From Deltaproteobacteria bacterium (lineage in GTDB: Bacteria > Desulfobacterota > Desulfuromonadia > Geobacterales > Geobacteraceae), in contig JAJZUC010000002.1 in assembly GCA_021847245.1 (NCBI GenBank), forward strand, positions 62,001 to 126,000: a stretch of 64,000 nucleotides of DNA, given 5' to 3'. The notes under the pieces are model-generated. The model did no database searches. It saw only the letters and a program-made list of their open reading frames with translations, and had not been told where the DNA came from. The position numbers and the translations under genes are program-made. Below are positions 1 through 64,000 of this stretch, one piece after another. How positions within the stretch are numbered: the stretch's first letter is position 1; every line of letters starts with the position of its first letter.

Positions 1-603
1 GTGGATACTCCGCAGGCCTCCCTCGTCATCACCCACGTCTACTACGACCACCGGGATGCGGAAGAGGACCTGAACCTCATCTTCCCGGTCGAAAGGCTTC
101 GGGAGCTGGTGGAGAGGGGTGCCCTGGGCGCCCTCAACCCCTTGGCCTTTGGTCTCATGGGGCATATCGATGGCCCCCATCTGGGGACCCTCCGGAAAGA
201 GACCGCCCCGGCCATCGCCCGAAAGCTCGCCGATGCGAAGGTGGACTACGCCCTCCTGGTTCCCGCCTGAGGGAGCTGCAACCGGTCCGTGGGACTGGCG
301 GCCCGGGCGGTGGAGGCGGTGGGAATACCCACCATCTCCCTCTCCATCGTCAGGGAGATCACCGAGAAGATCCCTCCTCCCCGCGCGCTCTATCTCCGCT
401 TTCCCTTTGGGCATGCCCTCGGGGAGCCGGGGAACCGCGATCAGCAGTTGACCGTCCTCTACCTCGCGTTCCGCCTTCTCTTCGAGGCCGACCGGCCGGG
501 GACGATCCGGAATGCCGGGCTGCGCTGGCGGCGCGAGACGTACCTTCCTCCCGACTGGGAGGCGTTCCGCCGCCTCGGTCCCGGTGCGCACGGCGCGCAA
601 TAG
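1..603 (+). CDS. GrdB-like selenoprotein (glycine/sarcosine/betaine reductase selenoprotein B family), 5' end outside window
   Basis: One reading frame runs from the window edge to TAG at 601-603, interrupted only by TGA at 268-270. Both sides continue one fold: before it DYALLVPA, after it GSCNRSVGLAARAVEAVGIPT, then a conserved PFGHALGEP segment. This matches proteobacterial relatives of GrdB, which carry selenocysteine at this point in a UxxC redox motif (here U-G-S-C). A stem-loop with the geometry of a bacterial SECIS element follows the UGA. The GTG at position 1 is probably not the start, because family members have about 150 or more residues before this region. The role outside glycine-fermenting bacteria is unclear; a thiol/selenol redox function is likely. 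Automatic annotation would split it into two ORFs (1-270 and 289-603). Confidence 0.85.
282..298 (+). promoter_or_regulatory. SECIS-like stem-loop for selenocysteine insertion
   Basis: The bases CCGGTCC (282-288) and GGACTGG (292-298) form a 7-bp stem (one G-U pair) with loop GUG. The stem begins 11 nt after the UGA at 268-270. Bacterial SECIS hairpins recognised by SelB sit at about this distance and carry an exposed G/GU in the apical loop, both seen here. SelB recognition itself is inferred. Confidence 0.7.
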
Positions 604-626
604 ATAGAAGGGGAAAGGCTATCTTC

Positions 627-1196
627 ATGACTCGAAAATGGCGCTGCGACAAATGCGGCTCAATTCATGAAGGTCCCGAACCGCCGGATCTCTGCCCGCA
701 ATGCGGAGGGGACGGTTCCCGCTTCGTACCGGTAAGAGGTCGCGTATCCCGCTTTTGCAAGGACCTTTGCGACACCTTCGTCCTCCACGCCGTCGCCGCC
801 CATTTCAGTAACGGCCTCCTCCCCGCTACCGTCCTGTTCCTCCTCCTCGCCCTCTTCAGCGGGGATCCCTATTTCGAGCGGACCGTCCTCCACCTGATCA
901 TCCTTGCCCTCTGCGTGATGCCGGTCTCATTCTTCTCCGGCTTTCGCGACTGGCGCACGAAATTCGGCGGCGGCCACGCCCCGATCTTTTTCCGGAAGAT
1001 GTGGCTCTCGGGGCTCCTTTTTCTCCTCGAAGGAGGCGCCGCGGCTATCCGCCTCGCCTGTCCGGAAGTGCTCAACGATGGTGGGATCTTGAAGTGGCTT
1101 TACGCGGGGTGCCTCCTCGGCGCGCTGCCGGTGGTGGTTTTGCTCGGGCACTACGGAGGGAAGCTCGCGTTTCAGTGGAAGAGGGGGGCCAGGTAG
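627..1196 (+). CDS. Membrane protein with N-terminal rubredoxin-type zinc ribbon
   Basis: The 189-residue protein starts with a CDKC...CPQC knuckle pair (about residues 8-26), the spacing of the rubredoxin-like domain found at the end of rubrerythrins. About four hydrophobic segments follow (roughly residues 58-75, 85-105, 128-150 and 160-180), so the metal domain is cytoplasmic-side and tethered to the inner membrane. ATG at 627 follows an AAGGGGAAAGG-type ribosome site 23 bp after the selenoprotein stop, so the two may be cotranscribed. Iron or zinc binding is inferred from the cysteines. I do not recognise a named family. Confidence 0.6.
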   Translation: MTRKWRCDKCGSIHEGPEPPDLCPQCGGDGSRFVPVRGRVSRFCKDLCDTFVLHAVAAHFSNGLLPATVLFLLLALFSGDPYFERTVLHLIILALCVMPVSFFSGFRDWRTKFGGGHAPIFFRKMWLSGLLFLLEGGAAAIRLACPEVLNDGGILKWLYAGCLLGALPVVVLLGHYGGKLAFQWKRGAR

Positions 1197-1221
1197 ACCT
1201 CACCCGACATCGGAAGGAGCC

Positions 1222-1302
1222 AGGAGCCTGTCGGACTTAGGAATGAATCTGCTCTATCTGTCATTCTCTCGCTACGATTCCCTAAGTCCGACAGACTCCC
1301 TA
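1222..1302. repeat. Palindromic intergenic repeat (about 80 bp)
   Basis: AGGAGCCTGTCGGACTTAG at 1222-1240 recurs as its reverse complement at about 1281-1302, with two or three mismatches and a ~40-bp AT-richer centre. It lies between two plus-strand genes, 9 bp before the methyltransferase ATG. It has the look of a REP/MITE-type palindrome; a transcript hairpin here could affect the downstream gene. Confidence 0.7.
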
Positions 1303-1310
1303 GGAAGACG

Positions 1311-2021
1311 ATGGAAAAGAAGACATCCGGCTACTTCGCCGAAAAGTTCGAAAAGCTCGCCTGGATCTACGACTGCGCCATCTCCTTTTGGACCTTCTTT
1401 CTCGGGGGGGAGAGAAGGGTCAGGGGAGAGGTGATCCGGCACGCCGGGATACGGGAGGGAGACAGGGTTCTCGATGTGGGGTGCGGCACGGGAACCGCCT
1501 CCTTCCTGATGGCGGAGCAGGCCGGACCGGAAGGGGAGGTGGTGGGGATCGATCTCGCAGAGAGGATGATCGCCATCGCCCGGAAAAAGCTGGCGAAATC
1601 TGGGCTCGGGAACATCTCGTTTCGCCAGGCGAATGCGGAGGATCTCCCTTTCCCCGACTCATCCTTCGACAGGGTCACCTTTTTTGCCGTCCTCCACGAG
1701 ATGAACCACGAAGGGCGGATCAACGCCCTGAAAGAGACCTGCCGGGTGCTGAGGCCCGGGGGGAGGGTGCTGATTAACGATCTGGATGCGCCGGAGAAAG
1801 GCCTCGGCCGGCTCCTCATGAAGCTCCTTTTGCTGGTGGAAGGGAAAACGGCCAGCGAGATGCTTCGGCGGGGACTTGACGCCGAGATAGGCGAGGCGGC
1901 CGGCGAGTGCCTGCGGGTCGTTCGGAAAAGGAAGATGCTTTCAGGGCTGGTGCAGGTTCTGGTGCTGGAGAACGTAGCAGAAAGCAGCTCTTTCATCGGT
2001 GACCCTCCTGAAGATTTGTAA
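1311..2021 (+). CDS. Class I SAM-dependent methyltransferase (UbiE/Methyltransf_11 type)
   Basis: This 236-residue protein has the SAM-binding motif I VLDVGCGTG (about residues 52-60), acidic motif II VVGIDLAE, a motif near AEDLPFPDSSFD, and RVLRPGGRVLI before the last strands. The order is that of the UbiE/COQ5-like fold. The substrate cannot be told from sequence; the C-terminal part (residues about 160-236) is not typical of menaquinone methyltransferases. ATG at 1311 follows GGAAGACG. It is transcribed toward the minus-strand ArsR unit and ends at a strong hairpin. Confidence 0.8.
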   Translation: MEKKTSGYFAEKFEKLAWIYDCAISFWTFFLGGERRVRGEVIRHAGIREGDRVLDVGCGTGTASFLMAEQAGPEGEVVGIDLAERMIAIARKKLAKSGLGNISFRQANAEDLPFPDSSFDRVTFFAVLHEMNHEGRINALKETCRVLRPGGRVLINDLDAPEKGLGRLLMKLLLLVEGKTASEMLRRGLDAEIGEAAGECLRVVRKRKMLSGLVQVLVLENVAESSSFIGDPPEDL

Positions 2022-2025
2022 GAGG

Positions 2026-2049
2026 GGGAGGCGGGAAAACCCGCCTCCC
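2026..2049. terminator. Bidirectional hairpin terminator candidate
   Basis: A perfect 10-bp stem (GGGAGGCGGG / CCCGCCTCCC) closes on an AAAA loop between converging genes. No clear T-run follows, so termination efficiency is uncertain. Confidence 0.6.
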
Positions 2050-2057
2050 GGCCTGAC

Positions 2058-2153
2058 CTACTTCTTGACCGGCGGCGTACAGCCGCAGCCGCACTTGCCT
2101 TCCTGCTTCTTCACTTCCTGCTTCTCGTTCGACACATTCTTGTTTTCGGCCAT
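2058..2153 (-). CDS. 31-residue CGCGC metal-binding peptide
   Basis: The minus-strand frame begins at ATG 2153-2151, preceded by an excellent Shine-Dalgarno AAAGGAGGTGATAACG, and ends at TAG 2058-2060. The product MAENKNVSNEKQEVKKQEGK is followed by CGCGCTPPVKK: a highly charged N-terminal half and a C-terminal CGCGC cluster, a plausible soft-metal ligand. It lies 72 bp downstream of an ArsR-type repressor whose own tail has CTCGCGGG, so the two probably form an operon induced by the same metal. It has no signal peptide, so it should be cytoplasmic. The family is not known to me. It is too short for most gene callers. Confidence 0.7.
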   Translation of the reverse strand: MAENKNVSNEKQEVKKQEGKCGCGCTPPVKK

Positions 2154-2225
2154 CGTTATCACCTCCTTTCTAAATAAGTTAGTGCAAATATACTGAAACA
2201 TTCGGCAAAGAAAAAAGGCCAAGAT

Positions 2226-2522
2226 TCATTGGCACTTCTTCTCTCCGCCGCCGCAGCCGCAGGTACAGACCCGGTTGAGCCGCTGCCTGCAACTCTCCAG
2301 GGCCTCTCGGTTCAGGGAGTAGTAAATCCAGTAACCCTGCCGTTCGTCCCTCACCAGCCCCGCCGACTTCAGCACCCGCAGGTGCTGGGAGACCGCCGAC
2401 TGCGTTACCCCCAGGGCCTCGGCCATGGCGTTGACGCTCATCGGCTCCTTCTTGAGAAGTTCGATGATCTCGATCCGCTTGTCCACGGAAAGGATCTTGA
2501 AGAGTTCCGCCGCTTCCTTCAT
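2226..2522 (-). CDS. ArsR/SmtB-family metal-responsive repressor
   Basis: The 98-residue winged-helix protein contains LFKILSVDKRIEIIELL and the recognition-helix region VTQSAVSQHLRVLKSAGLV, standard for ArsR regulators. The classical CxC/CVC site in the alpha3 helix is absent; instead the C-terminus carries CTCGCGGGEKKC, so metal sensing through a C-terminal cysteine cluster is likely. The gene heads a unit with the CGCGC peptide downstream. Repression of its own promoter through the dyad at 2541-2560 is inferred. Ligand unknown: As(III), Cd, Zn, Cu and Ag are all possible. Confidence 0.85.
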   Translation of the reverse strand: MKEAAELFKILSVDKRIEIIELLKKEPMSVNAMAEALGVTQSAVSQHLRVLKSAGLVRDERQGYWIYYSLNREALESCRQRLNRVCTCGCGGGEKKCQ

Positions 2523-2540
2523 TTGCGTAACCTTTAAAGT

Positions 2541-2560
2541 AAATACTTATACTCTTATTT
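2541..2560 (-). promoter_or_regulatory. Probable ArsR operator upstream of the repressor gene
   Basis: The 20-bp stretch has AAATA at one end and TATTT at the other around an AT-rich centre, a shape like ArsR/SmtB operators. It lies 18-38 bp before the repressor ATG and would overlap the core promoter. Autoregulation is an inference. Confidence 0.5.
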
Positions 2561-2611
2561 AAAACCATGCCAGGCTTTTGTCAAGAAATTTTTCTGCGGA
2601 AGGGGAGCCTT

Positions 2612-3217
2612 TCAGAACCAGTGGCTTAGCCACCACTTCTCGAACAGGACCTTCCCCCAGTGCCAGAAGCGGCTCGGCTGGCCGAATTTCACCGCCGGGT
2701 GTGGCTCCGCGTAATCGAGCAAGAGGGCCGTCTCGTAAGGGGCGGACGGACACTTGAAAGGAACGGAGGAGACGAGGAGGACCACGCTGCCGCCTGAGAA
2801 GACTTTCAGGGCATCCCTGAGGGCGCAGGCCCCCTCCAGGGAGTATGGTGTCAGGGCGGACTCAGAAAGCCCGGGAATGGCCTGGGGGTAGAGCTCGGCA
2901 CCGAGGGCAACGATCGGGTAGTCGTAGGCCAGGTCCTGGGAGCCTGTTTTCACGACCCTCTTCTCCGCGGCAATCTCCAGCGCCTCCGCGTGCACGAACT
3001 CAATCCCCCTTTCCCTCAGAAGACCCAACTCGCGTGATATTCGGGATGGCTCCCGACACCCCAGCATCAGCCAGAGGAAGGAGGGGGCGAATTCGTGGTG
3101 GGTCTTCCGGTCCACCACGACGACCCGGTGCTCTCTCCCCAGTTTTCTGCGCAGCTTGTTGGAGGCGACAAGCCCCCCGACGCCACCGCCAAGAACCAGT
3201 ACGGTTTTTCCCGCCAT
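2612..3217 (-). pseudogene. Sulfide:quinone oxidoreductase-like flavoprotein with internal in-frame deletion
   Basis: The 201-residue frame starts like an SQR/NDH-2 flavoprotein: VLVLGGGVGGLVASNKL (FAD Rossmann motif), then DYPIVALGAEL and FKCPSAPYETALLLDY. At about residue 168 it jumps to AVKFGQPSRFWHWGKVLFEK, which resembles the extreme C-terminus of ~380-residue family members. The second Rossmann domain, the quinone-side cysteines and most of the C-terminal FAD domain, about 170 residues, are missing, yet the frame is open. It may still be translated but is unlikely to be a working oxidoreductase. The simplest explanation is an in-frame internal deletion. Confidence 0.75.
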
Positions 3218-3301
3218 GGCTTACCCCCATTGGCACGATATGAGCCAATTATATTCCTGACCGATGAAGGGCAAAAGGGGAGACGGAAAGAGACAGAGGC
3301 A

Positions 3302-3880
3302 TCAGAGGCCGGGTTTCCTGAAAAGGAGCCCGTAGTGGTACGGTTTCAAATCGAAGCGCTCCTCCTCATCGAAGGCAAAGCCGGCCTTCCTTCCCCATTC
3401 CATGCACTGCTCGGGGCGGGGACGAATGTCCATGGAGGGGCCTCGCGGGGTGGTCGGATCGTAGTTCCAGTGAATGACCGCGGCGATCCCGCCCGGTCTC
3501 AGGACCCGGAAAGCTTCCTTCAGCAGGGCCACCGGCTCCTCGTGGTGAAGGATATTGAAGAGGAGCGCTGCATCGACCGAATTGTCCGGAAGACCTGTCC
3601 CCCCGGCCACGAAATCGCGCAAGAGAAGTCGGACGTTTCCAATCCCCTCGCGTGCGCATTTCTCCCGGACCATCTCGATCATCTCGGGCTCTATGTCGAG
3701 GGCATGGACCGTCCCGGAGACGAGCCGGGCGGCAGGGATGGTGAATGTCCCGTAGCCGCAGCCGAACTCGAGGATATCCCCGGTGTTCCCGTCAATGGAA
3801 AAGGTCCGGAGCGCCTTTTCCGGATCGAAGAAGGTGGACCACCATCCCTCCTCGGGCATGCCGCTGTCACGGACTTTCAT
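3302..3880 (-). CDS. Class I SAM-dependent methyltransferase
   Basis: The 192-residue protein has motif I ILEFGCGYGTFTIPAA (about residues 36-51), HALDIEPEM as motif II, and RVLRPGGIAAVIHWN as motif III/post-motif. ATG at 3880 follows AAGAAGGGAGAGAACG. It is compact, with no extra domain, and the substrate is unknown. It lies upstream of the truncated flavoprotein on the same strand, about 84 bp away, so they may share a transcript. It is unrelated in detail to the methyltransferases at 1311-2021 and 4149-4385. Confidence 0.8.
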   Translation of the reverse strand: MKVRDSGMPEEGWWSTFFDPEKALRTFSIDGNTGDILEFGCGYGTFTIPAARLVSGTVHALDIEPEMIEMVREKCAREGIGNVRLLLRDFVAGGTGLPDNSVDAALLFNILHHEEPVALLKEAFRVLRPGGIAAVIHWNYDPTTPRGPSMDIRPRPEQCMEWGRKAGFAFDEEERFDLKPYHYGLLFRKPGL

Positions 3881-3940
3881 CGTTCTCTCCCTTCTTGCAG
3901 AACTTGGCGTGGAGCATTAGGGGCGCTGTCGCGAAGACAC

Positions 3941-4150
3941 GAAGCACTTCTTTTTCTGCTGGAGCGGTTCATCCCCCTGAGGCGGGCCAAACGCCCCCTG
4001 GACGGGAGGCTCTTCGTCAATCTTACCTTCGCCCTTCTCGCCTTTGCCACGGTCGCTATCGCCGTGCGCCCGGCAGCCGAGACGACGCTCGCCTGGACCG
4101 GCCAGGCTTCCTTCGGACTGCTCCATCTCCCAGCGGTTCCTGTGGCGGTT
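3941..4150 (+). pseudogene. Fragment of a sterol desaturase/fatty-acid hydroxylase-family gene (N-terminal part)
   Basis: Frame 2 reads ALLFLLERFIPLRRAKRPLD, then RLFVNLTFALLAFATVAIA and FGLLHLPAVPVAV. That arrangement (ER.FPLRR.KRP, VNL.FA, membrane segment) is typical of the N-terminus of bacterial sterol-desaturase-family proteins. There is no good start codon, the His-box catalytic region is missing, and the frame runs straight into an oppositely oriented methyltransferase fragment at 4149. I read it as a relic left by deletion. Confidence 0.55.
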
Positions 4151-4385
4151 AAGCGAAGTCTGCAAAACCCGCTGCTTGAAGAATTGAAAGGATTTCAGCC
4201 GGGGTGTGAAAGATGGCTTCACGATAAAAGAGGCTCGTTTCCTTGTTCGCCCGATATAACTTCCCCAGAAAGCTCTCTCCATCGATGAAACCGACGAGAA
4301 CTGAGCCTCCATCCTTCAGAACCCGCCACACCTCTTTGAACGCTGCAGCCGGGTCTTCCAGGAAGCAGACCACGTTCACCCCGCC
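4149..4385 (-). pseudogene. Methyltransferase fragment truncated at both ends
   Basis: This stretch encodes VNVVCFLEDPAAAFKEVWRV, LKDGGSVLVGFIDGESFLG and FHTPAEILSILQAAGF. These match the motif III to C-terminal portion of a class I methyltransferase. The SAM-binding first half is absent and the usual last ~20 residues are cut off where the desaturase fragment begins. It starts abruptly 2 bp after the stop codon of the Spy-like gene. No intact product is expected. Confidence 0.65.
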
Positions 4386-4386
4386 T

Positions 4387-5265
4387 CTAGAATTCAAATA
4401 CCCTCTCCTTCACCCCTGCAACATCCTTGATTATCACATCGACTTTTTCCGTCTTCGGGTTCTCAAATTCGAGAACCGCTGAACGGTGATGCCCCGCACC
4501 TTCCTGGGATTTCAAGATGCCTTTGTATTCCTTGCCGCCGGCCCGCAGCACGACGATCTCATCAAACTTGTACTGGTCGAGTGCTACTGTATGGGTATTG
4601 AGGGCAACCTTAAACGTGAGGGTCCCATCTCTGTTCAGAAGCGATATGGTGGCGGTAACGCCGGCCTCCGACTTCTCCCGGGTCATTCGGGATGCGCTTT
4701 CTTCCTTTTGCATGCCGCCCATCCCCTCCATCATCTTGCCGGACATCATGCCTTGCATGCCGCCCATCATCTGCATCATCCCGCCCATCTTTTCCGCACG
4801 GCTGCCCTCCATCCGGCGGAGCTTTCCCCACTGTTCCTCGGTGAGTGCCGCACGCAGCTCTGACAGAAACTCCAAATGGAGGATCCGAATCCTGGCCTCT
4901 TCCCGGGAAATCTCCTCCGTTTTTTTCCGGGCGGCAGAAAGGTCGAAATCTTTTCTTTCCAGAAGATGCTTCAACTCGAGCCGCAGGACTTGCAGGTCTG
5001 CCAACATTCGGATGGCCTTTTTCTGAAGATCGAAGCGCTTTTCATCCAGGGACTTCAGAACTTCCGGGGAGAGACCGAGCTGGTCGAGGTCGACTTGGCA
5101 GGCGGCCATGAGGTCGGGTTCGACCGACCCGGCCATACAGGCGGGTCCCATGCACATCCCCATTTCCGTGCCTTGCCTTTCCGCCATCCCCTCTTCCTTT
5201 GTCTGGGCGACGGCAAGCCCTGCAAGAGACAAAACCACCATGAGTACGAGTACGGTCTTCTTCAT
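4387..5265 (-). CDS. Spy/CpxP-like periplasmic heavy-metal resistance protein, with extra C-terminal domain
   Basis: ATG at 5265 follows AAAAGGAGGCGCTT and starts a clear Sec signal peptide (MKKTVLVLMVVLSLAGLAVAQ). Residues about 40-160 are helical and charged with an LTEEQ motif, as in Spy/CpxP/ZraP proteins, which bind metals and act as periplasmic chaperones. A Met/Gly-rich segment (repeated GGMQGMM-type units, about 165-195) suggests Cu(I)/Ag(I) binding. The last ~90 residues form a separate beta-rich domain I do not recognise. An in-frame extension upstream to 5604 lacks a ribosome site and was not used. At 292 residues it is much longer than Spy (about 160). Confidence 0.75.
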   Translation of the reverse strand: MKKTVLVLMVVLSLAGLAVAQTKEEGMAERQGTEMGMCMGPACMAGSVEPDLMAACQVDLDQLGLSPEVLKSLDEKRFDLQKKAIRMLADLQVLRLELKHLLERKDFDLSAARKKTEEISREEARIRILHLEFLSELRAALTEEQWGKLRRMEGSRAEKMGGMMQMMGGMQGMMSGKMMEGMGGMQKEESASRMTREKSEAGVTATISLLNRDGTLTFKVALNTHTVALDQYKFDEIVVLRAGGKEYKGILKSQEGAGHHRSAVLEFENPKTEKVDVIIKDVAGVKERVFEF

Positions 5266-5494
5266 AAGCGCCTCCTTTTCGAACATGTTCCTGTTCCATT
5301 GCAATCCAATCATAACACTGCCAAACGACGTTGCAACGCAGTACCGTTCATCACGATTATTTGCGATTTTCCTGCTGCTTGTCGGTTGAATTACTCGATA
5401 TCGAGGGGATGGACGATGAGCCGGGTGGCCGAGTGCGCCGAAAATTGATGATCTCGCTTGAGAATCCGATGCTTCCGGGTGATAGAATAAGACC

Positions 5495-6475
5495 ATGAAA
5501 GCAGAGCGATATGTAAACGGCAGGAAAACCAGGATAGCCGTACTGATCTTTACGGTGGTGGTCGTTGCCCTCTTCCACTTCCTGATCCCGACGGCACCGC
5601 ACACCTACCACAAGATTCACATCGTTTTGCGAAAACTCTATTTTCTGCCGCCGGTCATGGCGGGCGCCTGGTTCGGCCTGCGGGGGGCCGCCCTGACGAC
5701 GGCCGTCATCAGCGTTGTCTTTGTCGCCCATGCGATTGTCGACTGGCCGGGGAACTACATGGAACAGGCCAACCAGCTCGGGGAACTGGCGGGCTTCTGG
5801 GTGGTGGGGCTGGTCCCGGGCTGGCTCTTCGACCGCCGGCGCGCCCTCATGGAGAGCCTCGCCAGGGCCAACGAGGAGACCCTCCTCGCCCTGGTGTCGG
5901 CCCTCGACATGCGGGAGAGAAATACCCGGCTCCATTCGCAGCGGGTGAGGGAGTACACCCTCCTGCTCGCCAATCGTTTCGGCGTCGCGGAAAGGGAGAG
6001 ACGGGCCATCGGGCTTGGCGCCCTCCTGCACGACGTGGGGAAGATCGCGGTTACCGACCGTGTCCTGTTGAAGCCGGCGGGGCTTACGGAGGATGAGTGG
6101 CGGGAGATGCGCCGGCACCCCGGGGAAGGGTACCGGCTTTTGCGCCGGATCGGGTTTCTCCGGGAGGCGGCGGAGATCGTCTATGCCCACCACGAGCATT
6201 ACGACGGCACCGGCTATCCGCGGGGGCTCAAGGGTGAGGAAATTCCGCTCGGTGCCCGCCTCTTCATGGTGGCCGACGTCTTCGACGCCCTCACCTCGGA
6301 GCGCCCCTACCACGAGGCGATGGGGTACCAGCAGGCGGCGCGCGTCATCCGGGAGAATAGGGGCAAGCACTTCGATCCCGCGGTAGTCAATGTTTTCGAA
6401 GCGATTCGCCCCGAGGAGTGGGAGAAGGTGCGGAAGCGGTTTGCCGACGCGAACGGAGACACATCCATTCGGTAA
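5495..6475 (+). CDS. Membrane-bound HD-GYP domain protein (predicted cyclic-di-GMP phosphodiesterase)
   Basis: Residues 1-120 hold about three membrane segments with a conserved HIVLRKLYFLPPVMAGAWFG stretch. The HD-GYP domain follows, with HD at 179-180 (LLHDVGK), HP at 208-209, HHE at 232-234, DGTGYPRGLKGEEIP, and D261 with the DALTSERPY segment. All the usual metal ligands and the GYP signature are present, so it should hydrolyse c-di-GMP. It is divergent from the Spy-like gene (229 bp apart). A close paralogue lacking several of these residues lies at 17431-18384. Confidence 0.88.
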   Translation: MKAERYVNGRKTRIAVLIFTVVVVALFHFLIPTAPHTYHKIHIVLRKLYFLPPVMAGAWFGLRGAALTTAVISVVFVAHAIVDWPGNYMEQANQLGELAGFWVVGLVPGWLFDRRRALMESLARANEETLLALVSALDMRERNTRLHSQRVREYTLLLANRFGVAERERRAIGLGALLHDVGKIAVTDRVLLKPAGLTEDEWREMRRHPGEGYRLLRRIGFLREAAEIVYAHHEHYDGTGYPRGLKGEEIPLGARLFMVADVFDALTSERPYHEAMGYQQAARVIRENRGKHFDPAVVNVFEAIRPEEWEKVRKRFADANGDTSIR

Positions 6476-6541
6476 GGCCGGGAGGCCGCCAGGACCGCCA
6501 GCGTCGGACCCTTCATGAATATTGCTGCAGCACCATGCCGG

Positions 6542-7045
6542 TCACTCGGCAGTCCCTTCGGCCTGGAACTTTTTCTTCATTCCTTCGGTAATCTCGTGAT
6601 CCGTAGCGCCTAGTTCGGCCCAGAGCAAGGCCAGCATCGCCTGGGTGTAACAGGTGGTGCAAAAGGAACCGTGCCTGGCGTAGACAAGCTGCTTTTCATT
6701 TTCGATAAAGCAGTCCAGCAGGTTTCTGTGTCCCACCACATTGCAGGGGCAATAGCAATGAATCTTCGCCAGCAACTCCGGCCTCTTGACGGCGATCTTG
6801 TAGCCCGTTTCAGAAGACTTGTTTGCAAAGACATAGTCGGGGAAACGATAGGCTTCCCATCTTTCTCCGGGATACTTCTTCTGCAGGGCATTGGCGGCGC
6901 TTGCGGTCAATTCCGCCAAAGACATGGCCAGAACCCGGTTGAACTCTTTCTTCTGCAGCTCATCCATGGCGAAAACCGGTTTCGGGAGCCCGGTCGAGAG
7001 TAGGCAGAGCATGAAGATACATGTCAAACGATAATAAGTGCTCAT
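6542..7045 (-). CDS. PCYCGC-type secreted cysteine-motif protein
   Basis: The start at 7045 (MSTYYRLT) follows CCAGGAGTCGCTT; an upstream TTG at 7069 is less likely. Residues about 1-27 are a signal peptide ending near VFAMD. The mature part contains HCYCPCNVVGHRNLLDCFI (about residues 104-122) and later FCTTCYTQAM. This is the layout of the PCYCGC domain of secreted or lipid-anchored proteins, with a likely metal-binding cysteine cluster. It is the last gene of the cusB-cusA-PII unit, 20 bp after the PII stop, so a copper-linked periplasmic role is likely. 167 residues. Confidence 0.7.
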   Translation of the reverse strand: MSTYYRLTCIFMLCLLSTGLPKPVFAMDELQKKEFNRVLAMSLAELTASAANALQKKYPGERWEAYRFPDYVFANKSSETGYKIAVKRPELLAKIHCYCPCNVVGHRNLLDCFIENEKQLVYARHGSFCTTCYTQAMLALLWAELGATDHEITEGMKKKFQAEGTAE

Positions 7046-7065
7046 AAGCGACTCCTGGATATCCC

Positions 7066-7392
7066 TCAAATTTCTTCGGGCAAAGCCTCGGACCTGGTCC
7101 GGATGCGGTAGAGTTTCTCCACCGGGAGCACGGCCACGACACCGTCACCGGGCATGCTGGTGTGGGCGAGCTCCATGATGGCGGCGATGGTCTCGTCAAC
7201 CCTGGATCTTTCGGTAAAGATCTCAATCCGGGAATGGCTTACCATCCAGTCGGGATTGAAAAAATTGGCGTATTCGCCGTATCCCTTGACTTTGGTTACG
7301 CTGATCCCCTTTACCCCCATGTCGACAAGTCTCCCTTCCACTTTTTCCAACACCTCATTGCGGATAATGGCGACAACTGTTCTCAGTTCCAT
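7066..7392 (-). CDS. PII-like signalling protein linked to CusA efflux operon
   Basis: The 108-residue protein has the ferredoxin-like PII core: N-terminal VVAIIRNEVLEKVEGRLVDMG, central VTKVKGYGEY, HSRIEIFTE, and C-terminal PGDGVVAVLPVEKLYRIRT. The T-loop is much shorter than in GlnB/GlnK and lacks the uridylylated Tyr segment, so it belongs to the non-classical PII-like group. It sits 40 bp downstream of cusA and just upstream of the PCYCGC gene. PII-like proteins next to heavy-metal RND genes recur in such bacteria; here it may sense a metal or a nucleotide to control the pump. The ligand is unknown. Confidence 0.8.
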   Translation of the reverse strand: MELRTVVAIIRNEVLEKVEGRLVDMGVKGISVTKVKGYGEYANFFNPDWMVSHSRIEIFTERSRVDETIAAIMELAHTSMPGDGVVAVLPVEKLYRIRTRSEALPEEI

Positions 7393-7432
7393 GGCTTGCC
7401 TCCCGATTATTGTTTGCTACGGCGTCATTAAT

Positions 7433-10400
7433 TCAATCATGCACTTCCTTATGTTGTTTCCTCCCCATCTGCCACGAACGCCAGATCTGGTAGATGATCG
7501 GAATGATGATCAGCGTAAGCACGGTGGAAGAGAGCATGCCGCCGACCATGGGTGCGGCGATCCTCTTCATGACCTCCGACCCGGTTTCGGCGCTCCACAT
7601 GATCGGCAGAAGACCGGCAATGATGGCGCTCACCGTCATCATCTTCGGCCGGACCCGTTCAACGGCCCCCTCCATGACCGCATCATAGAGATCCTGGGCC
7701 GTCAGCCGGGTCTTCTCCCGCAGTTTGGCCTCGTAGGCATGATCGAGGTAGATGATCATCACCACCCCGGTTTCCGCGGCCACCCCGGCGAGCGCGATAA
7801 AACCGACCATGACGGCCACACTCATGTTGTAGCCAAGCAGATACATCAGCCAGATCCCCCCCACGACGGCGAACGGGAGCGACAGCATGACGATGAGCAC
7901 CTCGATGAGGTTGCGGAAATTCAGATAAAGGAGAAGGAAAATGATGAGAAGGGTCACCGGAAGCACCACCTTCATGCGCTCTCTCGCTTCCTGCATGTAC
8001 TGATACTGGCCGCTCCACTGAATGCTGTAGCCGGGAGGAAGTTTGAGCTTCTCATTGACCGCCCGCATCGCTTTATCCACATAGCTGCCGATGTCCTGGT
8101 CGGAGTTGATGTCCACGTAGACCCAGGCCTGGGGCCGTGCGCCTTCTGTCTTAACGGAGGAGGGTCCGACCCGCGGATGGATATCCGCCACCTGCTCGAT
8201 CGGCACCTGCGCTCCCGTGGGGGTGGCGATCAAAACGCGCCGCAGCGCATCCGGGTTCTGCCGCATGCCCCGGATGTAGCGGACATTGACCGGATAGCGC
8301 TCCAGCCCTTCGATGGTGGTGGTAATGTTATCTCCGCCGATGGCCGAACGGATGACATCGTTAACATCATCGACGGTCAGACCGTAACGGGCTGCTTCCT
8401 CGCGTTTGATGACGTAATCCACGTAGTAGCCGCCGGCCGCTCGTTCGGCATATACCGACCGGGTGCCGGGAAGGTTGCGGATGGCCACTTCCACCTCTTC
8501 TCCAAGCCGCTGGAGCACATCCAGCTTCGGGCCGGTCAGCTTGATGCCGACGGGGGTCTTGATGCCGGTCGACAACATGTCGATCCGCGTCTTGATCGGG
8601 AAGGTCCAGGCATTGGTCACCCCGGGGAAAACCACGAGCCGGTTCAATTCGGCGGTCAGCTTGTCGATTGTCATGCCTGGCCGCCACTCCTCCTCCGGCT
8701 TCAGGATCACCGTGGTCTCCATCATCTCCAGCGGCGCCGGATCCAATGGCGTGTTGGCGCGACCGACCTTGGCGAGAGCATGCTTGACCTCCGGGACGGT
8801 CATGATCAGTTTGTTGGTTTGCTGAGCCACCGCCGAGGCTTCCGTGATCGAGATTCCCGGGAGCAGTGACGGCATGTAGAGCAGATCCCCCTCGTTCAGC
8901 GGCGGGATGAACTCGGAGCCGAGACGCTTGTACGGCAGCACTGTCAGCGCCAGGGTCAATACGGCGGCAGCCAGCACAACCCAACGCCACTTCATGGCCC
9001 AGCGCAGGAGGGGACGGTAGACCCAGATGAGAAAGCGGTTAATGGGGTTTCTCGCCTCGGGAAGAATCCGGCCGCGGATCAGGTACCCCATGAGCACCGG
9101 AACGATGGTGATTGACAGAAGCGCGGCGGCCGCCATGGAGTAGGTCTTGGTAAACGCAAGCGGGGCGAACATGCGCCCCGATTGTCCGGTGAGCGCGAAC
9201 ACAGGCAGGAACGAGACGGCAATGATCGTCAGCGAGTAGAAAAGCGCCGGACCCACCTCCTGGGTAGCGTCGATGATGATATCCCAGTGCGGCTTCTTGC
9301 CGCGGTCGCGCTCCAGATGCTTGTGGGCGTTCTCGATCATGACGATGGCCCCGTCGATCATGGCGCCGATGGCGATGGCAATGCCGCCCAGAGACATGAT
9401 GTTGGCGACGATCCCCTGCAGATACATGACCGTCATGGCGATCAGGATGCCGACCGGGAGGGTGAAGATGGCCACGAATGCCGAGCGGAGATGCAGAAGA
9501 AAGACGATGCAGACAACGGCGACGATGATGCTCTCTTCTATCAGCTTTCTGCGGAGGGTGTCCTGGGCCCGCTTGATCAATGCGGACCGGTCATAGATCG
9601 GGACGATTTCCACTCCGGGGGGGAGGCCAGATTTCAGCTCCTTGATCTTCCGCTTTACCCCATTGATGACATCGAGCGCATTGTTCCAGTATCGCATTTC
9701 GATGATCCCGGCGACAGCCTCTCCCCGACCGTCAAGATCTATCGCCCCCCGCCGCACCTCCGGCCCCAGATTGACATAAGCGACATCGCGCACCAGGATC
9801 GGCGTGCCGTTCTTGTCAACGCCGACGGGAATCTTTTCAATATCCTCAACTTTCTGGATGTAGCCGATTCCCTCAATCATGTACTCGGTCTCGGCATATT
9901 CCACCACCTCGCCGCCAACGTCGTTGTTGGAGCTGCGAACCGCCTTGATGACCGTACCGAGCGGCAGGTCGTACGCAAGCAGTTTGCTGGGATCGACGTT
10001 TACCTGGTACTGCTTGACGAACCCTCCCACGGTAGCGACGTTCGCCACACCGGGCACGGTCTTCATCTGGTAGCGCACATACCAATCCTGTATCCCCCGA
10101 AGTTGCGAAAGGTCGTGCCGGCCGCTCCGATCCACCAACGCATACTCAAACACCCAACCGACCGGGGTTGCGTCGGGACCGAGACTCGGCGTTACCCCCT
10201 GCGGCAGCTGTTTCTGGACGAAACTGAGATACTCGAGGACGCGGCTGCGCGCCCAGTAAATATCGGTTCCGTCCTCGAAGATCACGTAAACGAACGAAAA
10301 ACCGAAAAAGGAATAACCGCGCACGACCTTAGCCTTGGCCACTGCCAGCATGGTGGTGGTCAGGGGATAGGTCACCTGGTCCTCGACGATCTGCGGTGGC

Positions 10401-10567
10401 TGTCCCTGCCATTCGGTGAAGATGATGACCTGGACGTCGCTGACGTCGGGAAGCGCATCGACCGGTATCTTTTTAAAGGCGTACACACCGGCGGCGATGG
10501 CTGCGACGATGACGAGGATGAGCATGAACTGGTTGCGAACCGAAGCTTCGATAATCTTCTTCAGCAC
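7433..10567 (-). CDS. cusA: CusA/CzcA-family heavy-metal RND efflux permease (Cu/Ag type)
   Basis: The 1044-residue inner-membrane antiporter has RND architecture: TM1, porter domain, TM2-6, second porter domain, TM8-12. The three methionines that carry Cu(I)/Ag(I) in E. coli CusA are matched by LLYMPS, PLEMMETT and RIDMLSTG near residues 570-670. TM4 reads AIGAMIDGAIVMIENAHKH, the proton-relay region of HME-RND pumps. It is cotranscribed with the adaptor gene upstream (57-bp gap) and with PII and PCYCGC genes downstream. No outer-membrane factor lies in this operon; the TolC-like protein at 14501-15952 could serve. Confidence 0.92.
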   Translation of the reverse strand: MLKKIIEASVRNQFMLILVIVAAIAAGVYAFKKIPVDALPDVSDVQVIIFTEWQGQPPQIVEDQVTYPLTTTMLAVAKAKVVRGYSFFGFSFVYVIFEDGTDIYWARSRVLEYLSFVQKQLPQGVTPSLGPDATPVGWVFEYALVDRSGRHDLSQLRGIQDWYVRYQMKTVPGVANVATVGGFVKQYQVNVDPSKLLAYDLPLGTVIKAVRSSNNDVGGEVVEYAETEYMIEGIGYIQKVEDIEKIPVGVDKNGTPILVRDVAYVNLGPEVRRGAIDLDGRGEAVAGIIEMRYWNNALDVINGVKRKIKELKSGLPPGVEIVPIYDRSALIKRAQDTLRRKLIEESIIVAVVCIVFLLHLRSAFVAIFTLPVGILIAMTVMYLQGIVANIMSLGGIAIAIGAMIDGAIVMIENAHKHLERDRGKKPHWDIIIDATQEVGPALFYSLTIIAVSFLPVFALTGQSGRMFAPLAFTKTYSMAAAALLSITIVPVLMGYLIRGRILPEARNPINRFLIWVYRPLLRWAMKWRWVVLAAAVLTLALTVLPYKRLGSEFIPPLNEGDLLYMPSLLPGISITEASAVAQQTNKLIMTVPEVKHALAKVGRANTPLDPAPLEMMETTVILKPEEEWRPGMTIDKLTAELNRLVVFPGVTNAWTFPIKTRIDMLSTGIKTPVGIKLTGPKLDVLQRLGEEVEVAIRNLPGTRSVYAERAAGGYYVDYVIKREEAARYGLTVDDVNDVIRSAIGGDNITTTIEGLERYPVNVRYIRGMRQNPDALRRVLIATPTGAQVPIEQVADIHPRVGPSSVKTEGARPQAWVYVDINSDQDIGSYVDKAMRAVNEKLKLPPGYSIQWSGQYQYMQEARERMKVVLPVTLLIIFLLLYLNFRNLIEVLIVMLSLPFAVVGGIWLMYLLGYNMSVAVMVGFIALAGVAAETGVVMIIYLDHAYEAKLREKTRLTAQDLYDAVMEGAVERVRPKMMTVSAIIAGLLPIMWSAETGSEVMKRIAAPMVGGMLSSTVLTLIIIPIIYQIWRSWQMGRKQHKEVHD

Positions 10568-10624
10568 ATCCTGCTCCTTTCCCGGCTGGCGGGTCCGCGG
10601 CCGGAGGAGACTTTGAGACAGGGT

Positions 10625-12061
10625 TCACGGCATCTTCATGCCGGGCATTGGAGGCGACTGCCGGGAACGCCCTTTTGCTCCGGGTGGTTGTTCCGGCATT
10701 TCCATGCCAGGCACGGGGGCTTTCTGCGGGGGCTGTCCAGCCTTTCCTTCCTCCCCCTTCGGCGCGAGCATCTTGCTGATAGCAGCCTGCAGGTTGCTTT
10801 CGGAGTTGATGAGAAACTGGGCCGAAGTCACCACCCGCTCCCCTTCCTTGAGTCCTTCCAGGACCTGGAATTCGTTGCCGGCCTGGGGCCCCAGTCGCAG
10901 TTCGCGGGGCTCAAACCGCCCTCCTTCGAGTGCGATCAGGGCGATATCGTGCGTTCCCGTGCGGATCACGGCCTGAATGGGGACGGCCACCCCCTCACGA
11001 GCGACCGCCGATCGGAGTGTAACGTTCGCCCACATGTCGGGCTTCAGCTTGAAGTCCTTGCTGTTCGGGAACACGATGCGGGCCTGAAGGGTCCGGGTCA
11101 TGTTCTTGAGATAGGGATAGATATATACGACCTTGCCGCGGTAGGTGACCCCCGGCTGATAGGAGAGCGTCATCTCCGCTTCCTGGCCCGGCCGGAGCCA
11201 GGGGGCCTCATACTCGTAAATGTCGGCATACACCCACACGGTGGAGATATCGACGATGGTGTACAGGTTCTGGCCGGGCTGAACGTACCCCCCCTCCAGG
11301 ACGTTCCTTTCGGTGATGATCCCCCTGAAAGGGGCATGGAGAACCATGCTACGGGTGATCGTGCCGCGCTCGCGCAACGCCTCGATCTGCCCTTCGGTGA
11401 TGTCCCAATAGCGAAGTCTGGCCTCGGCCGAACGCAAGAGGCTCTCCGCCCCTTCGACCACCTCCGGGCGGGGACTTTCCTTCAGCCGGTTCTTGTAACG
11501 GAGCGCAAGGAGGTATTCCTCCTGTGTTGAAACCAGATCCGGACTGTAGATTTCCAGAAGCCGTTCCCCTTTGCTAACTTCCTTGCCGACGAAATTGACG
11601 TACTGGTGCTCGACCCATCCGCCGATCTTGAGCGAGATGTTCCGAGTCTTTTCTTCGTTGTACGTAATCCGGCCGACGGTCCTGATTTCTCTGCTGAGCT
11701 GCTTGCGCTGGACGATTACGGTTTTCACCCCCATATTCTGGACAGTCACGGGGTCGATCCGCACCGTGCCGGGGGGGCCGGCGGCTTGCTCTCCTTCGTA
11801 GACGGGAACCAGATCCATCCCCATCTTGTCCTTCCCCGGCTTTTGGTAAATTTCCGTTGGATCCATCGGAGAGCGCCAGTAAAGGATCTTCTTTTCTCCT
11901 GTCTTCGCTGTTTGCGGTGCCTTGACCTCATGGGGCGAAGGCTTTCGAAACCCCAGAAAATAGCCAGCAACTCCCGCTGCCAGCAACGTGAGCACAATCG
12001 TTACGGCTACTATCTTGATATTGGAGGCAGTGATTCTTTTTCTCTGGACATCCTGCGGCAT
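10625..12061 (-). CDS. cusB: CusB-type periplasmic adaptor with N-terminal heavy-metal-binding domain
   Basis: ATG at 12061 (MPQDVQRKR) follows CCAAGGAGGTTTGACG; an ATG 39 bp further upstream lacks a ribosome site. One N-terminal membrane anchor (about residues 13-33) is followed by the YWRSPMDP...KPGKDKMGMDLVPVY heavy-metal-binding domain, then alpha-hairpin, lipoyl and beta-barrel domains (ISLKIGGWVEHQYVNFVGKE, VWVYADIYEYE). The Pro/Met-rich tail (PGMEMPEQPPG, PPMPGMKMP) may collect copper for CusA. It is the first gene of the cusBA-PII-PCYCGC operon. Confidence 0.9.
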   Translation of the reverse strand: MPQDVQRKRITASNIKIVAVTIVLTLLAAGVAGYFLGFRKPSPHEVKAPQTAKTGEKKILYWRSPMDPTEIYQKPGKDKMGMDLVPVYEGEQAAGPPGTVRIDPVTVQNMGVKTVIVQRKQLSREIRTVGRITYNEEKTRNISLKIGGWVEHQYVNFVGKEVSKGERLLEIYSPDLVSTQEEYLLALRYKNRLKESPRPEVVEGAESLLRSAEARLRYWDITEGQIEALRERGTITRSMVLHAPFRGIITERNVLEGGYVQPGQNLYTIVDISTVWVYADIYEYEAPWLRPGQEAEMTLSYQPGVTYRGKVVYIYPYLKNMTRTLQARIVFPNSKDFKLKPDMWANVTLRSAVAREGVAVPIQAVIRTGTHDIALIALEGGRFEPRELRLGPQAGNEFQVLEGLKEGERVVTSAQFLINSESNLQAAISKMLAPKGEEGKAGQPPQKAPVPGMEMPEQPPGAKGRSRQSPPMPGMKMP

Positions 12062-12144
12062 CGTCAAACCTCCTTGGCGTCGGATGCCCGTTGTAGGCAA
12101 TGGCGGTGGCCATGAGAAGGGGTTCGTTTTATTCGACTATCAAA

Positions 12145-12172
12145 AGTATAACGTTCCTGGTCTCCGGTGCAA
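12145..12172 (-). promoter_or_regulatory. Sigma-70-type promoter for the cusBA-PII operon
   Basis: On the minus strand TTGCAC (12172-12167) and TATACT (12150-12145) are 16 bp apart. The distance from the -10 box to the cusB ATG is about 85 bp. A short CTCC...GGAG dyad overlaps the -35 element and may bind a regulator. Confidence 0.5.
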
Positions 12173-12223
12173 TTGGAGGCGTGCCCATGCTCACCTCTTG
12201 CACGGCAACAGAATGGATCGCAA

Positions 12224-12253
12224 AGGAAAAGCCCGCATGTGCGGGCTTTTCCT
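12224..12253. terminator. Rho-independent terminator with A/T tails on both strands
   Basis: A 14-bp perfect stem (AGGAAAAGCCCGCA / TGCGGGCTTTTCCT) with a 2-nt formal loop follows the multicopper oxidase gene on the minus strand. The stem carries its own U-run, usable in both directions. Confidence 0.7.
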
Positions 12254-12277
12254 GCAAGCGAGGGTGAGGGGCACGAA

Positions 12278-13861
12278 TCACACAACCCGGTAGTTCACCA
12301 TCATCCCCATATCCTCGTGCTCCAGGTTGTGACAGTGGAAGACGTACTGCTGGGGACCCGGGTAAGGGACCGAGAAGTCGATGGCGACGCGGACCGTCTC
12401 GCCGGGCCAGGTGAGGATCGTATCCTTCCACCCGAGGTCCGACGGGAGCCGGCCGCCGTCCACCGCCAGGGCCGCCGTCTGCTGGGGGCTTCCCTGCCGG
12501 TCGAGGACCCGGAACTGGAAGCCGTGGATGTGCATCGGGTGGGGCATCCCCGTCATCTCGTTCATGATCTCCCACACCTCGACGCTGCCGCGCTCCACCT
12601 CGAAGGAGATCCGGGCCGGGTCGAAGGTCTCGCCGTTGATGGCCCACTTCATTACCCCGGGGGCGGCCTGCGCGAGGGTCAGCTGCCGCATCATGGCCCC
12701 GGAGGCGTTGACCGGCTCTACGACCGAGAGGGTGCGGGGAATCCGGGCATAGCTCCAGGCCCTCCGCTTCACGTTCAGCTTCATCACGTAGAACTCCTCG
12801 CCGTTGGCAAGCCCCATGGAGGGTTCGGGCGCCATGCCGTTCCCCATCTGCTCGTTGTCCATCGGGTCGAAGGGGAGGCTCTTGAGGAACAGGGAGTCGC
12901 CGACCCGGAAGTCGGAGAGGTCGAGGAGGATGTCGGCCCGCTCGCCCGGGGCCAGGAAGAGCTCTTTCACCGTCCAGGGGCGGTCGAGGAGGCCGCCGTC
13001 GGTCCCGATGAGGGAGAAGGGGACCGCCCCCTCCGGCGAGACGAAGGCAAGCCGGTAGATCCGGGAATTCGAGCCGTTCAGGAGCCGGAAGCGGTAGATC
13101 CGTGTGGCCACATCGAGATAGGGTTTCACGGTCAGGTTGGCGAGGATCGTGTCGCCGAGGAACCCCATGAACCACTCGTTCTCGCTCGGGTCGTAGACCA
13201 CGTTCCCCATGGCGTCGAACCGCTTGTCCTGGATCACGAGGGGGATATCGGTGTGGCCGGGCTCCAGGTCAAGGGCATGCCGGAGCCGCAGCTCGTCCTC
13301 GTCCTCGACGATGAAGAAGCTCGCCAACCCCAGGTACGCCTGGGCCGAGGTGAGCTCGTAGGGATGGGGATGGTACCAGTAGGTGCCGCCGCGGTTGGCG
13401 ACGGTGAAGTCGTAGCGGTAGCTATCCCCGGCTCCGATGGCGTCGGTGGGGATGCCGTCGTTCTTCGAGTCGACGATGAGGCCGTGCCAGTGGATGATGG
13501 TGTCCGCCGACAGCTCGTTCTTTAAAGTCGGCGAGAGCCGCTCCCCTTTCCTGACCGTGAGGATCGGGTTTACGTAGCTCTTGCAGCCATCGGTCACCCC
13601 GTAGACGAGAAGGTCCGACGTCTTGCCGGGAAGCACGGGGGCACTTGTCTTCATCGCCCTGATGGTGAACGCGCCGTGGGGGTCCAGGTACCCGAGAAGG
13701 CCGCCATGATGCCCCGGCCGGTTCAAGGGGTTCACGAAACCGCCCGGGTCGCGGGGGTCGAGGCTTCCTCCCGTAGTGTCGCCCATGGCGAGAAGGGTCC
13801 GGGGGGTTGCCAGGGAAAGTACACTCATTCCGGTAAGCTTCAGAAAGTCACGCCTTTTCAT
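12278..13861 (-). CDS. Multicopper oxidase with Tat signal (CueO/CotA-like)
   Basis: ATG at 13861 follows GGAGGTGCTTATC and begins MKRRDFLKLTG, a twin-arginine signal, so the enzyme is exported folded with copper. The four copper-ligand motifs are present: HWHG (124-127), YHPHP (about 163-167), HPMHIHGFQF near residue 455, and HCHNLEHEDMGMM at the C-terminus with the type 1 Met. The 527-residue size fits a three-cupredoxin oxidase. It likely oxidises Cu(I) or Mn(II) in the periplasm. The gene stands alone between the cusBA promoter region and a divergent lipoprotein-tolC pair. Confidence 0.88.
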   Translation of the reverse strand: MKRRDFLKLTGMSVLSLATPRTLLAMGDTTGGSLDPRDPGGFVNPLNRPGHHGGLLGYLDPHGAFTIRAMKTSAPVLPGKTSDLLVYGVTDGCKSYVNPILTVRKGERLSPTLKNELSADTIIHWHGLIVDSKNDGIPTDAIGAGDSYRYDFTVANRGGTYWYHPHPYELTSAQAYLGLASFFIVEDEDELRLRHALDLEPGHTDIPLVIQDKRFDAMGNVVYDPSENEWFMGFLGDTILANLTVKPYLDVATRIYRFRLLNGSNSRIYRLAFVSPEGAVPFSLIGTDGGLLDRPWTVKELFLAPGERADILLDLSDFRVGDSLFLKSLPFDPMDNEQMGNGMAPEPSMGLANGEEFYVMKLNVKRRAWSYARIPRTLSVVEPVNASGAMMRQLTLAQAAPGVMKWAINGETFDPARISFEVERGSVEVWEIMNEMTGMPHPMHIHGFQFRVLDRQGSPQQTAALAVDGGRLPSDLGWKDTILTWPGETVRVAIDFSVPYPGPQQYVFHCHNLEHEDMGMMVNYRVV

Positions 13862-13895
13862 GATAAGCACCTCCACATGTAATTTTGTCAAAAAA

Positions 13896-13923
13896 CTAAT
13901 AACAGGGAATGTTTATCTGTCAA
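13896..13923 (-). promoter_or_regulatory. Sigma-70-type promoter for the multicopper oxidase gene
   Basis: On the minus strand TTGACA (13923-13918) and TATTAG (13901-13896) are 16 bp apart, 35 bp before the ATG. The 13862-14162 intergenic region is markedly AT-rich compared with its neighbours and holds the two divergent promoters and nothing else I can name. Confidence 0.5.
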
Positions 13924-14098
13924 ATAAAGAATTTGGCAATTTATCTGACTGTGTAATAATTTCTAAATCTAGTGTTGAATAATATGCAAATTTACACCGT
14001 CCAGATAAACAATGAAGTGATTTTTTTGCAGCTTAATTTGCCGCGCAAATTTGAATGCCAGCTGCTCGCATAGCCTGTGAAAATATCTTGGCTCGCGG

Positions 14099-14128
14099 TT
14101 GACAGCGGAGACCCCTGTGGTTTGCTAT
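14099..14128 (+). promoter_or_regulatory. Sigma-70-type promoter for the lipoprotein-tolC-oxidase group
   Basis: TTGACA (14099-14104) and TGCTAT (14123-14128) are 18 bp apart, about 35 bp upstream of the ATG at 14163. Confidence 0.5.
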
Positions 14129-14162
14129 GGGTAACAGGCACGAGAATGTCACGAGGTGAACC

Positions 14163-14504
14163 ATGAAGCGCGAGAGCCGTTTGCTCTTCCTTGCCGCAGG
14201 CTTCGCGCTCCTCGCCGCCTGCACCGGCGAGAGCGTACGGGTAGTCCTGTCTGATCGTAATCCCGCAAATCCGTCAGCCGCCGAGGCCCCCTTCGTTCCC
14301 CCCTCCGATCCATTCATGGGGGAGACTCTCGCCCCACTGCCGCCAGCCGGAAAACCTCCCGGTCACCGGCACGGCGATCACCAGGGCCCGACGGATGACG
14401 GGATGCGGATGGACGACATGCGGATGGATGATGACCAGGGGAGCGGTATGATGCACGGTGGTCACGGCATGCCCGGTCCGGAGGAGAAGGAGGGGGAAAA
14501 ATGA
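14163..14504 (+). CDS. Small His/Met-rich lipoprotein, probable copper binder
   Basis: The 113-residue product has a lipoprotein signal with lipobox LLAAC (Cys20), then a low-complexity mature chain rich in Pro, His, Met and Asp, including GHRHGDHQG, DGMRMDDMRMDD and GMMHGGHGM. Such runs are typical of periplasmic Cu(I)/Cu(II) scavengers. Its stop overlaps the ATG of the following tolC gene (ATGA, 14501-14504), showing translational coupling. It probably binds metal near the outer-membrane channel. No enzymatic domain is visible. Confidence 0.7.
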   Translation: MKRESRLLFLAAGFALLAACTGESVRVVLSDRNPANPSAAEAPFVPPSDPFMGETLAPLPPAGKPPGHRHGDHQGPTDDGMRMDDMRMDDDQGSGMMHGGHGMPGPEEKEGEK

Positions 14505-15952
14505 CCTGGCGGGGCCGGGCGGTTCTCCTCCTGGCGGCGTCGCTCGCGGCGGCCGGCTGCGCCTCGGTGCCCCGCGAGGCCGGGATCGGCGAGGTGCGGT
14601 CGCTGGTCTCCTCCCGCGAGAATCTCCCGGTCCGCTGGAATCAGGGGACCGCCGAGGACGAGGAGGTTTCCCGCAGGGTCGACGAGCTCCTCCGAGAGGA
14701 GCTTTCAACAGAGGGAGCGGTGCAGGTGGCTCTTCTCGCCAATCCTTCCCTCCAGGCGACCTACGAGGAGCTCGGCGTCTCCCAGGCCGACCTGGTCCAG
14801 GCGGGGCTTCTGCGCAACCCGGTCTTCTTCACGACGGTGCGCTTCCCGGACCGTCCCCCCTCGGGGCTCAGCATCAAATTCGAGGCGGCGCAGGACTTCC
14901 TCGATCTCCTCCTCCTGCCGGCCCGAAAGCGGCTTGCCGAGGACGAGTTCGAGCGGGCAAAGCTCCGGGTGGCCGGCAGGGTGCTGGGGGTTGCCGCCGA
15001 GACGCGCCGGGCCTACTACGAGGCCCTCGGCGCCCACCAGGCGGCGTCGATCCGCCGTCTCATCGCCGAGGCGGCTGGGGCCTCCTTCGAGCTCGCCCGC
15101 CGCATTCACGGCGCAGGCAACCTGAGCGACCTCGGGCTCGCCCGGGAGGAGGCGCTGGACGACCAGGCCCGCGTAGCCTTGGCCAGGAGCGAGGCGATGC
15201 TCCGGGAGAAACGGGAGCGGCTCAACCGCCTCCTGGGGGCTTGGGGAGAACGGACGACCTGGCGGCTTCCGACGAAACTCTCCGATCTTCCCGCCGGCGA
15301 GGTGCCGCTGGAGCGCCTCGAATCGCTCGCCGTAGCCAACCGGTACGATCTCGCCGCTGCCCGCAAGGAGCTGGATGTGGCTGCCCGCACCCTCGGCATC
15401 ACCCGCGAGTGGCGCTGGCTCCTGGGGGCCGGGATCGGTGCCACCGCCGAGCGGGAGACCGACGGCCACTGGGTGGCGGGGCCATCCCTGTCGCTGGAAC
15501 TGCCGCTGTTCGACCAGCGCCAGGCCCGGATTGCCCGGGACGAGTCGCTTCTGCGCAGGGAGATCGCCAAGGTCACCTCCATGGCGATCGACATCCGCTC
15601 CGAGGTGCGGGAGCTGCGCGACCTGCTTATCCACTATCGCCGCCTCGCCGAGCACTACCGGACGACGGTGATCCCGCTGCGGGAGCGGATCGTCGGCCTC
15701 ACCGAGCGGGAATACAACTACATGCTCATCGGGGCCTTCGATCTCATCGCGGCGAAGCAACAGGAATTCGACGCCTACCAGGAATACATCGAGGCGGTGA
15801 CCGCCTACTGGTCCACCCGGGCCGAGCTCCAGCGGGCCGTCGGCGGCCGCCTCCCCGACGTCGGCGGAGAGCCGGGTGAACCGCGGCCCCCGGGCCATGA
15901 CCATCATCCTGAAAACGGCGGATGGAATAACACAGAGCAACAGAGCCACTGA
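14501..15952 (+). CDS. TolC-family outer-membrane efflux lipoprotein
   Basis: The 483-residue protein has a lipobox (LAAAGC, about residue 20) and two copies of the OEP repeat. The first is marked by VQVALLANPSLQATYEELGV, the second by ANRYDLAAARKELDVA; alpha-helical hairpins lie between. It lies downstream of a copper-binding lipoprotein and 155 bp upstream of a multicopper oxidase, so it probably exports metal or supports oxidase function. The last residues (NTEQQSH and stop) are encoded by the arm of a palindromic repeat, so the native C-terminus has been replaced or extended. Confidence 0.85.
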   Translation: MTWRGRAVLLLAASLAAAGCASVPREAGIGEVRSLVSSRENLPVRWNQGTAEDEEVSRRVDELLREELSTEGAVQVALLANPSLQATYEELGVSQADLVQAGLLRNPVFFTTVRFPDRPPSGLSIKFEAAQDFLDLLLLPARKRLAEDEFERAKLRVAGRVLGVAAETRRAYYEALGAHQAASIRRLIAEAAGASFELARRIHGAGNLSDLGLAREEALDDQARVALARSEAMLREKRERLNRLLGAWGERTTWRLPTKLSDLPAGEVPLERLESLAVANRYDLAAARKELDVAARTLGITREWRWLLGAGIGATAERETDGHWVAGPSLSLELPLFDQRQARIARDESLLRREIAKVTSMAIDIRSEVRELRDLLIHYRRLAEHYRTTVIPLRERIVGLTEREYNYMLIGAFDLIAAKQQEFDAYQEYIEAVTAYWSTRAELQRAVGGRLPDVGGEPGEPRPPGHDHHPENGGWNNTEQQSH

Positions 15953-16064
15953 GAAATCAGTACGTTAAGCCCAAATCCTGCCTAACTCTTGCATGCATTA
16001 CCAAAATGGCTTTAGAAGGATTTTCTTCTCAGATTTTACTCAGTTGCTCCGTTGCTCTGTGTTT
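15927..16064. repeat. Imperfect palindromic element with ~35-bp arms
   Basis: AACACAGAGCAACAGAGC...ACTGAGAAA (15928-15955) is matched, as reverse complement with a few mismatches, by sequence at about 16021-16064. The centre is about 65 bp. It resembles the 'ACACAGAG' miniature repeats seen in many bacteria. It supplies the stop codon of the upstream tolC gene and ends 44 bp before the next start. Confidence 0.75.
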
Positions 16065-16107
16065 CAAATGCTTTTTCCAGGATCATTGAAAAGCGAGGAG
16101 AAGCGCC

Positions 16108-17379
16108 ATGATCTCACGCCGCGACATGCTCATCTCCACGGCCGCCGCCCTGGCAGGGGGGGCGGCCCTTCTCGCGGGGGAGCGGGGGGAGGCCGCCGAA
16201 CGCCGCGGTCCCGCCGAGGCGAAGAAACGCCCGGGACGCTCACGCCCCCACACCCCGGTGGTCACCCCCAACGGGAGCACCCTGCCGTGGGTCATGAAGA
16301 ACGGCGTAAAGGAGTTCCACCTGATCGCCGAACCGGTGGAGCGGGAGTTCGCCCCCGGCATGACGGTGAAGTGCTGGGGGTACAATGGCTCGACCCCCGG
16401 CCCCACCATCGAGGCGATGGAGGGGGACCGGGTCCGGATCCTCGTCACCAACCGCCTCCCCGAGCACACCACCATCCACTGGCACGGCATCTTCGTCCCC
16501 AACGGAATGGACGGGGTCGGCGGGCTCAATCAGCCCCACATCAAGCCGGGGGAGACCTACGCCTACGAGTTCACGCTCCGCCAGCACGGCACCTTCATGT
16601 ACCACCCCCACGCCGACGAGATGCTCCAGATGGCGGTGGGGATGATGGGGCTCTTCATCGTCCACCCCCGGGAGCCGGAGGAGCCCCCAGTCGACCGGGA
16701 CTTCGCCATCATGCTCCACGAGTGGGCGGTGCATCCCGGCACCTACCGCCCCGACCCGGCCGTCATGCTCGACTTCAACATGTTCACCTTCAACAGCCGG
16801 ATATTCCCCGGAACCGCCCCCCTCATTGTCCGGACCGGCGACCGTGTCCGCATTCGCCTCGGAAACCTGAGCATGGACGAGCACCCGATCCACATCCACG
16901 GCCACCGGTTCTGGATCGCCGCCACCGACGGCGGCACGATTCCTCCCTCGGCCCGCTGGCCCGAGACCACGGTCCTCGTCCCGGTGGGGGCCACGCGCGA
17001 CGTGGAATTCGTGGCCGATAACCCCGGTGACTGGGCCTTTCACTGCCACAAGCCGCACCACACCATGAACGCCATGGGACACGTCCTCCCCAACCTCCTC
17101 GGCGTGAGCCAGCAGGGGCTCGAAGAGAGAATCAGGGCGCTCCTCCCCGGCTACATGGCCATGGGGGAGAGCGGCATGGCCGAGCACGCCGAGCACGTTG
17201 CGCACATGGAGGGGCCGGCCAACACCCTGCCGATGATGACGGGTAAGGGCCCCTTCGGCAACATCGAAATGGGGGGGATGTTCACGATCGTGAAGGTGAG
17301 GGACGAGCTGAAGAACTACGACGAGGACCCGGGGTGGTACCGGCAACCTGAGGGGACAAGGGCCTGGAAGGTGAAATAG
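16108..17379 (+). CDS. Multicopper oxidase, CopA-like, with Tat signal
   Basis: ATG at 16108 follows GAGGAGAAGCGCC. The N-terminus MISRRDMLISTAAALAGGAA is a Tat signal. Copper ligands appear as HWHG (124-127), YHPHADEM, HPIHIHGHRF and HCHKPHHTMNAMGH near the C-terminal third. It is shorter (423 residues) and of a different subgroup than the oxidase at 12278-13861. A Met/His-rich tail region (GYMAMGESGMAEHAEHVAHMEG) follows the final ligand set, as in CopA-like copper oxidases. It is likely part of a periplasmic copper detoxification set with the preceding lipoprotein and TolC genes. Confidence 0.87.
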   Translation: MISRRDMLISTAAALAGGAALLAGERGEAAERRGPAEAKKRPGRSRPHTPVVTPNGSTLPWVMKNGVKEFHLIAEPVEREFAPGMTVKCWGYNGSTPGPTIEAMEGDRVRILVTNRLPEHTTIHWHGIFVPNGMDGVGGLNQPHIKPGETYAYEFTLRQHGTFMYHPHADEMLQMAVGMMGLFIVHPREPEEPPVDRDFAIMLHEWAVHPGTYRPDPAVMLDFNMFTFNSRIFPGTAPLIVRTGDRVRIRLGNLSMDEHPIHIHGHRFWIAATDGGTIPPSARWPETTVLVPVGATRDVEFVADNPGDWAFHCHKPHHTMNAMGHVLPNLLGVSQQGLEERIRALLPGYMAMGESGMAEHAEHVAHMEGPANTLPMMTGKGPFGNIEMGGMFTIVKVRDELKNYDEDPGWYRQPEGTRAWKVK

Positions 17380-17430
17380 GGAAGGGTCAAATCCATGCTA
17401 ATAGTGCTAATCGGCTTGCCCGGGTTCCGC

Positions 17431-18384
17431 TTACTCAACCATGGCGCTCGTCACCCGCTTCAATTCGTCGCAACCGATTCCAGCGAAAAGGTCCACGAGT
17501 TTTGGATCGAACTCTCTTCCCGAGCCCCCCCGAATCATTCTGACAGCCTCTTCGCACTCCACCGCACCGGTGCCGGTAACGAGTGTCTCGAAGGTGTCGG
17601 CTATCAGCAACATCCTTGCGCCGACAGGGATTTCCTCTCCTTTGAGGCCGCGCGGATAACCGCTTCCGTCAAAATGCTCCCGGTGGGCCCGGACGATTTC
17701 CGCTGCTTCACGGAGAAAGCCGATCTTCCTCAACAAGTTGTATCCCTCTTCAGGGTAGGCACGCATCTCCTTAAGCTCCTTTTCGGGGAGACCGATCCGT
17801 TTCAAAAGGGTAAACACGGAATCGTGGATTGCAACTTTTCCGACATCGTGGAGCAATGCCCCGAATCCTATCGCCTTCCTTTCTTTCTCGGTTACACCCA
17901 GGTGGTCGGCGAGACGGAGGGCGTATTCCCGTACCCGCAGGGAATGGAGACGACTGGTTTTCGCCCTCATGTCGAGGGCCGAAACGAGAGCCAGGAGTGT
18001 CTCCTCGTGGGCCGTGGCAAGCTCCGCGAGGAGCGCGCGCTGACGGTCGAACAGCCAGCCGGGGACAAGCCCCACGACCCAGAAACTGACAAGCTCCCCC
18101 AACTGATTGGCCTGCTCCATGTAGTTCCCCGGCCAGTCGAGAAACGCATGGAGGGAAAAAAAGACCGTAACGGCCGACGTCGTGTAGACGGCGCCCCTGA
18201 GACCGAACCATGCTCCAGCTATTACGGGGGGAAGGAAGTAGAGCTTGCGGAGCACTATATGCAGTGTATGGTAGGTGTGGGGTTTGGTCGGAATGGCAAA
18301 ATGGAAGAAGGCGACAACGAATAACAGTAAGGCCAGTATGACGACCCTGCTTTCCGACCCGTGTATCAGGTGGAGCTTTTTCAT
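17431..18384 (-). CDS. Degenerate HD-GYP protein, paralogue of the one at 5495-6475
   Basis: The 317-residue protein shares the N-terminal membrane domain (HIVLRKLYFLPPV, DWPGNYMEQANQLGEL) and domain order with the protein at 5495-6475. The HD pair (LLHDVGK, 179-180) and GYPRGLKGEEIP are kept. The HP motif is YP, HHE is HRE (234-236), and the DALTSERPY segment is ETLVTGTGA. These positions coordinate metal in active HD-GYP enzymes, so activity is probably lost or altered; it may act as a c-di-GMP or partner sensor. The gene converges with the multicopper oxidase gene, 51 bp apart. Confidence 0.85.
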   Translation of the reverse strand: MKKLHLIHGSESRVVILALLLFVVAFFHFAIPTKPHTYHTLHIVLRKLYFLPPVIAGAWFGLRGAVYTTSAVTVFFSLHAFLDWPGNYMEQANQLGELVSFWVVGLVPGWLFDRQRALLAELATAHEETLLALVSALDMRAKTSRLHSLRVREYALRLADHLGVTEKERKAIGFGALLHDVGKVAIHDSVFTLLKRIGLPEKELKEMRAYPEEGYNLLRKIGFLREAAEIVRAHREHFDGSGYPRGLKGEEIPVGARMLLIADTFETLVTGTGAVECEEAVRMIRGGSGREFDPKLVDLFAGIGCDELKRVTSAMVE

Positions 18385-18464
18385 GGCAGCTTTCCCTTGC
18401 GAACATCCATTTTCGCCAGTCGCGGTTCATCCTCTATCCGCGCCGCAACGCTTGGCCGTCTTAT

Positions 18465-19061
18465 TTATTGCCCGTTGAGCTCATCTCCACCCTGCCCATT
18501 TCCGGCGCCGGAGGCAACTGAAGGGCCGATCCCGCGCAGGATGGAATTCACAACCTCATCCATCCGCTGTTCCTGCCGCCGCCGAAGTTCCGCATCGGCT
18601 CTTCCGGGCCGGGAGAGGTCCTCGTCAGCCCGCGCCACTGTGATAAGCCCTTTGCCACCCCGCAGCACCTCGTAATGGACATGGGGCCCCGTCGATCTGC
18701 CCGAATTCCCTGAGAGGGCGATGACGGCACCAGGATCAATCCGTTCATCCGGCCGGACAACGAGTTCGGAGTTGTGCCCGTAGAGTGTCCTGCCGCCGTC
18801 GTCCTGCTCGACGATGACTGTCAGACCGTGGCCGCCGTGCAGACCGGCGTAGATGACGCGTCCTCCACGGGTGGCCCGAACCGGCGTGCCGAGCGGCACG
18901 GCGATGTCGATGCCCCGGTGGTAGACGAGCTTGTTGCTGCCGAACGGATCGACGCGCCATCCCACGCCGGAAGTGACCGGACCGTTTACCGGCAAGTCCA
19001 GGTCGGCCCACGCCGGAAGCGGAATCAGAAGCATCATGACAACAATGAAGATACGGTTCAT
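18465..19061 (-). CDS. M23-family metallopeptidase (LytM/peptidoglycan endopeptidase)
   Basis: A signal peptide (residues 1-19, ending PAWA) leads a compact LytM domain. Zinc ligands are H48 and D52 in HRGID and H129 in GPHVHYE; H96 and H127 complete the catalytic set. The core glycine-rich strands (GVGWRVDP, GTPVRATRGGRVIYAG) are typical. The C-terminal ~60 residues are charged and helical with no domain. 198 residues, active in the periplasm on peptidoglycan cross-links. It lies downstream of cysK on the same strand but with a terminator between. Confidence 0.88.
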   Translation of the reverse strand: MNRIFIVVMMLLIPLPAWADLDLPVNGPVTSGVGWRVDPFGSNKLVYHRGIDIAVPLGTPVRATRGGRVIYAGLHGGHGLTVIVEQDDGGRTLYGHNSELVVRPDERIDPGAVIALSGNSGRSTGPHVHYEVLRGGKGLITVARADEDLSRPGRADAELRRRQEQRMDEVVNSILRGIGPSVASGAGNGQGGDELNGQ

Positions 19062-19081
19062 GCGGTGCTCTAGCTCTAATC

Positions 19082-19114
19082 CCCTCCTCCTCCCAGAGGG
19101 AAGAGGAGGGGGGG
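19082..19114. terminator. Hairpin terminator between cysK and the M23 peptidase gene
   Basis: CCCTCCTC and GAGGAGGG arms (about 19082-19089 and 19103-19110) flank a short purine-rich loop. On the minus strand it follows the cysK stop at 19121 by a few bases. No clear U-run. Confidence 0.5.
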
Positions 19115-19120
19115 ATACTC

Positions 19121-20050
<930 letters not shown>

Positions 20051-20092
20051 GTGTAGTTCTCCCTGCTAATAGTGCTTGATTTACTTGCTTTT

Positions 20093-20242
20093 TCAGTGTG
20101 AATGGCCTTCGTTGTCGGGCCTTTCGGCCGTCCCTCCGTGCGAGCCGTGGTGCCCCATGTGCTCAGCGGGCATGAACGCCATGCATCCCGACATGAGAAG
20201 CGATCCGACGATTACTGCTGCTAAGGCGAGGCGGAATTTCAT
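20093..20242 (-). CDS. Tiny His-rich lipoprotein (49 residues)
   Basis: ATG at 20242 follows GTAAGGAGATTGCT. The product starts MKFRLALAAVIVGSLLMSGC, with a clear lipobox (LMSGC), and the mature 30 residues contain AEHMGHHGSHGG and NEGHSH. It should sit in the periplasm-facing membrane leaflet and bind Cu, Ni or Zn through His. It is one of several related tiny lipoproteins in this window (20485-20658, 36138-36272). It is the last gene of the minus-strand series from 21611, just upstream of cysK. Confidence 0.7.
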   Translation of the reverse strand: MKFRLALAAVIVGSLLMSGCMAFMPAEHMGHHGSHGGTAERPDNEGHSH

Positions 20243-20272
20243 AGCAATCTCCTTACGATGTGGGTGGTAGTG

Positions 20273-20464
20273 TCAGCAGGCCTTCTGGCAGTCACGCTCA
20301 TCCTGCATCAGCAGCGAGCAGATTTTCTGTGCCCCCTTGTGGGCGATCGTCGACGCCGGATGAGCCAGCGTCAGCCCGAGGACCAGTGCCGACAGTACCG
20401 TAAACTTCAGAAAGAGCATTCTGTTCAGCATTCCCGACGAGACTTCCTCGACTTTAAAGCGCAT
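20273..20464 (-). CDS. Small secreted/membrane protein of unknown function (63 residues)
   Basis: ATG at 20464 follows AAAGGAGAACGGAAA. The protein has a charged N-terminus (MRFKVEEVSSGML), one hydrophobic segment (about residues 17-37, LKFTVLSALVLGLTLAHP), and a mature tail ending ICSLLMQDERDCQKAC with three cysteines. I do not recognise the family. Its position between two His-rich lipoprotein genes and the cysteine-rich tail suggest a periplasmic metal or redox role. Confidence 0.55.
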   Translation of the reverse strand: MRFKVEEVSSGMLNRMLFLKFTVLSALVLGLTLAHPASTIAHKGAQKICSLLMQDERDCQKAC

Positions 20465-20484
20465 TTTCCGTTCTCCTTTCCCAA

Positions 20485-20658
20485 TCAGTGTGAATGTCCC
20501 CCGCCATGTCCCCCGCCATAGCTTCCCGAACTGTACTGGGGCCTGTCGTAGTCGGTTGTGTGGTCAAAGTGCTTGCCGTCGAGAAAATCAATAACGGCGC
20601 ATCCGGACATAAGTGCTAAGGCTCCCGCGGCGGCGAGCATCAGGACAGGTTTCCTCAT
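20485..20658 (-). CDS. Tiny His/Gly-rich lipoprotein (57 residues)
   Basis: ATG at 20658 follows AAAGGAGATCAAA; an ATG 51 bp upstream has no ribosome site. The signal MRKPVLMLAAAGALALMSGC has a canonical lipobox. The mature chain is acidic and Tyr-rich, then ends in GSYGGGHGGGHSH. It closely resembles the 44-residue lipoprotein at 36138-36272 (which ends GSHGGHSHH), so the family accompanies copper efflux genes in both places. Metal binding through the terminal His repeat is inferred. Confidence 0.7.
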   Translation of the reverse strand: MRKPVLMLAAAGALALMSGCAVIDFLDGKHFDHTTDYDRPQYSSGSYGGGHGGGHSH

Positions 20659-20686
20659 TTTGATCTCCTTTGTTTTGTGTGGCCGC

Positions 20687-20995
20687 CTAATGCCGATAAA
20701 TCCCTTCATAAGAGCTGTGGTTCGGTGCGGGCGTATGGTGGCAAAGGAAACAACGGCTCATCGTTCCGTCATTTCGTGGTATTCCAGACGCCGGGTATCC
20801 ATAGGGGTGATTTCCGGTCTTTTCATCGTGAAGCGTCGCCGGTTTCAGAAACACATGCCAATTAGCGTTGATCGGTTTTTGATGGCATCTGTCGCACCCT
20901 GTGGGTGGCGTGATAGTCGCGTGGGAATGAAACAACGTGCAGCCCGTAACTACAACAGCCATCAGAATAAGGAAAATTATCCACAATACTTTCAT
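20687..20995 (-). CDS. Small di-heme c-type cytochrome lipoprotein
   Basis: The 102-residue product begins MKVLWIIFLILMAVVVTGC, a lipoprotein signal, and the mature part holds two heme c attachment motifs, CDRCH (about residues 34-38) and CFLCH (about 82-86). Several free histidines (HSH, NWH, NHP, CHH, NHSS) can act as distal ligands. The motif spacing does not match a family I can name. Periplasmic electron transfer is likely. A terminator-like hairpin separates it from the YtkA-like gene upstream. Confidence 0.75.
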   Translation of the reverse strand: MKVLWIIFLILMAVVVTGCTLFHSHATITPPTGCDRCHQKPINANWHVFLKPATLHDEKTGNHPYGYPASGIPRNDGTMSRCFLCHHTPAPNHSSYEGIYRH

Positions 20996-21026
20996 TTGTT
21001 CAATCCCTCACACCTTGTTGGAAGAT

Positions 21027-21072
21027 AAGAAAAAGAGGCGCACCCGAAGAAGGAGTAACAAAGAGTGCGCCT
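21027..21072 (-). terminator. Intrinsic terminator or attenuator after the YtkA-like gene
   Basis: On the minus strand AGGCGCAC (21072-21065) and GTGCGCCT (21043-21036) form a stem followed by CTTTTTCTT. It lies 24 bp after the YtkA-like stop and upstream of the cytochrome gene, so downstream expression may be partial. Confidence 0.65.
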
Positions 21073-21095
21073 GATAACACACTGATAACACAAAT

Positions 21096-21611
21096 CTATA
21101 ATCCCACCGCCATGAGGGGCACCATAATAAGGACCATGAGTCCTACGCCCCACCACCCCCATTTGCCGCCTCCGAAGTGATGGGAGAAAAAACCATGCTG
21201 GTCGTGTCCGGTGTCTCCGCTTTCCGCGACCGTCGCCATGACTTCGTAGTGCAGAGCCTGATCGGATTTCTGTGGGTCGGCAATATTTAGCACAACCCTG
21301 TAGTCTCCCGGCTTCTCGAATTTGAAGGTGTCAAGGTATTCGTCATCAAGGCGTTCGACCTCTCTCTTGAGAAGCGGCGTGGCGGAATCCTTTTCGTAGA
21401 CTTCGATGGTCACCGTTCGATCGGTTACGGGTGTTCCTTCCCGTTGCATGCCGAGCTTGACGGTGACGTTTTCCCCGGCGCGGAGCTCGTCGGGAGAGAG
21501 TTTTACGACAGCCTTTAATCCGCCCTGGGAGAAGCTCTGCTCCGTGGCGAAGCCCATGACCGGAAAAGAAAGAAGCATGATCGCCACAAGAGATAACAAC
21601 GGTACGCGCAT
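21096..21611 (-). CDS. YtkA/FixH-like periplasmic protein with C-terminal membrane anchor
   Basis: ATG at 21611 follows TGGAGGGTTTTCG. After a signal peptide (residues 1-24, PVMGFA) comes an Ig-like beta-sandwich, about residues 26-135: AVVKLSPDELRAGENVTVKL, then GDYRVVLNIADP. That resembles YtkA/FixH-type domains tied to copper or cytochrome oxidase assembly. A His-rich linker (GHDQHGFFSHHFGGGKWGW) and a terminal membrane helix follow. It is the first gene behind a sigma-54-like promoter. 171 residues. Confidence 0.65.
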   Translation of the reverse strand: MRVPLLSLVAIMLLSFPVMGFATEQSFSQGGLKAVVKLSPDELRAGENVTVKLGMQREGTPVTDRTVTIEVYEKDSATPLLKREVERLDDEYLDTFKFEKPGDYRVVLNIADPQKSDQALHYEVMATVAESGDTGHDQHGFFSHHFGGGKWGWWGVGLMVLIMVPLMAVGL

Positions 21612-21648
21612 CGAAAACCCTCCAGACTTGAAGATTTGTCCACTCCCA

Positions 21649-21665
21649 AGCAAATGATGGGCCAT
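21649..21665 (-). promoter_or_regulatory. Sigma-54-type (-24/-12) promoter
   Basis: On the minus strand TGGCCC-N5-TTTGCTT puts the -24 GG (21663-21662) and -12 GC (21651-21650) exactly 10 nt apart, close to the consensus TGGCAC-N5-TTGC. It lies about 38 bp before the YtkA-like ATG. An enhancer-binding activator would be required; its site is not apparent. Confidence 0.6.
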
Positions 21666-21980
21666 TTTGTAATTGCTTGATACGATTACGTTTTTCAGGA
21701 AAATATGCCGACCGGAATCAACTTGTTAGAGGAAAATTCCACAGCAGTTGTTGAATTTTACACAGATTTGCTTTTGGGAATCATGACCAGCAACAATCTT
21801 CGGTGAGTCCGTAAACACTATCGACGCTGCTGTGCTGGGGAGTTTGAGTGTCTGCGGGGATAAGGTATGAAAAGGGGCCATTCTGCCAGAAATAGAGTGA
21901 ATTGAATGGTATGAATGGCCACCTTTATGCATGTGATGATTTCGGGGTCCTTACATCATTCGCTTCGCTTCTTCTACTCT
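21666..21980. other. 315-bp intergenic stretch without recognisable gene
   Basis: AT-richer than its neighbours. It lies between the promoter of the lipoprotein cluster and the end of the chemoreceptor gene. I find no ORF with a ribosome site, tRNA or strong hairpin; an enhancer site for the sigma-54 promoter could lie here. Confidence 0.4.
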
Positions 21981-23534
21981 TCACACCTCCAGCTTGAATT
22001 GGCCAACCAGCGTTCGAAGCTCCTCCGCCAGATTTGCCAGATGGTTTGCATCTGATGCCGACTCTTGGGCACCCCTCGCTGTCTGCTGCACGATAAGGGT
22101 GATCTGCTGAACGTTGTTGCTGATTTCGGAGGTGGTGGCGGTCTGCTCTTCGGCAGCAACGGTGATTTGATTCACCTGTGTTGTAACCGCGTTGATCTGC
22201 TTGAGGATCTCCTGCAAAGATTCGCCAGACCTGGCAGCCTTTGCCGTACCTTTCTCCACCTCTCTGACCCCTTCTTCCATGGAGGCCACAGCACCTTTGG
22301 TCTCCTGTTGAATCGCCTTGATCATGTCACTGATTTCCTTGGTTGCACGTGTGGTCCGTTCGGCCAGCGCCCGCACCTCATCTGCCACTACCGCAAAACC
22401 ACGTCCCTGCTCACCTGCCCGTGCCGCTTCGATGGCCGCATTGAGCGCAAGGAGATTGGTCTGATCTGCGATGTCCTCAATGGTGCCGATGATGGCACCG
22501 ATCTGGTCACTCCGCTCGCCCAATGCATTTACTGTTGAAGCGGAGCTACGCACCCGTTGGGCTATCTGATTCATGCCTGCAATGGTCTCTTGCACGACGC
22601 CGGCCCCCTCCAAGGCTGTATCATTGGCCTGCCTGGATCCCTGTGCAACTGTGGCGCAGTTGTAAGCTATCTCGCTAGAAGTGGCAGCCATCTCTTCACT
22701 GGCTGTAGCCACAGTGCCGGCTTGTGCCGCTACCTCCTCTGCGCCGCTCGCCATTTGCACTGATGCGGAAAGCAGGTGATTGGCTGCAGAGGCTACCTGT
22801 GCGGACGTTTCTGATACTTTGCGTATGGTCTGTCGCAGATGGTCGGTCATGCGTCTGAAACAGCTGGAAAGCTGGCCTATTTCGTCCGAAGAATTCTGCA
22901 CCACTTCCACGTTCAGGTCGCCATCGGCAACCCGCTCTGCAAGGGTAGCAAGGTTTGTTATAGGCGTGACCACGTTACTAACCATCAAACAGATGAATCC
23001 GGAGGTCAGCAGAATAGTGATGCCGATAGCTACCGAAACAGCGATGCCTCGGTTCTTGGCGGATTTTATGCTCGATTCTATAACCTGATCGGTTTGTTTT
23101 TCATACTGCTTCCCCCCGTTTTCCAGCTCGGCATTCAACTGGTTAATCGCGCTTTTCAGGGGGAGTAGGGCATTGAGGGAACGATCACGCGACAGGCTGG
23201 AGTTGATACTTTCCATTTTCGTCAACACGCTGCCGAGATCTCTCGCAGGGTATTTTCTGCTTAGGTCCTTGATACTGACAGTCGCCTCTGCAAGCTCCCG
23301 GATCGCATCCTCCCCCAGTTGTCCGGTATCGACTGCATCAACCACGCCATTAAGAAAAATTTTAAACTTTTGTACGACTCCACGATAGGCAGTGGCAAAA
23401 TGATGTGCCTGTTCCAGTTTCTCGGATTGGCGAAGATCGCTGACAGTCTGAAAAGCCAGAAGCAGCATCATAGGAAGCAGTATGAGGGTCACCTGGAATA
23501 GTATCCTGGTTTTGATGGAGCTTGCATTGCGCAT
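21981..23534 (-). CDS. Methyl-accepting chemotaxis protein
   Basis: ATG at 23534 (MRNASSIK) follows GAAGGGGTGCTT. Two membrane segments (about residues 12-30 and 165-190) bracket a ~130-residue helical periplasmic sensor. A HAMP domain follows ([20 protein letters not shown]), then a long coiled-coil signalling domain with the canonical hairpin tip [20 protein letters not shown] and [18 protein letters not shown]. 517 residues. It lies 12 bp downstream of the PstS-like gene in a porin-binding protein-receptor set, so it may sense the ligand taken up by that porin. Confidence 0.93.
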
Positions 23535-23546
23535 AAGCACCCCTTC

Positions 23547-23945
23547 TCAGTATTTCTTGATGATATTCACGCCACCATGGGAGTTTTTCACGTAACCAAC
23601 CGCCCCAGGTGTGCGTCGGACAAATTCCACCACCTCGGCATCGCTGGATTTTACCGCAGGAGGATTGAGTCCGTCGCGGAACGACTTCTTTGCCCACAAT
23701 GTGCTGTATTTTCCCGTGTCCATTTTCAAGACTTTTGACAAAAATTCATCCTGTGCCGCTGAATTGTCTACGGGAACAATTTTTGTCGAGCCGCTGAACT
23801 GTTTAGAGCCGAGAAAGATATCCTTGATTTCAGATGCATTAATCGGAAGGCCGGAGTTGGCAATGACGCTAAGGTCCGCAGCCGATGCACTTGCGGTGCA
23901 GACAATTATTGCTGTGAGCCCCGTGAGAAAGTGCTTTATCTTCAT
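23547..23945 (-). CDS. Short PstS-like periplasmic substrate-binding protein
   Basis: The 132-residue product has a signal peptide (residues 1-22, TASASA) and one lobe of a phosphate-binding-protein fold: SVIANSGLPINASEIKDIFL, then WAKKSFRDGLNPPAVKSSDA and TPGAVGYVKNS. Typical PstS proteins have two lobes and ~320 residues, so this is the short single-lobe form often found beside porins. It lies 15 bp downstream of the porin gene and 12 bp upstream of the chemoreceptor gene. The ligand is not certain; phosphate or another oxyanion is possible. Confidence 0.8.
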   Translation of the reverse strand: MKIKHFLTGLTAIIVCTASASAADLSVIANSGLPINASEIKDIFLGSKQFSGSTKIVPVDNSAAQDEFLSKVLKMDTGKYSTLWAKKSFRDGLNPPAVKSSDAEVVEFVRRTPGAVGYVKNSHGGVNIIKKY

Positions 23946-23960
23946 GTAAGACTCCTTTTT

Positions 23961-25313
23961 TTAAAACCGTATGGCGAATTGCATTCTCAACTCGTCAAAG
24001 TTTTCAGATCCCCGGTCGGTAATGCTCGTATGATTACCTTCGAGTTTGAGGGCAGCCTGCGGTGTCAGGTCATAACGTACGCCGACTGCTTCACGCGTAT
24101 AGGAGGTGCCGTTAGCCTGTTGGTTGAAGTAGCTGTCGCTCTGATCGAGGTCTGCAATCTCAAAACGGGCGTAAGGAGTCAATCTCCGCAGCGTATGCGC
24201 GACTTGGACAAAGCCTGCGCTACTGGTATGGGTTCCGCTGCCATCTGAAAGATCCTTGTTGAAGAATTGATAAAATTCCGCAATTGCTTCCCAGTTGTTG
24301 GCGTTATAGTACGCATAACCGCCAAGGATGTTCAACTCAGCGCTCTTCAGCCGTGTGTTGGCCGGATCGTAACCGTCAACTCTTCCCCTTAGCCAGTGAG
24401 AGCCCACCTTGAGACCTTCCAGTTCACCTCCAAACTCGAAGCCAACGTTTGCCCCAAAAGTAAAATCGTTATTGTCATCCTTGAAGTCATCAGTGTCGAG
24501 TAGGCCGCCTCCGATACCAGCATCGCCGCCCATTCCGGAACTTTTGATCTTAACACCGTTGGCGCCGTAGAGGTCATAGGTGAGGTTCCCTTCGCCAATA
24601 GCGAACCGACCTGTGGTTAGGACGCCGTTCAACATCGTAGGGATAATTCCCCCTTCGTCGAAATTGATGAATCGGGGACGCTGGAGGGATGTCTGGAGCT
24701 GTCTGCCTCCGTGGGGGAACGCAGCTGTCCAGTAACCGAGGGGAACATGATAGCGCCCTGCCCATAAGGTTGCATAATCGCCGAACGTATACCCCAATTG
24801 CAGGCGTTGCAGCATAACGTCCACATCGCCTTGTTTGTCTATCTGAAAGATGACTTCAGCAAGGCTTTTGACATTGTCACCGAGATGCGGGGTGAGATAA
24901 AAGTCAAGCAAACCAACTGAAAAACCACGAATCCGATCATCAGGGTTTTTCCGGGAACTGCTTAATCCGAAATTCACGTCGGCAAAGCCATGGAGCCATG
25001 TTACGTTATCAAGAAAAGAAAAAGCACCGGGGTTATCTGCCTGAGGGGTTACCGGCTGCTCTGTGGAGGCCACAAGGGATTCGCTGCTCCCGCTGGCTTC
25101 TTTCTCCTTTCTTTCAGCCATCGTTTCTTCCACTTCCTTGAGCTTGCGTGAAAGCATGTCAATGGTTTGAGAGTTTTTCTCAAGTTTTTGCTCTAGTTCT
25201 CTGATATGTTCTGGCTCATCAGAAGCCGCAGCTATTCGTTGCCCTCCCCCCAATAAAAACAGAGTCCCCACAAAAAAAATCGTCGTATTCTTGAACCATT
25301 TCCCTTCTGCCAT
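23961..25313 (-). CDS. Outer-membrane porin with N-terminal coiled coil
   Basis: The 450-residue protein has a signal peptide (about residues 1-30), a coiled coil (HIRELEQKLEKNSQTIDMLS to about residue 70), and a beta-barrel of alternating strands ending in FDELRMQFAIRF with the C-terminal Phe typical of porins. Loops are Gly/Asp-rich. It is the first gene of the porin-PstS-like-MCP unit. ATG at 25313 is preceded by AAGGAGGGTTT. The coiled coil may anchor it to peptidoglycan or form the trimer. Substrate unknown. Confidence 0.82.
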   Translation of the reverse strand: MAEGKWFKNTTIFFVGTLFLLGGGQRIAAASDEPEHIRELEQKLEKNSQTIDMLSRKLKEVEETMAERKEKEASGSSESLVASTEQPVTPQADNPGAFSFLDNVTWLHGFADVNFGLSSSRKNPDDRIRGFSVGLLDFYLTPHLGDNVKSLAEVIFQIDKQGDVDVMLQRLQLGYTFGDYATLWAGRYHVPLGYWTAAFPHGGRQLQTSLQRPRFINFDEGGIIPTMLNGVLTTGRFAIGEGNLTYDLYGANGVKIKSSGMGGDAGIGGGLLDTDDFKDDNNDFTFGANVGFEFGGELEGLKVGSHWLRGRVDGYDPANTRLKSAELNILGGYAYYNANNWEAIAEFYQFFNKDLSDGSGTHTSSAGFVQVAHTLRRLTPYARFEIADLDQSDSYFNQQANGTSYTREAVGVRYDLTPQAALKLEGNHTSITDRGSENFDELRMQFAIRF

Positions 25314-25580
25314 AAACCCTCCTTGTTTAATGGGATAGCGGCCGGTTTGTTCTTAATAATTTCTTGTATGGTTTTCTGTTTGTTGGTGTTTCTTTATCGG
25401 ATAAGTCCACTTATCGAGCGTTTTGTGAATTTCTTTAGGAAAAAAATCACATAGCAATCGAATTAACAGCAGCATGGCCATACAGAATATTGCACATGCC
25501 ATGTTGATTATTCCTCATATCAACTCGGCACAGCGATCAAACCTGTTATTAAAACGTAGTAATTCCAAAATGTTGCGCAT
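25314..25580. other. Divergent intergenic region, AT-rich
   Basis: Separates the porin operon (minus) from the HMA/DUF2318 operon (plus). It holds the porin leader near 25320-25390; otherwise I see no gene. Three ATG-started frames on the plus strand near 25474-25600 lack ribosome sites and are not called. Confidence 0.4.
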
Positions 25581-25597
25581 TTGGCACACCTTTGGCT
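25581..25597 (+). promoter_or_regulatory. Sigma-54-type promoter for the HMA-DUF2318-ABC operon
   Basis: TTGGCACACCTTTGGCT has the -24 GG at 25583-25584 and the -12 GC at 25595-25596, 10 nt apart, with a perfect TTGGCAC half. It lies about 65 bp before the ATG at 25662. The match to the -12 half (TTGC) has one mismatch. Confidence 0.6.
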
Positions 25598-25661
25598 TGT
25601 GGTTGCAAGCGAGGACGAGAGCTGGCGGGTGCACGGGCGGGAAAGTTAAAAGGGGACGGGA

Positions 25662-26075
25662 ATGCGGAAGAGAACGATTGGCACCGGAATCATCGTGGCA
25701 TGTGCAGTGGCGCTTGTCGTATACCTCGGCTTCCATGTCAGGCTTGCGCCGGTCCCGAACGCAGTGGCGGCCCTCAAGACCTTGGGGATGACCTGCGGAA
25801 GTTGCGCCGGAAAGATCGAAAAAGCACTCAAGCCGTTGAATGGTGTGGCGGGGGTCGAGGTGGATGTGGATGGCGGTTGGGTCCTGGTCGGGTACGATTC
25901 ACAGAAGGCCAGGCCGGATACGTTCGCCGAAGCGGTCCGCAAGGCCGGCTTCCAGAGCTGGCTCATGGAGCAGATGTCGATCACCGATTTCCGTCGGGTG
26001 ATGGGCCGGGATTTCGGTATGAAAGTGGCGCGGGCCGGCTGTTGCGGCAATGGCGGCTGCGGCGGCAAGAAATAG
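25662..26075 (+). CDS. Membrane-tethered HMA metallochaperone-like protein 1
   Basis: ATG at 25662 follows AAAGGGGACGGGA. One N-terminal membrane helix (about residues 7-25) is followed by a heavy-metal-associated domain with ligand loop GMTCGSC (about 42-48) and the ferredoxin-like fold (IEKALKPLNGVAGVEVDVDG). A linker leads to a C-terminal Cys/Gly tail (AGCCGNGGCGGKK). Free-standing HMA proteins carry Cu(I) or Hg(II); the membrane anchor and double-cysteine tail are unusual. It is the first gene of a five-gene operon. 137 residues; copper specificity inferred. Confidence 0.8.
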   Translation: MRKRTIGTGIIVACAVALVVYLGFHVRLAPVPNAVAALKTLGMTCGSCAGKIEKALKPLNGVAGVEVDVDGGWVLVGYDSQKARPDTFAEAVRKAGFQSWLMEQMSITDFRRVMGRDFGMKVARAGCCGNGGCGGKK

Positions 26076-26106
26076 GACAATTCAGAATTCAGAAAAGGAG
26101 AGACGA

Positions 26107-26532
26107 ATGGTGCTGAGAAAGGTAGGGAAAATGTTCCGGCTGCTGACGGTGGTGGTGTTGGGGCTTGTCCTTGGCGCGGTGACGGCATTTTCATCAGATG
26201 CACCCGATACGGTCACGGTGCTTAAATCCTCGGGACTCTCTTGCGGCGGCTGTGCCTCGAAGATTGACAAGGCCCTGAAAGCGGCGCCGGGAGTCTCTTC
26301 CCTAGAGGTGGACATTGATTCGGGGCAAGTGACGATCTGGCACGACAGTACGGCCGTATCCCCCGAAAAACTGGCAGAAACGGTGAGCAGCGCAGGGTAC
26401 CAGAGCACCGTGCTGGAGACCATGAGCGCCGAAAGTTACCGGGAGAAGAGCGGCAAGAGCGGCCCCGCGGCAGATCGCCGGGGTGGTTGCGGCGGTTGCT
26501 GCGACCGGACAAAGAGCACGGAAAGGAGCTGA
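26107..26532 (+). CDS. Membrane-tethered HMA metallochaperone-like protein 2
   Basis: ATG at 26107 follows AAAAGGAGAGACGA. The architecture repeats the preceding gene: membrane segment or signal (about residues 9-28), HMA domain with GLSCGGC (about 44-50) and SKIDKALKAAPGVSSLEVDI, then a Cys/Gly tail (RRGGCGGCCDRTKS). The two are diverged duplicates, 31 bp apart. The tail adds three cysteines near the end and could pass metal to DUF2318 or the ABC transporter encoded downstream. 141 residues. Confidence 0.78.
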   Translation: MVLRKVGKMFRLLTVVVLGLVLGAVTAFSSDAPDTVTVLKSSGLSCGGCASKIDKALKAAPGVSSLEVDIDSGQVTIWHDSTAVSPEKLAETVSSAGYQSTVLETMSAESYREKSGKSGPAADRRGGCGGCCDRTKSTERS

Positions 26533-26534
26533 AG

Positions 26535-27080
26535 ATGGGAAAGAAAAGCAAGACCAGGGGTAACGGCCCGGCCGTAACAATCAATCAGCCTGCGGGCGTG
26601 GAGGTAAACGTGAAAGTACCGAAGAAGAGCTTTAAATGGGGGCTTTTGCTGGTCGGCGCATTGCTGGCCGGGGTGGCGACGGTATTTGCCCTCAATTTTT
26701 CCGGCCTCTCCGGCATCGAGAAGGTGAAGGCGACCAAAGGAGTGGTGGCAATTCCGCTGACAAAGGTTTCTGACGGCAGCGCCCACTTCTTCCGCTACAC
26801 CGACGGCGGCAAGGAGATCAGTTTTTTCATCGCGAAAGGAAGTGACGGCCAGCTCCATACCGCCTTCGATTCCTGCGACGTCTGTTTCCGGGAGAAAAAA
26901 GGGTACGTCCAGGACGGTGACTCCATGCTCTGCAAGAACTGCGGCAAGCGGTTCCAAACCAACCGGATCGGCCCCCACTCCATCGGCGGCTGCAATCCCT
27001 CGTACCTCCCCGCGGCAAATGACGGCAGGAGTGTCATCGTCAATGCCACGGATCTTCAGCAGGGAGCGCAGTATTTCTAA
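26535..27080 (+). CDS. DUF2318 membrane-anchored metal/redox protein
   Basis: ATG at 26535 follows GAAAGGAGCTGAAG, 2 bp after the previous stop; an alternative in-frame start at 26487 overlaps the HMA gene. A membrane segment (about residues 34-52) precedes the DUF2318 domain with [24 protein letters not shown] and IGGCNPSYLP, that is CxxC, CxxC and GGCNP motifs. In FetM/FetP-like and Campylobacter iron-uptake loci DUF2318 proteins are found with MacB-type permeases and LolD ATPases, exactly as here. It probably binds Fe or Cu outside the membrane. 181 residues. Confidence 0.8.
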   Translation: MGKKSKTRGNGPAVTINQPAGVEVNVKVPKKSFKWGLLLVGALLAGVATVFALNFSGLSGIEKVKATKGVVAIPLTKVSDGSAHFFRYTDGGKEISFFIAKGSDGQLHTAFDSCDVCFREKKGYVQDGDSMLCKNCGKRFQTNRIGPHSIGGCNPSYLPAANDGRSVIVNATDLQQGAQYF

Positions 27081-27104
27081 ACAGACCCGCGAGGCGAAGG
27101 CACT

Positions 27105-28265
27105 ATGAAACTTCACACCATTTCTATAAACAACCTGCGGCGGAGGAAGGCCAAGATGGCCTTCCTCACCATCGGCCTCATGGTCGGCATCGCCACCATC
27201 GTCACGCTCGTGACCCTGACCTCCTCCATGTCCAACGACATCGGCCGGAAGATGGATGAGTTCGGCGCAAACATTCTGATCATGCCCAGGAGCGAGGATC
27301 TCGCCATGAGCTATGGCGGTATCAGCCTCGGCCGGGTGAGCTTCGACCAGCGGGAGATCCGCGAGGGGGACCTGGCCAGGATCCGGGAGATAAAGAACAG
27401 CAGGAACATCCTCGCCGTTTCCCCCAAGGTGCTCGGCGCGGTCACCTTGAAGGAGAAGAACGTCCTGCTCGTGGGGGTGAACTTCGCGGAAGAGCTCAAG
27501 ATGAAGCAGTGGTGGCGAATCTTCGGTGACACCCCCAAGGGGGAGAACGAGATCCTCCTCGGCAGCACCACCGCCGACACGCTCCACCTCTCCCCCGGTG
27601 ACACGGTCACCATCGGAGGCGAGACGCTGAAGGTGGCCGGCGTCCTCGAACAGACCGGCTCCCAGGACGACTCCCTTGTCTTCGCGCCGCTGAAGAAGGC
27701 CCAGAAGCTCCTCGGCAAGGAAGGGAAGATCACCCTTGTGGAGGTGGCGGCCCTCTGCGCCGGCTGCCCCATCGGCGACATGGTCGTCCAGATCGCCGAG
27801 AAGCTTCCGGAGGCGAAGGTCACCGCCATCCAGCAGGTGGTGGAGTCGCGGCTCAAGACCCTCGATCAGTTCAAGCGCTTCTCTTTCGGCGTCGCCGCAG
27901 TGGTGATCTTCATCGGCTCCCTCATCGTCTTCGTGACCATGATGGGGAGCGTCAACGAGCGAACCACCGAGATCGGTGTCTTCCGCGCCATCGGCTTCAG
28001 AAAGACCCACATCATGCGGATCATCCTCCTGGAGGCAGCCCTGGTGAGCCTGCTGGCCGGCGTCTTCGGCTATCTCTCGGGAATGGGCGCAGCCCGGCTC
28101 GCCCTCCCGTTCATGGCCGAGTCCAAACAGGCGGCCCTGGTCTGGGACGGGCTGGTGGCATCGGGCTCCATCGGTCTCGCCGTGACGGTGGGGCTGCTGG
28201 CAAGCCTCTACCCGGCACTCCATGCGAGCAGGATGGACCCCACGGAAGCCCTGCGGGCGCTCTAA
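27105..28265 (+). CDS. MacB/FtsX-family ABC transporter permease
   Basis: The 386-residue protein has the N-terminal membrane helix (about residues 20-40), a ~200-residue periplasmic MacB_PCD domain (SNDIGRKMDEFGANILIMPR, GVNFAEEL) and three C-terminal helices with the FtsX signature SVNERTTEIGVFRAIGFRKTH. A cysteine pair (CAGC, about residues 222-225) lies in the periplasmic domain, unusual for MacB and a possible metal or disulfide site in line with the neighbours. It pairs with the ATPase downstream; the complex likely acts mechanically or moves metal rather than lipoproteins. Confidence 0.88.
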   Translation: MKLHTISINNLRRRKAKMAFLTIGLMVGIATIVTLVTLTSSMSNDIGRKMDEFGANILIMPRSEDLAMSYGGISLGRVSFDQREIREGDLARIREIKNSRNILAVSPKVLGAVTLKEKNVLLVGVNFAEELKMKQWWRIFGDTPKGENEILLGSTTADTLHLSPGDTVTIGGETLKVAGVLEQTGSQDDSLVFAPLKKAQKLLGKEGKITLVEVAALCAGCPIGDMVVQIAEKLPEAKVTAIQQVVESRLKTLDQFKRFSFGVAAVVIFIGSLIVFVTMMGSVNERTTEIGVFRAIGFRKTHIMRIILLEAALVSLLAGVFGYLSGMGAARLALPFMAESKQAALVWDGLVASGSIGLAVTVGLLASLYPALHASRMDPTEALRAL

Positions 28266-28311
28266 AGCGGGGACCGGGTATGGGGAAAAATCAGGAATAA
28301 CGGGGTAATTC

Positions 28312-28977
28312 ATGGCACTCATCGAGATCAGCAATCTGACCAAGCATTACATCAGCGGCGACGAAACCGTCGAGGCGCTGCGCGGCGTCGATATCGGCAT
28401 AGAGGCCGGGGAGTTCATCACCATCATGGGGCAGTCGGGGTCGGGCAAGAGCACCCTCCTCTCCATTCTCGGCGGCATGAACCACCCGACCGGAGGAACG
28501 GTGTCAATCAACGACACCGATATCTACGCCCTCGGAGAGGAGCGGCTGGCCGATTTCCGGGCGCAGAACTTCGGCTTCGTCTTCCAGTCGTTCCACCTCA
28601 TCCCCTATCTCACTGCCCGGGAGAACGTCATGCTCCCCCTCACCATCTCGCCCATGAAGAATGACGAGAAACGGCAGGCGGCCCAACAGGCCCTGGAGCG
28701 GGTCGGGCTCGGCGAAAAATCCGACCGCTTGCCGAACCAGCTCTCCGGCGGCGAGCAGGAGCGGGTCGCCATCGCCCGGGCCATCGTCAACCGCCCCCAC
28801 ATCCTCTTCGCCGACGAGCCGACCGGCAACCTCGATACCGCCAACAGCGAGGCGGTCATGGAACTTTTCCGCGAGCTGAACGACGAGGGGCAGACCGTGG
28901 TGATGGTGACCCACAACCCCGAGAACTGCCAGTACACCGACCGTACGATCCAGATCCGGGACGGCCGGGTGATCTGA
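28312..28977 (+). CDS. LolD/MacB-type ABC transporter ATPase
   Basis: The 221-residue ATPase has Walker A GQSGSGKSTL (about residues 39-48), Q-loop FQSFHLI, signature [15 protein letters not shown], Walker B ILFADEP and H-loop VTHNPE. It lies 46 bp after the permease stop and completes the ABC pair. A fragment of a near-identical ATPase ([30 protein letters not shown]) lies at 41656-41937 after a second DUF2318 gene, indicating duplication of the whole operon. Confidence 0.93.
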   Translation: MALIEISNLTKHYISGDETVEALRGVDIGIEAGEFITIMGQSGSGKSTLLSILGGMNHPTGGTVSINDTDIYALGEERLADFRAQNFGFVFQSFHLIPYLTARENVMLPLTISPMKNDEKRQAAQQALERVGLGEKSDRLPNQLSGGEQERVAIARAIVNRPHILFADEPTGNLDTANSEAVMELFRELNDEGQTVVMVTHNPENCQYTDRTIQIRDGRVI

Positions 28978-29009
28978 CGGTGCCCCTGGCAGACACTGGA
29001 GGTGTAATT

Positions 29010-29399
29010 ATGGCGGATACCGGTCCGACGTATGGTGACTTACTCTTCGTGACCGACAAGGATCGGTGTGTCGGCATCGAGACTCTTCTTGCCCGGTGCG
29101 GGGTGAAAGTCGCCCGCGCGGAGAGCGGAGTACAGGCTCTCTCGGCGCTTGACGCCGAGCCATGGGCCGTCATGGTTGCCGATGCCATGCTACCCGATAT
29201 GGATGGTGTCGAACTGACCCGTGCCGCGCGCGCGAAACGGCCCGGTATGTTCGTGATACTTGGCAGCGCCGATCCGTCCGAAAAGCTCGGGGACCATGCG
29301 GCAATGGCCGGTGTGGCAGGAATTGTGCATACACCCTATGAGCCGGACGAGTTGCTGCCACTTCTTTGTGTTGTTATGCAGTCACGGGTCTGGAATTAA
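29010..29399 (+). CDS. Stand-alone response-regulator receiver domain, degenerate
   Basis: ATG at 29010 follows CTGGAGGTGTAATT; a GTG at 28980 is less likely. The 129-residue domain retains the phosphoacceptor Asp58 (VADAMLPDMDG) and acidic residues at about 16-18 (TDKD). The conserved Lys near the end of strand 5 (KP) is replaced by Tyr (HTPYEPDEL), so phospho-signalling may be altered. No output domain and no histidine kinase nearby. It lies between the ABC operon and an orphan flgC. Confidence 0.75.
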   Translation: MADTGPTYGDLLFVTDKDRCVGIETLLARCGVKVARAESGVQALSALDAEPWAVMVADAMLPDMDGVELTRAARAKRPGMFVILGSADPSEKLGDHAAMAGVAGIVHTPYEPDELLPLLCVVMQSRVWN

Positions 29400-29495
29400 A
29401 TAATATTAAATGGTTACGCGCAGTCAGATCATTGACTCCACGAAATGAAGTGGTATTAGTTAAGCGCGGATGTGCGTCAACCAAAGGGAGAAGTT

Positions 29496-29942
29496 ATGGA
29501 TCCACTCGACAGCGCCATGATGATCAGCAGCTCGGCCCTTCTCGCCGAGCGGACGCGGATGAACCTGATTTCGAACAACCTCGCCAACGCCAACTCGACA
29601 CGCACGGCTGAGGGAGGACCATATCGCCGCAAGGACGCGGTGTTTGCCGCCGCGCCGCCCGATGCCGGCCGTTTCGCGGCGATGCTCGACGGTATGCGCA
29701 GAGGCAACGCCAACGGCGTGCAGGTGGTTCAGATCGTCGAGGATACCAACCCTCCGCAGTTGCGTTACGACCCGACCCACCCGGACGCCAATCCCCAGGG
29801 ATACGTGGCATATCCGAACGTGAACGTCGTTGAGGAGATGGCCGACATGATGACGGCGACCCGGGCCTACGAGGCCAACCTCACCGCCATGAAGGCCGGC
29901 ATGGATATGCAGATGAAAACCCTCCAGCTCGGCGGCAAGTGA
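29496..29942 (+). CDS. flgC: Flagellar basal-body rod protein FlgC, orphan copy
   Basis: ATG at 29496 follows AAGGGAGAAGTT. The 148-residue protein has the flagellar rod N-terminal motif RMNLISNNLANANSTRT and the C-terminal YPNVNVVEEMADMMTATRAY, with the intervening GVQVVQIVEDTNPP typical of FlgC. No other flagellar gene is in the window, and both neighbours are metal-resistance genes. It may be a duplicated copy, or a regulatory linkage with the receiver protein 97 bp upstream. Function as a true rod protein would require assembly with genes elsewhere. Confidence 0.88.
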   Translation: MDPLDSAMMISSSALLAERTRMNLISNNLANANSTRTAEGGPYRRKDAVFAAAPPDAGRFAAMLDGMRRGNANGVQVVQIVEDTNPPQLRYDPTHPDANPQGYVAYPNVNVVEEMADMMTATRAYEANLTAMKAGMDMQMKTLQLGGK

Positions 29943-30030
29943 CGACTGCCGGTCGCACCAAGAGCCTCAAGATTAATGCTGATTTAAAATCTGCCGATAA
30001 GAACTGGATGCAAGCAAGAACGGCAGTGAA

Positions 30031-30059
30031 GAATATTCGGTTGCTGCTGCTGAATATTC
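30031..30059. promoter_or_regulatory. Paired GAATATTC palindromes upstream of cusCBA
   Basis: Two identical 8-bp palindromes at 30031-30038 and 30052-30059 are 21 bp apart centre to centre, two helical turns. They form a larger dyad (AGAATATTC...GAATATTCT). They lie about 121 bp before the TolC ATG, where a regulator could bind. Confidence 0.45.
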
Positions 30060-30118
30060 TGCAACGCGGCAGCACGACAGGCGTGGACAGACCGGATATA
30101 CATCGTAAAATCAACTGA

Positions 30119-30147
30119 TTGACCACATGGCATGGCTTATGTAAAGT
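30119..30147 (+). promoter_or_regulatory. Candidate promoter for cusCBA
   Basis: TTGACC (30119-30124) is followed after 17 bp by TAAAGT (30142-30147), 32 bp before the ATG at 30180. Short CATGGC repeats overlap it. Sigma-70 type is inferred. Confidence 0.4.
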
Positions 30148-30179
30148 CATGGCCATCAATCCACATCCTAGGAGAAACC

Positions 30180-31454
30180 ATGAAATCACGGCTCGCAATC
30201 GGGTTCATGCTCCTCGTCGTGCTGGCAGTTCCTTACCGGGCGCCGGCCGAGGAGGCGAAATCGCCCGAAGTTCTGCCGAAACTCGTCGAGACCGCCATTG
30301 CCAACAACCCCGAGTTGAAGGCGTCAGATGCCCGCTGGCAGATGTTCCGAAACCGCATCGCCCAGGCCCGCTCCTTCGACGACCCGATGCTGATGCTGAA
30401 GATCCAGAACGGCATTGTTTCGGACCCTTTCAATTTCCGCAAGGATCCCATGACCCAGAAGGTGATCGGGATATCCCAGCAGATCCCGTTCTGGGGGAAG
30501 CGGGACCTGAAGGGAGAGGTGGCGGCGAAGGAGGCCGAATCCTACAGATGGCAGGTGGAGGAGCGCAAGCTCGAACTGAGAAGAATGGTTGCGGAAACGT
30601 ACTACCAGATATATTTCACCGACAAATCCGTGGAGATCGTGGATAAAAACATCAAAATCCTCGACAACTTCATCACCCTGGCCGAGACCAAGTATTCCGT
30701 CGGCCAGGGGGCGCAGCAGGACGTCTTCAAGGCCCAGGTCGAACGCTCGAAGCTGTTCGACATCCGGATCACGCTGGAGCAGCAGAGAAAGAGCCTCCAG
30801 GCAGCCATGAACGCCCTCCTGTACCGTCCGGCAGATACCCCTGTCGGCCCGGTTTCCGACTTCTCGATCAAGCCGCTCACCCTCTCCGCGGAGAACCTGA
30901 GAGGGATTGCCATGGAAAACCGCCCGATGCTCAAGAGCTTGAACGCCCTGATCGAGAAGGGGAGGGCAGGGCATAAGCTGGCGGAAAAGGAATTCTATCC
31001 CGATTTCAACGTCTCGTTGGAATACATGCAGCGGAATCAGGTCGGAGCAGACCCCGGCGATGACATGTACTCCCTCGGTCTCACGTTTAACCTGCCGGTG
31101 CAGAGGGCGCGGCGGCACGCCCTAGTGGCCGAGTCCTCCTCGGAAATCAACATGGCCACTGAAGAGTTGAACAGCCTGAAGAACAACATCAATGCGGGCG
31201 TTTCGGACCTCCTGGCCCAGTTGGAGCGAAGAAGAAAGCTCGTAGAGCTCTACAAAACCGGCATCATTCCCCAGGCCGAGCAGTCCCTGGAGTCGGCCAC
31301 CATCGGTTACCGGGTCAATAAAGTCGACTTTTTGACCTTGCTGGACAACAGGGTGACCCTTTTCAACTACGAGCGTGAATATTTCGATTCGCTGGCCGAT
31401 TACCAGATGAGGCTGGCCCAGCTCGAGGCGCTGATTGGCAAGAACCTGCAATAA
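30180..31454 (+). CDS. cusC: TolC-family outer-membrane factor of the second Cus system
   Basis: ATG at 30180 follows CTAGGAGAAACC. The signal peptide (residues 1-23) ends AEEA with no lipobox. The protein carries two OEP repeats (LVETAIANNPELKASDARW and ENRPMLKSLNALIEKG) and long coiled-coil helices, 424 residues. It is the first gene of an operon with adaptor (31536) and CusA-type permease (32974), so it should form the outer-membrane channel of this Cu/Ag pump. Confidence 0.9.
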   Translation: MKSRLAIGFMLLVVLAVPYRAPAEEAKSPEVLPKLVETAIANNPELKASDARWQMFRNRIAQARSFDDPMLMLKIQNGIVSDPFNFRKDPMTQKVIGISQQIPFWGKRDLKGEVAAKEAESYRWQVEERKLELRRMVAETYYQIYFTDKSVEIVDKNIKILDNFITLAETKYSVGQGAQQDVFKAQVERSKLFDIRITLEQQRKSLQAAMNALLYRPADTPVGPVSDFSIKPLTLSAENLRGIAMENRPMLKSLNALIEKGRAGHKLAEKEFYPDFNVSLEYMQRNQVGADPGDDMYSLGLTFNLPVQRARRHALVAESSSEINMATEELNSLKNNINAGVSDLLAQLERRRKLVELYKTGIIPQAEQSLESATIGYRVNKVDFLTLLDNRVTLFNYEREYFDSLADYQMRLAQLEALIGKNLQ

Positions 31455-31535
31455 GAGAGCAATGTCGAACTTCCTTTGATAGAAGACGTAACGGCTTAAC
31501 GTATCACTTAATTTCCCATACCACGAGGTACGACA

Positions 31536-32930
31536 ATGAAACTGAGCAAGAAAGTGGCAATTCCCCTGGCGGTGGTTCTCCTGGCTGCGCTGGCCGGCGG
31601 AGGGTATTTCCTGTGGCAGCAGAAACAGGGGGGCAAGGCCGCCGGAAAAGGGGACAAAACGGCCAAGGGGCCTGTGCTCTATACCTGTGCCATGCATCCC
31701 TTCATCATCAAGGACAAGCCCGGTACCTGTCCGATCTGCGGGATGCAGTTGATCAAGAAGATTGAAGGCGCCCAGGCCGATGCCAAAGAACTGGCGATGA
31801 TCGGACACGTCTCGCTCTCGCCCACCCAGCAGGTAATGGCGAATGTGGCCACTGTCCAGGTGGAAAAAATGCCGCTTGACAAAGAAATCAACGCGGTCGG
31901 CATCATCCAGTACGACCAGGCCCGCCAGGGGAAAGTCACAGCCTGGGTGGCTGGACGTATCGACCGGCTCCATGTGAACAGGGTCGGCGAGTACGTGACC
32001 AAGAACAGGGCCGTGGCCGAGGTTTATTCTCCCGATCTGGTTTCGGCCCAGCAGGAGTATCTCCTGGCCGTGAGAAGCCGGGAGCAGATCAAGAGCTCCC
32101 CGATCCAGTCCATCTCCCAGGGAGGGGAGGGGCTTGTCGCCTCCGCCCGGCAGAGGCTGAAACTCATGGGGGTGAAGGATAATCAGATCGATGGGCTTGA
32201 AAAGTCGGGACAGCCCAACATCCGCCTCTCCATCTACACGCCCCTTTCCGGCATCGTGATCGAGAAGATCGCTCTGGAAGGGCAGTACGTCAACGTCGGC
32301 GACCCCCTCTTCAATGTTGCCGACCTTTCGGTGGTCTGGATGGAGGCTGAGGTCTATGAAAATGAGTTTCCCTTCGTAAAAATGGGCCAGAAGGTGGAGA
32401 TCGTTTCCCAGTCCTATCCGGGAAAAACCTTTTCCGGCCGCGTATCGTACATTTATCCCTTCCTTGATCCGAAGACCAGAACCGTCAAGGTGAGGGTGGA
32501 GATCCCCAACCCCGGGCTGAAACTGAAACCCGATATGTTCGTTAACGCCAGGTTAAAGGTTCCCCTCGGCGACTCACTGGCTGTGCCGGTCACGGCGGTC
32601 ATTGACACCGGCAAGCGCCAGGTGGTCTGGGTGGAGATGCAGCCGGGGATGTTCGAGCCGCGGGATGTGAAGGTGGGAGCCAGAGTAGGGGATAACATCC
32701 AGATCCTGTCAGGGGTGCAGGCGGGAGAAAAGGTTGCATCGAGCGGCGGCTACCTGATCGATTCCGAGGCCCAGCTGAAAGGTGGCAGTGGCGGTGCTCA
32801 TGCGGGACATGGCGGCGCGAAACCGGAAGACAAAGGCGCTCCGGCAACGGGCGCGGGGCATGAGGGGCATACCCCCGCGGCGCCGGCTCCCAAAAAGAAC
32901 GGCCTGGATATGGGCGACATGAAGATGTAA
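31536..32930 (+). CDS. cusB: CusB-type adaptor with heavy-metal-binding domain and His/Met tail
   Basis: The 464-residue protein has a membrane anchor (about residues 7-27) and the heavy-metal-binding domain YTCAMHPFI...GTCPICGMQL with two extra cysteines in the CPIC motif. Alpha-hairpin, lipoyl (GRIDRLHVNRVGEYV) and beta-barrel domains follow. The C-terminus is a His/Pro tail (HAGHGGAKPEDKG, GHEGHTPAAP, LDMGDMKM) likely to bind copper. It is the second gene of cusCBA, 81 bp after cusC and 43 bp before the permease. It differs from the adaptor at 10625-12061 in having CxxC. Confidence 0.9.
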   Translation: MKLSKKVAIPLAVVLLAALAGGGYFLWQQKQGGKAAGKGDKTAKGPVLYTCAMHPFIIKDKPGTCPICGMQLIKKIEGAQADAKELAMIGHVSLSPTQQVMANVATVQVEKMPLDKEINAVGIIQYDQARQGKVTAWVAGRIDRLHVNRVGEYVTKNRAVAEVYSPDLVSAQQEYLLAVRSREQIKSSPIQSISQGGEGLVASARQRLKLMGVKDNQIDGLEKSGQPNIRLSIYTPLSGIVIEKIALEGQYVNVGDPLFNVADLSVVWMEAEVYENEFPFVKMGQKVEIVSQSYPGKTFSGRVSYIYPFLDPKTRTVKVRVEIPNPGLKLKPDMFVNARLKVPLGDSLAVPVTAVIDTGKRQVVWVEMQPGMFEPRDVKVGARVGDNIQILSGVQAGEKVASSGGYLIDSEAQLKGGSGGAHAGHGGAKPEDKGAPATGAGHEGHTPAAPAPKKNGLDMGDMKM

Positions 32931-32973
32931 TGGCCCCATGGAATTTACTCCAATTTGTTAAGGACTTGCTGCC

Positions 32974-35900
32974 ATGATTGAAAAACTTATAGATTATTCC
33001 GCCCGAAACCGGGTCGTTATCCTGATGATTTTTGCCCTGATCGTGGCCTGGGGTGTCTGGTCGGTTTACAAGACCCCGGTTGACGCCATCCCGGACCTCT
33101 CCGACAACCAGGTGATCGTCTTCACCTCGTATCCCGGCCGCTCGCCCCAGGTAGTGGAGGACCAGGTCACCTACCCACTGGCGGTGAACCTCCAGGGGCT
33201 GCCGCAGGTGAAGGCGGTGCGGGCATCGAGCGCCTTCGGCTTCTCCATGATCTACGTGATCTTCGAAGACAAGGCGGACATCTACTGGGCGCGGACCCGG
33301 GTGCTGGAGCGCATGAACTACGCGGCATCGCTCCTCCCCACCGGTGTCGTCCCCACCCTGGGGCCCGACGGCACCGGTGTCGGTCACGTCTTCTGGTATA
33401 CGATCAACGGTAAAGGGTACGACCTGGAGCAGCTCCGCACCCTTCAGGACTGGTTCGTCCGTTACCAGCTCAACACCGTCCCCGGCGTGGCTGAAGTCGC
33501 CTCCATCGGCGGGTTCGTGCGCGAGTACCAGATCGACCTCGACCCGAACAAGCTCTTTGCCTACAACGTTAAGGTGGGCGAGGTCATGGAGGCGGTGAAG
33601 CGCTCCAACAACGACGTGGGCGGCAGGCTCATGGAGCAGGCTGACGCCGAGTACCTGATCCGCGGCAAGGGATACATCAAGTCCACCAGAGATCTGGAGG
33701 ATATCGTCGTTGGTAACGACATGCGCGGCACCCCGATCTATGTAAAGAACCTCGGCACCGTCCAGCTGGGCGGCGCCATCCGCCGCGGCTTGCTGGAGAT
33801 GAACGGCGAGGGTGAAGCGGTCGGCGGCATTGTGGTCATGCGCTACGGCGAGAATGCCCACGACGTCATCCATCGGGTAAAGGAGAAGATCGCGGCCCTG
33901 GAGAAGGGGCTTCCTCCCGGTGTGAAAATCATGGTCTCCTATGACCGTTCCGATCTGATCATGCGGGCCATTGAAACGCTCAAACACTCGCTGTTTGAAG
34001 AATCTATCGTCGTCTCTCTCGTCATTCTCGTTTTCCTGCTCCACTTCCAGAGCTCGATCGTCATTGTCCTCACCCTCCCCATCGCGGTGCTCATCTCCTT
34101 CATTACCATGAAGCTGATGGGGGTCACTTCAAACATCATGTCTCTGGGTGGCATCGCCATCGCCATCGGCGTGCTCGTCGACGCCGGGGTCATCATGGTG
34201 GAGAATTGCTACCGGCACCTCTCCGAAATGCCGCCGGAGGTGCGGAAGGAAAAGCGGCTGGAGGTCGTGATCACCAGTGCAAAACAAGTCGGCCGGGCCA
34301 TCTTCTTCTCCCTGGCGATCATCATCCTTTCCTTCGTGCCGGTCTTCATGCTGGAGGGGCAGGAAGGAAAGCTCTTTCACCCCCTCGCCTTCACCAAGAC
34401 CTTCTCCATGATCGGTTCGGCCTTCATCGCCATCACCCTGGTGCCGGTCCTCATGTACTTTTTCATGCGGGGGAAGATGCCGCCGGAGAGCTCCAACCCG
34501 GTTTCAACTTTCTTCATCCGGCTCTACTCGCCGGTCATCCGCTGGGTGTTGAAGTGGAAGAAGACCACCATCTTCCTCAATATCGTGGCCCTTGGGATCG
34601 CCATCCCCATGTTCATGAGCATAGGAAGCGAGTTCATGCCGCCGCTTGACGAGGGGTCCCTCCTCTACATGCCGGTCACGCTTCCAAACATCTCCGTCAA
34701 CGAAGCGAAACGGGTCATTTCGGTGCAGGATGCCATCATCAAGAGCGTGCCGGAAGTGGAGCACGTGCTCGGCAAAGTCGGTCGTGCCGAGACCTCCACC
34801 GACCCGGCGCCGGTCTCCATGTTCGAGAGCATCATCATACTCAAGCCCAAGGAGCAGTGGCGCAAGGGGCTTACCAAAGCGGACATCGTCTCCGAGCTGG
34901 ACTCCAAGCTTCAGCAGATCGGGGTCAGGAACGGCTGGACCCAGCCGATCATCAACCGGATCAACATGCTTTCCACCGGGGTCAGGACCGACCTGGGGGT
35001 GAAGATCTTCGGCAACGACCTGAGCGTCCTGAAGGACCTGGCGGTGCAGGCCGAAGGGATACTGAAGACTGTCCCGGGGGCCGCGGACGTGGTTGCGGAG
35101 CGGGTTACCGGCGGCAACTATATTGACATCGACGTCGACCGGGAGGCTGCCGCCCGTTACGGGGCCAAGGTCGGCGACATTCAGGACGTGATCGAAACCG
35201 CCCTTGGTGGCGAAATGCTCTCCACCAGCGTTGAGGGGCGAAACCGCTTCCCGATCCGCATCCGCTACCTGCGCAAGTACCGGGACAACATCCCGGCTAT
35301 CCAGCGTATCCTCGTCAGCGGGATGAACGGCGCCCAGGTACCGCTCTCCCTGGTGACGAAGCTCAAGGTTTCCACCGGCGCCCCGGAGATCAACAGCGAG
35401 GGGGGGCTCCTGCGCTCCATAGTCTTTCTGAACGTGCGGGGGCGCGATATGGGAGGCTTCGTCACCGAGGCGAAGCAGGTGCTGGAGAAACAACTGAAGC
35501 TCCCTCCCGGCTACTATGTGGCCTGGTCGGGACAGTGGGAGAACCAGGTCCGGGCTAAAAAGCGGCTGCAAATCCTCGTTCCCCTCGGCATGGTGATCAT
35601 CTTCATCCTCCTCTACTTCACCTTCCACTCGGCCCTGGAGGCGAGCATGGTCATGCTGTCGGTCCCTTTCGCCCTAGTGGGGGGGGTCTACCTGGTGAAG
35701 GCCCTCGGCTACAACATGTCGGTGGCGGTCTGGGTCGGCTTCATTGCCCTTTACGGGATAGCGGTGGAGACCGGTGTGGTGATGGTGATCTACCTCCACG
35801 AGGCGCTAGACAAAAAGCTCCTCAAGGGGCCGGTGACCGAGCAGGACATCTACGAGGCCACCTATGAAGGCGCGGTACTGCGGCTTCGTCCGAAGCTCAT

Positions 35901-36111
35901 GACCGTGGCAGTGGCCCTGATCGGCCTGGTGCCGATCATGTGGTCCAGCGGCACCGGCGCCGATGTGATGAAGCCGATTGCGGCGCCGATGATCGGTGGT
36001 ATGATTTCCTCGGCTGTTCACGTCCTCATCATGACGCCGGTTATTTTCGTCCTGATGAAAAAGCATGATCTGAAAAAGGGGAAACTGAAATATTCCGGGA
36101 TGAAGCACTAA
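32974..36111 (+). CDS. cusA: CusA-family heavy-metal RND efflux permease (second copy)
   Basis: The 1045-residue permease has full RND topology and the methionine positions of CusA: LLYMPVT, PVSMFES and RINMLSTG. TM4 reads GGIAIAIGVLVDAGVIMVEN, different from the first copy (GAMIDGAIVMIEN), hinting at distinct coupling or ions. C-terminal residues are charged (KKHDLKKGKLKYSGMKH). It completes the cusCBA operon and is followed by two small copper-binding genes. Cu(I)/Ag(I) export from periplasm and cytoplasm to the outside is expected. Confidence 0.92.
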   Translation: MIEKLIDYSARNRVVILMIFALIVAWGVWSVYKTPVDAIPDLSDNQVIVFTSYPGRSPQVVEDQVTYPLAVNLQGLPQVKAVRASSAFGFSMIYVIFEDKADIYWARTRVLERMNYAASLLPTGVVPTLGPDGTGVGHVFWYTINGKGYDLEQLRTLQDWFVRYQLNTVPGVAEVASIGGFVREYQIDLDPNKLFAYNVKVGEVMEAVKRSNNDVGGRLMEQADAEYLIRGKGYIKSTRDLEDIVVGNDMRGTPIYVKNLGTVQLGGAIRRGLLEMNGEGEAVGGIVVMRYGENAHDVIHRVKEKIAALEKGLPPGVKIMVSYDRSDLIMRAIETLKHSLFEESIVVSLVILVFLLHFQSSIVIVLTLPIAVLISFITMKLMGVTSNIMSLGGIAIAIGVLVDAGVIMVENCYRHLSEMPPEVRKEKRLEVVITSAKQVGRAIFFSLAIIILSFVPVFMLEGQEGKLFHPLAFTKTFSMIGSAFIAITLVPVLMYFFMRGKMPPESSNPVSTFFIRLYSPVIRWVLKWKKTTIFLNIVALGIAIPMFMSIGSEFMPPLDEGSLLYMPVTLPNISVNEAKRVISVQDAIIKSVPEVEHVLGKVGRAETSTDPAPVSMFESIIILKPKEQWRKGLTKADIVSELDSKLQQIGVRNGWTQPIINRINMLSTGVRTDLGVKIFGNDLSVLKDLAVQAEGILKTVPGAADVVAERVTGGNYIDIDVDREAAARYGAKVGDIQDVIETALGGEMLSTSVEGRNRFPIRIRYLRKYRDNIPAIQRILVSGMNGAQVPLSLVTKLKVSTGAPEINSEGGLLRSIVFLNVRGRDMGGFVTEAKQVLEKQLKLPPGYYVAWSGQWENQVRAKKRLQILVPLGMVIIFILLYFTFHSALEASMVMLSVPFALVGGVYLVKALGYNMSVAVWVGFIALYGIAVETGVVMVIYLHEALDKKLLKGPVTEQDIYEATYEGAVLRLRPKLMTVAVALIGLVPIMWSSGTGADVMKPIAAPMIGGMISSAVHVLIMTPVIFVLMKKHDLKKGKLKYSGMKH

Positions 36112-36137
36112 TTTTATTAGAGAAAGGAGGATTCCGC

Positions 36138-36272
36138 GTGAAAAAGGTATCGTTGTTTCTAGGAGCCTTGCTGATGGTGTCGCTGTTGTCTGCCTGTGCC
36201 GGGCTTGACAGCTCGACTTACCGTTCCGATCAATATGACAGCGGTAGTCACGGTGGGCATTCACATCATTAA
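36138..36272 (+). CDS. Tiny His-rich lipoprotein (44 residues) of the cus operon
   Basis: GTG at 36138 follows AGAAAGGAGGATTCCGC. The product begins VKKVSLFLGALLMVSLLSAC, with lipobox LLSAC, and the mature 25 residues end GSHGGHSHH. It is the same kind as the small lipoproteins at 20485-20658 and 20093-20242. It lies 26 bp downstream of the CusA stop and 55 bp upstream of a His/Met-rich gene, so it likely belongs to the same transcript. It is missed by ORF callers because of its length. Confidence 0.75.
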   Translation: MKKVSLFLGALLMVSLLSACAGLDSSTYRSDQYDSGSHGGHSHH

Positions 36273-36327
36273 GTGCGTCAGGCGGGCGCAGACCAGCCAA
36301 CCCACAAACCAAAAAGGAGAAAGAAAC

Positions 36328-36822
36328 ATGAAAAAAGCAGCAGTGATCATCGCAGCAGCAACGTTTGCCATCGCGGCCCCCATGACGGTATTTGCCATGG
36401 AACACGAAGGAATGAAAATGGAGCATGGTGGCCATATGGGGCACAAGGCTGGCGTTGTCCATGAAGAGGTTGTCAACGGAGTGAAGGCAACCTTCATGAT
36501 CATCAGTATGGATGAGCGGATGAAGGAGATGAAGATGGAGAAGCCCGCCGGGATGAAGGAGACCCATCACCTGATGGTAGTGTTCTCCGATGCCAAGAGC
36601 GGGAAGAACCTTTCCGAGGGTGAAGTGATGATCAAGACCCAGGCCCCTGATAAGACTACCCAGGAAAAGGAGTTAATGGCGATGCCGGGGATGGGCGGAA
36701 TGGGGGCCGGTTTTGGCGCCGACCTCATCATGGATAAGAAAGGGAAGTACGGCGTCATGGCCAAGTTCAAACTGGCCGACGGCAAGGTGCGCAGCGCCAA
36801 GTTCTGGTACACGGTAAAGTAG
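36328..36822 (+). CDS. Periplasmic His/Met-rich copper-binding protein
   Basis: ATG at 36328 follows AAAAAGGAGAAAGAAAC. After a signal peptide (residues 1-23, TVFA) the mature chain opens with EHEGMKMEHGGHMGHKAG, then a ~100-residue beta domain and a Met-rich loop (MAMPGMGGMGAGFG). The domain pattern (VNGVKATFMIISMDER, HHLMVVFSDAKSGK) is seen in uncharacterised proteins next to CusA genes. It probably buffers Cu(I) in the periplasm for the pump encoded upstream. 164 residues; no named family is certain. Confidence 0.65.
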   Translation: MKKAAVIIAAATFAIAAPMTVFAMEHEGMKMEHGGHMGHKAGVVHEEVVNGVKATFMIISMDERMKEMKMEKPAGMKETHHLMVVFSDAKSGKNLSEGEVMIKTQAPDKTTQEKELMAMPGMGGMGAGFGADLIMDKKGKYGVMAKFKLADGKVRSAKFWYTVK

Positions 36823-36846
36823 CCGGCCTTACGCGGCGGGCAGAGG

Positions 36847-36875
36847 GGGCGGCCGTCGGGCCGCCCTTTCTTTTT
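36847..36875 (+). terminator. Intrinsic terminator closing the cus operon
   Basis: GGGCGGCC (36847-36854) pairs with GGCCGCCC (36859-36866) and is followed by TTTCTTTTT. Placed 25 bp after the copper-binding protein's stop, it should end the cusCBA transcript. Confidence 0.75.
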
Positions 36876-36889
36876 CGGGGAGGTTTGCC

Positions 36890-37762
36890 ATGAAGAAGCA
36901 GCTTTTGCCGTTACTGGCGGTGGTCGTCCTGGCCGCGGTTTTCCTGGCTTCATGCCGGGAGAAGGGGAGCGCTCCGCCGGCGACGAAACCGGTACGGGTC
37001 TCCGCCACGGCGGCGTACGAGAAGTATTTCGGTCCCCCGCCCACCACCGACAAGGGAACCTGCTACGCCTTCGTCATCTATTTCCCGTCGGCCGGGAAAC
37101 CCGGGAAGGTGGTTCCGTTTCCGTTTTTCACCTTCGACCAGGGTTCCCTCATGAAGGTGGCGGTGGAGCGGCTCCTCGGCGGCATGGATGTGGGGAGCTA
37201 CAGGGGTGAATTTTCCCAGCCGTTTGCTCCCGGTGCCCATCTCCGAACCATTTCCCGGGAGGGAGACCTCGTGAAGGTCGACCTGGGGAAGGATTTCCTG
37301 AAGGTAGACGCGGACCGGCAGGGGATGCTGGACGCCCTCAGCATGACCCTCACCCAGTTCGAAGGGGTGAAGGGGGTGCGGCTCCTCTCGGAAGGGAAGG
37401 CGCCCGACTACGCAACGGAAACCCTCCTCCCCCCGGAATCAGCGGTGCTGGAACCGGGCCCCCCCCGCCTCCTGAGTGTGACGGCGATGAAGGAGAAAGG
37501 GGCGAAGGCCGTGGAGGAAGTCAACGCCTTCTTCGACCGCCCCGTGGAGATCAGGGTGTTGCAGATGACGGCACGCGACGGTAAACCCTTCGTCGGCGAG
37601 GTTTACCACTCCATCTTCGACATGGCGGCGGTGCTGAAGCCGAAGGACCCCTCGCAGTTCAAGGCGGGAATGCCGGTGAAGGTCCGCTGGCAGGTCGTCG
37701 ACAAGGTCGGCAGGTCCGCCGGCGGGGATGGGGAGTTCGCGCTGGAAGTCCGGGAGCACTGA
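36890..37762 (+). CDS. GerMN-domain lipoprotein
   Basis: The 290-residue product starts MKKQLLPLLAVVVLAAVFLASC, a lipoprotein signal, and then carries a GerMN (sporulation/germination) domain: VAVERLLGGMD, VKVDLGKDFLKV, DALSMTLTQFEGVKGVRLLSEG. A second region (about residues 195-290, RPVEIRVLQMTARDGKPFVG) resembles a beta-sandwich. Such lipoproteins are common in non-sporulating bacteria, where the role is unclear. It lies right after a terminator with its own ribosome site (GGGGAGGTTTGCC). It has no obvious link to copper. Confidence 0.75.
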   Translation: MKKQLLPLLAVVVLAAVFLASCREKGSAPPATKPVRVSATAAYEKYFGPPPTTDKGTCYAFVIYFPSAGKPGKVVPFPFFTFDQGSLMKVAVERLLGGMDVGSYRGEFSQPFAPGAHLRTISREGDLVKVDLGKDFLKVDADRQGMLDALSMTLTQFEGVKGVRLLSEGKAPDYATETLLPPESAVLEPGPPRLLSVTAMKEKGAKAVEEVNAFFDRPVEIRVLQMTARDGKPFVGEVYHSIFDMAAVLKPKDPSQFKAGMPVKVRWQVVDKVGRSAGGDGEFALEVREH

Positions 37763-37987
37763 GGTTGGTGCGGCTAGACCACTGGCGGGTTGTCATGAAC
37801 GCTAAATTGGTGTATTGAATGATCTGTTTTTTCCTCTGCCGCATCTCGCCTGCATGTGCTCTCAGTTGGCCGTCTTTCGTTCAATCTTCCCCAAAGCGCG
37901 GGAAATAGCGGATGTTTGGCTGTCTCGTATCGTGCCGCGTGTCATGCGGCGGCGGATCATCTTCGATTGATAGGGAGGAGAAGTTTA

Positions 37988-38821
37988 GTGAAGAAGACTG
38001 TTGTTGCCATGGTTGGTATGTTGCTGACGGCTACCGCTGCCCAGGCGGAGCACAAACTGCTGTTCACCAACGTGCTGGAACAGAAGCAGATCGAGGGCCA
38101 GGCCACCTTCGAATATTCCCACTCCAGGGGGAACATCGCCAGCCCAGTCGACGGGCCGGGGCTGCGGACCACCAATGCGGTGGAGTCCTTCTATTCCCTC
38201 GGCGTCGGTCTCGGGCACGGCCTGGAGATAACCGCTTCGATCCCCTTCGTCTTTTCGGAGCGGGCCAAGACGGAATTCGCCGGCGTAGAGCCCGAGTATG
38301 AAAAGCGCGACGGCTTCGGCGACGCCGCCCTCGAAGCCAAGTACCGTCTCCTCGGCGGTGAGGAGGAGCCATTTACCCTGGTCACCGGCCTCGGCCTGAA
38401 GTTCGACAGCGCCCGCCGGAAAGACGCGGGGACCGGTACGACCGACGTGAGCCCCTTCATCGCCGCCAGCGCTAACCTGGGTCACCACTACATCCCCTAC
38501 GCCATCTACCGGGCGACCCTCAGAAACCACGACGTGCAGGACACCCATACCCTCTCCCTCGGCGTCGAGAAGGAGCTGAACCCTACGGTAACGCTCGACG
38601 CCAAGATCGCTGCCGACTTCAACACCGCTGCCAGCGACATCACCGCCAACGAGGATTTCTCCTTCGAGTTGACCAGTTACATCCAGGTAGCGCACAACTT
38701 CTATCTCCTCCCCAGCGCGGCCTACACCCTGGCCACCAATGCCACCGACAAAGCCGCGGATCTCCGTCTGGGTCCGGCCGACGGCTTCCGCGGCGGACTC
38801 TCCCTCTACTACCTGTATTGA
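37988..38821 (+). CDS. Outer-membrane beta-barrel protein, transporter-like
   Basis: GTG at 37988 follows GGGAGGAGAAGTTTA; in-frame sequence upstream has no good start. A signal peptide (residues 1-19, AAQA) leads a 258-residue chain of alternating strands (FEYSHSRGN, LEITASIPFVFSER, ALEAKYRLLG, DVSPFIAASANLGHH) ending GGLSLYYLY. This resembles the transporter/phenol-MetA-type beta-barrel family, whose members move small molecules across the outer membrane. Substrate unknown. A strong terminator follows. Confidence 0.7.
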   Translation: MKKTVVAMVGMLLTATAAQAEHKLLFTNVLEQKQIEGQATFEYSHSRGNIASPVDGPGLRTTNAVESFYSLGVGLGHGLEITASIPFVFSERAKTEFAGVEPEYEKRDGFGDAALEAKYRLLGGEEEPFTLVTGLGLKFDSARRKDAGTGTTDVSPFIAASANLGHHYIPYAIYRATLRNHDVQDTHTLSLGVEKELNPTVTLDAKIAADFNTAASDITANEDFSFELTSYIQVAHNFYLLPSAAYTLATNATDKAADLRLGPADGFRGGLSLYYLY

Positions 38822-38877
38822 GCCGCAACGCGGCGTCCCGATTGCAGAGGGAAGCCCCCTGCGGGGCTCAAAATACG

Positions 38878-38911
38878 AAAAAGGTCCTTGTCTTTGGCGA
38901 GGGCCTTTTTT
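38878..38911 (+). terminator. Intrinsic terminator
   Basis: AAAAAGGTCC and GGGCCTTTTT arms, with G-U pairing, form a stem and the arm itself provides the T-run. It follows the outer-membrane protein stop by about 57 bp. Confidence 0.7.
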
Positions 38912-39004
38912 CGTCTGGGATCGATCCAATGGCTGTGAATAATAAGGTCCGCTTGGAGAGTGAAGGGCTGGAATACCGGGACGCCGTTGGCCCGGTTATC
39001 CATT

Positions 39005-39367
39005 TTACTTGACTGGCTGAACGAGGCAGGTTGCGGCCTTTTTCCTGGCGATGTCGCCGGGACGGATTTCACCTTTGATCACTTGAGCTTCGAAATAGTG
39101 GCTGCCGACGTACGACTCCACCTTCACCTGGCCGACTTCGACCTCCTTCGGGTTCTTGGCGCCGCCGATTTCCCGATAGACCTTGAGCACATCGTTCAGG
39201 CAGATCTCTTTTTTTACGTCGGCGGTGCCGCTGTGGAAGAGATGCACCTTGTTTCCGACCTTCATGACCACTTCGCTCGTCACCTTGTCGGCAGCCACCG
39301 CCTTGAGCGGGGCCGAGACGAGGAGCGAGGCGATCAGGATTCCGATAACCGCAATGATGGTACGCAT
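39005..39367 (-). CDS. Periplasmic protein of unknown function (120 residues)
   Basis: ATG at 39367 follows AAAAAGGAGGATTGTC. The signal peptide (residues 1-26, AVAA) leads a soluble domain containing EVVMKVGNKVHLFHSG, DVKKEICLNDVLKVYRE and VKVESYVGSHYFEAQVIKG. Two cysteines (in EICLND and ATCLVQ) could form a disulfide. I do not recognise the family. It is on the opposite strand to the upstream outer-membrane gene, and no partner genes are obvious. Confidence 0.65.
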   Translation of the reverse strand: MRTIIAVIGILIASLLVSAPLKAVAADKVTSEVVMKVGNKVHLFHSGTADVKKEICLNDVLKVYREIGGAKNPKEVEVGQVKVESYVGSHYFEAQVIKGEIRPGDIARKKAATCLVQPVK

Positions 39368-39556
39368 GACAATCCTCCTTTTTAGGTGATTTCACATTCT
39401 ACAGCTTCAGGCGAGCACCTTTAGTTTTCACCCCCTTTCTTCGCATTGGTATTGAGTCTACACCATTCGTACGGAATCCTCCACTTTTCTATGACGTTCC
39501 AGGTGCCGTGGAAACTAGCCAGGGTCCACTTGCTTCGTCCCCGGAGCCGTTATCGA

Positions 39557-40012
39557 CTAGCCCTTCCGTTCCCGCTTCGCCGGCACCCCGAGCCACCCGG
39601 TCCCGAGCACCCCGAGCGCCGCCGAGGTGATCAGCAGCCCGCCGAAGGAGCCGTTGTAGAGTGCCATGAGGGGGGTCGAGAGGGGAAAGAGGATGGTGTG
39701 GAAGAACATCTCCCCGGCGGACATCGGGGTGCCCTCCGAGGTGACGCGGAGCAGGATATAGTAGAGCGGCCCCCCGATCCAGATACCGGCGACCATCGCC
39801 ATGGCGGCGCTCATGAGCCGCTGCTGCGAAGAGGTTGCCTTGACGAGGTGCCAGAAGGCGGTGCCGCAGGTGACGGGCAGGGCGACCGTCTTGGCGGTGA
39901 TCCAGGCAGTCGTCGACCACCCCTCTTCGAAGTGGGTCACGAGGAGATCTTCACCCCAGAAAACCAGGGCGCCCCACAGGGGACAGACGATCCAGATCGC
40001 GATTTTGTTCAT
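39557..40012 (-). CDS. Small integral membrane protein of unknown function
   Basis: The 151-residue protein has four hydrophobic helices (about residues 5-22, 35-55, 65-88 and 100-138) with polar loops containing WGEDLLVTHFEEGW and RVTSEGTPM. No catalytic motif is visible. It lies 68 bp downstream of the TerC-family gene on the same strand, so the two may be cotranscribed and both act in the inner membrane. Confidence 0.6.
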   Translation of the reverse strand: MNKIAIWIVCPLWGALVFWGEDLLVTHFEEGWSTTAWITAKTVALPVTCGTAFWHLVKATSSQQRLMSAAMAMVAGIWIGGPLYYILLRVTSEGTPMSAGEMFFHTILFPLSTPLMALYNGSFGGLLITSAALGVLGTGWLGVPAKRERKG

Positions 40013-40080
40013 GGCGCCCCGCTTGTGCCGCAGCTGTTACATCCATTTTACCAGAATGCGGGGAGGTGTCGCGGGAGCGC

Positions 40081-40824
40081 CTATTCCTCCCCTTCGTACG
40101 GCTGGTGGAGCTTGACCGGCGTGCCGCGGGCGCGGACCCGCATGTTGAGCATCTCCACCACCACCGAAAACGCCATGGCGAAGTAAATGTACCCCTTCGG
40201 AATGTGCATGCCGAGGGCGTCGCCGATGAGCGCAACCCCGATCAGGATCAGGAACGAGAGGGCGAGCATCTTGATGGTGGGGTGACGGTCCACGAAGGCG
40301 CTGATCTTGCCGGAGAAGAGCATCATGAAGCCGACTGCGACGACGACCGCCGTTACCATGACGGCGAGCTGGCTGGCCATGCCGATGGCGGTGATGATGG
40401 AGTCGAGGGAGAAGACGATGTCGAGCAGCAGGATCTGGACGATGGTGCCGGCGAAGGATGCCGCCCCCCTGGCCGACGCGTGTCCTTCCTCCCCTTCGAG
40501 CTTGTCGTGGATCTCCATGGTGCTCTTGGCCAGCAGGAAGAGCCCCCCCAACAGAAGGATCAGTCCCCGTCCCGTAATCTCGCGGTCGAGCACCGAAAAG
40601 AGCGGCGCCGTCAGCCCCATAAGCCAGGTGAGGGAGAAGAGGAGCCCGACCCGGGTGAACATGGCCAAGGCAAGGCCGGTGAGGCGCGCCCGGTTCTGCT
40701 GCCCGGGGGGAAGCTTTCCCGAGAGGATGGAGATGAAGATGATATTGTCGATGCCTAGGACAATTTCGAGGGCGGTGAGGGTTGCCAGGGCAATCCAGGC
40801 CTGGGGGTCGGTGAGCCAGTCCAT
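40081..40824 (-). CDS. TerC-family integral membrane protein
   Basis: ATG at 40824 (MDWLTDPQAW) follows CAAGGAGTTTTCACAG; the open frame runs much further upstream without a start signal. The 247-residue protein has about seven membrane segments with the family hallmarks ALEIVLGIDNIIFISIL and LLLDIVFSLDSIITAIGM, where buried Asp residues line a metal path. TerC-family proteins export Mn or Ca, or act in tellurite resistance. A C-terminal charged tail follows the last helix. Confidence 0.9.
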   Translation of the reverse strand: MDWLTDPQAWIALATLTALEIVLGIDNIIFISILSGKLPPGQQNRARLTGLALAMFTRVGLLFSLTWLMGLTAPLFSVLDREITGRGLILLLGGLFLLAKSTMEIHDKLEGEEGHASARGAASFAGTIVQILLLDIVFSLDSIITAIGMASQLAVMVTAVVVAVGFMMLFSGKISAFVDRHPTIKMLALSFLILIGVALIGDALGMHIPKGYIYFAMAFSVVVEMLNMRVRARGTPVKLHQPYEGEE

Positions 40825-41160
40825 CTGTGAAAACTCCTTGAAAGGTTGATATGGCGGTGCCCACATATACCGGCGCTCCTGGGCTCTGTCAACTCGCATC
40901 TTCGAACGAAGATCCTTTTTCCCTTCTGCTGTGGAATAGTCAACAGCGCGAATGGGTACTATTCTGCAATCTTTCTCCCGGCTCACATGGTGCATTGTGT
41001 AACATACCGTAATTGCTTGAATATGTGTGAGTAGCCGGTTGGCATGAACCTTGTTAGTGAGTTTGCCGGGCACCGTCCCGCCGCTCAATGGCTGCGGCGG
41101 CGAATGCTGTGGCGCCGGCCGGACCGTCCGATAATTTCCGTCGAAAGAAAGGAACAGACA
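40825..41160. other. Divergent intergenic region (336 bp) between terC-like and DUF2318 genes
   Basis: It holds the terC ribosome site at its left end and a probable sigma-54 promoter at 41039-41055. No ORF with a ribosome site is seen. Confidence 0.45.
41039..41055 (+). promoter_or_regulatory. Candidate sigma-54 promoter for the second DUF2318 gene
   Basis: TTGGCATGAACCTTGTT keeps the -24 GG (41041-41042) and a -12 G at the right distance, with GT in place of GC. It lies about 106 bp upstream of the ATG at 41161. Confidence 0.4.
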
Positions 41161-41634
41161 ATGAGCAGATCGGGAAAAAGTTTCATGAAGTCCTGGGTGG
41201 CGGCCCTCGTGATCGTTCTCGCGGCGGTTGGAGTGGGAGCCGCCTTCTCGTTCCCCGGGCTGGGGACGTACGAGAAGGTGAAGGCGGTAAACGGCGCGGT
41301 CGCCATCCCGCTTGCCGCGGTCTCCGACGGCACGGCCCACTTCTACAAGTACTCCCAGGGGGGAAAGGATGTTGCATTCTTCGTGGTCAAGTCTCCCTCC
41401 GGCGCGGTCAAGACCGCCTTTGACGCCTGCGACGTCTGCTTCCGTGAGAAAAAAGGGTACGAGCAGGGCGGGGGATACATGATCTGCAAGCAGTGCAACA
41501 GGAAGTTCGATATCAACCGGATCGGCCACGGGGCCGGCGGCGGCTGCAACCCCTCCTTCCTCCCGAGCCGCCAGGCCGGGGGCTCCATCGTCATCGCGGT
41601 CTCCGACCTGATGGCCGGGGCCCGGTTCTTCTAG
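41161..41634 (+). CDS. DUF2318 protein, second copy
   Basis: ATG at 41161 follows GAAAGGAACAGACA. The 157-residue product has one membrane helix (about residues 11-33) and the DUF2318 motifs [24 protein letters not shown] and [10 protein letters not shown]. It is clearly paralogous to the protein at 26535-27080 (shared FREKKGY and NRIG) but has a shorter N-terminus. The permease expected next is missing, and an ATPase fragment follows. It may be a non-functional orphan or partner of the other transporter. Confidence 0.8.
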
Positions 41635-41655
41635 CTTGCGACGAACCAGCGCCAG

Positions 41656-41937
41656 GATACGCTCTCCGGCGGCGAGCAGGAGCGAGTCGCCATCGCCCGC
41701 GCCATCGTCGGCAACCCGCCGATACTTCTGGCCGACGAGCCCACCGGCAACCTCGATTCCGCCACGAGCGAAGAAGTGATGAGGCTTTTCCGCCGCCTCA
41801 ACGAAGAGGGCCAGACGGTGGTCATGGTCACCCACAACCCGGAAAACTGCGCCTACGCCGACCGGACCATCTCCCTGCGGGACGGGTTGATCGTAGAAGA
41901 GCGCCGTGGGGCGGACCCCGCGCGAAGTGCCGCCTGA
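41656..41937 (+). pseudogene. 3' half of a LolD/MacB-type ABC ATPase
   Basis: Beginning 22 bp after the DUF2318 stop, the frame reads [20 protein letters not shown], then [15 protein letters not shown] and [14 protein letters not shown], which is the signature motif through the H-loop. Walker A, the Q-loop and the N-terminal ~120 residues are absent, as is the permease. It corresponds to residues about 140-221 of the ATPase at 28312-28977. A deletion removed the permease and most of the ATPase gene. No start codon fits. Confidence 0.85.
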
Positions 41938-42005
41938 AGGGAGCCAGACTAAAAAAAGTATTGACTCCCCCCGCGTCCCTTTGCTATATAACGGGAACCT
42001 GTTTC

Positions 42006-42080
<75 letters not shown>

Positions 42081-42090
42081 AGAAAGCCAA

Positions 42091-42120
42091 GGGGCCAGAT
42101 CAAGAATCTGGCCCCTTTTT
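42091..42120 (+). terminator. Strong intrinsic terminator after tRNA-Gly
   Basis: GGGGCCAGAT (42091-42100) pairs perfectly with ATCTGGCCCC (42106-42115), followed by five T. It lies 10 bp after the tRNA CCA end. Confidence 0.85.
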
Positions 42121-42498
42121 CGTTTGTATTTACTGTTTGTTGGCGATTTCCGCTCATCTCTTTGTTCCCTCCTTAAGGCATCTCCTAAATAAATTCCCCA
42201 TCGCATCAGTCAAGTCTGTGCCCATCCTGTGCCCAAACTGTGCCCAGCTTCAAAAATCGGCTCTCGTTTGACCGCGAAAAAGTGACAGTAACCCTGTTTG
42301 GGCCTACTCCCTCGGGCTGGCTGAAAAAGAGCCTATCAGGATTTCTCCCGGTTGACCTGCAATATGAAATGGCTTATTAAGAATGCTTGCACTTGCGTGA
42401 TGATTGAAGTTGGTGGGCAGGGTATTTGATTGGTTGGCCGAGGCCGGAGGTCTTCTCCTGAAGCCTGCGGCCAGTAATGAAATTGGAGGCAATTTCAG
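42121..42498. other. 378-bp stretch downstream of tRNA-Gly, possible integrase remnant
   Basis: No intact gene. On the minus strand, ending at TGA near 42210, there are about 18 codons (FEAGHSLGTGWAQT) reminiscent of the C-terminal tail of some site-specific integrases. The same spot shows three CTGTGCCCA units about 10 bp apart (42215-42243). Either could be a leftover of an integrated element. The rest has no recognisable feature. Confidence 0.35.
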
Positions 42499-42915
42499 GT
42501 GTCGCCCTCGTTGAAGCATCTCCATGTCACCTGCGCCATCATCGAACGTGACGGCCTTGTTCTCGCCGCCCAGCGGAGCGCCACCATGAGCCTGCCGCTC
42601 AAGTGGGAGTTTCCCGGTGGCAAGATCGATCCCGGTGAATCGCCCGAAGAATGCCTCCGGCGGGAGCTGGTGGAAGAGATGGGTATTCATGTACACATTG
42701 GAAAAAGCCTCCCTCTCAGCACACACAAGTACCCGGCGTTTTTGGTCACGCTATATCCGTTTGTCTGCGCCATCGAGTCGGGAGAGATCGTACTTCACGA
42801 ACACGCTGCCGTAACCTGGCTTCCCCCGGATGAACTGCACACCCTCGACTGGGCCGAAGCTGATCTGCCGGTGATTGAATCGTATCTTGCCGAAACCGGG
42901 ATCTGCTTCCCATGA
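42499..42915 (+). CDS. Nudix hydrolase, MutT-like (deoxy)nucleoside triphosphate pyrophosphohydrolase
   Basis: GTG at 42499 follows TTGGAGGCAATTTCAG. The 138-residue protein has the Nudix box GGKIDPGESPEECLRREL followed by VEEMGI (about residues 40-62), with the REL-EEMG core needed for Mg binding. The N-terminal VTCAIIERDGLVLAAQRS fits MutT enzymes that remove oxidised or damaged nucleotides. Its stop overlaps the ATG of the decayed helicase gene, a pairing of Nudix and DUF3427-type helicase that may be an original operon. Confidence 0.88.
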   Translation: MSPSLKHLHVTCAIIERDGLVLAAQRSATMSLPLKWEFPGGKIDPGESPEECLRRELVEEMGIHVHIGKSLPLSTHKYPAFLVTLYPFVCAIESGEIVLHEHAAVTWLPPDELHTLDWAEADLPVIESYLAETGICFP

Positions 42916-43564
42916 AGCACCTTGCTCCCGGCCTCTACGAAGCTCTTCTCGACGAGTCCCTTCGCGACGCACTCGCGCGGCGCCCGGAGCTGAGGAGGGT
43001 CTTTGGCAAGATCGATCCGGAAGAACAGCCGGGGCTGTAGGGAAAAACACCGCCTCGTCCCGGAACAAAAGCCGCTTTTCCTTGAGATCACTCCTGCAGA
43101 TTCTCCTCGGCCTCACCGCCACCCCGGAACGGATGGACGGCGACAACGTGGCCGCCGACTTCGGCAATCGCTTTGCCGCGGAAATCCGCCTCCCCGAAGC
43201 GCTGGAAGAAAAGCTCCTCTGCAACGAGCTGCTGGCGATATTCACGACAATTTCGAAGAAGTGCAAGGAGTTAGGATAATTATGAAGTTTGAGTTATGAA
43301 GTATGAAGTTAGAACGATTCTCATGTTTTTCTGGGGTTGACTTGGTTTTTTCATAATTCATTCGTCATAATAATTCATAATTGCATTACCGTTCTAGTCT
43401 TTGCCCGTGGGCAGAAGAAGCGGAACAATGTGACGGTGCCGTTCACCTATCTGGGGCCGGTGGAGATGGTGAGTTTCGAGAGCGAGCGGCCGATCAAGAT
43501 GGTCTGGCGGCTCAGATATTCCATGCCGGTGGAGATGTTTGAGGATAATCGAAGGGGTGGATAG
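42912..43564 (+). pseudogene. Decayed DUF3427-type DEAD/DEAH helicase, three fragments
   Basis: Fragment 1 (42912-43040) encodes MKHLAPGLYEALLDESLRDA...FGKIDPEEQPGL, the N-terminus of this helicase type. Fragment 2 (about 43090-43250) carries LLGLTATPERMDGDNVAADF and RLPEALEEKLL from the helicase core. Fragment 3 (about 43408-43563) reads KKRNNVTVPFTYLGPVEMVS and RPIKMVWRL, the C-terminal DUF3427-like end. Frames differ and large parts are gone. The intact gene would have been about 3 kb and is probably a defence or repair helicase. Confidence 0.75.
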
Positions 43565-43696
43565 ATTGTAATGTTTGAGGATGAGAGATAAGCAAAACGT
43601 CATTAATGTTTTAATGCCCGACAAAATTCAGCGAATAGTGGTTGATGCTGAATTTAGGACGTCCGGAATTTTGTTTCGGGAGAATTTTACGCAGCC

Positions 43697-44461
43697 ATGA
43701 CCTTGCCGTTGTTCGAACAGATCAGGTTTCTCCATCCGGTGGGACTATCCACCTGCAAGTACGGTGTGACCATCCCGCTGGAGGCGCAGACGCCAGCTTT
43801 GCAGGCCGTCCCTAAGGGGAGCAAGGTTCCCGTAACCATCCTCTGCGACGGCATGGTGCCGGTGCAGGCCGATATTCGCCGCCTGAACAACAAGCCGGGG
43901 CATTTCCAGTTCCGCTATGAACTGAAGTCACAGGAGCGGCTGCGCCACTATCTGGGCGCTGTTTTTGCCCAGGGGGCCAGCGGCAGTCTGCTGAACATCG
44001 AGGAAATCGCCCCCTGGACGTTCCGCTTCCAGCCGATCCTGAAAGACGCCAGCCCATGCCTCCAGATCAGCGACGTGCTGCATCACAACCTGAAGGCCTT
44101 GGAAGCACGGCGCTTCACAGAACTTGAGCAGATCCGTGAATCGCTGGGCAGCATCGCCTATGATGACAGCCTTAGTCAGTCGGATTACAACGGTCTGATC
44201 AAGGCCGGGTTGGAAGATCGCGGCTGGCAGAGCGAGCAACGGGTGATCAGGGAACTGGGCCTCAAGTGCGATTTCGAGAAGAACGGTGTGTGGGTGGAAG
44301 TGGAATTCGGCAATGCCCGCTCCTACTATCAGGACTACGTCAAGTTCATGCTGGCCCGTAAATACCGGGACGCCAGGCTCGGCCTGCTCCTCTGTCCGAC
44401 GACATCGTTTGCGGCGCTGCTGTGCGAGCTGGGGCGCAGAAAGCGCAGGCGAATTCGGTAG
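43697..44461 (+). CDS. BglII/BstYI-like restriction endonuclease fold protein, 3' frameshifted
   Basis: The 254-residue frame starts MTLPLFEQIRFLHPVGLSTC and ends with a nuclease-like core, CDFEKNGVWVEVEFGNARSY YQDYVKF...RDARLGLLLCPTTSFA, the pattern of BglII-type endonucleases (conserved ExE/GN). The final residues RRKRRRIR are out of place. Restoring one G in the run at 44431-44434 would continue the frame into AQKAQANSVAEKAPVYSGMM, matching the expected tail of such proteins. I read it as a full-length gene with a 1-nt deletion near its end. No cognate methyltransferase is nearby. Confidence in the fold is moderate. Confidence 0.5.
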   Translation: MTLPLFEQIRFLHPVGLSTCKYGVTIPLEAQTPALQAVPKGSKVPVTILCDGMVPVQADIRRLNNKPGHFQFRYELKSQERLRHYLGAVFAQGASGSLLNIEEIAPWTFRFQPILKDASPCLQISDVLHHNLKALEARRFTELEQIRESLGSIAYDDSLSQSDYNGLIKAGLEDRGWQSEQRVIRELGLKCDFEKNGVWVEVEFGNARSYYQDYVKFMLARKYRDARLGLLLCPTTSFAALLCELGRRKRRRIR

Positions 44462-45381
44462 CCGAGAAAGCGCCCGTCTACTCCGGGATGATGAGCTTTG
44501 AGAAGGCGGCGCGGGAGTTGCCGTATCTGGGGTTTATGGATGAGCTGCTGTCCTACCCGGACACGGAGGAACTGTTTCACGACCTGGTAGTGAAGTACGC
44601 CCTCCGATCCGGGGTGTCGGGCGTGCAGCCTAAAGTCATGCTGGATGCGACGGAGCGGGGAACCGCCACTGTCGGCGGTTACATCGTGAAATCCTGGGGA
44701 GCCGATTATCCGCAGCTGGCGGAGAATGAATTCTTCTGCATGACCGCAGCCAGGCGGGCCGGTTTGCCGGTGCCGGAATTCCATCTTTCCGAAAACGGCG
44801 GGCTGTTCGTGATGAAACGGTTCGATATTGCCCCAACCGAAGGACACCCCTTGGGCTTCGAGGATATGTGCTCCCTGCAGGCCCTGGGTACAGCCCAGAA
44901 ATACGGCAGCACCTACGAGAGGGTCGCGCGGTCGATCAAGGATTTCGTGTCGGGAGAGTTCCTGAAGACAGCCCGTGAGCAGTTTTTCGCCTCGCTCGTT
45001 CTTTCCTGCATGATAAGGAATGGCGATGCCCACCTGAAGAATTTCGGCGTGCTGTACGAGCGGCCCGGGCAGCCGGTCCGATTGGCACCCGTGTACGACA
45101 TGGTGACCACAGTGGCTTACATCCCCCGGGATGTCCCTGCGCTCTCCCTGGCAGGCACCAAGAAGTGGTGGCCTCGCAAGATCCTGGAGAAGTTTGCGGT
45201 AACGCACCTGGCATTGCCGGTCGGGAAAGTGGGGCAGATCTGCGAGGAGGTGGCCGAGGGGGTGAACGATACCCGTGGTATACTGGCTGCGTACATGGAG
45301 GAGCAACCGGCGTTCCGGGAAGTGGGGAACCGGATGCTGGCCGCCTGGAACGAAGGAGTGACGGAAACCTTGTCTGCATGA
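44422..45381 (+). CDS. HipA-like Ser/Thr kinase toxin, N-terminal subdomain missing
   Basis: The 319-residue frame contains the HipA_C core: SGVSGVQPKVMLD (glycine loop), NEFFCMTAARRAGLPVPEF, FVMKRFD, EDMCSLQAL, catalytic MIRNGDAHLKNFG, and PVYDMVTT as the metal-binding Asp. The N-terminal ~110 residues of classical HipA are absent. The first ~45 residues (to about YSGMMSFEKAARELPYLGF) look like the tail of the BglII-type protein upstream, so the gene may be a fusion by deletion. No hipB gene is adjacent. HipA kinases phosphorylate Glu-tRNA synthetase or related targets; activity here is uncertain. Confidence 0.7.
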   Translation: MRAGAQKAQANSVAEKAPVYSGMMSFEKAARELPYLGFMDELLSYPDTEELFHDLVVKYALRSGVSGVQPKVMLDATERGTATVGGYIVKSWGADYPQLAENEFFCMTAARRAGLPVPEFHLSENGGLFVMKRFDIAPTEGHPLGFEDMCSLQALGTAQKYGSTYERVARSIKDFVSGEFLKTAREQFFASLVLSCMIRNGDAHLKNFGVLYERPGQPVRLAPVYDMVTTVAYIPRDVPALSLAGTKKWWPRKILEKFAVTHLALPVGKVGQICEEVAEGVNDTRGILAAYMEEQPAFREVGNRMLAAWNEGVTETLSA

Positions 45382-45508
45382 AGCCTCCGCCTCTGGTGGG
45401 GGATTACGCAGATCTGGCAGAAATGAACTAACCCTACAACCTCTACTGGCGGTGGGTCATACCGTTGGGCCAGACCAGTCGCATCGCCGAACGTTATGAG
45501 GGAACTGC

Positions 45509-45931
45509 ATGAACAGCGCCGATAACGCAATAGTCCTCTATCAGACTCCGGACGGGTCGTCTTCCCTTCAGGTCCATCTCGACCATGACACCGTCTGGCT
45601 CACCCAGAAACAGATGGCAGAGCTGTTCGGCAAGGATGTCAGAACCGTCAACGAACACATCAGGAACATCTTCAAAGAAGGGGAGCTTGACGATGCTTCA
45701 GTTATCCGGAAATTCCGGATAACTGAAGCAGACGGTAAATCATACGATACGACCCACTACAACCTCGACGTAATCATCTCTGTCGGCTACCGGGTCAAGT
45801 CCCAGCAAGGAACCCGCTTCCGCCAATGGGCGACCAGGGTACTGCATGACCATATCGTCAAGGGGTACACGATCAACGAGCAACGGCTGCGTGTTAATCG
45901 GCATGCAAAAGTGACCCACTTTTGGGTGTAA
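45509..45931 (+). pseudogene. RhuM-family protein truncated by a MITE-like element
   Basis: The first ~128 residues match RhuM (virulence protein) family N-termini: DTVWLTQKQMAELFGKDVRT, VNEHIRNIFKEGEL, VIRKFRITEADGKSYDTTHY and NLDVIISVGYRVKSQQGTRF. At NEQRLRV the frame enters the repeat at 45892 and ends after RHAKVTHFWV. Full-length RhuM proteins have over 300 residues, so two thirds are missing. ATG at 45509 follows GAGGGAACTGC. Confidence 0.8.
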
Positions 45932-46046
45932 TCGGCGTCCAAGGGGTGACCCACCATTCAACAGGATTCTCACTGATATTGCGATTGTATTTGGATTATT
46001 GCCTGGGTCAACCTTGATTGCCGATGGTGGGTCATGCCGATTAAAA
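45892..46046. mobile_element. MITE-like/IS-derived element, copy 1 (~155 bp)
   Basis: The element starts TGTTAATCGGCATGCAAAAG and ends CATGCCGATTAAAA, giving ~12-bp terminal inverted repeats. It is about 85-90% identical to the element at 59443-59603, differing by substitutions and a short indel near the right end. It has no coding capacity. The termini resemble IS21-type ends. It interrupts the RhuM-like gene and abuts a NifU fragment. Confidence 0.75.
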
Positions 46047-46047
46047 T

Positions 46048-46260
46048 CCCCGCAACGTCGGCTCCCTGAATGATGCCAACGTGGTGGTTCAGGCCGGCGA
46101 CCCCGGTTGCGGCGATGCGGTCCTCTTCTTCCTAAATATCGAAGGAGAGATCGTGCGCGACGTGAAGTTCCTCATCAAGGGGTGCGGCGCTGCCATTGCC
46201 ACCTCGTCGGTGGCCACGGAGCTGGTCATGGGGAAGGTCTGGCGGGGTCCGACCAAGCAC
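46048..46260 (+). pseudogene. NifU/IscU-type Fe-S scaffold gene fragment
   Basis: The frame right after the MITE end reads RNVGSLNDANVVVQAGDPGC GD, then VKFLIKGCGAAIATSSVATE LVMGK. This is the NifU N-terminal domain with two of the three scaffold cysteines (GCGD and KGCG). The first ~20 residues and everything after MGK are lost. Two rearrangements, the MITE at 5' and an unknown junction at 3', appear to have cut it. Confidence 0.75.
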
Positions 46261-46280
46261 GGTAGACAAAGAGGAAACCC

Positions 46281-46532
46281 ATGGACCTGTTCGCGGAACT
46301 CAGAACTGTCGCAATCCAGCATAACCTGGTGGGGGATTTCCCGGCATGGCTCCTGGCGGATGTGCTGGCCATTGCAGACGCCCCCGAGAAGTATGGGGAC
46401 GCCATCCCCCTGGTCGAGACGCTCATCGCCCAGATAAGGGACTACGATCCCTTCGCCGGCACGGGGTGCTTCGACAACTCCGTCGGCATCGAGCAGATTC
46501 AGGCGACGATACGCCACCTGAAACAGTGCTGA
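46281..46532 (+). CDS. Small conserved-looking protein of unknown function (83 residues)
   Basis: ATG at 46281 follows AAGAGGAAACCC. The product MDLFAELRTVAIQHNLVGDF continues as mostly helical, with FPAWLLADVLAIADAPEKYGD and YDPFAGTGCFDNSVG. No signal peptide and no metal motif except one Cys pair far apart. I do not recognise it. Good ribosome site and codon use favour a real gene. Confidence 0.5.
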   Translation: MDLFAELRTVAIQHNLVGDFPAWLLADVLAIADAPEKYGDAIPLVETLIAQIRDYDPFAGTGCFDNSVGIEQIQATIRHLKQC

Positions 46533-46807
46533 ATGCCCGCCGCCGGCGGAGACCAAGCGGAAAACGTGGAGGGCACCTCGCTCTTTTTCGCTAAGCGCCT
46601 ATTCTCTCAAAAATCCCATCCTCGCAAACAAAATTGCCTCCCTTCATACTATCTAAAGGTTCATCGTTCATTGTAATGAACAAAGATGACCCAGCCCCTT
46701 ACAACGTAATAATATCATCAGACTGCGGGAGGAACGATGATGAACGGAACCGCTACGGTGGTCCTCCCCTGTTCGCAGGATTTTCAGTGGGGAGGGGGGC
46801 GGCGTAC

Positions 46808-48208
46808 ATGAATATGCCGGTGCTGATACTTCTGGCCGCCGCACTTCTGTCCGGTTGCGCAACCTATCAGTCAAGGCCCCTGGAGCCTGCCCGTACGGCC
46901 GCGGCCTTCGAATCGCGCACCCTCGACAACCCGGCGCTGAAAATGTTCCTGGAGACGAACCTGGGCCATGCAATATCCCCCTGGCCGCCGAGCTCATGGG
47001 ACTTTCGCTCTCTCACCCTGGCCGCCTTCTACTATCACCCCGACCTGGACGTGGCGCGCGCCCGGTGGGGGGTCGCCGAGGCGGGGAAGATCACGGCCGG
47101 CCAACATCCTAACCCGAGCTTCGGCTTCATCCCCCAGCATCATTCGGACACCGCCGGCGGGCTCTCCCCCTGGACCCTCGGCTTCAACCTGGACATCCCC
47201 ATCGAGACGGCCGGCAAGCGGGGCTACCGTGTCGCCCGGGCCGATCACCTTTCCCGGGCGGCCCGGCTGAACATCGCCGGAGTGGCATGGCAGGTGAGAA
47301 GCCGCCTGGAGGGGAGCATCTTCAACCTCTACGCGGCACTGGCGACCGAACCCTTGCTGCAACGGGAGGAAACCGCCCAATCGGAGATCGTAGATCTCCT
47401 GGAGGGTCGTCTTTCCGCGGGCGAAGCATCCCTTCCCGATGTGACCCAGGCCCGCCTGGCACTTGAGCAGACCCGCCTCCTCCTGGTGGAGATCCGTAAA
47501 CGGCGCGCCGAATCCCGCGTTGCGTTCGCCTCCGCACTGGGGGTACCGCGGGAGGCTGTCGAGGGGATAAACATCTCCTTCGACTCCATCGGTGCAGCTC
47601 CTTCCCTCCCATCCGCATCGGAGATGCGGCGGCAGGCTCTGACCAACCGTCCCGATATCCTGGCGCTCCTTTCGGAGTACGAAGCGGCCGAGGCGGCGCT
47701 CCGGCTGGAAATCGCCAAGCAGTACCCGGATATCCATCCCGGTCCCGGCTACCAGTGGGACCAGGGGGACAACAAGTGGTCCCTCGGCTTCACCGTGACG
47801 CTTCCGCTCTTTAACCGCAACCAGGGGCCGGTTGCCGAGGCCGAGGCGCGCCGCAAGGAAACCGCCGCCCGCTTCGCCGCCCTTCAGGCCCGCGTGATCG
47901 GCGAGGTTGACCAGGCGCTGGCGGGGTACCGCGCCCTCCTGGCCAAGCTTGCGGCGGCGGACGCATTGCTCTCCGCCCAGCAAACCAGGCACAAGTCCGC
48001 GGAGGCCCTCTTCGAGGCTGGCGAGACGGACCGGCTGGCGCTCGCAGCCGCGGCACTGGAGCTGGAGAGCGCCGCTTTGAATCGTCTCGAAACCTTTTCG
48101 AGGCTGCTTCAGGCGCGCAGGGCCCTGGAAGACGCGCTCCAGCGCCCGCTCACGCTTTCTGAGTCGTTTCCGGCGGATCCCCGGCCGGAAAAGGAGAATG
48201 GCAAGTGA
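46808..48208 (+). CDS. TolC-family outer-membrane lipoprotein of RND pump A
   Basis: ATG at 46808 (MNMPVLILLAAALLSGC) starts a lipoprotein signal; a short GGGGAGGGGGGCGGCGTAC site precedes it. The 466-residue chain has two OEP repeats (AFYYHPDLDVARARWGVAEA and LTNRPDILALLSEYEAAEAA). Its last codons overlap the start of the adaptor gene (GTGA, 48205-48208), so the two are translationally coupled. It is the outer-membrane channel of the first of two tandem pumps. Sequence is distant from the TolC proteins at 14501 and 30180. Confidence 0.9.
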   Translation: MNMPVLILLAAALLSGCATYQSRPLEPARTAAAFESRTLDNPALKMFLETNLGHAISPWPPSSWDFRSLTLAAFYYHPDLDVARARWGVAEAGKITAGQHPNPSFGFIPQHHSDTAGGLSPWTLGFNLDIPIETAGKRGYRVARADHLSRAARLNIAGVAWQVRSRLEGSIFNLYAALATEPLLQREETAQSEIVDLLEGRLSAGEASLPDVTQARLALEQTRLLLVEIRKRRAESRVAFASALGVPREAVEGINISFDSIGAAPSLPSASEMRRQALTNRPDILALLSEYEAAEAALRLEIAKQYPDIHPGPGYQWDQGDNKWSLGFTVTLPLFNRNQGPVAEAEARRKETAARFAALQARVIGEVDQALAGYRALLAKLAAADALLSAQQTRHKSAEALFEAGETDRLALAAAALELESAALNRLETFSRLLQARRALEDALQRPLTLSESFPADPRPEKENGK

Positions 48209-49275
48209 AACAGAGGAGCGTGAAAATCATCCCGGCTATTCTCGCCCTGGCGGGAGTTGCGGCCCTCCTTGTGTGGGGTTTTATGGAAGGACGCAAGGAG
48301 CAGGCCATGGAGGCAGAGCGGGAGCGGCCGGTAAAGGCGCCGTCGCGGGTCTCGGTACAAGGCAACGAAGTTGTCATTACCATCGATCAGGCAACCCTGG
48401 AAAAATCGGCCATCACCCTCGCTCCGCTCGCCGCGCTCTCCCATCGCGGGGAACAGCGCGCAACCGGCACTGTGCTCCAGCTCGCGGAGTTCATGGGCGC
48501 CCGAAACGGCTACGTTGCGGCAAAGGCGCAGCTGGAGAAGGCGCGGGCGCTTCTGGCCGCTTCCCGCAGTGAGTACGAACGGCTAAAGCTCTTGAACGCC
48601 GACAACCGCAACGTCTCCGACAAGGCCCTCCAGGCGGCTGAGGCGGCATGGCGCGCCGATGAGGCAACCCTCCAGGGAGCGACCGCATCCCTCAAAGCAC
48701 TGAACGGCAGCGTACGGCAGCGATGGGGAGGAGTCATCGCCGGCTGGCTCTTTGAGGGGTCTCCCGCCTTCGACAGACTGGCGCAGCAGAAAGACCTCCT
48801 GATTCAGGTCACTTTTCCTCCCGACGCGCCTGTCACTGCGGGGCCGCGCTCGATCCAGGTCCAGACCGGGGAGGAAGGCCGCCCGATTGCGGCCCGACTC
48901 GTTTCACCTGCTCCTGTCACCGATCCCCGCATCCAGGGGGTGAGCTTCTTCTATGCCGCTGCGGCACAGCCGGGGCTTCTTCCCGGCATGAACGTTGTGG
49001 CCCGGATCCCTGTCGGACCGACGCTGCATGGGGCCGTGGTCCCCTCGTCCGCCGTGGTCTGGTGGCAGGGAAAGGCGTGGGCATACCTGCAAAGGGGGTC
49101 GGACAGCTTCGTGCGTCGCGAGATTCCGACGTCGGTTCCGGTCAAGGACGGTTTCTTTGTGGCGGCAGGACTCTCTCCCGAAGATCGGGTGGTGGTGAGC
49201 GGGGCGCAGCTTCTCCTCTCCGAGGAATCCCGTCCCCAGACCAGTGGTGGGGAGGAGAAAGGGGACAATGACTAG
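48205..49275 (+). CDS. RND periplasmic adaptor of pump A
   Basis: GTG at 48205 overlaps the preceding stop. The 356-residue adaptor has a membrane anchor (about residues 9-27), an alpha-hairpin region (ARNGYVAAKAQLEKARALLA), and beta-barrel and membrane-proximal domains (LLPGMNVVARIPVGP). Unlike both Cus adaptors it has no heavy-metal-binding domain and no His/Met tail, so the substrate may not be copper. Its stop at 49275 overlaps the permease ATG by 8 bp. Confidence 0.85.
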   Translation: MKQRSVKIIPAILALAGVAALLVWGFMEGRKEQAMEAERERPVKAPSRVSVQGNEVVITIDQATLEKSAITLAPLAALSHRGEQRATGTVLQLAEFMGARNGYVAAKAQLEKARALLAASRSEYERLKLLNADNRNVSDKALQAAEAAWRADEATLQGATASLKALNGSVRQRWGGVIAGWLFEGSPAFDRLAQQKDLLIQVTFPPDAPVTAGPRSIQVQTGEEGRPIAARLVSPAPVTDPRIQGVSFFYAAAAQPGLLPGMNVVARIPVGPTLHGAVVPSSAVVWWQGKAWAYLQRGSDSFVRREIPTSVPVKDGFFVAAGLSPEDRVVVSGAQLLLSEESRPQTSGGEEKGDND

Positions 49276-52200
49276 CCACGACAGCGGCGGCATTCTCTCT
49301 TCCATCGTCCGGCTCTCTCTCCGCTTCCGGCGGGTGGTGATCGCCCTCACCTTCCTCATGGCGGGGTACGGCATCTACACCCTTGCCAGGGTCAAATACG
49401 ACGTTTTCCCCGAATTCGCTCCCCCGCAGGTGGTTATCCAGACCGAGTCGCCCGGTCTCTCCCCGGAGCAGGCGGAGATGCTTGTCACCCAGCCGGTGGA
49501 GAGCGCGGTCAACGGCCTGACGGGAATCGAGTCGCTCCGCTCCGGCACCATTCAGGGACTGTCGGTCGTCACACTGACGTTCGACCCGCGGAGCAACGTC
49601 TACCTGGACCGGCAACTGGTGGCCGAGCGTCTCTCCGCTCTGGCCGGACGGCTCCCCCGGGGGGTGCAGGCACCGGTGATAACTCCGCTCACCTCCTCAA
49701 CCAGCGTGGTGCTGGCAGTGGGGCTTACCTCGCCGAAACTCTCGCTCATGGAGCTTAGAACCATCGCCGACTGGACGGTGAGGCAGCGCCTCCAGGCAGT
49801 TCCCGGCGTTGCCAAGGTGGCGGTGTTCGGCGGCGACGTGCGCCAACTGCAGATACAGTTTCGGCCCGACCGGCTGGTCCGTCACAACCTCTCCGTCGAG
49901 GATGTTCTGGCTGTGGCACGACGGGCCACCGGGGTTCGGGGTGCCGGTTTCATCGACAACGACAACCAGCGCCTCATCCTCCAGAGCGAGGGGCAGTCCC
50001 TCACTCCGCAGGAGCTTGCCCGGACTGTCCTCGTGCACCAGAACGGCGCCAACGTGACCCTCGGGGATGTGGCGCAGGTTGTCGATGCCCCGGAGCCTCC
50101 CATCGGCGCCGCCGCGATCATGGGGAAACCGGGGGTGCAGCTCCTCGTATCGGAACAGTACGGGGCAAACACCCAGGAGGTGACGGGGGCGGTCGAGAAG
50201 GCCCTGGCCGAGCTCAGGCCCGGGCTTGCGGCGCAGGGAGTGGAGCTCCATGGGGATATCTTCCGCCCTGCCAACTTCATCCGGACCGCGACCGGGAACG
50301 TGCAATCGGCCCTTCTCATCGGCGCGGCCCTGGTAGTGGTCGTTATCTTTCTCTTTCTCTTCAACTTGCGTACTGCGGCCATCTCCTGCCTGGCCATCCC
50401 CCTTTCGCTCCTGGCCGCCGTAACCGCTCTGGAATACTTAGGGATCAGCCTCAACACCATGACCCTGGGGGGGCTCGCCATCGCCGTCGGGATGGTGGTG
50501 GACGACGCCATCATCGACGTGGAGAACATCCTCAGAAGGCTAAGGGAAAATCGCCACCTGCCGGAGCCGCAACCGGCGTCGAGGGTGGTTTACAACGCCT
50601 CCCTGGAGGTGCGCGGCGCCGTGGTCTACGCCACCTTTGCCATGGCCCTGGTCTTCGTCCCGGTCCTGACCATGTCCGGTCTGGCCGGGCGCCTCTTCGC
50701 CCCCCTCGGTATCGCCTACATCCTGGCGACCCTCGCTTCGCTCGCGGTGGCCCTGACGATCACCCCCGCCCTTTGCCTCGTCCTCCTGGGCGACCGGGAC
50801 CTGTCAAAGCGGGAACCGCCGCTGATCCGGTGGCTGAAGGAACGTTACCGATCTCTTCTTGCCACGGTGGAGCGGCACCCCCGCGCCGTCGTAATCGGTG
50901 TGGTGCTCTTCACCCTGGCCGGTCTTTCCCCCTTGCCGTTTTTCGGCGCCGCTTTCCTTCCGGAGTTGAAGGAGGGGCACTACCTCGTCCACATGACCGC
51001 CGTGCCCGGCACGTCCCTTCAGGAATCGCTCCGCCTGGGCCGCCAGGTGACAATGGAACTCCTCAAGCTCCCCTTTGTCCGGACGGTGGCCCAACGGGCC
51101 GGACGGGCGGAGGAGGGGGATGACACGCTCGGCACCCATTCCAGCGAGTTCGACGTGGACCTGAAGCCCATGGGAGGAGAAGAGTCCGAGCAGGCGCTGG
51201 GCGAGATCCGGGCGGCGCTGGCCGGGTTCCCGGGCGTGAACTTCGCCGTAAACACCTTCCTGACCGAACGGGTGGAGGAAACGCTCTCCGGCTACACCGC
51301 AGCAGTGGTGGTCAACATCTACGGCAACAACCTGGACGCTCTCGACAGGAAGGCCCACGAGGTCGCAGGGATTCTGGGGGTGATTCCGGGCGTCGCCGAT
51401 CTCCAGGTGCAATCTCCTCCCGGCACCCCGCAACTGATCGTGAGGCTGCGCCAGGAAGAGCTCGTCCGCTGGGGCTTCGACCCAGTGGACGTTCTCGACG
51501 CGGTCCGCACCGCCTACCAGGGCGCCGATGTCGGTCAGACCTACGAGGGAAACCGGGTCTTCGCCGTGGCGGTCATCCTCGATGCCGACACGCGCAAGAG
51601 TGTCACGCAGGTTGGGGAACTGCCGTTGCGCAATCCCGCGGGTACCTATGTCAAACTGAAACAGCTCGCCGATATCTATCAAACGTCGGGGCGCTACGTG
51701 GTCCTGCACAACGCGGCCAGACGGGTGCAGGCCGTCACCTGCAACGTGGCGGGACGAGACGTGAGCTCCTTCGTGGCGGAGGCAAAGAAAAGGATTGCCG
51801 CCAACGTCGCCTTTCCCGCCGGAAGCTACGTCGAATTCACCGGCGAGGTCGCAGCCCAGGCCCGCTCGCGGCAGGAACTGCTGATCCACTCCCTTATGGC
51901 GGGCGTCGGGGTGGTTCTTCTCCTGTCGATGGTCATGGGAAGCGCCAGGAACCTGCTGCTGGTCATGGCGAACCTCCCGTTCGCCGTGGTGGGCGGGGTG
52001 CTGGCGGCCTTCATGACAGGAGGCTCCCTCTCCATCGGTTCCCTGGTCGGCTTCGTCACCCTGTTCGGTATCACCCTGCGCAACTCCATCATGATGATCT
52101 CCCACTACGAGCATCTGGTGCAGGTCGAGGGGATGGAATGGGGGAGTGCAGCGGCCATCAGGGGGGCTTCGGAGCGGCTCGCGCCGATCCTGATGACCGC

Positions 52201-52384
52201 GCTGGTCACCGCCCTGGGGCTTCTCCCCATGGCCATCGGTGCGAGTGCGCCGGGGCGGGAGATCGAGGGGCCAATGGCGCTCGTCATCCTGGGGGGGCTT
52301 GTCACCTCGACCGCGCTCAATTTGCTTGTGCTGCCTGCTCTCGCGCTCAGGTTCGGTTTCTTTACGGGTGGTGCCGAAGAATAG
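49268..52384 (+). CDS. HME-type RND efflux permease of pump A
   Basis: ATG at 49268 ([10 protein letters not shown]) lies inside the adaptor's stop region. The 1038-residue permease has full RND topology with TM4 [20 protein letters not shown], carrying two adjacent Asp as in proton-coupled HME pumps. The Cus methionine triad is absent: the LLYMP position reads GHYLVHMTA and the others are unmatched, so Cu/Ag is less likely than divalent cations or organics. It is the third gene of pump A. Confidence 0.9.
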
Positions 52385-52500
52385 GAGCGGGCGCAATCCC
52401 GGTTGTCCACTGACATTCGTCATCGTGAAAGGCGATTTGTTCAAGACGAGAGAAAATGATCTGCAAAAGAACCGTTTCCCGAGCAGGGGGGAGTTATCAG

Positions 52501-53877
52501 GTGAAAATAATTGCCGCGGCAATTCTGCCGCTTCTTCTCGCACAGGCTGGCTGCACGCTCTATCACCCAAAACCCCTGCCCACGAAGCCAGCGCTTCTGC
52601 AGCGGATTCCGCAGGTGGTGGACAAAGGAGACCTGCAGCCAGCCACCCATCCGTTCAACCCCGACGACGGTCTCGACATGACCGAAGTGGCGATCCTGGC
52701 GGTTGCCAACAATCCGGACTTGCGGACCGCCCGCGACAAGCAGGGGATCGCGGCTTCACAGCTCATGGCCGCCGGAATTCTGCCCAACCCGCGACTGACC
52801 GCCGGCCTCGACCATCCGTTCAATGCCGGTCCGGGGTACGTGAACGCCTTCAACCTTGGATTGAGCTACGACGTCGGAACCCTCGTTACCCGGAGCGCCG
52901 CCGTTGCCGCTGCCCGTTCCGCCAGCCGCAAGGTCGACTGGAGCCTCCTCTGGCAGGAATGGCAGGTAGTGCAGAAGACCCGGCTGCTCTTCGTCAGGAG
53001 CATCGAGGAGGAGAAGATGCGGCTTGAGCTGCAACGTTACCGCGACCTCCTTGCCGACCGGTATCACCGGGCCGACCGGGCCATGCAGCAGGGGAACCTG
53101 ACCATCGACGCGGTCAGCGCCAACCTGGCGGAGCTCCAGAAGGTGCGGGGCCGGCTGGCGGAACTGGAACGCCGGCACAGTCAGACCGGCCACGAGCTTA
53201 ACGCCCTGCTGGGGCTGGCGCAGGACGTCCCCCTTTCCCTGACTGGCGGCGCGGAGCTGCCGCTCCCCGACGAGCGTGGAGCACGCGAACTCCTCGACCA
53301 GCTTCCCCACCGCCGGCCGGATCTGCTGGCCCTGCAGGCCGGCTATGCGAGCCAGGAAGAGCAGCTCCGCCGGGCGATCCTGGCCCAGTTTCCCGCGCTG
53401 AACATCGGCCTGACCAGGGCACGCGACACGAGCGACATCAATACCTATGGGTTCGGAGTGACCCTCACCCTGCCGGTTTTCGACCGCAACCAGGGGGCCA
53501 TCGCCGTGGCCAGGGCAACGCGACGGCAACTGTACGACGAATACCAGGCCCGCCTCGATAGCGCCTATAGCGAGGCCGGGAACCTCCTGGAGCAGATCGC
53601 CCTGGTGCGGCGCCAGTACCGGGAAGTTGAGGCCGCCCTTCCCCGGTTGGAAAAGGTGCTCGGGACAGCCGAGGCGGCACTGGCCGCCGGCACCATGGAA
53701 TTTGCCACCTTCACCACCCTCCGCGCTTCCCTGTTCGAGAAGCGGCTTGAGGCTCTCACTTTGGAGCAATCGCTGCTGGAACAGCAGGCCATCCTGCAGA
53801 CGGTGCTCGGCACCGATTTCCGGGGACTTACCGACACCCCGCAGATTCAGCTGGCACCGAAAAGGGAAAAACGATGA
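52501..53877 (+). CDS. TolC-family outer-membrane lipoprotein of RND pump B
   Basis: GTG at 52501 follows GGGGGGAGTTATCAG; an ATG at 52456 is weaker. The signal VKIIAAAILPLLLAQAGC has a lipobox. The 458-residue protein has the OEP repeats VAILAVANNPDLRTARDKQG and LPHRRPDLLALQAGYASQEE, long helices between, and VFDRNQGAIAVARATRR. It starts 116 bp after the pump A permease stop and overlaps the next gene by 4 bp, so pumps A and B may be one transcript. Confidence 0.9.
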   Translation: MKIIAAAILPLLLAQAGCTLYHPKPLPTKPALLQRIPQVVDKGDLQPATHPFNPDDGLDMTEVAILAVANNPDLRTARDKQGIAASQLMAAGILPNPRLTAGLDHPFNAGPGYVNAFNLGLSYDVGTLVTRSAAVAAARSASRKVDWSLLWQEWQVVQKTRLLFVRSIEEEKMRLELQRYRDLLADRYHRADRAMQQGNLTIDAVSANLAELQKVRGRLAELERRHSQTGHELNALLGLAQDVPLSLTGGAELPLPDERGARELLDQLPHRRPDLLALQAGYASQEEQLRRAILAQFPALNIGLTRARDTSDINTYGFGVTLTLPVFDRNQGAIAVARATRRQLYDEYQARLDSAYSEAGNLLEQIALVRRQYREVEAALPRLEKVLGTAEAALAAGTMEFATFTTLRASLFEKRLEALTLEQSLLEQQAILQTVLGTDFRGLTDTPQIQLAPKREKR

Positions 53878-54911
53878 AACGAGCCATTGCCGTTGCCGCA
53901 ATCCTGCTGACCATGGCGATATTTTCCCGCCCGGCGTTCCCCGCCGACGGTCCCATCGCAGCAGTCCGGACCGAGCCGCTCGGAAAGCGCGAGCTGGCGT
54001 CGACCATTACCGGTTATGGCACGGTAGGCACTGATCCCCGAAATACGACCACCATCAATTTTCCCTATGCGGTGCAGATTACGCGACTGCCGGTCATCCT
54101 GGGGGAAGTGGTGAGAAAGGGCGCTCCGCTGGTGGAGGTTTCCGTGAGCCCCTCGGATGCCATGGGCTTTGCCTTGGCCCGGTCCAACCTGGAGTTCGCC
54201 CGTGCCGAGCTGGCCCGGGTGCAGAGCATGGCGGACCAGCAGTTGGCAACCCGCTCCCGGCTCGACCAGGCAAAAAAGAATGTGATCGATGCGGAAAGGG
54301 CGCTTGCCGTCCAGCGAAAACTCGGGACCGACAAGGGGAGCACCTTGATATCGGCGCCTTTTGCCGGCGTGATCAGCATGGTGAACGCGGCGCCGGGCGA
54401 CCGGGTCCCGGCGGGGACCACGGTTGTCCAGCTCGCCCGCCAGGACCGGCTGCGGGTGGTGGTCGGCATCGAGCCGGAGGAGATGGGGCGGATCAGGCCG
54501 GGGATGCCGGTGCGGGTCTCCTCAGTGTTTGACGAGAGAGTTATCATTGCGGGCCGTGTGGAAAAGGTATTCGGCATGATCAATCCGCAGACGAGGCTTG
54601 TTGATGTGAGCGTTGCCCTCAGTCCGGGGCAAAGCTCCGCCCTGGTGGCGGGAACGCGTGTGAAGGGGGTCATCACCCTCAATCGCCGGAAAGAGTATGC
54701 GGTCCCAAGGAGTGCGCTTCTCAAAGACGCCGGCGGTGCCTACCTTTTCGTGGTGCGAAATGGCCGGGCACACCGCGTCGCCGTAACCCCGGGCGTCGAA
54801 AGCGGCGGCATGGTGGCGGTAAACGGCAGGATAGCCCCAGGGGAGCGAGTGGTGGTTCTGGGCAATTATGAACTGCGCAACGGGATGGAAGTCAGGGAGG
54901 AGGGGAAATGA
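53874..54911 (+). CDS. RND periplasmic adaptor of pump B
   Basis: ATG at 53874 overlaps the preceding stop (ATGA). The 345-residue adaptor has a signal-like N-terminus (MKRAIAVAAILLTMAIFSRP, cleaved near FPAD) instead of a lipobox or stable anchor, lipoyl half motifs (VILGEVVRKGAPLVEVSV, VNAAPGDRVPAGTTVVQLA) around a short hairpin, and a beta-barrel region (LRVVVGIEPEEMGRIRPGMP). It has no metal-binding domain. It overlaps the permease ATG (54908) by 4 bp. Confidence 0.87.
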   Translation: MKRAIAVAAILLTMAIFSRPAFPADGPIAAVRTEPLGKRELASTITGYGTVGTDPRNTTTINFPYAVQITRLPVILGEVVRKGAPLVEVSVSPSDAMGFALARSNLEFARAELARVQSMADQQLATRSRLDQAKKNVIDAERALAVQRKLGTDKGSTLISAPFAGVISMVNAAPGDRVPAGTTVVQLARQDRLRVVVGIEPEEMGRIRPGMPVRVSSVFDERVIIAGRVEKVFGMINPQTRLVDVSVALSPGQSSALVAGTRVKGVITLNRRKEYAVPRSALLKDAGGAYLFVVRNGRAHRVAVTPGVESGGMVAVNGRIAPGERVVVLGNYELRNGMEVREEGK

Positions 54912-57900
54912 GCCTCTTCACCAGCTGGGTCCAGACCCATCGGCGCTCCATCCTCTTTCTGGTCCTGATGATGGCGGTGGCCGGCGCGGCCATCTCATTT
55001 CGCCTCCCGGTGGCACTCTTCCCCAAGGTAGACTTTCCCCGGGTCGTCATCTCCCTCGATGCGGGAGACCGGGCCGCCGAGCTGATGGAGCTCCAGGTGA
55101 CCCGTCCCGTGGAGCAGGCGGTACGGGCGGTGCCGGGGGTTGAATCGGTCCGCTCCACCAGCAGCCGGGGGAGCGCCGAGATTTCGGTGAACTTCGGCTG
55201 GGGAACCGACATGATTTCCTCTATGCTTCAGGTGGAATCGGCGGTCAGCCGGGTTCTCCCCGGTCTCCCCGGCGGGACGACCTTCGAGGTTAAGCGCATG
55301 GACCCGACGGTATTCCCGGTTCTCGGCTACAGCCTTACCTCTGCCACCACCTCGCAGGTGGAACTCCACAATATCGCCCGCTACCAGTTGGTTCCCCTTC
55401 TTTCCAGCGTCAACGGGGCTTCGCGGGTCCAGGTGATCGGGGGAAGCCGGGAAGAGTACCGGGTAACGGTGGACCCCGCCCGTCTCCAGGCCTATGATCT
55501 CACCCTCGACGACGTGGCCCGGACCCTTTCGGCAGCCAACGTCATTACCGCCGTCGGTCGCCTGGAGGACCACTACAAGCTCTACCTGGCCATGGCCGAC
55601 ACCCGACTCGCCACCCAGGACGAGATCCGCCAGACCATCGTGAAAAGCGGCCCCAACGGTGTCGTCCACCTGGAAGAGATTGCCGACGTGGGACGGGATA
55701 CCGTCCCCCAATGGCAGCGGGTGACCGCCGACGGCCGGGACGCGGTGCTGATCAACGTCTACCAGCAGCCGGGAGGAAACACCGTCCGGATCGCCCGGGA
55801 GATCAAGGCCAAGCTCGCCTCCTTCCGCTCCCAGCTCCCCCCGGGGGTGACGATCCGCACCTGGTACGACCAGAGTGAACTGATCGTCAATTCGGCGGCC
55901 AGCGTCCGCGACGCCATCATCATCGGGGTGATCCTCGGGGCGGCGGTGCTCCTGCTGTTCTTGCGCAGTATGAAGATCACCCTCATCGCCATCGTCGTCG
56001 TCCCGACGGTGCTGGCGGCCACCATCGTCCTGCTCCATCTCCTCGGCATGAGCTTCAACATCATGACCCTCGGCGGCATGGCGGCGGCGGTGGGGCTGAT
56101 CATCGACGACGTCATCGTCATGGTGGAGCATATCATCCGCCGTCTGCGCGGCAGCCGGGGCGATCACGAAGGACGGGTCATGGCCGCGGCCCGCGAATTC
56201 GCCCAGCCGCTGGCGGGTTCCTCTTCCGCGACCATCGTCATCTTCCTCCCCCTCGCCTTTCTCAGCGGCGTAACCGGAGCTTTTTTCAAGGCCCTTTCGG
56301 TGACCATGGCGGCGGCACTGATCATCTCCTTCCTGATTACCTGGCTCGCCATTCCGATCCTGGCCGACCATCTGCTGGGGGAGAAGGAGGCCCGTCGTGA
56401 GGAGGGGGGGGCGATCACGAAGCGGGTCCACCGTCTCTACGAACGGCTCATGCTCTCCCTTCTCCGTCGACCGTGGCTGGTCCTTGCCGGCATAGTCCCG
56501 CTCCTGATCCTCGGCTATGTCGGGTACCGCCAGGTGGGATCGGGCTTCATGCCGGTCATGGACGAAGGGGGGTTCATCCTCGACTACCGGACCCCGCCGG
56601 GCACCGCCCTTTCGGAAACCGACCGGCTGCTCCGGCAGGTGGAGGCGATCATCAAGGCGACGCCCGATGTGGCAACGTATTCGCGCCGTACCGGCACCCA
56701 GCTGGGGGGCGGACTGACCGAGGCCAACACCGGCGACTTCTTCATCCGCCTGAAACCACAACCGCGGCGCCCCATCGACGAGGTGATGGACGAGATTCGG
56801 GGCAAGGTCGAACAGCAGGTGCCGGGGCTCAGGATCGAACTGGCCCAGCTGATGGAAGACCTGATCGGGGATCTGACCGCCGTGCCGCAGCCGATCGAGA
56901 TAAAGCTCTATGCCGACGACCAGCGGCAGCTCTTTTCCGTCAGCCGTCGGGTGGCGGACGTCATCGGCAAAATAACCGGCGTGGTGGATGTTCGCGACGG
57001 CATCGTACTGGCGGGGGACGCCCTCGACATTCACGTGGATCGGACCAAGGCGGCCCTGGAGGGGGTCGATCCCGAAGTGGTGACCCGGATGGTACGGGAC
57101 TATCTTTCCGGAGTGGTCACCACTGAGGTGCAGGAAGGGATCAAGATGGTCGGGGTGCGGGTCTGGATCCCGCCGGAGAAGCGCGCCACCGAGCCGGACG
57201 TCGGTTCATTCCTGCTTCGTGCCCCGGACGGTCACCTCTTTCCGTTGCGGCGGGTCGCCACGGTAACCTCCGTCACCGGCCAGCCGGAGATCACCAGCGA
57301 GAACCTGAAGCCGATGGTCGCCGTGACCGGGCGGATCAGCGGCCGGGACATGGGCTCGGCCGTGCGGGAGGTCCGCCGCGCCCTCGGACAAGCCGGGCTT
57401 ATCCCCCGGGGAGTCTATTTTGAACTGGGGGGGATGTACCGGCAGCAGCAGATCGCATTCCGGGGGCTCATCGGCGTCTTTGTCGCCGCCCTGGCCCTGG
57501 TCTTCCTGCTGCTGCTATTCCTCTATGAGCGGTTCCGGATCGTGCTGGCCATTGCCGTCATTCCCCTCTTGTCGCTGTCGGCGGTCTTTGTCGGGCTCTG
57601 GGTGACCGGCACCGAACTCAACATCTCGGCCATGATGGGGATGACGATGATCGTCGGGATCGTCACCGAGGTCGCCATCTTCTACTTCTCCGAGTACCGG
57701 GAACTCGCGGCAACCGCGGAGCCGCTCGCGGCATTGGTGGAGGCGGGGAAGAACCGGATGCGGCCGATCGTCATGACCACTGTCGTGGCGGTCCTCACGC
57801 TTCTGCCCCTGGCGCTTGCCATCGGCCAGGGCTCGGCCATGCAGCAGCCGCTGGCGATCGCCATCATCTCCGGGCTGTTGATCCAGGTGCCGCTCGTCCT

Positions 57901-57943
57901 GATCGTCCTGCCGGGGATCTTCAGGTTGTTGTTCGGCCGCTGA
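54908..57943 (+). CDS. RND efflux permease of pump B
   Basis: The 1011-residue permease has RND architecture with TM4 GGMAAAVGLIIDDVIVMVEH and a porter domain starting FRLPVALFPKVDFPRVVISL, closer to the general AcrB/MdtB-type or uncharacterised HAE/HME group than to CusA. The methionine triad is absent. It is shorter than pump A's permease and only distantly related. It is the sixth gene of the pump A-B array and the last before a convergent ATPase gene. Substrate unknown. Confidence 0.88.
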   Translation: MSLFTSWVQTHRRSILFLVLMMAVAGAAISFRLPVALFPKVDFPRVVISLDAGDRAAELMELQVTRPVEQAVRAVPGVESVRSTSSRGSAEISVNFGWGTDMISSMLQVESAVSRVLPGLPGGTTFEVKRMDPTVFPVLGYSLTSATTSQVELHNIARYQLVPLLSSVNGASRVQVIGGSREEYRVTVDPARLQAYDLTLDDVARTLSAANVITAVGRLEDHYKLYLAMADTRLATQDEIRQTIVKSGPNGVVHLEEIADVGRDTVPQWQRVTADGRDAVLINVYQQPGGNTVRIAREIKAKLASFRSQLPPGVTIRTWYDQSELIVNSAASVRDAIIIGVILGAAVLLLFLRSMKITLIAIVVVPTVLAATIVLLHLLGMSFNIMTLGGMAAAVGLIIDDVIVMVEHIIRRLRGSRGDHEGRVMAAAREFAQPLAGSSSATIVIFLPLAFLSGVTGAFFKALSVTMAAALIISFLITWLAIPILADHLLGEKEARREEGGAITKRVHRLYERLMLSLLRRPWLVLAGIVPLLILGYVGYRQVGSGFMPVMDEGGFILDYRTPPGTALSETDRLLRQVEAIIKATPDVATYSRRTGTQLGGGLTEANTGDFFIRLKPQPRRPIDEVMDEIRGKVEQQVPGLRIELAQLMEDLIGDLTAVPQPIEIKLYADDQRQLFSVSRRVADVIGKITGVVDVRDGIVLAGDALDIHVDRTKAALEGVDPEVVTRMVRDYLSGVVTTEVQEGIKMVGVRVWIPPEKRATEPDVGSFLLRAPDGHLFPLRRVATVTSVTGQPEITSENLKPMVAVTGRISGRDMGSAVREVRRALGQAGLIPRGVYFELGGMYRQQQIAFRGLIGVFVAALALVFLLLLFLYERFRIVLAIAVIPLLSLSAVFVGLWVTGTELNISAMMGMTMIVGIVTEVAIFYFSEYRELAATAEPLAALVEAGKNRMRPIVMTTVVAVLTLLPLALAIGQGSAMQQPLAIAIISGLLIQVPLVLIVLPGIFRLLFGR

Positions 57944-58084
57944 TCGGCGTCTGTTGATGTAGTGGACGTTCCTATCATTCCTCTTTCGGACTGAACGGGG
58001 GAAGACCGTTTATGTGGGAGCCCGTCCGCCGGCACCTTGTCCCCCTCGGCCGTTGATAGGTGGGCAGCCCGGCGTGTCGGTGCA

Positions 58085-59320
58085 TTAGTAAAGAAACCCG
58101 AAAAGCCAAAGCGGAATGCGGTTGCCGCTGCCTACCTCGATATCGTCCACTGCGAGCCACGAGCGTTCGACTCCTTTGATCTGACTTCCTTTCTTGTTCT
58201 TGCCACCCACTTCGAAGATCAGATTACCATTTACCAGAAAATCCCCTCTTTCAGCTGCTGATACCTCATGATGGGTACGGAGCATGTTCAGGAAGAACGT
58301 TTCCCTGATCGCGCCACTCTCCGGCTTTTCCGCGGTTGCCAGTGCATGGTAGAGACTCGGATTGTTCAGGTAGATTTTCGCAGGCTTTTCCATGGCTCTC
58401 AGGCCCTTGCCGCTTCTGCCAAGGGTCAGGATGATTCCGGCATCATCCAGATATTTCAGATAGGTCTTGAGCGTTCTTTCGTCGCCGATGTCCAGCAGGT
58501 TCTTCAAATTCTTCATGTCTGGTGTATAGGGTACCAATGACGAAATCACCGCAAGGAGCTTTTCAATTTTCTGGATACTGGAACCATTCAGTGACTGATG
58601 GATTGCCATCAGATCACTTTCCAGGGTTGTGTGGACGTTCTGGTCCAGGGTCATGTAGAACTGGGCTCTATCATTGTATTCCAGGAAATAGGGGTAATAT
58701 CCGACGGCAAGATAGTCCCTGAAAAGTGCCAGCACTTTCTTGCCGTTCGCCTCCAGTTCCTGGATAATGGCATCGGCAGCCTGCTGGTGTCCGGTGATGA
58801 TGGAATCAAGGTCAACTTGGTGTAGATCAATGCCACACAGCATGCCTATGTATTCTCTGAATGACATCCCGTACATCCGGTACACAAGGGCTCGACGGCT
58901 AAGATCGTGACTCCCCTTGGTTATTTCGAGAGCGGAGCTGCCGGAAGCGACGATCTTCAAGGAAGGGAAGGTGTCGCTGATGCTTTTCAACTCCATCGAC
59001 CAGTCACGGTACTTGTGGATTTCGTCGAAAAGGATCAGTTCCCCCCCCATCTTGTGAAAATCATCGGCTATCTCATATAGGGATGAACGGGAAACCTGAA
59101 AATGGTCTGCCTGAAGATAGAGAGCCTTGCGCGTGAATCGGTCATTACTGTACTGTTCCAGAAGATGCTGGATCATGGCGGTCGTCTTGCCTATGCCCCG
59201 CTGCCCAACTATGATGGAAAAGCGGTTGGTAAGCGGGGTGTCGCGCAGGAAGTAGCGCTTGAAGGACCGGTTCCTGATGCGCAGGAATGTTTGGCTGAGG
59301 ATAAAGAGTTCGTCCAGCAT
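58085..59320 (-). CDS. AAA ATPase with DUF4143 (AAA_14 family)
   Basis: ATG at 59320 follows AAGGGGAGACACTA; the frame remains open upstream through the MITE but has no start signal there. The 411-residue protein has Walker A GQRGIGKTTA (about residues 39-48), Walker B LILFDEIHKYRDW, sensor VASGSSAL, the FREYI segment, and a C-terminal DUF4143 domain with ETFFLNMLRTHHEV and FEVGGKNKKGSQ, a nuclease-like DxEVGGK motif. Such proteins are widespread, often on mobile DNA, and their role is uncertain. It is 123 bp from the MITE copy at 59443. Confidence 0.85.
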   Translation of the reverse strand: MLDELFILSQTFLRIRNRSFKRYFLRDTPLTNRFSIIVGQRGIGKTTAMIQHLLEQYSNDRFTRKALYLQADHFQVSRSSLYEIADDFHKMGGELILFDEIHKYRDWSMELKSISDTFPSLKIVASGSSALEITKGSHDLSRRALVYRMYGMSFREYIGMLCGIDLHQVDLDSIITGHQQAADAIIQELEANGKKVLALFRDYLAVGYYPYFLEYNDRAQFYMTLDQNVHTTLESDLMAIHQSLNGSSIQKIEKLLAVISSLVPYTPDMKNLKNLLDIGDERTLKTYLKYLDDAGIILTLGRSGKGLRAMEKPAKIYLNNPSLYHALATAEKPESGAIRETFFLNMLRTHHEVSAAERGDFLVNGNLIFEVGGKNKKGSQIKGVERSWLAVDDIEVGSGNRIPLWLFGFLY

Positions 59321-59442
59321 TAGTGTCTCCCCTTCTTTGTTGTGCAATACTATTTTATAGGCATTTGTTGGTAATGCAATACTAACATATTTAATATGAC
59401 AGGCAATAACAAGGGGGACCGATGAAAAAGAGTCGTGGAGGG

Positions 59443-59603
59443 TGTTAATCGGCATGCAAAAGTGACCCACTTTTGGGTGTAATCGGCGTCCAAGGGTGAC
59501 ACCATTCAACAGGATATCTCGCCGATATTGCGATTGTATTTGGATTATTGCCTGGGTCAACCCTGATTGCCGATGGCGGGTCATTTCACGATGCCGATTA
59601 ACA
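59443..59603. mobile_element. MITE-like/IS-derived element, copy 2 (161 bp)
   Basis: TGTTAATCGGCATG begins the element and GATGCCGATTAACA ends it, close to perfect 13-bp inverted repeats. The interior matches the copy at 45892-46046 for most of its length and shares AAGTGACCCACTTTTGGGTG. It has no ORF. It lies upstream of the AAA ATPase start and extends that gene's open frame. No target-site duplication is clear. Confidence 0.75.
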
Positions 59604-59776
59604 GTCGTTCACCATCACCCCGCCACCCGCCTCATTTGCGTGCTTCTGCGAGAGTAAACTCACCGCTCGTCCCTGCAAATTCCCGGAACCGACGTAGAAT
59701 ATAGTGAAAGGCTTTAATGACGGGGCTTCGCCCGGGGATATGCAACACCCGGGCTTTGAGCGATCAGGAGCAACAT

Positions 59777-60580
59777 ATGCAACTGCACCGAATCGTATGG
59801 TTTGTAGACCGTTTTGCGATCCATGTTCTGCTGTTCGTGCTTTTTGTTGTCGTCATGTTCGCGCTCGCCTTTCAGCAGTGGCTGGTAAGCATCATTGCTA
59901 TGGCCGTGTTTCTCTTCGCCCTCTACAAGGGGCTGATCCGTATCAGGATCCTCGCAAATTCGGTGGTGGTGCGCGACGGAAAGGTGGTCTTCTTTGTACC
60001 AGAGGCAACAGTTCGCAACAGGTTCGATTTTGTATCGCGACGACAGAGCATCGTCGAATTGCCGGAATACCAGGTGCTGGATCGGCCGTTCAAGGTCGAG
60101 ATATTTTTCCCGGGCAGGGGGGGGACGGTATGTTCCTGCCGACTGTCGCTCCACTTCGGGTATCTCATGCAGCCGGCAGCATGGCAGCATGCCTATGATA
60201 GTTTCATGGAGCACGGGCAGCGCCTGCCATTGGAAATAAAGAGGGTCCTGCTGGAGGGGTGTGCCCATATTGACCTCCAGCCGGTTGTCATAACCGGTGA
60301 GGATGCCATGCGGGAGTATCTTACGCCGGTCGTTTTGCACCTGAATCGTGTGATGGAAAGCGTTGGTCTGGAAGTGGTGGACGTGCAGTGCTCGATCAGC
60401 GAAGGGCCGACATTTGCCCGCCTTCTGGGTGCCGATCAGCAGGATGCGGAAAAAGGATCGCCGGAGAGAATTTTCAGGTGGCACGTCAGGGAGAAAGAAA
60501 GGTCGTACGGAGGAAGGGGGGTGCTTTTGGGTGTTTCAGGTGAGGTCATAGAGGGGAATTCCGGCGGCAGTATATTTTAG
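59777..60580 (+). CDS. Hypothetical membrane-anchored protein (267 residues)
   Basis: ATG at 59777 (MQLHRIVWF) follows TCAGGAGCAACAT. Two hydrophobic segments (about residues 14-36 and 40-56) precede a soluble domain with VVVRDGKVVFFVPEATVRNR, GYLMQPAAWQHAYDSFMEHG and LEVVDVQCSISEGPTF. The strand-helix pattern is loosely like SPFH/band-7 domains, but I cannot claim the family. It is not obviously coupled to neighbours. Confidence 0.55.
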   Translation: MQLHRIVWFVDRFAIHVLLFVLFVVVMFALAFQQWLVSIIAMAVFLFALYKGLIRIRILANSVVVRDGKVVFFVPEATVRNRFDFVSRRQSIVELPEYQVLDRPFKVEIFFPGRGGTVCSCRLSLHFGYLMQPAAWQHAYDSFMEHGQRLPLEIKRVLLEGCAHIDLQPVVITGEDAMREYLTPVVLHLNRVMESVGLEVVDVQCSISEGPTFARLLGADQQDAEKGSPERIFRWHVREKERSYGGRGVLLGVSGEVIEGNSGGSIF

Positions 60581-60591
60581 GCGGATTCCGG

Positions 60592-60765
60592 GAATTCGGA
60601 ATTCAGGGAAACTCTTTCCGTGAGAAACCGGGCGGCAGCCTTTCCGGCACTGCCAAATCCGTGGATTGCCACCCGTGACCCGTTCAACTCCATCCCCGCG
60701 AAGGGAGCGGCAACCTCGGCACATTCGGCCAGTCCAAAGCCGGGGGCGCCCAGTTTGTCCAAGTC
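60592..60765 (-). pseudogene. Fragment of a Glu/Leu/Phe/Val dehydrogenase
   Basis: The minus-strand frame reads LDKLGAPGFGLAECAEVAAP FAGMELNGSRVAIHGFGSAG KAAARFL. This is the NAD-binding start of the C-terminal domain of glutamate dehydrogenase-like enzymes, with the Rossmann GFGSAG. The catalytic N-terminal domain and the rest of the Rossmann domain are absent and the frame ends within about 60 residues. It lies inside the leader of the GGDEF-EAL gene. Confidence 0.7.
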
Positions 60766-60958
60766 CGATGCGCTCTCCGTAGCTGTCGAATTGCCAAATA
60801 CTTTACAAAAAAACCGATTTTCTCAAGTCTTCATCTTCTCGAACTTTTGGGAAGTTGAAGACACCGCTAAAGAATTCGTGGATCTGCACGATGAGAATAA
60901 GCATAATGAACAATCACATGACTGCTGCCCGCTAAAATCTCCCAGAGGTATCTCAGAG

Positions 60959-63538
60959 ATGAAAAAGCTTTCCAACTTCATTGTGGTTTGCACGTGCGGC
61001 ATCACGGTACTCATGGTTCTGCTCATGTACCTGCTGGTTTCGCTGGGTTACGAGCAGATCGTGGAACGGCGGGTGGAAAAAAATGCCAAGACCGTTGCGG
61101 ACATGACCTTCAACGCTCTCTATCAGGTCATGAGGAAAGGGTGGTCCCAGAAGGAGGTCTCCGAATTCCTCGACAGCAACAGGCGACTCTTCAGCGGTAC
61201 CAACGTAAGCGTCGTCGTCTACCAGAACGAGGCTGCCGCTGCCCGTCAGGGGCGCAGCTTTGACGTGATGCCCGACCAGAGCGTCCGGGACGTGTTCAGA
61301 AACGGCATGCAGAGAAGCTTTCGGGCCGGCTCCGTCATCAGGCATGTCTATCCCCTCGTAGCCTCCGCCGAATGCCTCGGCTGCCATACAGAGGCCCGCA
61401 GCGGCGAGGTCCTCGGCGTAATAGACTCCCGCATCGACATTGCCGAAGAGCTGAACGATGCCCGTCGCAAGATCTTCGTGTTACTGGCGATAGTTGCGCT
61501 CTTGCCCCTGTCGGCGGTCTTTCTCCTGGCAAATGCCTTCAGCCGAAGAGTGCGCAGCTCGGTGGCGGATCTTCACAACCGGATCACGGGGGTTAACCGG
61601 ATAAGCGACCTGAGAACGCTTGAGTTTCAGGATCTCAGACTGGGCTTCACAGAATTCTCCGATCTGTTCGACGAGATGAAGATGATCGTCGGCAAACTTC
61701 GGGATGTGGCCATAGACAAGGATGTCCTGGAGTTCGAGGTCAAACTCCTCGAACGGTTCATCATCACGTCCGAGGTCGTCAGGGACTGGAAGGCCCATGT
61801 GAACCATATTCTCATCGAGATCAACGCGATCATGGAGACCTACTTCTTCTTCTCGCTCTTCATGGTCGGCGAAGAGTCCTACGATCTGGAGGTATTCTGG
61901 CGCAACACCCCCAGCGGGCATATAAAGGGGATTCTGGAGACGATCCTCCGGGACAGGCTTGCCAAGAGCCCCCGCTTCCAGCATATCGAACCGCAACAGC
62001 TGCACATTATCCACAACGTGGCCCTGCCCCTGGCAACTCTCCCCGAACTGCGGGAGGAGGAGCTGGAACTGCAGACCAAGGCCCTGTTCCTCGAAGCTCC
62101 GCGCATAGGGGGGATCGTCGGGATCGGCGTCGTCTCGGAACTGGCGCAGTATCCGGCGCGGGCGCTGGTGATCGAGAGCATCCTCGCCACCCTGCTCAAT
62201 GTGGTCGGTTCGGTGAAGGCCATTTACCGCTACACCAAAGAGCTCGAATTCTACGCGACCAGGGATCCTCTCACCAACCTCTACAACCAGCGCGTCTTCT
62301 GGGAACTGCTCGGCAATGAGCTCGACAGGGCGGCCAGGCACGACTACAGCTTTGCGCTGCTTCTCATCGACATCGACAACTTCAAGATCGTCAACGACTC
62401 ATACGGTCATGCCTTCGGCGACCGGATGCTCCAGGAGATCAGCGAAAGCATGAAGTCTGCGCTCAGGCGGGGGGATATCCCGGCCCGCTACGGCGGGGAT
62501 GAATTTGCGGTGATCCTTCCCGAAACCGACGGGCAGCAGGCGTACCTTGTGGCGAAACGGATAATAGACGATTTGAACGAGCTCTCAATCCAGGCCCCCG
62601 ACGGCGAGAGCCTGAAAGCCACTGTCTCCATCGGTATCTCCCTGTTCCCCACCCATGGGAAAACTTCGAAGGAACTCTTCATGATGGCCGACAACATGCG
62701 GTACAGGGCCAAGGCATCGGGGAAGAACCAGGTCTCTATCCCCACGGACGAGGATCTTGCCGAGGTCTACCGGACGATCGGCGAAAAAAACATCCTGATC
62801 ATGAAAGCCATCGAGGGGCGGCGCATCGTCCCCCACTTCCAGCCGATCGTTAATGTCCAAAGCGGCGTGGTTGAGGCCCACGAGGTCCTCATGCGGATAA
62901 ATCTCCCCGAAAAGGTCATGCGCGCCGAGGAGTTCGTCCACATTGCCGAAGCAATGGGGGTCATCAGCAAGATGGACTACATCCTCATGGAAAAGGTATT
63001 CGAAAAGGTCAGTGAAACCGCATACCGCGGCTATATTTTCATCAACATCTCGCCCAAGGCCCTGATACTGAACGAATACATCCCGACATTGCGCAGACTG
63101 ACGAAAGAATACGGGATCGATCCCTCCAGGATCGTCTTTGAAATCACCGAACGGGAGACGGTGAAGAACCTGACGCTTCTGGAGCGCTTTGTCCTCGATC
63201 TCAAATTCGAGAACTACAAGTTCGCCATAGACGACTTCGGCTCCGGCTTTTCGTCATACCAGTACCTGAAGCGCTTTCCGGTGGATTTCATCAAGGTCGA
63301 GGGGGACTTCGTCAGGGGGATGGCCGGCGGAGGCGCTATGGACATCTCCATTGTCAGGAGCATCGCGACCCTTGCCCATGGGCTCGGCATCAAGACGGTG
63401 GGGGAGTACGTGGAGAGCGAGGAAATTCTCAACGCCGTCGGCGAGGTCGGTCTCTCCTATGCCCAGGGATTCCACGTCGGCGTGCCGTCTCCCGATCTTG
63501 TCATCGATGGACGGGTACCCGTACCCAGCCGCGATTAG
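60959..63538 (+). CDS. Periplasmic-heme sensor GGDEF-EAL protein
   Basis: ATG at 60959 (MKKLSNFIVV). Residues about 8-30 form TM1; a periplasmic region follows with CLGCH near residue 138 (a c-type heme motif), then TM2 at about 180-200. A ~230-residue linker region has no named domain. The GGDEF domain has RYGGDEFAVILPETDG and an I-site RRGD five residues upstream. The EAL domain has EVLMR, DDFGSGFSSYQYL and EITERETV. All catalytic positions look intact, so it may both make and degrade c-di-GMP in response to a heme-bound or redox signal. 859 residues. Confidence 0.88.
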   Translation: MKKLSNFIVVCTCGITVLMVLLMYLLVSLGYEQIVERRVEKNAKTVADMTFNALYQVMRKGWSQKEVSEFLDSNRRLFSGTNVSVVVYQNEAAAARQGRSFDVMPDQSVRDVFRNGMQRSFRAGSVIRHVYPLVASAECLGCHTEARSGEVLGVIDSRIDIAEELNDARRKIFVLLAIVALLPLSAVFLLANAFSRRVRSSVADLHNRITGVNRISDLRTLEFQDLRLGFTEFSDLFDEMKMIVGKLRDVAIDKDVLEFEVKLLERFIITSEVVRDWKAHVNHILIEINAIMETYFFFSLFMVGEESYDLEVFWRNTPSGHIKGILETILRDRLAKSPRFQHIEPQQLHIIHNVALPLATLPELREEELELQTKALFLEAPRIGGIVGIGVVSELAQYPARALVIESILATLLNVVGSVKAIYRYTKELEFYATRDPLTNLYNQRVFWELLGNELDRAARHDYSFALLLIDIDNFKIVNDSYGHAFGDRMLQEISESMKSALRRGDIPARYGGDEFAVILPETDGQQAYLVAKRIIDDLNELSIQAPDGESLKATVSIGISLFPTHGKTSKELFMMADNMRYRAKASGKNQVSIPTDEDLAEVYRTIGEKNILIMKAIEGRRIVPHFQPIVNVQSGVVEAHEVLMRINLPEKVMRAEEFVHIAEAMGVISKMDYILMEKVFEKVSETAYRGYIFINISPKALILNEYIPTLRRLTKEYGIDPSRIVFEITERETVKNLTLLERFVLDLKFENYKFAIDDFGSGFSSYQYLKRFPVDFIKVEGDFVRGMAGGGAMDISIVRSIATLAHGLGIKTVGEYVESEEILNAVGEVGLSYAQGFHVGVPSPDLVIDGRVPVPSRD

Positions 63539-63564
63539 CCTGTCAGACTTCAGCCTGAACCGCT

Positions 63565-63580
63565 GAGAGCCTTGGCTCTC
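63565..63580 (+). terminator. Hairpin after the GGDEF-EAL gene
   Basis: GAGAGCC and GGCTCTC form a 7-bp stem with a TT loop, followed by ATTTC. It lies 27 bp after the stop. Without a longer T-run the termination is uncertain. Confidence 0.45.
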
Positions 63581-63819
63581 ATTTCGACCAGACCAACCCT
63601 CCCGGCCTTGAACGCCGCCGCCGAGGCGGCGTGATGGCTCTCTTTTCCTGCCTCCTGCCCCCACATGTTAACGCCGGCACAAGGATCACGCCCCTCCCGG
63701 ATGGACAGCGGGAAATTTAATTCTGCATCATTTTCCCAGTAGATATGAGAGGTCGCAATGACAAGCTTCCAGGATAACGATCTTGCATGCCAAGGCTTTC
63801 AAAGATCAAGCTGATTATC
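63581..63819. other. Intergenic stretch with a GC-rich hairpin
   Basis: No gene is visible. CGCCGCC/GGCGGCG arms near 63620-63640 form a second hairpin. The rest lacks recognisable structure. Confidence 0.4.
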
Positions 63820-63952
63820 ACCAATCTTCCGCCGTGAGTTCCCCCCCCTTTGACAAAGGGGGGCAGGGGGGGATTTTCTTGCGGAAATAAAGGCAAATCC
63901 CCCTAAATCCCCCTTTGTCAAAGGGGGACTCGATATTGCGGAAGATTGGTAC
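63820..63952. repeat. Large nested palindromic element (133 bp)
   Basis: Outer arms ACCAATCTTCCGC (63820-63832) and GCGGAAGATTGGT (63940-63952) are perfect reverse complements. Inside are CCCCCTTTGACAAAGGGGG-type palindromes on both sides and ATCCCCC blocks flanking a ~25-bp centre. Such CCCCCTTTGTCAAAG repeats occur in many bacteria as miniature elements. No ORF is present. Confidence 0.8.
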
Positions 63953-64000
63953 TTCGGCAAGATCAATGACCTCCTTTATTCATACATCACCTTTTTTTGT

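Follow-up and report, generated by a model that had tools for sequence, protein, structure and literature searches.

Six open reading frames, all of them open and intact, occupy positions 46808-57943 on the forward strand of the window, i.e. of the whole stretch of 64,000 nucleotides that was analysed, which sits in a 133-kb contig of a 2.96 Mb genome (78% complete). Their order, outer membrane factor (OEP), adaptor (ADP) and RND permease, is found twice, so that a permease, an adaptor and a TolC-type channel, the parts of a tripartite RND pump, occur together in both pump 1 and pump 2. OEP1 (46808..48208) is a TolC/CusC-type outer membrane factor and a putative lipoprotein (LLSGC), matching the Pfam family OEP with an E value of 5.9e-39. 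It is followed by ADP1 (48205..49275), a periplasmic adaptor with an N-terminal helix whose apparent lack of a lipoyl domain is the defining oddity of pump 1, and by the permease RND1 (49268..52384; ACR_tran, E 2.5e-244), for which a GTG at 49244, upstream of the ATG at 49268, is a possible alternative start. After a gap of exactly 116 bp (52385..52500) pump 2 is encoded by OEP2 (52501..53877; OEP, E 5.2e-24), ADP2 (53874..54911) and RND2 (54908..57943; ACR_tran, E 9e-213). OEP2 starts at a GTG with a good ribosome-binding site, and an in-frame ATG is located at 52456; ADP2 is a conventional adaptor with a CusB/HlyD barrel-sandwich domain (HlyD_D23, E 5.5e-18), and scores above the TIGR01730 cut-off. 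Genes overlap within the pumps by 4, 8, 4 and 4 bp. A first-pass annotation had described two complete tripartite pumps in a six-gene array, with overlaps of 4-8 bp and a 116-bp gap between the pumps, and the coordinates agree with this description throughout. Since all six frames are open, a reading of the array as containing pseudogenes or frameshifts was discarded. A sigma-70-like promoter was looked for in the 116-bp gap and none was found; terminator-like sites in the array region (9, against 10.2 expected by chance) included none that is convincing within the gap, and no regulator gene adjoins the array in the window itself.

Upstream of the pumps, the region 42006-46556 contains a tRNA-Gly(GCC) gene followed by NUDIX, a BglII-like endonuclease ORF, HipA_C, a truncated RhuM and a NifU_N fragment, and is, by its gene content, composed of mobile-region remnants. 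No att-type repeat of the 3' end of the tRNA-Gly gene was found in the window, and for this reason no island boundary is claimed. Directly after the pumps, the reverse strand encodes an AAA_14/DUF4143 ATPase (58085-59584) of low GC content (0.495), which matches the PADLOC candidate PDC-S01. Two further RND pumps are present in the window, at 7433-12100 and 30132-36111. Their permeases (7433-10567 and 32974-36111, respectively own_L006 and own_L004) belong to the CusA/SilA clade and carry Met at the CusA 573 and 672 positions, so that both are predicted to be Cu(I)/Ag(I) pumps.

ADP1 has no match in Pfam, and none of 62 members of its family matches any Pfam family; the Pfam barrel-sandwich model is matched by CusB, AcrA, ADP2, another adaptor encoded in the window and adaptors from Myxococcota. 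The identification of ADP1 as an adaptor is based on the position of its gene, on a weak match to the NCBIfam RND-adaptor model TIGR01730 (58.8 bits, cut-off 94.9), on its HHalign alignment to ADP2 and on a fold matching those of CusB and ZneB. In the AlphaFold (AF2) model, obtained from a 62-sequence alignment with a pLDDT of 91.9, strand 76-90 runs directly into two helices, 93-132 and 139-174, which are followed by short helices and then by the barrel. The HHalign comparison with ADP2 (98.9% probability) introduces a 29-residue gap in ADP1 across the first lipoyl half, and the 62 aligned family members, 320-366 aa long, are nearly constant in length at the site where the two lipoyl halves would be expected. 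The nearest folds are those of CusB, ZneB, MexA and AcrA; these matches, obtained by VIA-align and Foldseek, back the adaptor fold and cannot by themselves tell which domain is missing. By profile and by structural model, ADP1 appears to be devoid of the lipoyl (barrel-sandwich) domain, as indicated by Pfam, AF2 and HHalign, while the alpha-hairpin, beta-barrel and membrane-proximal parts of a canonical adaptor are recognizable in the model and in the fold matches.

Adaptors of tripartite pumps missing one of the four standard domains are covered in the accessible portions of two reviews (PMC4446572, PMC13328181), which deal with BesA, lacking the hairpin, and EmrA, lacking the membrane-proximal domain, and in those portions include no lipoyl-less adaptor; ADP1, in contrast to both, would lack the lipoyl domain and keep the hairpin. 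According to the same portions, the lipoyl domain scaffolds or gates the rings that adaptors form. No phrase on a lipoyl-less adaptor occurs in the accessible text of PMC8277102, a limited literature coverage which is no proof of novelty. Existing annotations of ADP1-type adaptors go no further than 'hypothetical', 'metal transporter' or 'multidrug transporter'.

The family is widespread, as a single genome scan revealed 463 related stretches. Among the best 80 of these 463, RND1 comes after the adaptor everywhere but in one short contig, and OEP1 is located upstream of the adaptor, with exceptions mainly in Alphaproteobacteria. Pump-1 members were detected in Geobacter, Nitrospirota, Acidobacteriota, Rhodanobacter, Bradyrhizobium/Afipia, Duganella, Methylotenera and others. 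Some loci deviate from the common arrangement. In Massilia putida (L047, 8914-13062), adaptor and RND1 are found in a single open frame of 1382 aa, in which the C-terminus of the adaptor looks frame-shifted, so this is either a fusion or a sequencing error. RND1 is seemingly interrupted in Gluconobacter plasmid pGOX1 (L048, 9963-13938) and seemingly frame-shifted in a Geobacteraceae MAG (L084, 10916-13989), and the pump may therefore be decaying in some lineages. In five loci from Methylophilaceae and relatives, including LSUCC0135 and Candidatus Methylopumilus (L122, L131, L133, L134, L141), pump 1 adjoins conserved genes that these loci have in common; it may have a housekeeping role in this group.

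The two permeases, already considered distantly related in the first-pass annotation, fall in different clades of a phylogenetic tree from which two permeases of the same genome were left out. RND1 belongs to a clade with 100/100 support whose sister group is formed by Cus/Sil and Cnr/Ncc together. RND2 belongs to a 100/100 clade of its own, placed between the Cus/Sil-Cnr/Ncc group (HME-type) and AcrB/MdtBC (HAE-type). Against TIGR00914 (cut-off 701 bits) RND1 scores 682 bits, just below the threshold, and RND2 464 bits; RND2 is under every NCBIfam cut-off, its best score being with a multidrug permease model. Neither permease is thus an HME-RND sensu stricto, as both lie outside the CusA/CzcA clade and under the TIGR00914 threshold. 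Pump 1 shares the tripartite OEP-adaptor-RND organization of the HME-RND CBA pumps (CusCBA/SilCBA, CzcCBA, CnrCBA/NccCBA, ZneCAB), to which its permease is related as a sister clade, but differs from them by the position of RND1 outside the Cus/Cnr clade, by the sub-threshold score, by the absence of a Met triad and by its lipoyl-less adaptor. The presence of two RND permeases in one array recalls the MdtABC/MuxABC operons, whose permeases are however paralogues, about 50% identical (PMC10872679), sharing a single adaptor, whereas RND1 and RND2 are not close paralogues and are each encoded with a separate adaptor and OEP. Adjacent permease genes have been found only in the MdtBC-type clade (PMC10872679), an arrangement different from the present one. 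A heteromeric double permease of MdtBC type was ruled out because of the separate adaptors and the different clades, and the latter also rule out the duplication of a single pump.

Positions Met573, Met623 and Met672 of CusA, and D602, E610, D654, E136 and H807 of ZneA, which we take to be metal-ligand positions, were compared with the corresponding alignment columns of the two permeases, RND1 residues being numbered from the ATG at 49268. The CusA columns are occupied by H575, Ser and E671 in RND1, and contain no Met in RND2; the earlier statement that the CusA methionines are missing is thus borne out, and neither permease has the Met573-Met623-Met672 set of the CusA-type Cu(I)/Ag(I) permeases. 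His575 (codon at 50990..50992, forward strand), at the Met573 position, is found in 73/73 aligned family members, the window included. The segment Asp619-Glu627 (51122..51148, forward strand) is aligned with the ZneA Zn ligands D602 and E610 (D619 in 70/73 members, E627 in 73/73), and the segment Glu667-Glu671 (51266..51280, forward strand) with ZneA D654 and CusA M672 (E667 in 72/73, E671 in 73/73). RND1 therefore shares with ZneA the acidic character of the D602, E610 and D654 positions; equivalents of E136 and H807 are not conserved. D619 and E627 are not diagnostic, since both are present in CusA/SilA, and among the compared columns RND1 is set apart from these proteins only by H575, E667 and E671. 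In the multiple alignment RND2 has aspartates at four of the HME ligand columns, the alignment of these columns being uncertain. The D-D-E proton-relay pattern of TM4 is kept in both permeases.

At least 7 other loci, the bacteria concerned being in several cases unrelated, combine the two pumps at a distance of about 10 kb or less, in several gene orders. Genome G105 (locus L054) has OEP2-ADP2-RND2-OEP1-ADP1-RND1, with an overlap of 4 bp between the stop of RND2 and the start of OEP1 (8265/8268 of L054). In L105, pump 2 is followed by a response regulator, a histidine kinase and pump 1; in L079 and L136 pump 2 also precedes pump 1, with small ORFs inserted (an IS200-like one in L136), while in L111 the two pumps are convergent. 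Two Burkholderia plasmids carry both pumps about 10 kb apart, and in G236 the distance is about 4.6 kb by coordinates. The adjacency of the two pumps is more than chance, given this recurrence. The paired RND1 sequences are distributed in at least two well-supported subclades, one including those of the window, L079, L105 and L111, the other those of L136, G105 and L042. Between the window and G105, RND2 is 83% identical and RND1, belonging to different well-supported subclades, 60%. With different pump-1 sublineages paired, the combination seems to have been assembled more than once, or to have exchanged partners, and not to have been inherited as a single block.

Co-occurrence was also evaluated at the genome level. 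Of 303 genomes sampled in the class to which a Rhodanobacter genome belongs, 26 contain pump 1, 18 pump 2 and 6 both (Fisher p 0.002), and the association weakens to p 0.03 when two genomes reached through the loci are removed. Among near relatives (n=146, own genome excluded) it is not significant (p 0.19). Sixteen of 50 pump-1 genomes contain pump 2, within 10 kb in 4/16 (rough chance estimate 9e-6). A close pump 2 is absent from the other 34/50, hence pump 1 is not dependent on pump 2. All co-occurrence p-values are rough, because the genomes share ancestry and MAGs are numerous among them, and these statistics, affected by relatedness and sampling, are to be regarded as suggestive.

The interpretation which we favour, and judge somewhat better than even, is that the array forms a two-permease cation-efflux module. 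Pump 1 would be of the CBA type, with a permease from the sister clade of HME-RND and an adaptor that would have lost the lipoyl domain and retained the membrane-proximal/beta-barrel part and a directly joined alpha-hairpin; we infer that ADP1 still assembles into a working pump. Pump 2 would be a complete tripartite pump with a standard adaptor and a permease of another RND clade. A common metal stress on the envelope, to which each pump responds, would be what maintains the pairing; the pumps may draw on separate pools of one ion, or may export two ions which co-occur. The six genes may be co-transcribed, a point on which gene spacing and the arrangements in G105 and L105 bear. The same features could be produced by two independent pumps that came together by accretion in an island, in which case adjacency would carry no functional link. 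The GC content of the array (about 0.65, against 0.51-0.58 in the flanks), its location among mobile remnants near the tRNA-Gly gene, the tendency of metal islands to collect pumps, and the fact that most pump-1 genomes are without pump 2 all fit such an origin, which we nevertheless consider somewhat unlikely, as the two families are brought together time after time, in varying order and with more than one pump-1 sublineage involved, the pump junction is spanned by a 4-bp overlap in G105 and by an operon-like arrangement in L105, and other RND types near pump 1 are rarer and of much lower identity to RND1 or RND2.

For the proposed module, the substrate class is predicted to be a metal cation, probably a hard or borderline one rather than Cu(I): the acidic permease ligand positions and the invariant His of RND1 speak for a hard/borderline cation with a charge of two or more, and less for Cu(I)/Ag(I). 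A Cu(I) pump operating through a CusA-type site was ruled out by the absence of the Met triad, and a further pump for Cu(I) seems less needed in a window already containing two CusA-clade permeases. The two pumps had been proposed earlier to differ in substrate and to be non-copper. The former proposal could not be established; the fact that these families pair repeatedly suggests that they face a common stress, and their substrates may be related. The latter agrees with the lack of the CusA methionines, and pump 1 may, with lower probability, export Cu(II). A metal-associated clade F close to HME includes the Myxococcus Cus3ABC system, linked to Cu(II) (Bodilis et al. 2024, PMC10872679), and the nearest outside group of RND1, among those compared, is a set of Myxococcota permeases, 43-44% identical and sister to it. 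With this group as a proxy for Cus3A, a Cus3-type assignment of RND1 is a lead; the reading of pump 1 as a Cus3-type pump for Cu(II) appears unlikely to us, since the Myxococcota permeases have His at the 619, 667 and 671 positions, where RND1 has D/E/E, their adaptors keep the lipoyl domain, and the window already has two CusA-clade pumps. We regard as distinctly improbable a role of the pumps in the efflux of organic compounds or an action on the lipids of the envelope, as their surroundings might suggest: PAP2, DedA/LssY, MFS, COG4705 (DUF347) and PepSY recur near pump 1, which would indicate envelope modification, and RND2 is nearer to the HAE side, with a multidrug model as its best, sub-threshold match. 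Against this, the response regulator of L105 passes the cut-off of the heavy-metal model TIGR01387 (305 vs 279 bits), ChrA/ChrB (chromate), DmeF or mer genes are found near some relatives, and RND1 is on the HME side with conserved acidic ligand positions. CrcB is likewise among the genes linked to the pumps in other loci. Other leads on the substrate were followed in the literature: an indium/DedA report (PMC8679861) was set aside, as it concerns a DedA protein and no tie to the present pump was found, no papers were found on the COG4705/PepSY/DedA combination, and searches on uranium UzcRS gave nothing usable.

The adaptor and the repeated pairing, both overlooked in the first-pass annotation, are of more interest than the array itself. 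That a widespread adaptor family without a lipoyl ring, with its pump repeatedly joined to a second, unrelated RND pump as one metal-efflux module, represents a distinct efflux architecture is a proposal to which we give slightly less than even chances. A natural family of lipoyl-less adaptors would offer a direct test of whether the lipoyl ring is needed for tripartite assembly, and the two-pump module would be an uncharacterised, probably metal, resistance of environmental bacteria and plasmids.
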